A stretch of DNA of 36,695 nucleotides. Source: a virus. Shown here piece after piece: positions 1-36,695 of this stretch. Under the pieces are notes generated by a model. The model had not been told where the DNA came from. It saw only the letters and a list, made by a program, of their open reading frames with translations, and made no database searches. The position numbers and the translations under genes are program-made. Positions within the stretch are counted from its first letter, which is position 1, and every line of letters starts with the position of its first letter. The DNA lies in the IMG/VR virus record IMGVR_UViG_3300034120_001787, positions 1-36,695 of that record. The stretch is one strand, 5' to 3'.

Positions 1-2
1 TC

Positions 3-1679
3 AACACTCTCAAAGGTGCCAACCTCAAGAGCATTGCTCTCAGTGAAGCCACTGCATTGGGTGTAGGCGCATTGCAAGGTGCGTTGCCTGGTGCTGTACG
101 AGCAGTAACTAACGCAGCTGACGGCATAATTTTTCCTGCAGGTAGTAGTTCAGTCTTGAGCAGACTTAGTGCTGCTGCTCTAAGTGCGGATATTCTAAAA
201 GCAGCCTTACCTGGCGGGGTACGAGCAGTAACCAATTCTGTAGACGGCGTGATATTTTTGCCCACCACTACTACAAGACAGTTAGGTGACATTGTTACAG
301 GAGCAGGAGCTGACGTTCTAAGTAGATCGAGTGCTGTACAAACTCCACCGGGTGCGCCAGTGGTACCAGCTAGTGTAACAATTACTGCAACATCAACAGG
401 TACAGTAGTAATCAAAGGACCAGAATCTTTGGATCGAGTTGCTGCCCAGCGAATTTTTGATCAACAGTTGTCTAGTGGGTCATTGATAGGACTAGCACCT
501 GGTGCTGTCATAAGTGCAGCAACACAGGTTGCTAGTGGCCTGGTTACAGCTGAGTCTCAGTTGCTGCAACAGATTGCTCAAACTTCAAGTCAGGCAGAAC
601 AAGTAACTCCTGCTAGATCTATAGCTGATATTCTAGTAAAGTTTCCAATTACCAATGGTATTACAGTGTCTGACTATGCAAAACAACCTGCAGAAACTAC
701 TGGATTAGGTAATATGACTGCGGTGCAACTCACCAGCGTGTTGGCACAGGTGCGCAAACTAGCAGCACAACCAGCCACTGTGGTCACAGCGCAAGGTCTG
801 GGATCATACGCACTCACAGCAGCACAATTAGCAGCCGCTGGCTACGTAAAGCCAGCAATAGCTCAACTGATGCAGACCAGGCAAAACTCTTTGCCTAATG
901 TACTGAAAAGTCCTGCGGCCTGGACTGGTCTTGACGGGGCAACTTCACTGCAACAGATGTTGTCCAACGAATCTCTACAGCAGCAAATACAAGTAACTTT
1001 GATGAATATGGGACTGAGCTATCTCAATCAAGTAGGTATTGCAGTTGCACAATTTCCTGCACGAACTCAAGCAGGCGCGATACTTAGCGCAGCCAAAGAT
1101 CCGGCTGCTGCCCAAGCTTGGTTACGCGGACAAACTGTTAGTGCTTCCGACAATGAACTGTTTAGTCAGTTTGTGAGAGATGGTGCATATGCAGTGGACT
1201 TTGTGGACAACAAAATCAACAATGCCATGGCCAACGAAGCAGATCCGGTAGGGATAACTAATGCTACCAATCGTACCAGATTGGATGCTGCTACTAATAG
1301 AATTGTGGGAAATCCCAAAGTGCCGCAACTGTTGTATGGTAATGAACCAGTAAATCCTGTGTTAGCAGCAGAATATGTTCGACTGCGCCTGGTGTTGGTC
1401 GCCGCGCAAAGTTCTGTAGATGCAGTGGTAGCACAAGCAACAACAGTACAAAACGCTGTGTTACGACAGAGTCTCTTGAAAAATTTTCAATCAGCGATGA
1501 ACACTCTAAGGAATCAAGTAGCTGCGGTGCGACAGCAAGCTACTTCTGCAGCACCAATATCTCCTGCACTGATAACACAACTAGAGCTGTTGCTGCAACA
1601 AATAGACAATTTGATAGCCAGAATCAACAACAATATTCAGTTGATTGAACGAGCTAGATCCCAACTACAACGCCGATAA
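3..1679 (+). CDS. Virion structural protein, 5'-truncated by window
   Basis: The reading frame is open to the first base of the window, so the TTG at 57 is not a believable start and the gene begins upstream; about 558 residues are visible. I do not recognise a named family. The protein is rich in Ala, Gln, Val and Thr. Near its visible start it carries two copies of a motif like 'ALPGxVRAVTNxxDGxIF', 41 residues apart, and a weaker third 'LAPGAVISAA' further on. The C-terminus is a Gln/Asn/Leu-rich probable coiled coil ending in basic residues. No signal peptide or membrane segment is visible. Its position directly before a gp25-like gene suggests a baseplate-hub or tail-associated virion protein; this is inference from gene order. 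The stop codon overlaps a late-promoter-like box for the next gene. Confidence 0.6.
   Translation, partial: NTLKGANLKSIALSEATALGVGALQGALPGAVRAVTNAADGIIFPAGSSSVLSRLSAAALSADILKAALPGGVRAVTNSVDGVIFLPTTTTRQLGDIVTGAGADVLSRSSAVQTPPGAPVVPASVTITATSTGTVVIKGPESLDRVAAQRIFDQQLSSGSLIGLAPGAVISAATQVASGLVTAESQLLQQIAQTSSQAEQVTPARSIADILVKFPITNGITVSDYAKQPAETTGLGNMTAVQLTSVLAQVRKLAAQPATVVTAQGLGSYALTAAQLAAAGYVKPAIAQLMQTRQNSLPNVLKSPAAWTGLDGATSLQQMLSNESLQQQIQVTLMNMGLSYLNQVGIAVAQFPARTQAGAILSAAKDPAAAQAWLRGQTVSASDNELFSQFVRDGAYAVDFVDNKINNAMANEADPVGITNATNRTRLDAATNRIVGNPKVPQLLYGNEPVNPVLAAEYVRLRLVLVAAQSSVDAVVAQATTVQNAVLRQSLLKNFQSAMNTLRNQVAAVRQQATSAAPISPALITQLELLLQQIDNLIARINNNIQLIERARSQLQRR
97..232 (+). repeat. Imperfect in-frame tandem repeat, 123-base period
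   Basis: The string TACGAGCAGTAAC occurs at 97 and again at 220, exactly 123 bases (41 codons) apart. The flanking protein sequence is also similar (ALPG-VRAVTN--DG-IF). It is an internal duplication in a structural protein that probably continues upstream of the window. Confidence 0.65.
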
Positions 1680-1682
1680 ATA
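1675..1682 (+). promoter_or_regulatory. T4-type late promoter box (GATAAATA)
   Basis: GATAAATA matches the T4 late-promoter consensus TATAAATA in seven of eight positions. It overlaps the stop codon of the upstream gene and lies 5 bases before the ATG of the gp25-like gene. With normal T4 spacing the transcript would start at or next to that ATG. Confidence 0.55.
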
Positions 1683-1687
1683 TTGTT

Positions 1688-2062
1688 ATGGCTACATTCG
1701 TCGGTTTCAACACCATTAACCAATTCAAAAAGTTTACCCTCACAGACTTTGAGTTGATCAAGCGCGACCTGTTGAATGCGTTCAACATACGTCCTGGGCA
1801 ACTGCCTGGACGCCCAGCATACGGCACATCATTGTGGAGTTTTGTATTTGAACCACAAACCCAAGAGACCCAAACTTCTATTCAGACTGAAGTGCAACGT
1901 GTGGCTGGTGGCGACCCTAGGATTTTTGTAAGCCAAGTAGATGTTTACCCTCAAGAAAATGGTATTCTATTGGAAATACAACTCACGGTGGTGCCTACCA
2001 CAGATGCCAAGATACTGAGCATTTTCTTCGACCAACAACAACGCACAGCCAGCTACGTATAA
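1688..2062 (+). CDS. 25: gp25-like baseplate wedge protein
   Basis: This 124-aa protein is close in length to T4 gp25 (132 aa) and shows the gp25/GPW family pattern: an N-terminal helix region, a 'GTSLWSFVFEP' segment around residues 48-58, a 'GGDPRI' turn near residue 77, and a final beta region ('ILLEIQLTVVPT'). In T4-like phages gp25 forms part of the baseplate wedge with gp6 and gp53 and is present in the contractile-injection baseplate in general. The following gene is a gp6 homologue, as in T4, which supports the call. The start is the only ATG that gives the family's usual length. No clear Shine-Dalgarno sequence precedes it; the late-promoter box sits only 5 bases upstream. Confidence 0.9.
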   Translation: MATFVGFNTINQFKKFTLTDFELIKRDLLNAFNIRPGQLPGRPAYGTSLWSFVFEPQTQETQTSIQTEVQRVAGGDPRIFVSQVDVYPQENGILLEIQLTVVPTTDAKILSIFFDQQQRTASYV

Positions 2063-2081
2063 CTGCGCCGTTTTTAGTCTC

Positions 2082-2089
2082 CATAAATA
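2082..2089 (+). promoter_or_regulatory. T4-type late promoter box (CATAAATA)
   Basis: CATAAATA lies in the 56-base gap between the gp25-like and gp6-like genes. The expected transcript start is near 2095, leaving room for a leader with AAGGT-type ribosome-binding sequence before the ATG at 2119. Confidence 0.6.
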
Positions 2090-2118
2090 CTTCAAGGTGA
2101 CAAAAAGGTTCAACGAGC

Positions 2119-5100
2119 ATGGCAAAAACCACTAGACAAACAGCAATTTTCGGCGTAGAAGATTGGAAACAAATATATCAGACCTACCGGGAAGCTGACT
2201 TCCAAAGCTACGACTTTGAGACTCTGCGCAAGAGCTTTGTAGACTATTTGAGATTGTACTATCCTGAAACTTTCAACGACTACATTGAAAGTTCAGAATT
2301 TATTGCGCTGTTGGATATCATTGCGTTTATGGGACAGAGTCTTGCGTTCCGTACTGACCTTAACACTCGTGAGAACTATCTAGACACAGCAGAACGTCGT
2401 GACAGCGTGGTTCGCCTGGCCAACTTGGTCAGTTACGATCCCAAGCGCAACACAGCATCCAGTGGCTTTCTCAAAGTGTTCAACGTAACAACTACAGAAA
2501 ACGTTACAGACTACAACGGTATCAACCTCAGCAATGTCACTGTAGACTGGGCTGACCCCACAAACCCAGACTGGCAAGAACAGTTTACCACCATTATCAA
2601 TGCTGCTCTAGTAGACAGCCAGCGTGTGGGACGGCCGGGAAATCGCCAGACAATTTTAGGTGTGCGTACAGATGAATATGCCATCAACCTGCTGCCAGGC
2701 TTCTTGCCAGTAGTACCATATACAGCCACTGTTGACGGTGTGTCAATGCCGTTTGAAGCAGTGACTTCTACCAGTGTAGGCCGCGACTATGTGTACGAGC
2801 CATCACCGCGTGCCAATGCACCATTCAATGTGTTGTTCCGTAACGATCAGTTGGGCTTTGCTAGTGCCAACACTGGTTATTTCTTTGCGTTCAAGCAAGG
2901 TACCCTAATCAACACAGACTTCAACTTGGCTGAACGCATCAGCAACCGCACTGTGAACATCAACGTGGAAGGTGTCAACAACGAAGATCGTTGGTTGTAC
3001 CAATTGGACAACGTGGGCAACATCACCCGTGAATGGGAATATGTGGAAAGTGTATACACTGCCGCAGCAGAACAGCAAGTAGAACTACGCCCAATCTACA
3101 GCACCACTAGCAGAACCAACGACCAAATTACTCTGGTGTTTGGTGATGGTGTGTTCAGCGAAATCCCAGTGGGTATTTTCCGCTGCTATACTCGTGCTAG
3201 CAACGGCTTGGAATACATTATCAATCCTGCTGAAATGCAAAGCGTGAGTATTCCCATCAGTTATACCAGCCGCAGTGGCAACCTTGAGACTATCACTTTT
3301 ACCTGTGGTATCACACAACCTGTGACCAATGCTCAGGCTCGTGAACCCATTGACGCAATCAAACAACGTGCTCCTGCTCGTTACTATACACAAAACCGTA
3401 TGGTCAACGGCGAGGACTACAACCTGTTTCCTTACACACAATACAACAGCATTATCAAGAGCAAGGCTCTAAATCGTGCGTCAATTGGAACCAGTCGCTA
3501 TCTTGACCTTGTGGATAATACCGGCAAGTATAGCAGTACCAATAGCTTTTCCAGCGACGGCGCACTATGGGAAAACAACATACTGCCCACAATCTTGTTT
3601 GGATGGACTAACCGCAACGAAATTGCAGACTTCGTGACCAACAGCGTGCAACCGCAGTTGACTGAAGCCACAATGAAACAATTCTACTACGATAATTTTC
3701 CTCGTGTGTACACCAATGCTGCACCAGCAGGCAGCTTTGTGGTAGGGCAGACGTACATTATTGCCACAGTGGGCACTACCAACTTTATAGCAGTGGGTGC
3801 CGGAGACAACAACGTAGGCACTGCATTCATAGCCACAGGTGCAGGATCAGGTACAGGCACAGCTTTTGTGAGTGTGGCTGGCAGCACATGGCAACAAAGC
3901 ACTACACTTGCCAACGAAACCACAGGCTACTTTAAAAATTCTGCGGGCACAGCTATTCCTGTTGGACCCAGTAGCGGCACAGATTTCAAGTATGTGCAAG
4001 TAGGTAGTTTGATCAAGTTCGTGGCGCCAATTATCAACGGGCAACCCTATTACTTTGATCGCAACAATCGACTGCAAGCCGGTATCCCCACTCGCCCTGA
4101 CGAACGCACAGAAATTTGGGCCAGCCCTCAAGCCATTGTAGGCGACGGCTACAACAACGGTCTGGGCAACTTGAGTTCAGGAGCAGGACCAGTCACAATC
4201 AATAACTTTGTGCCCACAGGCGCTGTGGTCAGCGAAATCATTCCGCTGTTTGTGACAGACCTTCCTTTGAGTATAGAACAGCAAATGGGCGATCAAATTG
4301 AACTGTTCCGTGACTTTGGCCTGGGCTACAATAACCTTACAGGTACTTGGTATATTATTACCAGTACTAACCTAGATCAAGACGCTGCCTGGAGTGACAC
4401 CAACGCAGGCTCTACTTCAGGAACCAACAGTGACGCCAGCTGGCTAGTACAGTTTGTGGTAGAGAATCAAAACTACACAGTGACATTCCGTGGCCTGGCC
4501 TACTACTTTGGATCAGTGCTTCAAACTCGTTTCTTCTTCTATGGCGATCAACTGATCTATGACAGCAGAACAGGCACCATCATCAAGGACTTTATCAACG
4601 TGTTGGCCATGAACACACAACCTGATGATTCGGCTCCACTGGAAGGCGATGTGATCATGGACATTATCGGACAGCCAGTAGAGTCAGATGGTTATGTTGA
4701 CGACTTTCAAGTTCTGGTCAGCTTCCGTGATAGCGACAACGACGGTGTACCCGACAATCCAGACTTCTTTAAAGAAATTGTTGCACCTGAGGTAAATGAC
4801 AATCAGAAACTGGTGTTCCTGCAACAAACAGTGGACTTTGACAATCTACAAAGATATTTGTTGGTCGAAGAAGGCATTGTCAACAGTGACTATGCTACTC
4901 TTGATGACATTGAGTTGGTCAAGAGTGAGTGGAGTCCAGGACAAATTTTTTATGCATATGATCAAGTCAACAATGACGGCTCAGTTGGTGCATTCTACTT
5001 GTTGAGCATCAACATTGCTGGTGTACGCACGCTGGTATCGCAGTCAGGATGGATTGCACGCACTGGTCGTCAAGATCTGTACTTCCAGTATCGTCACAAT

Positions 5101-5709
5101 TCACCGCTGACCACACGTATTGATCCAGGTACCACAAACATCATTGACTTGTACGTGGTTACACAGGCCTATTACACAGCATATCAAAACTGGATTCGTG
5201 ACACCACTGGTACTGTACCTGAGCCCAGTGTGCCCACAATTGACGAGTTAAGCACGGCATATCAAGGCTTGCAGGACTACAAAATGATTTCTGACAACGT
5301 GGTCTTGAACTCAGTAAACTTCAAGCCCTTGTTTGGAGCCAAAGCAGCAGCACAGTTGCGAGCCACCATCAAGGTGATTCGTGCGCAAGGATCAACAGCG
5401 TCAACAAGTGAAATCAAGAGTTCAGTGATTGCTGAAATGAACACATATTTCAGCATTGACAAATGGAACTTTGGGGATACATTCTACTTCTCAGAGCTGG
5501 CAGCATACCTGCATCGTCAGTTGGGAACTATTATCAGTTCTGTGGTCCTGGTACCATTGGATCCACAAAAGAGTTTTGGTGACTTGTATGAGATTCGTTC
5601 AACTCCCAACGAAATATTCGTGAATGCAGCAGACATAACTAATATAGATGTGATTGAGGCTTTGACCAGCACCAATCTCCGAACAGCCCCTGGTAGCGGA
5701 GTAATTTAA
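2119..5709 (+). CDS. 6: gp6-like baseplate wedge protein (extended)
   Basis: The first ~130 residues match the conserved N-terminal region of T4-like gp6 / baseplate J-like proteins: 'SYDFETLRKSFVDYLRLYYP', then 'FIALLDIIAFMGQSLAFRTD' and 'DSVVRLANLVSYDPKR'. The conserved segment around 'REPIDAIKQRAPARYYTQNR' near residue 420 is the typical baseplate-J core, and the C-terminus ('SVVLVPLDP...NEIFVNAADI') is also typical. gp6 dimers form the heart of the wedge and join wedges into the baseplate ring. At 1196 aa it is nearly twice T4 gp6 (660 aa); the extra length includes a Gly/Thr-rich insert at residues ~534-584. Its TAA overlaps the next ATG by one base (TAATG), implying coupled translation. 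Confidence 0.9.
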   Translation: MAKTTRQTAIFGVEDWKQIYQTYREADFQSYDFETLRKSFVDYLRLYYPETFNDYIESSEFIALLDIIAFMGQSLAFRTDLNTRENYLDTAERRDSVVRLANLVSYDPKRNTASSGFLKVFNVTTTENVTDYNGINLSNVTVDWADPTNPDWQEQFTTIINAALVDSQRVGRPGNRQTILGVRTDEYAINLLPGFLPVVPYTATVDGVSMPFEAVTSTSVGRDYVYEPSPRANAPFNVLFRNDQLGFASANTGYFFAFKQGTLINTDFNLAERISNRTVNINVEGVNNEDRWLYQLDNVGNITREWEYVESVYTAAAEQQVELRPIYSTTSRTNDQITLVFGDGVFSEIPVGIFRCYTRASNGLEYIINPAEMQSVSIPISYTSRSGNLETITFTCGITQPVTNAQAREPIDAIKQRAPARYYTQNRMVNGEDYNLFPYTQYNSIIKSKALNRASIGTSRYLDLVDNTGKYSSTNSFSSDGALWENNILPTILFGWTNRNEIADFVTNSVQPQLTEATMKQFYYDNFPRVYTNAAPAGSFVVGQTYIIATVGTTNFIAVGAGDNNVGTAFIATGAGSGTGTAFVSVAGSTWQQSTTLANETTGYFKNSAGTAIPVGPSSGTDFKYVQVGSLIKFVAPIINGQPYYFDRNNRLQAGIPTRPDERTEIWASPQAIVGDGYNNGLGNLSSGAGPVTINNFVPTGAVVSEIIPLFVTDLPLSIEQQMGDQIELFRDFGLGYNNLTGTWYIITSTNLDQDAAWSDTNAGSTSGTNSDASWLVQFVVENQNYTVTFRGLAYYFGSVLQTRFFFYGDQLIYDSRTGTIIKDFINVLAMNTQPDDSAPLEGDVIMDIIGQPVESDGYVDDFQVLVSFRDSDNDGVPDNPDFFKEIVAPEVNDNQKLVFLQQTVDFDNLQRYLLVEEGIVNSDYATLDDIELVKSEWSPGQIFYAYDQVNNDGSVGAFYLLSINIAGVRTLVSQSGWIARTGRQDLYFQYRHNSPLTTRIDPGTTNIIDLYVVTQAYYTAYQNWIRDTTGTVPEPSVPTIDELSTAYQGLQDYKMISDNVVLNSVNFKPLFGAKAAAQLRATIKVIRAQGSTASTSEIKSSVIAEMNTYFSIDKWNFGDTFYFSELAAYLHRQLGTIISSVVLVPLDPQKSFGDLYEIRSTPNEIFVNAADITNIDVIEALTSTNLRTAPGSGVI
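3722..3870 (+). repeat. Gly/Thr-rich inserted module in gp6-like gene
   Basis: Residues ~534-584 follow the pattern 'GQTYIIATVGTTNF...VGTAFIATGAGSGTGTAF'. A related module sits near the C-terminus of the giant protein (about 19612-19755): 'GISYNISFLGTTNW ... AATGTGTGTAVQ'. From memory, modules of this shape recur in structural proteins of marine T4-like phages. It breaks the gp6 homology and looks like a shuffled cassette. Confidence 0.55.
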
Positions 5710-8700
5710 TGGCAAGAGTACGTAGTGTAGAATTTTTACCTGAAATCTTTCAGACTGATGTCAACAAGCAGTTTTTGGCTGCGACTCTGGATCAGTTGAT
5801 TCAGGAGCCTAAGTTCAAAAAGACTCAGGGCTTTATTGGCCGCAGCGTGGGCCCTGGTGTAAACCCCAATGACAGTTATGTAATTGAACCCAACAAAACT
5901 CGTGCTGACTATCAGTTAGAAGCTGGTATTGTGAGTCTAGAACCTGATACCAGCCGAGTTCGAGATGTTATGACGTATCCAGGCATACTGGATTCAGTCG
6001 AGTATCAAGGCGGTGATTCCAGCCGTCCTGATCAACTGTTTGAAAGTCAGTACTACACTTGGGATCCATTCATCAATTGGGATACTTTTATCAACTTTAG
6101 TCAGTACTTTTGGATTCCTGGCGGCCCTGCATCTGTAGATGTGGCAGCAACTGGGGTACCAGCTACTGACAATTTTGTAGTAGATCGTGCTGATGGTTCG
6201 TACACCTTCTCAGGCCTGGCTGGAACCAACCCTACAATTGATCTAGTACGCGGCGGCAGCTACACATTTCAAGTTGCACAAAACGACAAAGAAACTGTCA
6301 ACTATCGTGTGAGCAATGCTGGTATCAGCAGCTACGTGATTGATTCACGAAACAATCCCACTCTGTCACTAGTGCGTGGTAACACCTATGTGTTTACCAT
6401 GAACCTAGACGGGGTATATCCTTTTTATATCAAGACAGCTCCTACCACAGGTTTGAGCAATGTCTACAATTCAGGTGTGACCAACAACGGAGCAGTTGTG
6501 GGACAGGTCACATTTGTGGTGCCACAAGACGCACCTGACACCTTGTACTATGCCAGTGCTACACAAAGCAACATGCAAGGCACAATAACCGTGACCAACG
6601 CCGATGCTGGCACGGGCCCGGGATTCTGGATTCAGTCGGCACCGGGCATTAGTGGCCGCGTGCCCATTACTCCCAACATCAGTTCAAGAGATGTGTTTGG
6701 TGTCACAAACAACGGCGAAGATCTTGGCACAGTTACGTTCAACGTTCCGACCAAGACGGCGCAAGACTTCTACTATGCTCTGCCCAGCATTGGTACAGTG
6801 GATCTGATCACTGACCTCAAGTTTGATCAACTAGACAACATTTCAGTGGCTGATTTTATTGCAACCTATGGCGGCATTGATGGCATTACAGAACTCAATG
6901 GCCGCACGTTGGTGTTTACTCAATCCATAGTTGAACCTGAACTAGGGGGCTGGTACAAAACCACACTGTATGATCCCTTGGATCGAGATGATTCTCTCAA
7001 TGGTCAAGTAGGCAGCTATGACAGTTTGCTGTATTCAGAAACTACTGAAGTTCCGCTAGAACAACGATTTGGTATCTGGCAAATTGAATATGTCAACGAC
7101 GACGGTTATGTTTACATGACCTTGAACAGCGTTCAGCTGATCAACAATCTTGAAAAATTTACTGTGCGATATGGCAACACCTATGCCAGCACACAATGGT
7201 ACAAAAATGATGCAGGGTTCTTTAGAGAAATCCCGTTGCTGACAGCAGCGCAAGACGTCTTGTACTATCAAGACGGCACGGACCCAGAAATATTTGGTCG
7301 TATTCGCTTGATCGAGCAAACACAAAGCGACACCTTGTTTATTGATGAAATATTGGGCAAAACATCGTACACTAGCCCCAATGGTGTGACATTTACCAAT
7401 GGTCTCAAAGTGGTATTCCGTGGTCAAGTAGAACCTGCTAGCTACATTGATCAAGAGTATTACATCAGTGGTGTGGGAGCAGCTATAGAATTGTTGCCAG
7501 TAATCAACTTCATAACTCCTGAAACCTATGTAGTCGATGGTGACGACAGTACAGAAGCCACCGAACCAGGGGAACTGGACTACTTGACCATTGATCGTGC
7601 GGCACTGGATCTCAATGCCTGGAGTCGCAGCAATCGTTGGTTCCACATTGATGTGCTCAATGCCACTGCTGCCTACAACAACACAGAAGTAGTGATTGAC
7701 AATGCATTCCGTGCCAAGCGCCCTGTGATTGAATTCCGTGGCGGCATTCGCATGTTCAACATGGGCACTGAAGGCAAGCAACCAGTCAGCATCATTGACT
7801 TTGAAGAAACAGACGCATTCAGCAACATTGAAGGCAGTACCGGTTATTCAGTTGGTGGGTTTACATTCGAACAAACTAATCCTCCACAACGAGTTATTTT
7901 TGCCGCAGATCTTGACGCCAACGTGAGAAACAAGATCTGGGAAGTGAATTTTATCATTCCTGACTCAGTTCCGCCCCTAATTACGCAACCAATTATTCAC
8001 CTGACTTTGGCCACTGACGGCGAAGTACTAGTTGATCAAAGCACTGTATGTCTAGACGGAACTGAACTCAAAGGTGTGTCATTCTGGTATGACGGTGTTG
8101 CTTGGATTCCTGCTCAACTCAAGACTGGTGTTCAACAGGCTCCACTATTTGACATTTATGATGCTGCTGGCGTGAGTTTTGCCAACCTTGTGAAATATCC
8201 GTCAACTACATTTGCTGGCAGCAAATTGTTTAGCTATGCTGTGGGAGACACCGGTGTGTTAGACCCTGTGTTGCAATTTCCTTTGCAGTACTTGAACCTC
8301 AACAACGTAGGAGACATTGTTTTTGAAAACAATCTCTACAAAGATACTTTCTTGTATGTGCGAGACAACGTCAGTGTTACTGAATCTATCAGCAACGGTT
8401 TTGTGAGAGAATATGACACAAGAACATTGTTCCAACGACAAATTGGATGGAACACTGCGGCCACAGACACACAAATTCGACAACAGTTCAAATTTACCTA
8501 TACTGGCGAACTGCTAAAGCTGGATGTATCAGCACAGTCCACAGACTCTAACATACCAGCCGTGCAAGTATACGTGGGGTCAGTTTTCCGTGACCCAGGA
8601 TCCTACACAGTTGCAACCGCAGCTAATTCAACCACAATTGCGCTAGACAACACATATGCAATTGGAGACATAGTGGAAGTGTTGGTGTTGAGTGATCAAA

Positions 8701-11700
8701 TCAGTCAGGTGGCTTTTTATCAAGTACCTATCAACCTGGAAAAGAATCCCATCAACGGCAACAGCGACACATTTACACTGGGCACTGTTCGCACACACTA
8801 CGAGTCAATCTGCGAAAATTTAACCACACTACGTGGTCCAATCAACGGCGCCAACAACACACGAGATCTTGGCTATATTGGAACGTACGGCCAGGTAATT
8901 TTACAACAAAGCGCACCCTTGGTGCTGGCTGGCTATTTTAATCGTTCGCAAGACTACAACATTTTTGCTAGTCTACAATACAACTCCAGAGAGTATCAAA
9001 AGTTCAAGAACTTGATGTTGGAAGAAGTCACCAGACTCACTATTGGATTTGAAACGCCTGGTCAACTGTTGACACAGGCCATGGAGAATCTCACTGCTGG
9101 ACGAATTGAAATCAATCCGTTTTACTGGAGTGACATGCTACCCACCGGGTCAGTGTTCATTGAAAATTCCTATACAGTGGGTTTGATCACTACCAACGTG
9201 TTTGACACTGTGCAAGTATACAATTATACATCAGCTAACTATCTTGGCTTGCTGGTGTACAAAAATCAACAATTGCTCACACGTGGATTTGATTATGTGG
9301 TAGCCACAGATGGTCCTCGTATCACAATCACCGTACCACTGGCCGTAGGTGACATAGTATCCATTCAAGAGTATCCTGAGACCTATGGTAATTTTGTACC
9401 CAACACTCCTACAAAGTTGGGACTGTATCCAGCGTATCGTCCTGAAATTGCAATAACACAAACCACAACAGGTACAGCAGTGGTCATAGTAGGCCATGAC
9501 GGCAGTCAGACCCCTGCGTTTGAAGACATTAGAGATCAAGTGCTGTTGGAATTTGAAACTCGCATCTACAACAACTTGAAACTGGACGGAAATCCTGTAC
9601 CTTTGTTGATCACAGATGTGTTACCCGGCAATTTCCGTGAAACTGGATATTCTTATTCAGACATCAACGACTTGTTGAGCACAGACTTTTTGAGTTATGT
9701 GGGCTGGAACAAACTGGACTATACTTCGCAAAACTTTTTGTCTACAAACCAGTTTTCTTGGAACTACAGTAGCAGCCAGAACAAACTGAGCTTTAACCGC
9801 CCTGACAACACTAACCTGTTGGGGGCCTGGCGCGGCATCAACCGTTATTTCTACGACACAGAAAATCCTGCACTGACCCCTTGGGAAATGCTGGGCTTCT
9901 CAATCAAGCCCACCTGGTGGAACACTGTGTATGGCCCTGGACCATATACCAGCGACAACTTGGTGCTGTGGGACGACCTTGAAGCAGGTCGTGTGGCTGA
10001 TCCCAACGGTGCTTATGTGTTGCCAGCATATGTTCGTCCAGACTTAACCACTGTGATTCCTGTAAACAGCGAAGGCAGCTTGTTGAGTCCGTTTGCTAGT
10101 GTAGTAGGCGGATATGACGAAACTAGTTTTCAGAAGTCATGGGCCGCAGGAGACGGCGGCCCTGTAGAAGCATCATGGTGGAATTCCAGTGCATACCCAT
10201 TTGCAGTCATGCGAGTGCTGGCACTAACACGCCCAGCCAAATTCTACAGCCTGTTTGCTGATCGTGATTTGTATCGATACAACGAGGAATTTGATCAATA
10301 TCTGTATCAAGATCGTTACAGACTAGATGCCAATGACATCACAGTCTACGGAGATGGAGTCAGCAAAGCCAGCTATATCAACTGGATTGTGGACTACAAT
10401 CGTCAATCTGGTACCAACAGTACTGCGGAACTTGAAGCAGATCTAGGTAGCCTGGATGTAAGACTGTGCTACAGAATGGCCAGCTTTTCAGACAAACAGT
10501 ACATCAAGATGTACACTGAAAAGTCCAGCCCTAACTCCTTGAACTCAACCCTGCTGATCCCTGATGAAAGCTACGACTTGTTGCTGTACAAGAATCAGCC
10601 GTTTGATCGAGTGATCTACAGCAGTGTGATTGTGCAGATTGTAGAAGGCGGTTACGCAGTGTACGGTTATAGTACCACACAGCCGTTCTTTAATATCACA
10701 GTGAGTCAAGGTATTGGACGTCTCAAATCATATACTGCGGGCAATATTACAGTACAAGTGCCCACCGTTTACACAGATACTGTGGTCAAGGTTCCATATG
10801 GCTATGTGTTTACCAATCAAACCAGCGTGTGCGACTTTTTGCTAAGTTATGGTAATGTGTTGGAAAAACAAGGCCTGACATTTACTGATCGTGCTAATGG
10901 TTTTGAGTTGGACTGGTCACAAATGGTACAAGAGTTCTTGTACTGGAGTCAGCAAGGATGGGAAGTCAACAGCCTGATCAACCTGAACCCTCTGGCTAGT
11001 GGTCTGACTATTACTAAACCGCAGAGTGTAGTTGACAGCGTGGTCACACAGACATCAGAAAATGTGCTGTTGAATCAGAACAAGCGTGAATTACCAACCA
11101 AGAATCTAAATATTGTTCGCTTGGACAATACCTTGACTCTGCAACCACTCACTGCTGAAGCGTTGAGTTTTGCAGATCTTAGATTCACAAACTTTGAACA
11201 CATGATTGTGCTCAACAACCGCAGTGTGTTTGGAGACCTGATTTATGAACCTATCACGGGAGCTCGTCAGAGTCGATTGAACTTGGTTGCTGTGACTTCT
11301 ACTGAGTGGAACGGCACAGTTGATGCACAGGGCTTTATTCTCAACCAAGACAATGTGCAGGAATGGACCGGACTCAAGAAGTACAGCAAAGGTGAAATTG
11401 TCAAGTACAAAGACCAGTATTGGAGTGCAGCCACAATTGTAGATCCCAGCACTGAGTTCAAGTTTGATCAGTGGTTCAAGAGTGACTATGAACAACTAGA
11501 ACTGGGCTTGTTGCCCAACATTGCCAACAAAGCTGATCAGCTGGCCAACAGCTACAGCTTGAACACTGCAAACCTAGAGCTAGACAACGACCTGTTGAGC
11601 TACGGCCTGATTGGCTTTCGTCAACGCCAGTACATGTCGGCCCTGAATCTAGATGATGTCAGTCAAGTCAACGTGTACCAGCAGTTCTTGAAAACCAAAG

Positions 11701-14700
11701 GTACTATTCTGTCAGCAGAATTACTGAGCCAGGCCAATCTTGGAAAAGAATCAGCAGACTACAAGATCTTTGAAAACTGGGCAGTTCAACGTGCTGTATA
11801 TGGAGCCAATGCCAACCGCAGCTTTGTTGAATTGCGCCTAAATCGCGCACTGTTGAATTCTAATCCAAGCTTGGTACAAGTGATTTTGCCACAGCAGTCA
11901 AGCCAAGCTGACCAAACAGTGTTGTTGAGCAACGTGTGGCGACAAAGCTACAAACTAACATCGCCTAATTTTTTACCCACCACCACCACCACAGTCACAG
12001 ACACTGCCTTGCCCACAGCTGGTTATGTGAATTTGGACGATGCGGACATTACTATATTCAGCCTAAACGACTTGTCGTCTATACAAGCTAATCTTGACGC
12101 AGTGTCAGTTGGGGCAACAGTATGGGCTGCCAAAGTCAACAACTACGACTGGAATATCTATCGTTGCGTACAAGTTCCTGGTTATATTGATCATGTGTGC
12201 GACAATCTTGACGGCACTAGTATCTGTAATTTTACTCAGCCACATGGTCTTGCAGTAGGCGACAAATTGATCATCAAATTTTTTGATTTTGAAATTGACG
12301 GAGTGTATGAAGTACTAGAAGTCACTGGTGTCAATACTCTAACCATTGCATACACCTTTACTAGCGCACAAAATCAAATCAATGGTACCGGCATTGGATT
12401 TACGTTGCAAACACAACGAGTAAGTCAACCCAGTGATATTTTGAATCTGCCATATGCAAATGAAATTCAAACTGGAAATAAGGTATGGGTTGACAACGCT
12501 GGCAACGGCCAGTGGGCCGTGCTGGAAAAACAAAATCAGTTCTCAGATGTTGTAGAATTAGCACCTGAGTTGCTGGATGCCACAGAACAATATGGTCAAA
12601 GTATTGCACAGGCTCGAACCCGCTTGGCTGCACTGGTTGGTAGTCCACGCTATGGATTTGCAAGTGGTACAGCAACGGGCGGTATCTATACCTATGTCAA
12701 GAACTTCTCTGGCAGTTATCAACCAGTAAGTCCTACAGACAGCGGTGATGCTATTCTTGTGTTGGGCGCAACAGGAGTTCGCGGATACGGTAATGCCGTG
12801 GACTTTGGTAATCAGACCTGGGCAGGCGCAGGCGCTAGCTTGAGTTTAGGTCCTGCTAGCGAAGCAGATGTTGGATATGCAGCAGTGATCTATCGTGATC
12901 CTGCCCTAGGCCAACCAGGCATAAACCCATATGCACAATGGCAATTGTTGACTCCTCCTGTCAGTGGCGATCGTATTTTGCCTGGGGAATTTGGATACAG
13001 CGTTGCAGTCAGCACAGACGAACACTGGATGTATATTGGCTCACCAGGGGTGAACAAAGTTCATGCATATGCTCTTGTAGATGTGCAAAATCAATTCATT
13101 AGAACGCGGGGCAACGGTGTTACTACCACTTATCAAATTGCCAATGCTATACAAATTGACAACAATCTTCAGTTGGAAGTCAGTGTCAACAGCAACACTC
13201 AGACTCTGGGTGTGGACTATGTTATAAACGGATTCTCTGAAGTGGTGTTTACAACACCCCCGCCTGTGGGAGAAGTAGTAGATATCAGTCGCAAAACTTT
13301 GCTGACAATAACCAACAGCGGAACACAGCAACTTGCTACGTCTTTGTTCACAGTAAACAACATTGACTCATTCTCGGTGCTGGCCAACGATGTGTTGTTG
13401 CGTCCCAACATTGACTACACCTACAACAACGGGACTGGTCTCTTGACCTGGATCAATGCTCCTGCAGGCGGTGTCACTATTGTTGTTCGCGCTGACAAGC
13501 ATTTTGTGTATGTTGACACTCTCACCGTGGGCGGACTTGCAGCAGATGCAAGATTTGGTCACAGCGTGTCAACTACCACAGACGGGCGTCAAGTCTTGAT
13601 TGGCTGTGCTGATCAGACAGTTGACGGCAAAGTAGAAGCAGGTAGTGTGTATGTGTTTGACCGCAACGTACAACGATTCATTTACGGCACAGAAACTTCG
13701 TCTGTAACATTTACTGTGCTGGGCGCAGTGACTGCTCCTGTAAGTGTAATTGTAAACAACCAGTTCTTGACCAATCAAGTTGACAGCACCATAAACGCAA
13801 ACAACACATTTACTGTGTCTGGTAATGACATTACCATACAAGATCCGTTGCAAGTTGGTGACGTGATTGAGATTGAAACCAATCAATTTGTATTGACGCA
13901 ACAAGTCAAACAACAAACAGTGAATGCATCTAATGCAATAGTTGATAATCCAATGGAGTTCACTAACTTTGGACAAGCTCTTGACATTTGCAGCTTTAAT
14001 TGCAGCTTGTATATTGGCGCACCACAGGACAGCACACAAGAATGGAAAGCAGGTAGCGTACAACGCAGTGTGAACCAAAGCAGAGTGTACGGTACCATTA
14101 CCGCCACAGTGGCCAATCCTGTACTGACTGCTGGACAGACCCTGCGAGTCAACAACATAGATGTTGCAGTACCTAACGCACCAAACAACACTGTAGTTGG
14201 TCTAGCCGATGCTATCAATAATCTAGTAACACTAGGCGGAGTACCAAACGTAACAGCATCTGTTAGTGCTACAGGCTTTTTGACTATCTCAGTCAAGAAT
14301 ACTGATTCAGCAGCCCCTGGCAACAAACTGCAAGTAGCACCGGGCTCATCAACAGGAAGTACAGTGTTTAGTGCTTTGGGATTCAACACTTTTGTGTTCA
14401 CACAAAGCATCTACAGTCCTTATCCTGTGGAGTTTGCTGCATTTGGCGCCAGTGTCAACATAGACGACACTGCTGACAACCTTGTGGTTGGCGCACCAGG
14501 TGGCACACAATACATTGTAACAGAGTTTGATGAAGGTGAAACTGACTTTGACGGTAACAGTACTATTTTCTTCAGTACCATTGTGCAGAGTGGTGTAGTA
14601 TACACTTACGATTACTTGCCTAGCGCAGGTGATTCTACATTGAATCCTGGCAAGTTTGTGTTTGGTCTACAAATTGCAGACAACGGCGCTGGCACTTACG

Positions 14701-17700
14701 ACAACTACGGCATTGCAGTGAACTACACTGATGGTGTGCTCATGGTAGGTGCTCCAGGCAACGATTTTGGTGACAGCAGTGCTGCCAACCGCGGGCGTGT
14801 GTTTGTGTTTGAAAATCCTGATCGTACACCAGCTTGGACTGTGATACGTGAACAACAACCTGTGGTAGATGTGCGCTTGCTCAACAGCGTGTTTGCATAC
14901 GACAGAATCACCAGTGCTCGTACAGAATTCTTTGACTTCTTTGATCCACTACAAGGCAAGATCCTTGGTGCAGCCAAACAAAACATCAATTACATTGGTG
15001 CAGTTGATCCAGCAGCATACAATTCAGGACCAGTTAACAATCAAGGCAACACATGGACCTCAAGTCGTGTGGGAGAAATTTGGTGGGATATCAGCACAGT
15101 GAGATTTGTTGATCCCAACCAAGACAGTATTGTTTACGCAAGTCGTCGTTGGGGACAAGTGTTTCCAGGCAGTAATGTAGACGTGTACCAGTGGATTGAA
15201 TCTACTGAGCCACCAGCCAGCTATACAGGTCCAGGAACACCGCTGAACGTGTTCTCATATTCAGTCAACAGCAGCCTCAGCAATGATGGCACATTCAACA
15301 CCTACTACTACTTCTGGGTGCGTGGTATCACCACTGTGGCCACCAACCGTGGCAAAACACTCAGTGCTGAAACTGTGGCCCGTTATATTGAAAATCCCAA
15401 AGCTAGTGGCATTCCCTACATAGCAGCAATCAATGCCAGCACAGTGGCCATATACAATGCAGGCACAGTAATTGAAGCAGAAGACACAATTCTCAGCATT
15501 GAGTTTGATCGCGAATTCACTAACGACAACGTTCACGTGGAATATGAGCTGATTGCACAAGACAAAGAAGACGGATTCTTGAGTGACGGCCTATATCGTA
15601 AACTACAAGACAGCTTCTGCGGAGTTGACACATTTGGTAACCTGGTGCCTGATCCCAACTTGAATGCAGCAGAACGATTTGGTGTGCAGTTCCGCCCACG
15701 ACAGTCAATGTTTGTAGATCGCTTTGAAGCACTGAAGAACTACATTGTTCGTGCCAATACCGTGCTGGCTCGTTTCCCAATTGTGGAAAATCGCAGCTTT
15801 GCATTGTTGAATTCCAGCGAGCCGTTGCCACCAGCTCAAACTGGTGCCACAGTGAACTGGAACCTGCAAGTGGCCAACTTGGAAATTCTCAGCTTCCAAA
15901 ACATTAATGCAGTGCCATTGGGCTACAAGTATCTGGTCACTAGCGACAGCAGCAACAACGGCTTGTGGACCATTTATGAAGTGCAATTGTCACAAGGTCC
16001 ATTGTTGGGCATTAAAGAATTAGTACTGGTTCGTGTGCAAAACTACGATACCAAGCGTTACTGGAACTATATCAATTGGTATCTGCTAGGATACAACCCC
16101 AGCACCAAAGTTGTGGCCGAAGTACCAAACTTCAGTACTCTAGAAACACTGAATCTACCAGTGGGATCAAGTGTGCTGGTCACTGCCAACGCACAAGGCA
16201 AGTTTGAAATTTACCTACGCACTGACATTGCATGGCAGCGTGTGGCCTTGCAGGATGGTACCATTGAGATAAGTGCGCAGATATACGATTATGCACTGGG
16301 ACGTTTTGGATTTGACGTTGAAGTGTTTGATGCTCAATACTTTGATCAAGAGCCAGTGATTGAAACTCGCAAAATCATTCAGGCCATCAACGAAGAACTG
16401 TTTGTTGATGACTTGTTGCTGGAACGAAACCGCAGTCTAGTGCTGATGTTCAACTATGTGCTGAGTGAATTTGCAGCACCTGAATGGCTTGTTAAGACAT
16501 CTTTGATTGATGTGGATCATAGAATTCGTGAACTAGCACCGTTCCAGAATTTCCGCCAAGACAATCAGGAATTTGTTCTGGACTATATTCAAGAAGTCAA
16601 ACCATATCACGTGCAAATTCGTGAGTTCAACCTGTTGTACAACGGTCAAGATCAGTACTTTGGCAGTTTAACAGACTTTGATGTGCCTGCATACTACGAT
16701 ACCAGCTTGACTGTGCCTCAATATATCAGCCCAATCTTGCTGCCATATGATGCTGGCACAGCTGAAGTAGACAACACCCTTAGTGACGCAGAAGCCAATT
16801 CTTTGGTCTGGCAAGCATGGCCATATAGCCAGTGGATTGCTAACTATTTGTTGACGCTGGACAGCATTACTCTTGTGAACCCTGGATCAGGCTTTACTGA
16901 TGTTCCTACAGTGACCATAGTTGGTGATGCTGCGGTACCTGCTACAGCACAGGCGTTTTTGAACTCATTGGGTGAGATTGCGTTCATTAGTGTGATCACT
17001 TCTGGATCAGGATACCGTGCAACACCAACTATTGTGTTTGATGGCGGCAACGGCACAGGAGCTCAAGCCTACGCTGTGATGGGCAACGACTTAGTTCGAA
17101 GCTTCAAGACAGTGATCAAGTATGACCGATATCAATATCAGTCATCAATTGTTGAATGGCAACCCAGCGGCTATTATGAAGATGGTACGCTTGTGCGATA
17201 TGACGATCAAGTATGGAGAGCTGCAAGTCCAGACTCCACAGCAGTATCTAGTGCAACATTTGAATTTGATCAATGGACTCGTGTTCCTGCTGCTAATTTG
17301 TCAGGAGTTGATCGTACTTCAGGTTACTATGTGGCTGGAGTCAACGAACCTGGCTTGGATCTGCCATTGCTGATTGACGGTATTGACTACCCAGGTGTGC
17401 AAGTGTTTGGTCGACAGTTTACATCCAATACAGATCTAGATGCTGTGTATTCCAGCAGTTTCCAAGACATTTATCTTGGCACAAGGTTCTCTGACATCAA
17501 TGTTGACGGTGGCGAGTTTATTGGACCATACGAAGGACACGCACCAGAAGAACTGGTCAACGGTGCAGAATATGACACAGTTGATATTCGTGTGTATACT
17601 CGTCCTGGTTCAGACTGGAGTTTGGAAGACAACGTTGCTGGCAATGACGGTCATGGATTTCAGTTAGTAAGTCGTCGCTACATATTTGATGATGATCAAC

Positions 17701-19985
17701 CTGTACTGAACTGGGATGGACTAGTAGAAAATCCTGTGTCCATTGTGGTATCCAACGCCACTACCGGTATTGATCTTGTGTCTGGAGTTGACTACACTGC
17801 AAACTGGGTCAACCGCACAGTTACAATTCTAAATCGTGTGGACGCAGCAGATCTAGTGAACATAACGGTATACGAACTAGGCGGCGGCAGTCAGTTGTAC
17901 AGACAAAACTACATTGGCAACAACGTTGATGATTTTGTGATTGTACCAGTCAACGTCAACGAAATTTATGATCCAGTGTTGTTTGTAAATGGTGTAAACA
18001 CTCAGGTAGTTGATTGGGAAGCATACTATCCAGCTACCGTGTGGAATCAGTTGCAGGCATACAATCGATTGGATGTGGTACAAACTACCAGCCCTACCAT
18101 GTACTACCGTGCTGTACAAACAGTACCTGCTGGTATTGCTATCACTAACACAGACTACTGGTTGAATTTTGTCCCTGCTACGCAAAGCAAAATATTGTTG
18201 GAACAAGCATACACTACTACTGATGCATTAGCACTGACAGTACTGGGCGAGACTAGCCCAATTCAGTACTCGTGGAGTACACCGCAGACACAAAACATCT
18301 TGGTGACCAGTTCAATCAACTCTACCAAGACAGTTACACTGACCAACAGCGTGGAAGGAACCAACATTCCCAACATGATTGTGGAAGTGGCTGGCCAGAG
18401 ACTTCGTCCCTACGAAGGCATTGAATGGATTAGCGATGGCACAACTCTCAGCTTTGGTTTACCACAACGTGGCGGATACCAGCAGAGCATTATCAACGCC
18501 GAAACTGACATTGATGTTTATGTTGACAACGTTCTGCAGGTGCAAAGCATTGGTGACGTAGTTGGAACATACAGTGTGACCAACTGGGACGGTAGCAATA
18601 CCCCTGGTCGCCAGGTGCTGTTTGCACAACCTCCAGCAGAGGCATCAGTAATACTGATCACTGTCAGCACAGTGGCAGCTTACTTGGTATCTGGCAATAC
18701 GTTGCAGTTGGTCAACGCACCCCCATTGGGAGACATTGTCAGTGTTACTACCTGGAACGACACTGCACAACAAAACATTCTTACCTTGGTGTTCCAAGGA
18801 CCAGAAGACGAAGGTGTGGTAATCACTGAACCTTATGACAGTACTGCATTTGATGCTGGAATAGTCAACGACGATCCAGGATCTTTTGACTATTCTGTGG
18901 GTATTACTATCCCTAACAACAATCTTGACCTGCAACGATCTGGAATTCAAGCCAATCGCTTGTGGGTTACATTAAACGGTCGTCGATTGTTTGACGGCAA
19001 AGATTTTATTGTTGACGGAGACATATTGATCTTGGCATCAGGTGCAATGGACAATTCTGATATTGTTGTAGTAACTGAATTCACAGAAAGTATTGTGCCT
19101 GAAGCTATTGCTTTCCGTGTATTCCAAGACATGCGTGGAGTGCAAGCAACATATCGCATCACTTCGTCAACTACAACTACTCTAGTGCAAAACTTGTCAG
19201 CCACGGCAGACATTGTGTATGTGCGTGATGCTAATGCGCTTACACAACCAAACTTGCCTGACGGTATTTTTGGTGTGTGTACTATCAACGGTGAACGTAT
19301 CATGTATCGCGAACGAAACACTGCATTGCACACTATTTCAGGCTTGATGCGCGGCACGGGCGGTACAGCAGCAACATCACACAATGTGGGCACAGAAGTA
19401 TATGACATTGGTCGTGGTAACTTGATGTTTGAAGAATATCAAGACTATATTGACAAGAGTTCCACAATTGGAGACGGATCTACCACAGTGTTCTATTCAG
19501 ACATTGATATTAACAACCCAGATGAGTCTAGTTCAGTTGATATTCGTGCTGTAGAAGTGTATGTAGGAGGAGTAAAACAACTGCCTTACGTGGACATACT
19601 TACTGCGGATCTTGAACTTGGCATATCTTACAACATATCGTTCTTGGGCACAACAAACTGGAACAACATAGCTGGCACAGTTGGTATCACTTATGGTGTT
19701 AATGACAAGATCACTGTGGCCGCAACAGGCACAGGCACAGGTACAGCAGTGCAACAAACCACGCAATATCGCTGGACTGAAGCATTGTTTAGTCCCGTAG
19801 CAGTGGAGTTTGTGGTCAACGATGAAGTGATTCCACCGCTTGCAGCACCAGCAGCCGGCAACGACATAACAATTTTGGTACGTCGAGGCAAGAGTTGGTA
19901 TCGTCCAGGGTCTAACACACCAAGCGATGGTATTGCTCTGCAAGAAACTGACACTCGTGCAGCAAGGTTCTTTCGAGGCATTTAA
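5709..19985 (+). CDS. Giant modular tail/baseplate structural protein (gp7 position)
   Basis: This is a 4758-aa single frame. Its N-terminus ('RVRSVEFLPEIFQTDVNKQF', 'LDQLIQEPKFKKTQGFIGR', 'YYTWDPFINWDTFINFSQY') matches, from memory, the very large structural proteins next to gp6 in marine T4-like phages, at the position of T4 gp7. The rest is beta-rich and modular: repeated 'VYVNG...GxDYT...PPxGDxVxI' sandwich units (about nine), a chitin-binding-like W/Y module at residues ~1883-1924 and two more at ~3815-3860 and ~4100-4156, FG-GAP-like repeats at ~2295-3030, a GxGY tandem at ~3717-3793, and a Gly/Thr module at ~4634-4682. A role as a baseplate-attached adhesin or peripheral baseplate organiser is inferred. 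No transmembrane segment or protease motif was recognised. Its start overlaps the gp6 stop. Confidence 0.8.
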   Translation: MARVRSVEFLPEIFQTDVNKQFLAATLDQLIQEPKFKKTQGFIGRSVGPGVNPNDSYVIEPNKTRADYQLEAGIVSLEPDTSRVRDVMTYPGILDSVEYQGGDSSRPDQLFESQYYTWDPFINWDTFINFSQYFWIPGGPASVDVAATGVPATDNFVVDRADGSYTFSGLAGTNPTIDLVRGGSYTFQVAQNDKETVNYRVSNAGISSYVIDSRNNPTLSLVRGNTYVFTMNLDGVYPFYIKTAPTTGLSNVYNSGVTNNGAVVGQVTFVVPQDAPDTLYYASATQSNMQGTITVTNADAGTGPGFWIQSAPGISGRVPITPNISSRDVFGVTNNGEDLGTVTFNVPTKTAQDFYYALPSIGTVDLITDLKFDQLDNISVADFIATYGGIDGITELNGRTLVFTQSIVEPELGGWYKTTLYDPLDRDDSLNGQVGSYDSLLYSETTEVPLEQRFGIWQIEYVNDDGYVYMTLNSVQLINNLEKFTVRYGNTYASTQWYKNDAGFFREIPLLTAAQDVLYYQDGTDPEIFGRIRLIEQTQSDTLFIDEILGKTSYTSPNGVTFTNGLKVVFRGQVEPASYIDQEYYISGVGAAIELLPVINFITPETYVVDGDDSTEATEPGELDYLTIDRAALDLNAWSRSNRWFHIDVLNATAAYNNTEVVIDNAFRAKRPVIEFRGGIRMFNMGTEGKQPVSIIDFEETDAFSNIEGSTGYSVGGFTFEQTNPPQRVIFAADLDANVRNKIWEVNFIIPDSVPPLITQPIIHLTLATDGEVLVDQSTVCLDGTELKGVSFWYDGVAWIPAQLKTGVQQAPLFDIYDAAGVSFANLVKYPSTTFAGSKLFSYAVGDTGVLDPVLQFPLQYLNLNNVGDIVFENNLYKDTFLYVRDNVSVTESISNGFVREYDTRTLFQRQIGWNTAATDTQIRQQFKFTYTGELLKLDVSAQSTDSNIPAVQVYVGSVFRDPGSYTVATAANSTTIALDNTYAIGDIVEVLVLSDQISQVAFYQVPINLEKNPINGNSDTFTLGTVRTHYESICENLTTLRGPINGANNTRDLGYIGTYGQVILQQSAPLVLAGYFNRSQDYNIFASLQYNSREYQKFKNLMLEEVTRLTIGFETPGQLLTQAMENLTAGRIEINPFYWSDMLPTGSVFIENSYTVGLITTNVFDTVQVYNYTSANYLGLLVYKNQQLLTRGFDYVVATDGPRITITVPLAVGDIVSIQEYPETYGNFVPNTPTKLGLYPAYRPEIAITQTTTGTAVVIVGHDGSQTPAFEDIRDQVLLEFETRIYNNLKLDGNPVPLLITDVLPGNFRETGYSYSDINDLLSTDFLSYVGWNKLDYTSQNFLSTNQFSWNYSSSQNKLSFNRPDNTNLLGAWRGINRYFYDTENPALTPWEMLGFSIKPTWWNTVYGPGPYTSDNLVLWDDLEAGRVADPNGAYVLPAYVRPDLTTVIPVNSEGSLLSPFASVVGGYDETSFQKSWAAGDGGPVEASWWNSSAYPFAVMRVLALTRPAKFYSLFADRDLYRYNEEFDQYLYQDRYRLDANDITVYGDGVSKASYINWIVDYNRQSGTNSTAELEADLGSLDVRLCYRMASFSDKQYIKMYTEKSSPNSLNSTLLIPDESYDLLLYKNQPFDRVIYSSVIVQIVEGGYAVYGYSTTQPFFNITVSQGIGRLKSYTAGNITVQVPTVYTDTVVKVPYGYVFTNQTSVCDFLLSYGNVLEKQGLTFTDRANGFELDWSQMVQEFLYWSQQGWEVNSLINLNPLASGLTITKPQSVVDSVVTQTSENVLLNQNKRELPTKNLNIVRLDNTLTLQPLTAEALSFADLRFTNFEHMIVLNNRSVFGDLIYEPITGARQSRLNLVAVTSTEWNGTVDAQGFILNQDNVQEWTGLKKYSKGEIVKYKDQYWSAATIVDPSTEFKFDQWFKSDYEQLELGLLPNIANKADQLANSYSLNTANLELDNDLLSYGLIGFRQRQYMSALNLDDVSQVNVYQQFLKTKGTILSAELLSQANLGKESADYKIFENWAVQRAVYGANANRSFVELRLNRALLNSNPSLVQVILPQQSSQADQTVLLSNVWRQSYKLTSPNFLPTTTTTVTDTALPTAGYVNLDDADITIFSLNDLSSIQANLDAVSVGATVWAAKVNNYDWNIYRCVQVPGYIDHVCDNLDGTSICNFTQPHGLAVGDKLIIKFFDFEIDGVYEVLEVTGVNTLTIAYTFTSAQNQINGTGIGFTLQTQRVSQPSDILNLPYANEIQTGNKVWVDNAGNGQWAVLEKQNQFSDVVELAPELLDATEQYGQSIAQARTRLAALVGSPRYGFASGTATGGIYTYVKNFSGSYQPVSPTDSGDAILVLGATGVRGYGNAVDFGNQTWAGAGASLSLGPASEADVGYAAVIYRDPALGQPGINPYAQWQLLTPPVSGDRILPGEFGYSVAVSTDEHWMYIGSPGVNKVHAYALVDVQNQFIRTRGNGVTTTYQIANAIQIDNNLQLEVSVNSNTQTLGVDYVINGFSEVVFTTPPPVGEVVDISRKTLLTITNSGTQQLATSLFTVNNIDSFSVLANDVLLRPNIDYTYNNGTGLLTWINAPAGGVTIVVRADKHFVYVDTLTVGGLAADARFGHSVSTTTDGRQVLIGCADQTVDGKVEAGSVYVFDRNVQRFIYGTETSSVTFTVLGAVTAPVSVIVNNQFLTNQVDSTINANNTFTVSGNDITIQDPLQVGDVIEIETNQFVLTQQVKQQTVNASNAIVDNPMEFTNFGQALDICSFNCSLYIGAPQDSTQEWKAGSVQRSVNQSRVYGTITATVANPVLTAGQTLRVNNIDVAVPNAPNNTVVGLADAINNLVTLGGVPNVTASVSATGFLTISVKNTDSAAPGNKLQVAPGSSTGSTVFSALGFNTFVFTQSIYSPYPVEFAAFGASVNIDDTADNLVVGAPGGTQYIVTEFDEGETDFDGNSTIFFSTIVQSGVVYTYDYLPSAGDSTLNPGKFVFGLQIADNGAGTYDNYGIAVNYTDGVLMVGAPGNDFGDSSAANRGRVFVFENPDRTPAWTVIREQQPVVDVRLLNSVFAYDRITSARTEFFDFFDPLQGKILGAAKQNINYIGAVDPAAYNSGPVNNQGNTWTSSRVGEIWWDISTVRFVDPNQDSIVYASRRWGQVFPGSNVDVYQWIESTEPPASYTGPGTPLNVFSYSVNSSLSNDGTFNTYYYFWVRGITTVATNRGKTLSAETVARYIENPKASGIPYIAAINASTVAIYNAGTVIEAEDTILSIEFDREFTNDNVHVEYELIAQDKEDGFLSDGLYRKLQDSFCGVDTFGNLVPDPNLNAAERFGVQFRPRQSMFVDRFEALKNYIVRANTVLARFPIVENRSFALLNSSEPLPPAQTGATVNWNLQVANLEILSFQNINAVPLGYKYLVTSDSSNNGLWTIYEVQLSQGPLLGIKELVLVRVQNYDTKRYWNYINWYLLGYNPSTKVVAEVPNFSTLETLNLPVGSSVLVTANAQGKFEIYLRTDIAWQRVALQDGTIEISAQIYDYALGRFGFDVEVFDAQYFDQEPVIETRKIIQAINEELFVDDLLLERNRSLVLMFNYVLSEFAAPEWLVKTSLIDVDHRIRELAPFQNFRQDNQEFVLDYIQEVKPYHVQIREFNLLYNGQDQYFGSLTDFDVPAYYDTSLTVPQYISPILLPYDAGTAEVDNTLSDAEANSLVWQAWPYSQWIANYLLTLDSITLVNPGSGFTDVPTVTIVGDAAVPATAQAFLNSLGEIAFISVITSGSGYRATPTIVFDGGNGTGAQAYAVMGNDLVRSFKTVIKYDRYQYQSSIVEWQPSGYYEDGTLVRYDDQVWRAASPDSTAVSSATFEFDQWTRVPAANLSGVDRTSGYYVAGVNEPGLDLPLLIDGIDYPGVQVFGRQFTSNTDLDAVYSSSFQDIYLGTRFSDINVDGGEFIGPYEGHAPEELVNGAEYDTVDIRVYTRPGSDWSLEDNVAGNDGHGFQLVSRRYIFDDDQPVLNWDGLVENPVSIVVSNATTGIDLVSGVDYTANWVNRTVTILNRVDAADLVNITVYELGGGSQLYRQNYIGNNVDDFVIVPVNVNEIYDPVLFVNGVNTQVVDWEAYYPATVWNQLQAYNRLDVVQTTSPTMYYRAVQTVPAGIAITNTDYWLNFVPATQSKILLEQAYTTTDALALTVLGETSPIQYSWSTPQTQNILVTSSINSTKTVTLTNSVEGTNIPNMIVEVAGQRLRPYEGIEWISDGTTLSFGLPQRGGYQQSIINAETDIDVYVDNVLQVQSIGDVVGTYSVTNWDGSNTPGRQVLFAQPPAEASVILITVSTVAAYLVSGNTLQLVNAPPLGDIVSVTTWNDTAQQNILTLVFQGPEDEGVVITEPYDSTAFDAGIVNDDPGSFDYSVGITIPNNNLDLQRSGIQANRLWVTLNGRRLFDGKDFIVDGDILILASGAMDNSDIVVVTEFTESIVPEAIAFRVFQDMRGVQATYRITSSTTTTLVQNLSATADIVYVRDANALTQPNLPDGIFGVCTINGERIMYRERNTALHTISGLMRGTGGTAATSHNVGTEVYDIGRGNLMFEEYQDYIDKSSTIGDGSTTVFYSDIDINNPDESSSVDIRAVEVYVGGVKQLPYVDILTADLELGISYNISFLGTTNWNNIAGTVGITYGVNDKITVAATGTGTGTAVQQTTQYRWTEALFSPVAVEFVVNDEVIPPLAAPAAGNDITILVRRGKSWYRPGSNTPSDGIALQETDTRAARFFRGI
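11355..11484 (+). repeat. Chitin-binding-like W/Y module 1 in giant protein
   Basis: Encodes residues ~1883-1924 with the pattern W-(x4)-Y-x-x-G-x-x-V-x-Y-x-x-x-x-W-x-A ... W ('EWTGLKKYSKGEIVKYKDQY'). This spacing resembles the CBM5/12 (ChtBD3) carbohydrate-binding fold. It is similar to the segments at 17151 and, more weakly, 18006. Confidence 0.45.
12591..14800 (+). repeat. FG-GAP-like propeller repeats in giant protein
   Basis: At least six units begin with F/Y-G-x-[SA]-[VLI] and end in [LIV]-[VI]-G-[AS]-P or similar: starts near residues 2295 (YGQSIA), 2428 (FGYSVA...YIGSPG), 2616 (FGHSVS...LIGC), 2754 (FGQALD...YIGAP), 2912 (FGASVN...VVGAPG) and 3000 (YGIAVN...MVGAPG). Several are followed by 'GxVYVF/GRVFVF'. 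This is the integrin-type FG-GAP beta-propeller blade pattern. Confidence 0.6.
14091..14390 (+). other. Inserted flagellin/FliD-like beta domain between propeller blades
   Basis: Residues ~2795-2893 of the giant protein interrupt the FG-GAP series. The pattern is 'LRVNNIDV...TVVGLADAIN...VTASVSATGFLTISV...LGF', which resembles the LADAINN/A-T-V-x-A...L-x-I-x domains of flagellar hook-associated proteins and phage tail proteins. The call rests on pattern only. Confidence 0.35.
16857..17086 (+). repeat. Tandem GxGY/GSGF module in giant protein
   Basis: Two consecutive ~38-residue units: 'LVNPGSGFTDVPTVTIVGD...AQAFLNS' and 'ITSGSGYRATPTIVFDGGN...AQAYAVM' (residues ~3717-3793). The G-x-G-[YF]-x-x-x-P-x-[VI] pattern is a recurrent beta-repeat in large viral and bacterial surface proteins. 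Confidence 0.5.
17151..17288 (+). repeat. Chitin-binding-like W/Y module 2 in giant protein
   Basis: Residues ~3815-3860: 'EWQPSGYYEDGTLVRYDDQV' then 'WRAAS ... FEFDQWTRV'. It aligns well with module 1 at 11355, including the closing 'F-x-F-D-Q-W'. Confidence 0.45.
18006..18175 (+). repeat. Chitin-binding-like W/Y module 3 (diverged) in giant protein
   Basis: Residues ~4100-4156: 'VWNQLQAYNRLDVVQ ... MYYRAVQTV ... TDYWLNFVPA'. The W-Y-V-YYRA-W spacing matches the other two modules loosely. Confidence 0.35.
19612..19755 (+). repeat. Gly/Thr-rich module near C-terminus of giant protein
   Basis: Residues ~4634-4682 follow the same 'G-x-x-Y-x-I-x-x-x-G-T-T-[ND]-[FW] ... ATGTGTGTA' pattern as the insert in the gp6-like protein at 3722-3870. 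Confidence 0.5.
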
Positions 19986-19989
19986 CACG

Positions 19990-19997
19990 GATAAATA
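19990..19997 (+). promoter_or_regulatory. T4-type late promoter box (GATAAATA)
   Basis: GATAAATA sits in the 19-base gap after the giant gene. It ends 7 bases before the ATG at 20005, so a transcript started with T4 spacing would have almost no leader. Confidence 0.55.
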
Positions 19998-20004
19998 ACA
20001 GACC

Positions 20005-20154
20005 ATGTCAAATACTGTACAAAACAAACCTGCTGCAACAACTCAGCAGCAAAAGCCCAAGCGTCCCAATGAACAAGGGACCATTTCGGTGCAAGCACAT
20101 TTTAGGATTTTTGATCCTGCTACACAAAAAACCTTGGTGGAGGGACGAGCATGA
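20005..20154 (+). CDS. 49-aa mini-protein, conserved-looking structural accessory
   Basis: A short ORF of 49 aa fills the gap between the giant gene and the 201-aa gene. Its TGA overlaps the next ATG (ATGA), and a late-promoter box lies just upstream, both of which argue that it is real. The N-terminal half is Gln/Pro/Lys-rich and probably disordered. The C-terminal half ('VQAHFRIFDPATQKTLVEGR') resembles the first beta-hairpin of the next protein ('GHVKISDPNSGEIFYND'). From memory, small proteins ending in an 'RIFDP...LVE' pattern occur at this place in marine T4-like phages. Function unknown; a virion assembly or capping role is a guess from context. Confidence 0.65.
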   Translation: MSNTVQNKPAATTQQQKPKRPNEQGTISVQAHFRIFDPATQKTLVEGRA

Positions 20155-20756
20155 TCACATCTGGATTGGCCAAAATTACCGGGCATGTAAAAATATCTGA
20201 CCCCAACAGCGGCGAAATATTCTACAACGATCACAACGCTATTCACTACGAAAACATCAGTATTGCAATGGCTCAAACGCTGGCTGATCGCAACACAGGA
20301 TACATCTACGAAATGGCATTTGGCAACGGTGGCAGCAGTGTAGATCCCACTGGCGTTATCACATATTTGCCCCCAAACACCACTGGACAAAATGCTGACT
20401 TGTACAATCAAACATATGCAAAAGTGGTCAACGATAATTCAGCTGCTGATACCGATCCCGAAAACAACAAAATGACTGTGATTCACACGTCAGGCACAGT
20501 GTACACAGATATATTGGTAACATGCTTGCTGGACTATGGCGAGCCACCAGAACAACAGGCATTTGACAACAGCACAAACTTCAACGGGGAATTTGTGTTT
20601 GATGAACTGGGGCTCAAGTCCTGGAACGGAAGTGCAGATAATTTGCGATTGATCACTCACGTGATTTTTCACCCAGTACAAAAGAGCTTGAACCGTCAAA
20701 TTCAAATTGACTATACTCTTCGAATCCAGACATTGAGCAACATCAATGCTGTATAA
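20151..20756 (+). CDS. Virion structural protein, marine T4-like type (201 aa)
   Basis: The 201-aa protein starts at an ATG preceded by GGAGGGA, a good ribosome-binding site. Features include an N-terminal 'ITGHVKISDPNSGEIF' hairpin, 'MAFGNGGSSVDPTGVITYLP' around residues 46-65, and a conserved-looking 'LITHVIFHPVQKSLNRQIQI' near the C-terminus. From memory this pattern belongs to a structural protein common next to the gp7-position giant in marine T4-like phages; it may replace T4 gp8 or a fibre-connector protein, but I cannot assign it. No catalytic motif or membrane segment is visible. It is coupled to the 49-aa gene upstream, and its stop codon contains the late-promoter box for the next gene. 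Confidence 0.75.
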   Translation: MITSGLAKITGHVKISDPNSGEIFYNDHNAIHYENISIAMAQTLADRNTGYIYEMAFGNGGSSVDPTGVITYLPPNTTGQNADLYNQTYAKVVNDNSAADTDPENNKMTVIHTSGTVYTDILVTCLLDYGEPPEQQAFDNSTNFNGEFVFDELGLKSWNGSADNLRLITHVIFHPVQKSLNRQIQIDYTLRIQTLSNINAV

Positions 20757-20759
20757 ATA
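20752..20759 (+). promoter_or_regulatory. T4-type late promoter, perfect TATAAATA
   Basis: This exact TATAAATA overlaps the TAA stop of the 201-aa gene. Expected transcript start is near 20765, and an AGGAACAGG ribosome-binding sequence lies before the ATG at 20787. It is the strongest late-promoter candidate in the window. Confidence 0.75.
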
Positions 20760-20786
20760 TGACAATATTAGGAACAGGTAACTGAC

Positions 20787-22565
20787 ATGGCTTATGTAAT
20801 TAATCTTACTGACGGAACCACTTTTGCAACCATTGCAGACGGCACCGTCAACACCTCAAGTAGCATGATACTGGTAGGTAAGAATTACGCTGGATACGGC
20901 GAGTTTCTTGACGAAAACTTCATCCACTTGTTGGAGAATTCGGCAAGTACTACATCACCTTCAGCGCCTCTGATTGGACAGTTGTGGTGGGACAAATCCG
21001 CTAACTTGCTGAAAGTAAACTACAACGGTAATCCGTCCACAGGTTGGAAAACTATCAGTGCAGCCACTGCCAGTGCCAGCGCACCAAGTGCAAACGTCAC
21101 AGGTGACCTATGGTACGACACAGTAAACCAACAATTAAAAGTTTGGACTGGAAGCAGCTTTATTGTGGTAGGACCTGCATTTACCAGCGCAACTGGCACA
21201 GCCGGTGCTGTTCCTGAAGCCATTCCCAACTCAGGTGGCGGCCCTGACATTGATGTTACCAGTTTGTATGTTGCGGGTGTTCGCACAGCAATTGTAAGCG
21301 ATACAGCTGAGTTTGTGCCAAGTGCGCCAACCAGCACAACATTCCCTAGAATTTATCCTGGCCTAAACCTCAACAAAGGTATTTCTGACGCTGGGTTTGC
21401 TGGCAACATTTTTAACCAAGGCAACTTGCGTTTGGGTGCAAGTGGTAATGCCGCAGTAGTAATTGTGACTGGTACAGGGGCTAACGTCACTGGTTATGTT
21501 ACTGCTACAGCCAACGTCACAGGAGCCAACATCATTACTGCTGGTTTTGCTAGTGCTACAGGCAACATCACTGGTGGTAATATTAGTACAACAGGTTTGT
21601 TGACAGCAGCTGGCAACGTGATTGGCGGCAACATAAATTCAGCAGCAGCAATTAGTGCTGTAGGCTTGATAACAGCAGGTGGCAACGTTACAGGTGCCAA
21701 CATTGCAACCAACGGCATTGTAACCGCAGCAGGCAACATCACCGGTGGCAACATTCTTACATCAGGACAATTGAGTGCTGGTGGTGCAGTCAACGCCACA
21801 GGCAACATCACTGGTGGTAACATTATCACAGGCGGCGGCGTTACTGCCACAGGAACTATCACTGCCAGCGGCAACATTGTGGCTGGTTCAGGTAGATTCT
21901 TCCTAGGCGATGGCGGTCTTCTCAGCAACGTTAGTGCAGCCATTAGCGTGACTCGAATTGAAAACGGTACGTCCAACGTGGCCGTGGGCACCAGTGGTGG
22001 CAACGTCACAATAGGTGTTGCTGGCACAGCCAACGTGGTTGTGATCTCAACCACGGGCGTTACTACCAATGGCCTAACAGTACCCAGTATCACCAAATCA
22101 GGTTCAAACGCAGTGGGCAATATTGGTTCTAGCAGCAACTATTTCAACCAAGTGTTTGCTACAGCTACTACCGCCTTGTACGCTGACGTTGCAGAACGTT
22201 TTGCAGCAGATGAAGTATTGGTTCCAGGTACAGTGGTTGAACTAGGTGGCACACAAGAAATTACCAGATCTCAGACTGATTTAAGTGAAAACGTTTTTGG
22301 CGTGATAAGTACAAGACCAGCTTATACCATGAATGGTGGAGCAGGCGATGACGATACCCACCCCAAAGTTGCTATGACTGGACGAGTTCCTGTTCTAGTA
22401 ACAGGTGTAGTGAAAAAAGGCGATCGATTGGTCAGTGCCGGAAACGGTATTGCTAGAGCGGCAAAACCAGGTGAAGCTACTGCATTCAACACAATTGGAC
22501 GAAGTCTGGTTGACAAAACTACCCCTGAATCAGGTACAATTGAAGCTATCGTCACAATAAAATAA
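20787..22565 (+). CDS. Repeat-rich tail fibre-like protein with G2-peptidase-like C-terminus
   Basis: This 592-aa protein has three parts. The N-terminus (residues 1-~130) carries 'GKNYAGYGEFLDENFIHLLE' followed by two 'G-[QD]-LW-[WY]-D-x-x-x-x-x-LKV' units, a pattern common in fibre proteins of marine T4-like phages. The middle (~230-370) has about six glycine-rich repeats 'GNITGGNI..'. The C-terminus (~464-592) begins 'ADVAERFAAD' and contains 'GTVVEL', 'VFGVIST', 'MTGRVPV' and 'KGDRLV', resembling the peptidase-G2/intramolecular-chaperone-like end domains of phage fibres. A role in host-surface contact is inferred. A perfect late promoter lies upstream. Whether the C-terminal domain self-cleaves cannot be judged here. 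Confidence 0.8.
   Translation: MAYVINLTDGTTFATIADGTVNTSSSMILVGKNYAGYGEFLDENFIHLLENSASTTSPSAPLIGQLWWDKSANLLKVNYNGNPSTGWKTISAATASASAPSANVTGDLWYDTVNQQLKVWTGSSFIVVGPAFTSATGTAGAVPEAIPNSGGGPDIDVTSLYVAGVRTAIVSDTAEFVPSAPTSTTFPRIYPGLNLNKGISDAGFAGNIFNQGNLRLGASGNAAVVIVTGTGANVTGYVTATANVTGANIITAGFASATGNITGGNISTTGLLTAAGNVIGGNINSAAAISAVGLITAGGNVTGANIATNGIVTAAGNITGGNILTSGQLSAGGAVNATGNITGGNIITGGGVTATGTITASGNIVAGSGRFFLGDGGLLSNVSAAISVTRIENGTSNVAVGTSGGNVTIGVAGTANVVVISTTGVTTNGLTVPSITKSGSNAVGNIGSSSNYFNQVFATATTALYADVAERFAADEVLVPGTVVELGGTQEITRSQTDLSENVFGVISTRPAYTMNGGAGDDDTHPKVAMTGRVPVLVTGVVKKGDRLVSAGNGIARAAKPGEATAFNTIGRSLVDKTTPESGTIEAIVTIK
21476..21890 (+). repeat. GNITGGNI repeats in tail fibre-like gene
   Basis: About six degenerate in-frame repeats with core GN[IV]TG[GA]NI. 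The DNA core GGCAACATCA[CT]... followed by GGTGG recurs at 21561, 21732 and 21801. The repeat pattern suggests a stacked beta-helix or fibrous shaft and is a likely recombination target. Confidence 0.75.
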
Positions 22566-22577
22566 CAGGATCACAGC

Positions 22578-23546
22578 ATGACATACACAAGCGGTGGCTT
22601 AATTCAGGCCACAGACTACAACGGATTTGTAAGCACCACATCAGGCGCCAACGTCAACAACGTGTGGAGTACCGGATCGGGTGATGCTGGTTGGGGACAG
22701 CCTGCACTGAGCACAGTGGCCGCTACCAATACAATTACCGCTACACAATGGGCTTCCCTGGTCAATACATTAGTAAACATGGGAGCTCAGACTGGTACCA
22801 CTATCACCGCTCGAACAGCTCCTACCGCAGGCCAAACTATCAATATTTTGGCAGCACTCAACACAGACCTAACCAACATCACAGCCAACCGTCAAAACGC
22901 TGTGGCCAACGGCACACAATTCACAGGTTGGACCGGAACCAACAGCAAGACCGCGGCCACATCTGGTAGCCCGTGGAGCATTACATTTACCAACACAGTG
23001 ACCTGGGCCAGTGCAGATGCTGCACGTTATTTCTTCAATGCAGGCGGTCGCATCAAGATTGATGTCAGCAAAAACGCCACAGGTGCCTTAGGTGATCCTG
23101 AATGGAATGACCTAGCCAACACCCTGTGCGGTGATATCTTTATCACTGGCGGTTCGGCTACACAAACCATTGCAGGTACAGCTTATACAGGAACTACCAA
23201 AATTGGCGGTTCGGGCACTCCTAATACCCTGGCTACCACAACAGGTTGGAATGATCTAACTGCTGGTGCAGCAGCCACACTTGTGTACAAGCAATTTGCC
23301 GACACTGCACCATACACATCAAACTTCATTCAGCACAGTATTGCCAAAGGTGCCAGTTCCAACACATTGGTAATTACCACATTGTGGAGTGCAGTAGACG
23401 GCGATCCTATTTCGGGCGGTACTGCAAGTTCTGGTGCTACTCCGGGCACAGCACCAACCACTATTGTGACCTATTTCCCACCAAGCTCCACTTACTTGTC
23501 AACTACAAGTTGGGGAACACCCACAGTAGCTGCCACAACAGCTTAA
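22578..23546 (+). CDS. Virion structural protein, marine myovirus type (322 aa)
   Basis: The 322-aa protein follows the fibre gene after 12 bases, with an AGGA sequence before its ATG. It opens 'YTSGGLIQATDYNGFV' and contains 'WASLVNTLVNMGAQTGTTIT', 'TQFTGWTGTNSKTA' and 'DAARYFFNAGGRIKIDVSK', a pattern I recall from structural or fibre-tip proteins of marine T4-like phages. It is rich in Thr, Ala and Gly, with no membrane segment and no evident enzyme motif. A fibre or fibre-associated role is inferred from its neighbour. It is the last gene before the hairpin terminator, so it probably ends the late structural transcript. Confidence 0.7.
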   Translation: MTYTSGGLIQATDYNGFVSTTSGANVNNVWSTGSGDAGWGQPALSTVAATNTITATQWASLVNTLVNMGAQTGTTITARTAPTAGQTINILAALNTDLTNITANRQNAVANGTQFTGWTGTNSKTAATSGSPWSITFTNTVTWASADAARYFFNAGGRIKIDVSKNATGALGDPEWNDLANTLCGDIFITGGSATQTIAGTAYTGTTKIGGSGTPNTLATTTGWNDLTAGAAATLVYKQFADTAPYTSNFIQHSIAKGASSNTLVITTLWSAVDGDPISGGTASSGATPGTAPTTIVTYFPPSSTYLSTTSWGTPTVAATTA

Positions 23547-23550
23547 CCAA

Positions 23551-23575
23551 AAAGGGGCAATTGCCCCTTTACTTT
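23551..23575 (+). terminator. Rho-independent terminator after structural genes
   Basis: A perfect inverted repeat (AAAGGGGC, loop AATT, GCCCCTTT) lies 4 bases after the TAA of the 322-aa gene and is followed by ACTTTT. The 8-bp, GC-rich stem with A/T flanks suits a transcription terminator, possibly working in both directions. Confidence 0.75.
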
Positions 23576-23598
23576 TGACAGCGTCTCGTCTATAATAG
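23575..23598 (+). promoter_or_regulatory. Possible promoter for the enzyme operon (TATAATAG)
   Basis: A perfect TATAAT (23591-23596) lies 6 bases before the ATG at 23603. A perfect TTGACA (23575-23580) lies upstream, but only 10 bases separate them, too short for a normal sigma-70 promoter (about 17). TATAATAG could instead be a weak late box. A promoter is expected here because the terminator precedes it and no other candidate exists for the operon. Confidence 0.35.
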
Positions 23599-23602
23599 TG
23601 TT

Positions 23603-23911
23603 ATGGATACCAATGCTTTAATTTCCCACGCACGAAGTCGATTTGATCATGCTACAGCTCGACGAATACTCAAAGAAAAATATGAGGCTCGCATGTTGTT
23701 TGCCTATCGCGGCGGTATGTTTCGAGCAGGCCCAGAATTGCTGACCTTGCTACAGGCTATACCAGTTGAAGACGATGTTGTCGTTTTGGACCTGTATGAA
23801 AACCCAGTCAAGGTAACACCGCAGGAACTACAGTATCTTGTGCTTGACCGATGGCAAGAGCAAATGAATGCATGGTTGGCAGAATATGAATCAAACAATC
23901 AAAAGCGATGA
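23603..23911 (+). CDS. Conserved small phage protein, unknown function (102 aa)
   Basis: This 102-aa, largely helical protein opens the enzyme operon. The pattern 'SRFDHATARRILKEKYEARM', 'YRGGMFRAGPELLTLLQ' and 'DLYENPVKV', with a C-terminal 'RWQEQMNAWLAEYE', matches from memory a conserved hypothetical protein of marine T4-like phages. No catalytic residues can be named. Its TGA overlaps the next ATG (ATGA), so it is coupled to the glycosyltransferase-like gene that follows. No Shine-Dalgarno sequence is seen before the start, and the TATAAT-like box is only 6 bases upstream. Function not assigned. Confidence 0.7.
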   Translation: MDTNALISHARSRFDHATARRILKEKYEARMLFAYRGGMFRAGPELLTLLQAIPVEDDVVVLDLYENPVKVTPQELQYLVLDRWQEQMNAWLAEYESNNQKR

Positions 23912-24702
23912 CCACAGGCGCACTTATATTTGCGTTCAACAATGAACAAACCGACTACGTTGCTATGGCTGGGTGGTGCGCTCGAAACATTCGTAGGCAC
24001 CTTGACATTCCAGTTGCCATTGTCACCGACTGTGACCTAGGATCTGGCGCTCTTGAACAATTTGAAGAGGTCATATATGCACAACCTGCGCCAGGAGGAA
24101 CCCGTTGGTTTGAGGATTATCAAAACACTGTTACGTGGCACAATGCAGCTAGAATCAACGCTTACTCGCAGACGCCGTGGGATCGAACGCTGGTTGTAGA
24201 TGCTGACTATGTGGTGGCCAGTTCACAATTGCGCTATGTGCTGGAGTACAACACAGATTTTATGTGCCATCGAACTGCAATGAACATAGCCACTGGTTAC
24301 CCTTTAGCAGGATTAAATGTGTTTGGAGATCATGACATGCCCATGTGGTGGGCCACAGTCATGATGTTTCGCCGAAGCAACACAGCCCAGTACATATTTG
24401 ATTGCATGCAAATGATACATGCTAATTGGGAACACTATCGAGCTTTGTATGGAATCAACAACCGTACCTATCGCAACGACTTTGCACTCAGCATTGCTGT
24501 TGGTATTGTGTCAGGGCAAACTGGTCAAGTGGACACAATACCATGGCCCTTGATGAGTGCTTTGCCTGAGAACCGGATTTCTCATGTAGCACAGGATCAT
24601 TATCAAATTGATACCGAACCGGCTCGATATACCACGTGGTACGGCCAGGATTTTCATGCCATGGGCAAGCAACATTTGGAGAACATAATTGCGGCCCATT
24701 GA
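23908..24702 (+). CDS. Putative GT-A glycosyltransferase (GT8-like), 264 aa
   Basis: The N-terminus 'ALIFAFNNEQTDYVAMA' and 'IPVAIVTDCD' suggest a Rossmann-like nucleotide-sugar fold. A DxD motif is present in 'TLVVDADYVV' (Asp98-Ala-Asp100), the usual metal and nucleotide-sugar site of GT-A enzymes. A C-terminal His/Gly region ('ISHVAQDHYQ', 'YGQDFHAMGK') resembles the late His of GT8-type enzymes, though I cannot align it. The likely activity is transfer of a sugar from an NDP-sugar in the cytoplasm; acceptor unknown. It overlaps both neighbours and is followed by a second protein of similar size and architecture. Confidence 0.6.
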   Translation: MTTGALIFAFNNEQTDYVAMAGWCARNIRRHLDIPVAIVTDCDLGSGALEQFEEVIYAQPAPGGTRWFEDYQNTVTWHNAARINAYSQTPWDRTLVVDADYVVASSQLRYVLEYNTDFMCHRTAMNIATGYPLAGLNVFGDHDMPMWWATVMMFRRSNTAQYIFDCMQMIHANWEHYRALYGINNRTYRNDFALSIAVGIVSGQTGQVDTIPWPLMSALPENRISHVAQDHYQIDTEPARYTTWYGQDFHAMGKQHLENIIAAH

Positions 24703-25453
24703 AGAACAAGGCTACGTGATTGTGGCCGTCAACACTGATTCAACCAATTATGTAGACTGTGCCAGGCAGTTGTCCCAAAGCCTCAAGACTCATGTGCCTT
24801 CTGCACGAATATGTCTGATTACTGACCAAGCAATTGAAGATGCATGGTTTGATCATGTACGTGTGCTGCCTGCTGTGTTACCCAACCCTTACGCCAATGA
24901 TGCACAGATTTTTAAACTGAGTCCATTCCGTGAAACTATCAAGCTAGAAGCAGACATGCTGATTGCCAGTGATATCTCACACTGGTGGACCATGTTTAGA
25001 CATCGCGATGTTGTGATTTCCACAGGTTGCCTAAACTGGCGCGGAGATGTTAGTACTGCTAGAAACTATCGCAAGGTGTTTGACGATAATCATTTGCCAG
25101 ATGTGTACAATGCTGTGACCTATTGGCGACTGAGTGAGACTGCTAAAAATTTCTTTGGCTTGGTACGCGACATATTTGCCAACTGGTCACACTATCAACA
25201 AGTCATAAAGTTTGCGCCCGAACAACCTGATACTGATCTAGTGTATGCCATGGCCGCACAGATCATGGGACCGGAACAAGTAACCATTCCGTTTGCATCA
25301 TATCCCAAGATTGTACACATGAAGCGACATCATGCCGGCACAGACACTGAAGACTGGACACAGCAACTGGTGTGGGAAACAGATCCCCTGCGCATACAAA
25401 CCATTGCACAACATGGTGCATTTCATTACAACAGAAAGAGCTGGCGTGTTTGA
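24689..25453 (+). CDS. Putative GT-A-like glycosyltransferase with EAD motif, 254 aa
   Basis: This protein has the same architecture as the preceding one: 'GYVIVAVNTDSTNYVDCA', a predicted strand 'ARICLITD', then 'ETIKLEADMLI', where Glu87-Ala-Asp89 stands where DxD is expected, followed by 'DISHWW'. The late 'IVHMKRHH' could supply a metal-binding His. It is probably a diverged glycosyltransferase; loss of the first Asp leaves activity uncertain. The start is taken as TTG at 24689, overlapping the upstream stop by 14 bases; an ATT at 24698 is a less likely alternative. It sits in a tight operon with two other GT-like genes. Confidence 0.55.
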   Translation: MRPIEEQGYVIVAVNTDSTNYVDCARQLSQSLKTHVPSARICLITDQAIEDAWFDHVRVLPAVLPNPYANDAQIFKLSPFRETIKLEADMLIASDISHWWTMFRHRDVVISTGCLNWRGDVSTARNYRKVFDDNHLPDVYNAVTYWRLSETAKNFFGLVRDIFANWSHYQQVIKFAPEQPDTDLVYAMAAQIMGPEQVTIPFASYPKIVHMKRHHAGTDTEDWTQQLVWETDPLRIQTIAQHGAFHYNRKSWRV

Positions 25454-25757
25454 TATTGAATGGCCCGAGCCTAAGCCTGTGTTCTATCGACTGTATCATG
25501 ACGCAGATGGCCGTCCACTATTCTATACCATGGAGGACGAGCCTGGTACATACATCGAAATTGATCAAGCTGCTTATACTCGAAGCAATATGCGAGTGCG
25601 TGTGCGAGATGGAAAGTTAACTGAAGTTGCTTGGCGCACAACACAAAAATTAACCCCCGGCGAGACTGGCACACCCTGTGATCCGCGCAATGTGGCCATT
25701 GTGACCCAGACCACGCCTTGTACAAAATGGAGCAAAAGAACTTATGAAGCAAGTTGA
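25413..25757 (+). CDS. Conserved phage protein, unknown function (~114 aa)
   Basis: The frame is open from 25332, but the upstream gene ends at 25453, so I chose the ATG at 25413; a GTG at 25446, overlapping the upstream TGA, is an equally reasonable start and would give a protein beginning VFDIEWPEP. The core 'VFYRLYHDADGRPLFYTMED' and 'PGTYIEID', then 'VRVRDGKL' and 'TGTPCDPRNVAIV...TKWSKRTYE', matches from memory a small protein of marine T4-like phages found near glycosyltransferase-like genes. It looks like an all-beta domain. Function unknown. Its end overlaps the next ATG by 14 bases. Confidence 0.6.
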   Translation: MVHFITTERAGVFDIEWPEPKPVFYRLYHDADGRPLFYTMEDEPGTYIEIDQAAYTRSNMRVRVRDGKLTEVAWRTTQKLTPGETGTPCDPRNVAIVTQTTPCTKWSKRTYEAS

Positions 25758-26670
25758 TGTTGCAGACCTAGACTGCATTTACTTAACATACGATGAACCA
25801 CAAAAAGAAGAGTTTTGGATCAAAATTCGCAACATGGTGCCTTGGGCGAAACGGGTGGATGGTGTCAAAGGTTCTGACGCGGCGCATAAAGCGGCCGCGG
25901 CTGTATCAGACACTGAACGGTTTGTACTCATCGACGGGGACAATCTCCCAGACCCAGCGTTTTTTAATCAAACGTTACATTTTCCTAGTGCGGAATATGA
26001 AAATGCTGTTTTCCGTTGGAGGGCTCGTAATCATGTCAACGGACTCATGTACGGCAACGGAGGGTTGAGTTCGTGGACTCGTGAGTTTGTGAACACCATG
26101 CAAACACATGAGGCATCTCTAGGGCAAGACGAAACTGATGTAGAGTTCTGTTTTGATCCACGTTACTGGCCCATGTATGATTGCTATTCAACCACATATC
26201 CCAATGGCTCGGCATTTCAAGCATGGCGTGCTGGCTTTCGTGAAGGTGTAAAAATGTGCCTGGATCGTGGTCGTAAGCCAACCACAGTCGAATTTTCAGA
26301 ACGTGTGCATCAACGCAATCTTGACAATCTCACTATATGGCACAACGTAGGTACAGACGCAGAATACGGTGAATGGGCCATTGCTGGCGCACGCCAGGGC
26401 ACTTATATGACCATGCTTACTAATTGGGATCATAAACAAGTGCAGTGGTTTGATGCCCTGGCTGAGTTGTGGGAGACGGTCAAAGACGGTCAACCTCGAC
26501 TGCTCAGCAACAGACTGGCTGAAGACCTGCACACACAACTGGCTCTGCCTATGGCCATACTGGAGCCAAATCAAAGTGCTTTCTTCAAACAACACTACAG
26601 ATCCAACTGGCACAATCAAGGCATCATGATTCGAGAGATTGATGTGATCCGTAAACAGGAAGGCTGGTAA
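25744..26670 (+). CDS. Putative GT-A-type glycosyltransferase, marine phage type (308 aa)
   Basis: The N-terminal part 'DCIYLTYDEPQKEEFWIKI' and 'AKRVDGVKGSDAAHKAA' leads to 'RFVLIDGDNLPDPAFF', with Asp64-Gly-Asp66 as the DxD-type motif of GT-A enzymes; this arrangement resembles family-2-like glycosyltransferases. 'YGNGGLSSWTREFV' and 'TDVEFCFD' follow as probable acceptor-side and catalytic loop elements. From memory, proteins with the 'DGVKG..AAHKAAA' pattern are frequent in T4-like marine phages. The C-terminal ~90 residues are a helical extension. It is the third GT-like gene in a row and its stop overlaps the start of the first radical SAM gene (TAATG). Confidence 0.6.
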   Translation: MKQVDVADLDCIYLTYDEPQKEEFWIKIRNMVPWAKRVDGVKGSDAAHKAAAAVSDTERFVLIDGDNLPDPAFFNQTLHFPSAEYENAVFRWRARNHVNGLMYGNGGLSSWTREFVNTMQTHEASLGQDETDVEFCFDPRYWPMYDCYSTTYPNGSAFQAWRAGFREGVKMCLDRGRKPTTVEFSERVHQRNLDNLTIWHNVGTDAEYGEWAIAGARQGTYMTMLTNWDHKQVQWFDALAELWETVKDGQPRLLSNRLAEDLHTQLALPMAILEPNQSAFFKQHYRSNWHNQGIMIREIDVIRKQEGW

Positions 26671-28055
26671 TGAGCAAAGGCGACCAAAGTCGCTTCATGC
26701 GATCAGCTGAGCAAATGAAACAGGACCTTGGTCCTGCATTGTGTTTGGCCAAATGGAAACAAGTGAGTTTTCACTTGCCCACAGGTCTCAACAACTCATG
26801 CTATCATCCTCCCTTGCACAAGATCACTGAGGCTGATCTTGCAAGGCCCGGCGGACTTCACAACACTGATCACAAAAAAGCTCAGCGTGTGATGATGCTG
26901 AAAAATGAAAAGCCCACAGAGTGTCAGTACTGTTGGAACATGGAAGCCAACGACAAACTCAGTGACCGCCACTATCGTTCAGGAGAACCCTGGGCCGCTG
27001 TGGACTTTGAACGGATTCGCAACTTAACAGGAACAGAAGATGACGTCATACCCAGCTATGTTGAAGTTAATTTTAACAACGCTTGTAACCTTAAGTGCAG
27101 TTATTGCTCTCCCCAGTTTAGCTCTAGCTGGGCCGACGAAGCTAACCGTTATGGCGCTTATGCTACTTCCACACCACATAATGCTCCTGAACACTTTACA
27201 GGATCTCGACGTGTTATTCCCGCTAGGGAACACAATCCCTATGTTGAAGCGTTTTGGGATTGGTGGCCCACACTGTATCCTGAGCTAGAACACTTTCGCA
27301 TGACCGGCGGCGAGCCGCTAATGGACAAGAATACCTATCGAGTATTTGACTATGTGTTGGATAATCCCAGTCCCAAGTTGCATTTAAACGTAACATCAAA
27401 CTTCTCAGTAGAAGATGCACTGTTTGAAAAATACTTGGGCTATGCCAAGCAGCTATGCACACCCAACATTGAACACTTCATGCAGTATGTGAGCTTGGAT
27501 TCAGGACGCGGCGCTCAAGCTGAATACATTAGACACGGCATGAGTGCTGATCGAGTGGTACGCAATGTAAATCGTTTCTTGACTGAAGTACCTACTCGCA
27601 ACAGTCTGACCTTTATCATTACCATGAACAATCTGGCAGTGACTGGCTTTCAAGACTACATGGAATGGATCCTGCAACTTAGACGCACTCACAGTACAAC
27701 CTATCAGCGTGTGTGGTTTGATACTCCTGTGCTGCGGGAACCTGCATGGCAAAGCTTGCAGTTGTTGCCCGAAAGCTATGCAGTAGAGCTGGAAAAGTCA
27801 CGTGACTTCATGCTGGCCAACATGACTACAGATGCCAACCCCTTGCACGGATTCAAGGATTACGAAGTGCAACGTCTAGAACGTGACATTGCCTGGATGC
27901 GAACAGGCCAAGGACAAGATCACACTGTGGCCAAAGCTGACTTCTATCGTTTTTTCTCAGAGCACGATCGTCGCAGAGGCACAGACTTTAAGAAAACGTT
28001 TCCTGAAATGGCCACCTGGTGGCACGAATGTGAATACTATGCTAGGGTCACATAA
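26670..28055 (+). CDS. Radical SAM protein with N-terminal twitch-like domain, copy 1 (461 aa)
   Basis: The radical SAM cluster motif is Cys139-x3-Cys143-x2-Cys146 ('NACNLKCSYC'), followed by the SAM-binding 'MTGGEPL' (Gly213-Pro216). An N-terminal Cys-rich segment (Cys25, 'SCYHPP' Cys44, 'CQYC' Cys85/88) resembles the twitch auxiliary-cluster region of 'N-twitch' radical SAM proteins. 'AEYIRHG' after a 'VSLDSG' strand, and the C-terminal 'HDRRRGTDFKKTFPEM', are shared with the other four copies. Such enzymes cleave SAM to a 5'-deoxyadenosyl radical; the substrate is unknown. This copy and the one at 29132 form a subclass with S-C-[YH]-H-P-P instead of the P/L-C-C seen in the other three. Confidence 0.88.
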   Translation: MSKGDQSRFMRSAEQMKQDLGPALCLAKWKQVSFHLPTGLNNSCYHPPLHKITEADLARPGGLHNTDHKKAQRVMMLKNEKPTECQYCWNMEANDKLSDRHYRSGEPWAAVDFERIRNLTGTEDDVIPSYVEVNFNNACNLKCSYCSPQFSSSWADEANRYGAYATSTPHNAPEHFTGSRRVIPAREHNPYVEAFWDWWPTLYPELEHFRMTGGEPLMDKNTYRVFDYVLDNPSPKLHLNVTSNFSVEDALFEKYLGYAKQLCTPNIEHFMQYVSLDSGRGAQAEYIRHGMSADRVVRNVNRFLTEVPTRNSLTFIITMNNLAVTGFQDYMEWILQLRRTHSTTYQRVWFDTPVLREPAWQSLQLLPESYAVELEKSRDFMLANMTTDANPLHGFKDYEVQRLERDIAWMRTGQGQDHTVAKADFYRFFSEHDRRRGTDFKKTFPEMATWWHECEYYARVT

Positions 28056-29145
28056 GATTGCAGTAGACACTTGGGCCGAAGTCTATGACTTGTTGAAGCC
28101 CTATTCCGACGAAGAATTCTGGCAATGGCCTGCTGAGTTAGATCCCAGCACTGTGTACATTGTGGGCCGTGTGCTGTTGAAACAGCACTGGACAGAAATC
28201 ACAGAGTGGGCTACTCAGTATCCAGGGAGCATTGTGTTTTCAAATCCTGCTGAAGGATCTGAAACTGTGTTGCTGCAACTCCGACGATTGCGTATTGCTG
28301 ACCATGTGCGCGATGGTCGCATTGGCTTGTTGACCTCTGGTGACTTAGAACCAGGATGGCGTTATTGCAAAACAGATTGCTACTTCTCTAACATAGTGGA
28401 GTACACAGAAAACAAGGCAGCACAGATTGAAGGTGCCTTGGAATACAAAGAACATCGTCCTTATGAATTTTTGTTCCTTAACGGACGATTGCGACCACAC
28501 CGCAAGTACCTAATGGATCATCTAAGAGCACAAGGCATGTTGTCACATGCACTGTGGACCAATTTGGGCAGTCAAGTCGAAATGGCATTTACGTCTGCGT
28601 TGGACACAGGCAAAACAGAACCTATACGTTTGTTGCCGCCTGAATACGAAATAGATCGTGCTGTGCCGCAGTTAAACGCAGTCCCTGACGCAGGCTTTGT
28701 CAAACATCAACTGTTCAACAACACCTGGGGCGATGCTATTGTGAATCATCGTTGCTACACAGACACCTGGTTCAGTTTGGTAACAGAAACCATTTTTGAT
28801 TATCCCTACACATTTCGTACAGAAAAGATCTACAAGCCTATTTTGATGGCACATCCATTTGTGGTTGCAGCCAATCGTGGATATTTGCGAGATCTACGCA
28901 ATGCAGGATTTCAAACATTTCACACATTATTAGACGAAAGCTACGACCAAATTGATTGTCCACAAGCCAGGAGTGAGCGTATAATAGATACAGTACGTGC
29001 CATAAGTTACTCGGGCTCTGGGGATTTCTGGAAGGCCAGCCGCGACATCTGTAAATACAATCAGCAACATCTTGTGGAATACAACCGGCAGCAACGGGCT
29101 GAGTTATCCACTTTACTAGAACAATACCTCAATGAACGATCTTGA
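28039..29145 (+). CDS. Putative glycosyltransferase (GT10/exostosin-like pattern), 368 aa
   Basis: The frame is open from 27883, but that would overlap the upstream radical SAM gene by 170 bases; the ATG at 28039 (MLGSHKIAV) overlaps it by only 17 and fits the operon. Key features are 'FLFLNGRLRPHRKYL' (146-160), 'FSLVTETIF' (245-253), 'TEKIYKPILMAHPFVV' (261-276) and 'GFQTFHTLLDESYD' (290-303). The V-T-E-x...T-E-K-x-x-K-P...P pattern resembles the donor-binding half of GT-B transferases such as fucosyltransferase or exostosin-like enzymes. From memory, proteins of this kind are widespread in marine phages. It lies between two radical SAM genes, so its product may act on the same substrate. 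Confidence 0.5.
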   Translation: MLGSHKIAVDTWAEVYDLLKPYSDEEFWQWPAELDPSTVYIVGRVLLKQHWTEITEWATQYPGSIVFSNPAEGSETVLLQLRRLRIADHVRDGRIGLLTSGDLEPGWRYCKTDCYFSNIVEYTENKAAQIEGALEYKEHRPYEFLFLNGRLRPHRKYLMDHLRAQGMLSHALWTNLGSQVEMAFTSALDTGKTEPIRLLPPEYEIDRAVPQLNAVPDAGFVKHQLFNNTWGDAIVNHRCYTDTWFSLVTETIFDYPYTFRTEKIYKPILMAHPFVVAANRGYLRDLRNAGFQTFHTLLDESYDQIDCPQARSERIIDTVRAISYSGSGDFWKASRDICKYNQQHLVEYNRQQRAELSTLLEQYLNERS

Positions 29146-30463
29146 TTTTCGCCAGCAAGTACTGGATACCTTGAGTCCTAGCTTTTGTGGGGCAAAGTGG
29201 TTTAATGCTACCATTTGGCTTGGTAGCGGCATGAGCACCAGCTGCCACCATCCGCCAGCTCATTTGGTGGACATTGATAAAGTCACAACCAACCCTAAGC
29301 TGCTGCACAATACACCGCAAAAGAAAGATGACCGCGCACGAATGATTGCAGGCGAGAGACCTGCAGGTTGCGAATACTGCTGGAAAATTGAAGACATGGG
29401 TCGAAGTGCTGTGAGTGATCGTGTGTACAAATCAAAAATATATCCCATTGCTGCATTAAAGGAAGCACATGAAACTCCCCCAGATCAAGACGTGGATCTA
29501 CGAACTCTTGAAATTTCTTTTGATCGGACCTGCCAGTTTGCTTGTAGTTACTGCAATCCTGCTTTTAGTAGTACATGGGTTAAAGATATTAGGAATAACG
29601 GACCCTTTATGGGCCTTGTGTCTGACGGTCGTAATCACTTTACGCATGAGCACTCTAGTGCTCAACTGTATCGTTTCGGGGAGACCAATCCGTATGTTGA
29701 AGCTTTTTTTGCGTGGTGGGAATCAGATCTTCATCACACTCTACAAGAATTGAGAATCACCGGAGGTGAGCCCTTGATGAGCGGCCACACTTGGAAACTG
29801 ATTGATTGGTTCCGCAACAACCCAGGACGCAGTAACACACGATTGGCCATTAACTCAAATCTAGGTGCCGATGTAGACGTAGATCGATTGTTGGATTCAA
29901 TACAGGGACTGGATGTGGATATCTATACAAGTCAAGAAGCCGTGGGTGTTCAAGCTGAATACATACGTGACGGTCTAGACTATGCTGCATGGCAAGCCAA
30001 CGTGGAAAAGATCTTGGCCAGCGGTCGTGTGCGTACCTTGCACTTTATGGGCACAATCAATGCACTGTGTTTGCCTAGTCTAACAGATCATTTGCGCTAT
30101 CTATTAGAACTAAAGCAACGTTACGGACGTAACGCAGTAAGTTACACACTGAACATTTTGAGATTTCCTAGTTTTCAAAGTGCGCTGGTCATGCCACATC
30201 AACTACGTGCTAGATTTGCTGCAGAACTAAAAGAACTGCACTACCGCAATCAACGCAACCCACTGTTTCATGAACACGAACTAGATCATGTACAGCGGCT
30301 AATAGACTACTTGGATGTGGTTGAAACACCGCACTCGGAAGCGTTTGATCTTCCCAAGTTACTAAATGATTTTGCACAGTTCTTTTCACAATACGATCAA
30401 CGTCGTGGCAAAGACTTTGCTAGAACATTTCCCAAATTAAAAGAATGGTACAATGGCCTATAA
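29132..30463 (+). CDS. Radical SAM protein with N-terminal twitch-like domain, copy 2 (443 aa)
   Basis: The cluster motif is Cys134-x3-Cys138-x2-Cys141 ('TCQFACSYC'), followed by 'ITGGEPL' (211-214 GGEP). The N-terminal segment has Cys19, 'SCHHPP' (Cys38) and 'CEYCW' (Cys80/83). 'AEYIRDGLDYAAW' and the C-terminal 'YDQRRGKDFARTFPKL' match copy 1, its closest relative here. The cysteine set is complete, so an active enzyme is likely. It overlaps the upstream GT-like gene by 14 bases and the downstream gene by 11. Substrate unknown; the neighbourhood suggests sugar or peptide modification. Confidence 0.87.
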   Translation: MNDLDFRQQVLDTLSPSFCGAKWFNATIWLGSGMSTSCHHPPAHLVDIDKVTTNPKLLHNTPQKKDDRARMIAGERPAGCEYCWKIEDMGRSAVSDRVYKSKIYPIAALKEAHETPPDQDVDLRTLEISFDRTCQFACSYCNPAFSSTWVKDIRNNGPFMGLVSDGRNHFTHEHSSAQLYRFGETNPYVEAFFAWWESDLHHTLQELRITGGEPLMSGHTWKLIDWFRNNPGRSNTRLAINSNLGADVDVDRLLDSIQGLDVDIYTSQEAVGVQAEYIRDGLDYAAWQANVEKILASGRVRTLHFMGTINALCLPSLTDHLRYLLELKQRYGRNAVSYTLNILRFPSFQSALVMPHQLRARFAAELKELHYRNQRNPLFHEHELDHVQRLIDYLDVVETPHSEAFDLPKLLNDFAQFFSQYDQRRGKDFARTFPKLKEWYNGL

Positions 30464-31708
30464 TTACAACTCCACAGACCTAGTGAAACCCACTAGATTA
30501 AATGAACGTGAGCAATTTTTGCTCAAAGAATCCAAGACCTTTTGCATGTATCCTTGGATTCATTTACACGCCATTCCCACTGGTGAAGCTTATCCCTGCT
30601 GCCATTCGGTAAACTGTGTCGCGGTGGGCAACGTAAAAAACAACACTTTAGAGGAAATTTGGACAGCTGAACCCATGCAGACTCTGCGTGATGACATGCT
30701 AAATGAACGACCTAATGCAACTTGTCAACGCTGCTACGAGCAAGAAGAGTCAGGATTCTTTAGTGGCAGACGCAGTGCTAACAAGCATCACGGGCATCAC
30801 ATTAAAAAATTAGAAAAAAACCCGTTTGAAATGACGTACTGGGATATTCGTTTCAGTAACTTGTGTAATCTTAGTTGTCGTAGTTGTGGGCATATGTTAG
30901 TTCAAGCTGGTATCAAGACCAGGCCAAACTAGCCGGTGGCAACTGGAAAGACAAAAACAAAGTATTGAACTATGCTGGTAGTACTGAACTAGACATGTGG
31001 GAACAGCTGACACCGCATTTGGATTATGTAGAGCAAATTTATTTTGCAGGTGGAGAACCACTGCTTATGATCGAACACTACAACATCTTAGAAGAACTAT
31101 TAAAGCGTGGACGTACAAACGTGCGACTAATTTACAATACTAATTTCACGCACACTGACTTAAAAGGCCGCAGTGTATTTGAATACTGGAAACAGTTTGA
31201 CAGTGTGGCTGTAGGCGCCAGCCTAGATGCATCAGGCGCACGTGGTGAATACATACGCAAGGGCACAGACTGGTCGGTGATAGAGCAAAACCGCAGGGAC
31301 ATGCTGGCCATCTGCCCCGACGTGGACTTTTACATCAGCCCTACATTAAGCATAATGAACGCATATCATTTGGCAGATTTTCATCGAGACTGGGTTGAGC
31401 AGGGTCTAATCCTTCCCCAAGGTCTCAATGTAAATATCTTGCAAGATCCTGCTCATTATCGAATTGACATTGCTCCTGCAGATTACAAAGCAGAATTAAC
31501 TGACAAATGGCAAAGTCATCTTGAGTGGTTGCGTCCACAAGATCGGTTACAGCGAGCCACAGTGGGATTTGAGTCAGCTATTCAGTTCATGATGCAGACT
31601 GACAATACCCACTTGATAGATACCTTCTGGCGCAAGACACATGAATTGGATACTATTAGAAAAGAAAACATCTTAGATATAATTCCTGAACTGGCCGCAC
31701 TGAAGTAA
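30453..31708 (+). pseudogene. Radical SAM protein copy 3, broken by a one-base frameshift
   Basis: The first part (159 aa from ATG 30453) has Cys31, 'YPCC' (49-50), 'CQRC' (91/94) and the cluster motif Cys138-x3-Cys142-x2-Cys145 ('LCNLSCRSC'). It runs out of frame just after 'CGHM'. The homologous frame continues without interruption from 'SSSWYQDQAKLAGG' near 30899 through 'FAGGEPL', 'GEYIRKG' and the C-terminal 'LDTIRK...IPEL' to 31708. Comparison with copy 5 ('CGDMLSSSW') shows that one base is missing around 30897-30899. It may be a sequencing error, a true inactivation or a frameshift used in expression; no classic slippery heptamer is seen. Restored length would be about 418 aa. Confidence 0.85.
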
Positions 31709-31912
31709 ATGAAACTGCATGAATATTTCAATAGACTTCGGACTGGTACTCAGCAGCTGGAATCCGTTGACGGCAAACATTTTATTACCACAGGATGTAG
31801 CCACACAGGGGCAATAGGACTAGACATCAGTCAAGGTTATACTCAACAGTTGGCGCACGAGATCAACAACATCACAGTGCAAAGTGTCATGCACAATGGG
31901 CACAAAAATTAA
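31709..31912 (+). pseudogene. Truncated SGNH/GDSL hydrolase-like N-terminal fragment (67 aa)
   Basis: This ORF starts at the ATG directly after the stop of radical SAM copy 3 (TAAATG). 'HFITTGCSHTGAIGLDISQG', then 'YTQQLAHEIN', resembles the first block of SGNH-type hydrolases, in which 'GCS-[HF]-T' carries the nucleophilic Ser. The family normally runs to about 200 aa or more; here the protein ends soon after 'MHNGHKN', and the next gene begins 13 bases later, so the rest of the domain (the Gly, Asn and catalytic His blocks) is absent. It is probably a decayed remnant of an acyl-modifying hydrolase gene. It could also be an unrelated small protein. Confidence 0.45.
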
Positions 31913-31924
31913 AAGGATTGCTAA

Positions 31925-33142
31925 ATGAATATACCACACAATAAATTTTGTGTACTACCTTGGATCAGCTTGGAAGCCAGCCCTGTAGGTACTGTAAGAC
32001 CTTGCTGTCTGGCCGACGATGAAATAGTGGACAATAGCGGCAACAAGTTTGAATTGTTGACTGCCGACTTTGCTGACATTCAAAACAGCAATCACATGAC
32101 CTCTTTGCGACAACAGTTTCTTGACGGCAAACAACCCCAAACTTGTAGAAAGTGCTGGAATGAAGAACGTGCTGGCCGCACCAGCAAACGCATGCACACT
32201 TTAGACCGAATGAAACACATGAACATCAGCAGTGAATGGACTGCTGATGCTAAACCTCTAATGTTCCTGGATCTCAAGTTGGGCAACATCTGCAACTTGA
32301 AATGTCGCATTTGTGGTTCTTGGTCAAGCAGTCAATTTGCCACAGAAGAAATCAATCAGTTGCCCAGAGAAGAACAAAAGCAATCGTTTGCCTATCAGAT
32401 GTTGCGTGCTGGTGCCTGGCCCAAAGAAAATGAAAGCTTTTGGCAGCAGATTAACGATTGCTTGAATGATATTCGATACATTGAATTCACAGGCGGTGAG
32501 CCATTCATGATTGAGCAGCATTTTGCCATGCTGCAAGGTATTGTAGATCGTGGTATTGCGCATCAAGTTGAAATACACTACAACACCAACGGCACACATT
32601 ATCCTGAACAGGCCATTGAAATTTGGAAGCATTTCAAAACAGTAGAGATAGCATTCAGCATTGATGACTTAGGCGCTAGATTTGAATATCAACGCAGCAA
32701 CGCAGTGTGGTCTGAAGTGGTATTCAATATTGATCGTTTCCGTTTACTCAGGGAAGACTATCCCAATATTCAATTACAGTGTTGCAGCACAGTGAATGTG
32801 TTCAATGTACGATATATTGATCAATTGGCCAATTGGATTGCTATTCAAGATTTTAACTTTGTGTACTGGAACATGATGCATGATGCTTGGTACTTCAGCA
32901 TTGCGACCCTGCCTGAGTCTGCCAAGACCGACATTATATTGCACTTAGAATCAGCTAACATTCCGTCACAGTGGCGTGAAGAATTTGATCGTATCTGTGA
33001 CTTCATGCGCCGGGGTGCATCAACTGATGGATTCATGCTGCGAATGAAAGTTCGTGATCTAGATCGCAAGCGTGGACAAAATTTAGCCACAGTGGAGCCA
33101 GAGTTTGCTGCCTTGATTGAATATGACTACAACAAAGCCTGA
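31925..33142 (+). CDS. Radical SAM protein with N-terminal twitch-like domain, copy 4 (405 aa)
   Basis: The N-terminal segment is 'FCVLPWISLEASPVGTVRPC' (Cys9, Cys27-28), then 'TCRKCW' (Cys74/77), the standard N-twitch pattern. The radical SAM motif is Cys123-x3-Cys127-x2-Cys130 ('ICNLKCRIC') and GGEP is at 190-193. 'FEYQRSNAVWSE' replaces the 'EYIRxG' of the others, a distinctive change. The C-terminus 'LDRKRGQNLATVEPEFAALI' fits the shared tail motif. An AAAAGGA ribosome-binding site lies before the ATG, and this is one of the few non-overlapping starts in the operon. The enzyme looks complete; substrate unknown. Confidence 0.88.
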   Translation: MNIPHNKFCVLPWISLEASPVGTVRPCCLADDEIVDNSGNKFELLTADFADIQNSNHMTSLRQQFLDGKQPQTCRKCWNEERAGRTSKRMHTLDRMKHMNISSEWTADAKPLMFLDLKLGNICNLKCRICGSWSSSQFATEEINQLPREEQKQSFAYQMLRAGAWPKENESFWQQINDCLNDIRYIEFTGGEPFMIEQHFAMLQGIVDRGIAHQVEIHYNTNGTHYPEQAIEIWKHFKTVEIAFSIDDLGARFEYQRSNAVWSEVVFNIDRFRLLREDYPNIQLQCCSTVNVFNVRYIDQLANWIAIQDFNFVYWNMMHDAWYFSIATLPESAKTDIILHLESANIPSQWREEFDRICDFMRRGASTDGFMLRMKVRDLDRKRGQNLATVEPEFAALIEYDYNKA

Positions 33143-34421
33143 TACATTGTGCCTTGCGCCATGGACGCATACCTATCTTTCGCCACAGACTGAGCGGCGA
33201 TTGTGTTGCGCCAGCCGCGAACCTGCACAGAACTTTGAACAGTACATAGATACCAGCGCAGGCACAGGCCGGTATATCCCTGTAACACTGGAGCAACACT
33301 GGAACAGTGAGCATATGCGAAGTGTTCGTCGTAGAATGATGGCCGGAGAAACCTTGCCTGAGTGCGATGTATGCAATTCAAAACTACTGAACACATCAGT
33401 GTACAGGGATTATTTTGGACACCTGTTCGGACACAAATTATCGGAAGTATATGCCACAACTGATGTCAGTGGAGAGACCACAATGCAGCCTGTTAGCTGG
33501 GATTATAGGTTCAGCAACCTGTGTAACTTTAAGTGCAGAACCTGCGGCGACATGCTATCGTCGTCATGGGAGACCGAAGAAAAGACTCAAGACATGGTTA
33601 ATTGGGACAATCCAAAAAACAATTGGATGGTGCCCAGTATACGACAGCAAATCACACAGTTTCAAGATAATCAAATTGAACAAGAATTCAGTGACGCTGT
33701 GGATCAGCATCGAGTAGAAGAAATATACTGGGTCGGCGGCGAGCCCTTGATGTATGAACAACACTGGCGCTATATGCGTCGAATTGTAGAACTAGGAGAT
33801 GGAGGCAGAGTTTATGCTAGATACAACACTAACCTTAGCAGAATTAATTACAGGGGCACTAATCTATACAGTGATATCCTGGCGCATGTTCGTGACTGGC
33901 AAATCTGTGCCAGCATTGACGGAACAGGAATCACCGGTGAATATATTCGAACTGGCCTGGACTACCCCACCTTTTTAAAGAACTTTGAAGAAGGTCTTCA
34001 ATATCAACGGCACCGCAGGCAAATGCGATTGGATTTTACACTCACACTACCAGGAATGTTTGAAGTTGATGCTATACAACGCCTGGCTCAAACATATGAT
34101 GTGGAACTGTTGAGCAAGGTGATGTTCAGCTTTGACCCTAGTATTGTAATGAGTCCGTTGGCTCTGCCTCGTGAATTGTTGGATCCTTGGTTGGATGAAT
34201 TGATTGCTGAATCTACAGCAGCCAGTATGCGAGAAGTATTGACCCAATTGAAGTCACGACCCACATTTGGCGAACAATGGCCTGATACATATCGCACAGA
34301 GCTTGCTCGTGGCAAGGCTCGTGTGTTAAAATTAGAAAGCATACGCACAGCGCCAACTTCAATGGCACAAATTTTAAGTGCTAGACCAGCTGTGAAAGAA
34401 TGGTGGGATCAAATTGACTAA
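33123..34421 (+). CDS. Radical SAM protein with N-terminal twitch-like domain, copy 5 (432 aa)
   Basis: The ATG at 33123 (MTTTKPD) is preferred over a TTG two codons upstream; it overlaps the previous gene by 20 bases. Counting from that ATG, the N-terminal cysteines are Cys10, Cys28-29 and Cys81/84 ('ECDVC'), the cluster motif is Cys134-x3-Cys138-x2-Cys141 ('LCNFKCRTC'), and GGEP is at 205-208 ('WVGGEPL'). 'CASIDGTG...GEYIRTGLDY' matches the other copies. The tail 'LESIRTAPTS...ARPAVKEWW' is diverged from the D-x-x-R-G form. A ~20-residue insertion follows the CC pair ('TSAGTGRYIP' region), and about 40 residues are added between the cluster motif and GGEP. Substrate unknown. Confidence 0.87.
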   Translation: MTTTKPDTLCLAPWTHTYLSPQTERRLCCASREPAQNFEQYIDTSAGTGRYIPVTLEQHWNSEHMRSVRRRMMAGETLPECDVCNSKLLNTSVYRDYFGHLFGHKLSEVYATTDVSGETTMQPVSWDYRFSNLCNFKCRTCGDMLSSSWETEEKTQDMVNWDNPKNNWMVPSIRQQITQFQDNQIEQEFSDAVDQHRVEEIYWVGGEPLMYEQHWRYMRRIVELGDGGRVYARYNTNLSRINYRGTNLYSDILAHVRDWQICASIDGTGITGEYIRTGLDYPTFLKNFEEGLQYQRHRRQMRLDFTLTLPGMFEVDAIQRLAQTYDVELLSKVMFSFDPSIVMSPLALPRELLDPWLDELIAESTAASMREVLTQLKSRPTFGEQWPDTYRTELARGKARVLKLESIRTAPTSMAQILSARPAVKEWWDQID

Positions 34422-35457
34422 ACAAATCACAATTACATTGCGAAGCAGTCGCACTGGCAGTTTGTTGCCAGTGTACATTGACGTATACAACAACAGCTTG
34501 AGTCGACGCTGGCTCTCTGCACTAACTGATTTGGTGCAGAATCAGTATCATCTGGAAAAAAACTATTGCTGGTTGGGCTGGACCGAAAGCGAACGCACAG
34601 CCGAACACATTTGCGGAGAAATTAATCGCAGCATAAATGCTGTGAATCAGGCCAATCTGGGCTATCGTATTGACTGTCCAGACTATGATGTGGCGTCAGT
34701 AATACAATCAGACTTGGACATCAATCACGAACGAATGAATTGGCTGCACCGATATTTTGAAGACCTGCAAGGTGTATCTGGAGCAATGAGTCCTTACTAT
34801 ACCGCAGCAGATGACGCTACCAGATGGCATATTCGCCAATTAAATTTGCTGTGTCACGAATTAGAAACTCTTGTGCTCAGTATGCGTAAGGCTGTGCAAG
34901 CACCTGAATGGCGTCGTCCCAGTCAACTGATGTGTTGGTTGCAAGCACCTCGATTCGAGCTTGAACCTGAAGACTACGAACTGTTTGGTATTGAAACAAT
35001 CAATCGGCAACTGGGTGGAGTATATGTGGGTGTAAACAAAGCCGTGGGTAAGGCTCATTGGGAAGTTTTTTGCGACGAAGGTCGCGACAGCAGACTTAGT
35101 GAGTTAACTACAACTTCTCTGCGAGCACAAACACAGGCAGCTGGAGATTTTGATATTGAATGGGCCCGTGATCCCGGTGCATATCATTGGCAGCAAAAAA
35201 AATTAGCAGAGTTTAGAACTTGGCTTGCACAAAACGGATTCGACCCCGACGACAAGAGTTTGACCATAGGGCATCCCAAAGTAGCGCAAGTCAACTTGCT
35301 CAAGAGCTTTGGTACTACAGACTACGAAAAAATATGGGCCCAACTAGCGCACCATCTAGATGTGTATAAAATTCAAGTGGGTAATACTGAAGCTACATAC
35401 ACATACAACTGGAGCGATCCAGACTATGCTGAACAGCAGATAAAGGAACTAAAATGA
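34414..35457 (+). CDS. Conserved phage protein, unknown function (347 aa)
   Basis: The start is TTG at 34414, overlapping the radical SAM stop by 8 bases; no nearby ATG in this frame fits. The first ~120 residues ('ITLRSSRTGSLLPVYIDVYN', 'KNYCWLGW', 'HICGEINRSI') look alpha/beta, and a helical middle contains a His- and Glu-rich stretch ('LHRYFEDLQG', 'LNLLCHELETL'). The end has 'LTIGHPKVAQVNLLKSFG' and 'NTEATYTYNWSDPDYAEQQI'. From memory, similar proteins occur in marine T4-like phages, but I do not know a function. No radical SAM motif and no DxD motif are visible. Its TGA overlaps the next ATG. Confidence 0.65.
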   Translation: MTKQITITLRSSRTGSLLPVYIDVYNNSLSRRWLSALTDLVQNQYHLEKNYCWLGWTESERTAEHICGEINRSINAVNQANLGYRIDCPDYDVASVIQSDLDINHERMNWLHRYFEDLQGVSGAMSPYYTAADDATRWHIRQLNLLCHELETLVLSMRKAVQAPEWRRPSQLMCWLQAPRFELEPEDYELFGIETINRQLGGVYVGVNKAVGKAHWEVFCDEGRDSRLSELTTTSLRAQTQAAGDFDIEWARDPGAYHWQQKKLAEFRTWLAQNGFDPDDKSLTIGHPKVAQVNLLKSFGTTDYEKIWAQLAHHLDVYKIQVGNTEATYTYNWSDPDYAEQQIKELK

Positions 35458-35555
35458 ACTGGATCAAAAGATTATGGGCACGAATCACTCTAGAAATTCG
35501 TTATCGCAAAAAACTCAAAGAGTTAAGAAAGCGTGATCCGTTTATTTACAAATGA
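35454..35555 (+). CDS. 33-aa cationic amphipathic mini-protein
   Basis: This ORF of 33 codons plus stop is linked by ATGA overlaps at both ends: its ATG overlaps the stop of the 347-aa gene, and its TGA overlaps the ATG of the carbamoyltransferase. It contains many Lys/Arg and starts MNWIKRLWARI, forming a likely amphipathic helix, then ends 'KRDPFIYK'. The double overlap leaves no other way to fill the gap and makes it a probable gene. A similar tiny protein ending DPFIYK may exist in marine T4-like phages, from memory and with low certainty. Function unknown; it could be a membrane- or nucleic-acid-binding peptide or, speculatively, a substrate of the nearby enzymes. Confidence 0.65.
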   Translation: MNWIKRLWARITLEIRYRKKLKELRKRDPFIYK

Positions 35556-36695
35556 ATATACTAGGAATATCAGCTGGGTTTCATGATGCCGCAGCCACAG
35601 TGTTGTCGCCGCAAGGCGATATCCTGTTTGCTGGCCATAGTGAACGCTACAGCAAGAAAAAAAATGATGCTGACATCTGTTTGGAACTGTTGAATGAAGT
35701 AGACATGAGCACAGTAGGCACCATTGCCTACTATGAGCGTCCTTGGCTCAAACAGCTACGACAACTGTATTCAGGTCAAGGTGTTGAATGGAATAAAATA
35801 ACCACTCGCCAAGTACTAGAAAAGCAGTTAGGCTACAACAGAATTAGTGGACGCAAGTTAACGTCAACCAATCATCACTTGAGTCATGCAGCAGGTGGTT
35901 TTCAAACCAGCCCATTTGATCGTGCCACTGTGGTGGTAATCGATGCTGTAGGCGAATTTGATACTATAACAATATGGGCAGCAGAATATGATAAATTGGG
36001 CAAAGCAAATTATAAAAAACTGTGGAGCCAGCGTTATCCGCATAGCATCGGACTCTTTTATTCAGCAGCGACTGGCCGCGTTGGTCTACGCCCACTAGAC
36101 GAAGAATACATCTTGATGGGCATGGCCGCATATGGTGAACGTGGCTTTGGTGATCTCATGAAACAGGATCTCGTGGCAGACGATTGGAACATTAGGTTTC
36201 GTGAAAATTTGCACACTGGTCTCGAACAAAAATATCTTGGCCACGTAGACGACATAGACATTGCTGCCGGAGCACAGGATCTAGCAGAAGACCTGATCAT
36301 GAATGTGATGGCTCGTGCTAGAGGGCATGGCTGGAGTCGCAATCTTGTGTATGCTGGCGGGGTTGCATTGAATTGTAGTGCCAACAGGAGGTTGGGTGAA
36401 CTATTTGATAACATTTGGATTATGCCTTGTCCTGGTGATGCTGGCAGTAGTTTGGGCGCCGCCGCAATGGCTTATGGTGGTAGGATTGATTGGCGTGATG
36501 CTTTTCTGGGCCATGATATTGGCGGTGCTTACCCTGTTAATGCCATTTTGGATGAGCTTGTGTCTCATTGTATTGTTGGTGTTGCTAGCGGCAGGGCTGA
36601 GTTTGGTCCGAGATCACTAGGCAATCGTAGTTTGTTGGCCGATCCCCGCGGCCCTGATATAAAGAATCAAGTAAATGGAATCAAACGTAGACAAC
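35552..36695 (+). CDS. NodU/CmcH-type O-carbamoyltransferase, 3'-truncated by window
   Basis: The frame is open from ATG 35552 to the last base (381 codons visible). It begins 'ILGISAGFHDAAATVLSPQG' and 'GHSERYSKKKNDAD', the family's ATP/carbamoyl-binding start. 'NHHLSHA' (107-113) is the metal-binding His motif, followed by 'DAVGEFDT', 'MGMAAYGE', 'YAGGVALNCSAN' (267-278), 'CPGDAGSSLGAA' and 'EFGPRSLGNRSLLADPRG' (350-367). Family members transfer a carbamoyl group from carbamoyl phosphate to a sugar or other hydroxyl via carbamoyl-AMP. The stretch between 'AAAMAYGG' and 'EFGPR' is shorter than is usual. It is coupled to the mini-protein by ATGA. With the upstream GT-like genes it suggests decoration of a glycan. 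Confidence 0.9.
   Translation, partial: MNILGISAGFHDAAATVLSPQGDILFAGHSERYSKKKNDADICLELLNEVDMSTVGTIAYYERPWLKQLRQLYSGQGVEWNKITTRQVLEKQLGYNRISGRKLTSTNHHLSHAAGGFQTSPFDRATVVVIDAVGEFDTITIWAAEYDKLGKANYKKLWSQRYPHSIGLFYSAATGRVGLRPLDEEYILMGMAAYGERGFGDLMKQDLVADDWNIRFRENLHTGLEQKYLGHVDDIDIAAGAQDLAEDLIMNVMARARGHGWSRNLVYAGGVALNCSANRRLGELFDNIWIMPCPGDAGSSLGAAAMAYGGRIDWRDAFLGHDIGGAYPVNAILDELVSHCIVGVASGRAEFGPRSLGNRSLLADPRGPDIKNQVNGIKRRQ

Follow-up and report, generated by a model that had tools for sequence, protein, structure and literature searches.

A conserved phage microprotein with a DPFIYK tail and its genomic linkage to a NodU/TobZ-type carbamoyltransferase

The known carbamoyltransferases (CTs) of the NodU/TobZ family act on small molecules, and CTs recur in aquatic T4-like phages, where their substrates are mostly unknown. 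The N-terminal part of the CT is Kae1-like, and Kae1 enzymes (Kae1/KEOPS-type complexes) work with small partners; to our knowledge, no small protein partner has been described for the NodU/TobZ-type family. The cyanophages S-SSM5, P-SSM2, S-SSM7, S-CAM1, S-CAM3 and S-MS29 are T4-like phages that encode a CT, as is the case here, and in some of them sugar-modification genes adjoin the CT gene. The 5-hydroxymethylcytosine (5hmC) carbamoyltransferase is likewise a phage-derived CT of the same superfamily (PMC8670742).

Here we describe a microprotein whose constant genomic partner is a phage O-carbamoyltransferase of the NodU/TobZ type (phrog_1601, 'Nol-like carbamoyltransferase'; PF02543/PF16861). 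The original prediction for this DNA singled out the peptide and did not name this partner. The microprotein family is strongly conserved in uncultivated phages and apparently undescribed; no description of the peptide was found in the open-access literature searched.

The small ORF and its surroundings

The window, that is, the whole stretch of DNA analysed here, is a single virus record of 36,695 bases, a fragment (36.7 kb) of the viral genome. A run of genes late in the window encodes radical SAM proteins, a GT-B-like protein, a 347-aa protein (hereafter U347), the small ORF (33 codons; its coordinates include the stop) and a CT (Table 1). The small ORF begins with ATG at 35454 and ends with TGA at 35553-35555; the U347 ORF ends at 35457, and the CT ORF starts at 35552, inside the stop codon of the small ORF, so that the reported ATGA overlaps on both sides are confirmed. 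No other plus-strand ORF of 20-60 codons in the window overlaps ORFs of at least 100 aa by ATGA on both sides. A Shine-Dalgarno-like AAGGA precedes it, and none is seen in the 25 nt upstream of the CT ATG. The peptide was described originally as basic, free of Cys and ending in DPFIYK, which holds: its computed net charge is +9, and it contains no Cys.

Table 1. Features of the window, with positions counted from its first base
Feature	Position	Strand	Basis or remark
T4-like baseplate gene, gp25-like	1688-2062		
T4-like baseplate gene, wedge-like	2119-5709		
Radical SAM protein	26670-28055	+	PHROG 8.4e-11; Pfam below cut-off
GT-B-fold glycosyltransferase-like protein (modelled), 368 aa	28039-29145	+	AF2 model and structure comparison
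Radical SAM protein	29132-30463	+	PHROG 1.4e-6; Pfam below cut-off
Radical SAM-type gene, split	30453-31708	+	two overlapping frames, 30453-30932 and 30884-31708
Radical SAM protein	31925-33142	+	SPASM domain N-terminal to core
Radical SAM protein	33117-34421	+	Radical_SAM and N-terminal SPASM, both below Pfam cut-off; PHROG 1.1e-5
U347, family unassigned	34414-35457	+	stop overlaps peptide start (ATGA)
AAGGA, Shine-Dalgarno-like	35443-35447	+	sequence; 6 nt 5' of peptide ATG
Basic microprotein gene, 33 aa	35454-35555	+	encodes MNWIKRLWARITLEIRYRKKLKELRKRDPFIYK; conserved tail KELRKRDPFIYK
NodU/TobZ-like CT, N-terminal part and start of C-terminal part	35552-36694	+	Pfam, PHROG and PDB relatives

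The CT, which is truncated by the end of the window, matches PF02543 (3.5e-38), PF16861 (1.3e-12) and phrog_1601 (1.5e-46), and its relatives in the PDB include GdmN, TobZ and decarbamoylnovobiocin carbamoyltransferase. The upstream neighbour U347 yields an AF2 model with a mean pLDDT of 86, which showed no clear fold when compared with the PDB (best E 0.18 in one search); in a second structure comparison, the best Z was 8.0, with cyclophilins among the rows at 7.6-7.9 and no chain standing out. A search of the phage collection with U347 gave two chance-level matches only. The protein is conserved, with a mean column identity of 70% in 44 sequences.

Further upstream, the protein at 28039-29145, listed as an ORF from GTG 27883 and more likely to start at ATG 28039, models as a GT-B fold: the AF2 model has a mean pLDDT of 81, the top Foldseek match is an alpha-1,3-fucosyltransferase (E 0.013), and many GT-B enzymes align to it in VIA-align with Z scores of 11-13 across 262-300 residues. 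No Pfam match (the longer frame was queried) or NCBIfam match was found for it. This GT-B-like family is large in these phages, with tandem copies in some loci, for example, L298 and L330.

The peptide had been placed just after five radical SAM genes; the number stands only if the split gene is counted as one, and U347 lies between those genes and the peptide. The split, with a SPASM match in the first part (the profile search covered 30453-30932), is either a sequencing error or a genuine frameshift. SPASM-type matches are N-terminal in 30453-30932 (the first part of the split gene), 31925-33142 and 33117-34421 (a match below the cut-off), and lie 5' of the radical SAM core where a core is seen; the usual order is the reverse, with the radical SAM core before SPASM. 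Immediately 3' of the baseplate genes, positions 5709-19985 form a single 4758-aa ORF.

Conservation and extent of the microprotein family

The peptide is present in 80 of 80 loci collected through relatives of U347 (the best 80 of 135 viral candidates) and in 80 of 80 collected through relatives of the CT (the best 80 of 192). Many contigs are shared among the locus sets used here, including those found by pattern, and the sets are therefore not independent. The CT follows downstream in 79 of the U347-relative loci, and the remaining one ends too early. By a count from the listing, the start of the peptide has the same offset of -4 to the upstream gene in 68 of these 80 loci; in the others, it is slightly shifted or lies behind an inserted ORF. 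In two peptides of the CT set (L226 and L227), DPFIY is the terminus. The original prediction would have been refuted if relatives with both neighbours had lost the frame; no such loss was seen, a result that favours a gene. The proposed check of codon-level conservation points the same way: among 96 distinct DNA versions from the U347 and CT loci, the 22 codons that run up to the Tyr have a mean entropy of 0.44 bits at the first codon position, 0.27 at the second and 1.08 at the third; the versions were collected with the motif [KR].DP[FY][IL]Y, so that the invariance of those residues is not independent evidence. Because the frame is present in all of the relatives in both sets and variation is far greater at its third codon positions than at the first two, this tiny and easily missed ORF is a real gene that evolves under purifying selection.

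The peptide belongs to a wider family of basic proteins, mostly of 30-50 aa, with DPFIYK at or near the end. A DNA pattern for DPFIYK followed by a stop codon (pattern I) recovered at least 120 viral stretches, nearly all of which are ends of short basic ORFs. A stricter motif kept 112 of 120 peptides; among the 8 dropped loci, L082 and L112 are chance-like, L094 is cut by the end of the stretch, and L087, L142, L143, L156 and L160 hold diverged copies. The tallies of neighbour contexts used another regular expression that dropped a partly different set of 8 loci. Pattern II, which encodes KRDPFIYK followed by a non-T base, recovered 103 further viral stretches (group II), namely, 102 short frames in which one or two residues (NH, NF, SF, NV or H) follow DPFIYK, and one longer protein. 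After the choice of starts, group I together with the U347 and CT sets comprises 178 distinct peptides (median 33 aa, range 30-44, charge +9) and group II comprises 80 (median 39 aa, range 34-50, charge +10). The common part consists of Y/F-11, L/I-7, E-5, L-4, [RK]-3, K-2, R-1 and DPFIYK, and the N-terminal half is variable. The tail variants seen (DPFIYR, DPYLYK, DPYIYK, DPFIY and DPYIYEE) all keep the Tyr, with search motifs that allowed few alternatives. The window ORF is a typical member, stand-alone, basic and within the range of about 30-50 aa, with a tail like [LI]xEL[RK]KRDPFIYK and a CT on the same contig (35552-36694).

Among 84,980 species genomes of bacteria and archaea, a scan with a slightly longer pattern gave two matches, both on MAG contigs, and on one of these (L401) the gene order is radical SAM, peptide, an ORF read as SGNH-like, CT. 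For the 5-6 members tried, Pfam, PHROG and NCBIfam gave no significant match (best E 0.035, inconsistent among members), family profiles having little power on 33-42 aa, and one group-II peptide had no match among PDB sequences. The suggested tBLASTn search gave nothing: neither the 33-aa window peptide nor a 40-aa relative matched any of 50,697 phage records, probably because the low-complexity filter hides such peptides, given that one of these records, MH319727, contains a diverged copy.

Linkage to the carbamoyltransferase

Among the 112 pattern-I peptides, which were found regardless of their neighbours, 96 have a CT on the same strand at most 4 kb downstream. At 4 loci, fewer than 600 bases are left, and at 12 no CT is nearby; 9 of these 12 contigs carry a CT, mostly just past the examined stretch, and the other 3 are fragments of 16-42 kb. 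By a slightly different rule from that behind the count of 96, the CT starts at most 30 nt from the peptide stop in 66 cases; in 10 the distance is 31-400 nt, and in 20 it is larger. The peptide stop overlaps the start of the next ORF in 73 of 106 distinct pattern-I peptides. The absence of such overlaps in group II (0 of 85) counts against a role of the peptide as an accessory of the CT, as do the frequencies of strict start overlap with the upstream ORF (22 of 106 in pattern I and 17 of 85 in group II).

A CT is adjacent in 18 of 103 group-II loci by profile search and in 22 by clustering, and is carried by 18 of 20 group-II contigs tested, which were chosen mostly for length; 5 of these 18 CTs lie in the peptide locus or about 3 kb from it and 13 lie at least 39 kb away. 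Because the CT is distant in 13 of the 18 CT-bearing contigs, the link is not one of adjacency alone. Some of the distant CTs adjoin an ORF that, from its sequence, we take to encode a gp55 sigma factor. For the frequency of CTs in group II, there is no matched control; by our own count from a published table, 5 of 16 cyanophages encode a CT (PMC3037559). The gene order differs as well, the peptide being 5' of the CT in group I and 3' of it in 17 of the 18 CT-adjacent group-II loci, which implies that the peptide is not a mere leader.

The surrounding genes are diverse. In pattern I, a gp61-like primase precedes and a DnaB-like helicase follows, or the context consists of U347, GDSL-like or radical SAM genes; Pfam supports the SGNH/GDSL assignment for cluster C1 of group I only. 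The immediate neighbours in most group-II loci are glycosyltransferase- or transketolase-like genes, not a CT; homologs of the GT-B-like protein are frequent, and epimerase, transketolase/E1-like and DUF6734 genes also occur. These neighbourhoods suggest that the CT may act in the decoration of sugars or small molecules.

A set of loci anchored on the baseplate protein of the window consisted of 20 of 80 loci, on contigs of at least 28.9 kb; CT and peptide occur together in 8 and both are missing in 12. This co-occurrence (Fisher 7.9e-6) is meaningless as a control: the 12 negative contigs, three of which resemble copies of one genome, end 2-33 kb after the baseplate gene, and the peptide lies 31-35 kb after that gene in the 8 positive ones. 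All 8 contigs with at least 38.9 kb downstream of the baseplate gene carry CT and peptide, these contigs having already been found through the U347 or CT searches.

In a phylogenetic tree of 41 CTs, where group II is represented by CTs adjacent to peptides (without the distant CTs L407-L410), the peptide-linked CTs form two supported clades, group I (100/99) and group II (100/99). The CT of phage C48C1, which has no peptide motif, falls inside the group-I clade, a further point against an accessory role. Seven cyanophage or marine CTs without the peptide are placed apart from the peptide-linked clades, and three further CTs, the published 5hmC carbamoyltransferase and those of Mosig and of a faecal phage, are on long branches. 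When 14 named phage records were searched whole with an exact pattern, the motif was detected in MH319727; the matches in S-SM2 and P-TIM68 sit in 25-27-aa frames without a basic helix. In the data examined, the peptide is nearly always accompanied by a CT, but a CT does not imply the peptide.

At 15 loci (L088, L099, L101, L105, L110, L114, L116, L130, L162, L167, L176, L183, L191, L192 and L193), the adjacent CT homolog has 312-343 aa and consists of the N-terminal Kae1-like part only. The SERYS and EYILMGMAAYG motifs are changed in these proteins and HHxxHAA is kept; to judge by these sequences, they are likely to be pseudoenzymes. They adjoin primase and/or helicase genes. Two of these contigs, the longest at 78 and 108 kb, encode another CT elsewhere, one with the C-terminal domain; none was found in the other 13 (up to 35 kb). 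The retention of the peptide beside a CT without a C-terminal domain also argues against a partnership with the enzyme. Group-I CTs end about 15 residues before group-II CTs, which end in ..VIYKK or similar. The possibility that the peptide replaces the missing C-terminal strand of group-I CTs was rejected: group-II CTs keep the strand and yet have the peptide, and C48C1 lacks both.

Possible roles of the microprotein and comparison with known systems

We tentatively propose that the peptide is a conserved phage microprotein that serves as a small accessory partner in the CT pathway, with a basic helix and a docking tail; the probability that we assign to this proposal, roughly 0.45, was lowered to that level because the baseplate control is uninformative. 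The N-terminal half would usually be a basic, amphipathic helix with an anchoring or spacing function. A tail that is conserved while the N-terminus varies and is mostly amphipathic resembles a docking element, so that the stretch with Y/F-11, L/I-7 and L-4 together with DPFIYK might bind one conserved partner, most likely the CT itself or an enzyme acting in its modification pathway; because the group-II neighbours are mostly not CTs, the partner could also be another shared protein. Translation of the CT probably re-initiates after the peptide, with both proteins made together, since no ribosome-binding site is seen before the CT and it starts inside the peptide stop. The CT itself would carbamoylate a product of the cluster, either a sugar or another small molecule. 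Action on nucleic acid has been shown for one CT, which was active without a partner (PMC8670742), a counter-case weakened by its great distance from the peptide-linked CTs.

In a stronger form, which we consider improbable, the peptide would be the obligate partner of a phage-specific class of CTs. At its boldest, this reading makes the conserved Tyr/Lys tail the acceptor or primer for the carbamoylated product, and in lineages with a decayed CT, the peptide and the Kae1-like pseudoenzyme would form a regulatory complex encoded between primase and helicase genes.

A doubtful but plausible alternative is that the peptide is a membrane-anchoring adaptor of a phage glycan pathway: an amphipathic N-terminal helix would lie on the inner membrane and the tail would recruit the CT, a glycosyltransferase and other enzymes for building or decorating a glycan of the surface or the virion. 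The group-II neighbourhoods with epimerase, transketolase/E1-like, DUF6734 and GT-B-like genes are compatible with such a role, as is the hydrophobic moment of the N-terminal 14 residues, which exceeds 0.5 in 80% of group I and 70% of group II, compared with 29% and 36% of shuffles, and is 0.55 in the window peptide. The membrane or nucleic-acid binding that had been suggested for the peptide is thus possible, but since the N-termini of some group-II peptides (L318, L329, L372 and L387) are nearly all charged, membrane binding cannot be general. The primase-CT-helicase context, moreover, is no glycan cluster. The adaptor also finds some support in a natural fusion: in L397, a 303-aa protein (7739-8647, minus strand) ends in TRLEDLRKRDPFIYKNYRNKDEK, evidence that a larger protein can carry the tail. 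We read this protein as SGNH-like, and it has no significant Pfam match, only weak DUF matches; a homolog in L379 (8163-8987, minus strand), 42% identical to it, is without the tail, and a free peptide is encoded on that contig. This fusion is the only one among 283 distinct motif-bearing frames (at least 2 of which are chance occurrences), and a dedicated scan for fusions revealed no new gene, its matches being this contig again and, on a second contig, a 68-residue fragment.

Many small phage proteins act in host takeover or against host defences (reviewed in PMC11323111), and the peptide could be another of these, for example, one that inhibits a host enzyme, and travel with the CT by chance. 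Binding to a conserved host protein would fit the conserved tail, but an independent takeover gene would not be expected to pair with the CT in distant phages, frequently with overlapping genes, and we regard this explanation as unlikely.

Slightly less credible still is a substrate or acceptor peptide, in which the tail offers its Tyr (or Lys) for carbamoylation, glycosylation or modification by a radical SAM enzyme, such that the peptide would be a RiPP-like precursor or a primer. The tail is the most conserved part, its Tyr is retained in the variants seen (where the motifs are restrictive), and SPASM-type radical SAM genes are close to the peptide in the window. However, among 12 peptide-bearing contigs, which were chosen mostly for length and may be fragments, only 2 gave a match to the one SPASM model used, including 1 of the 10 that have the primase context; the tail also ends a larger protein, the peptide has no leader-core layout, and the known targets of this CT family are small molecules. 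The proposal that the peptide is a substrate of the radical SAM enzymes is accordingly unlikely to hold as a general role.

The peptide, being strongly basic, might instead bring DNA or RNA to a nucleic-acid-modifying CT that makes 5-carbamoyloxymethylcytosine; a phage-derived CT performs this reaction in vitro (PMC8670742), and in one context the CT gene lies between primase and helicase genes. We find this very improbable. The published enzyme was active alone (PMC8670742) and is very distant from the peptide-linked CTs (end branch 3.56, with its own placement uncertain). A role in 5hmC-DNA is unlikely because a thymidylate synthase/dCMP hydroxymethylase homolog is present in only 5 of 30 peptide-bearing contigs (78-374 kb, chosen mostly for length). 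Finally, a translational-coupling leader of irrelevant amino-acid sequence, suggested by the overlap with the CT start and by the lack of a visible ribosome-binding site before the CT, is hardly tenable, being already contradicted by the purifying selection on amino acids and by group II, where the peptide is 3' of the CT or far from it.

A conserved microprotein that travels with the CT could be tagged to pull out the pathway, could serve as a marker for complete clusters, and could be tried as a helper when enzymes of the CT pathway look inactive alone. It is also an example of a conserved gene that escapes notice; in one CT study, the gene-length setting of 110 nt exceeds the length of the peptide gene (PMC8670742).

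Compared with the 5hmC system, 25 of the 30 peptide-bearing contigs yielded no companion of the dCMP-hydroxymethylase type, and the 5hmC carbamoyltransferase lies outside the peptide-linked CT clades, on a very long branch. The CTs of the T4-like cyanophages form a clade separate from the peptide-linked CTs, and a microprotein of this family was not found with the exact pattern DP[FY]IY, which can miss diverged copies, in the whole cyanophage genomes scanned. Radical SAM peptide substrates such as PqqA and the mycofactocin precursors resemble the peptide in being short ORFs near SPASM-type radical SAM genes and in having a conserved C-terminal Tyr; unlike them, the peptide has SPASM in only 2 of 12 contigs, and its tail is also present on the 303-aa protein. 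A microprotein partner for the CT would, purely by analogy, fit the Kae1/KEOPS precedent.
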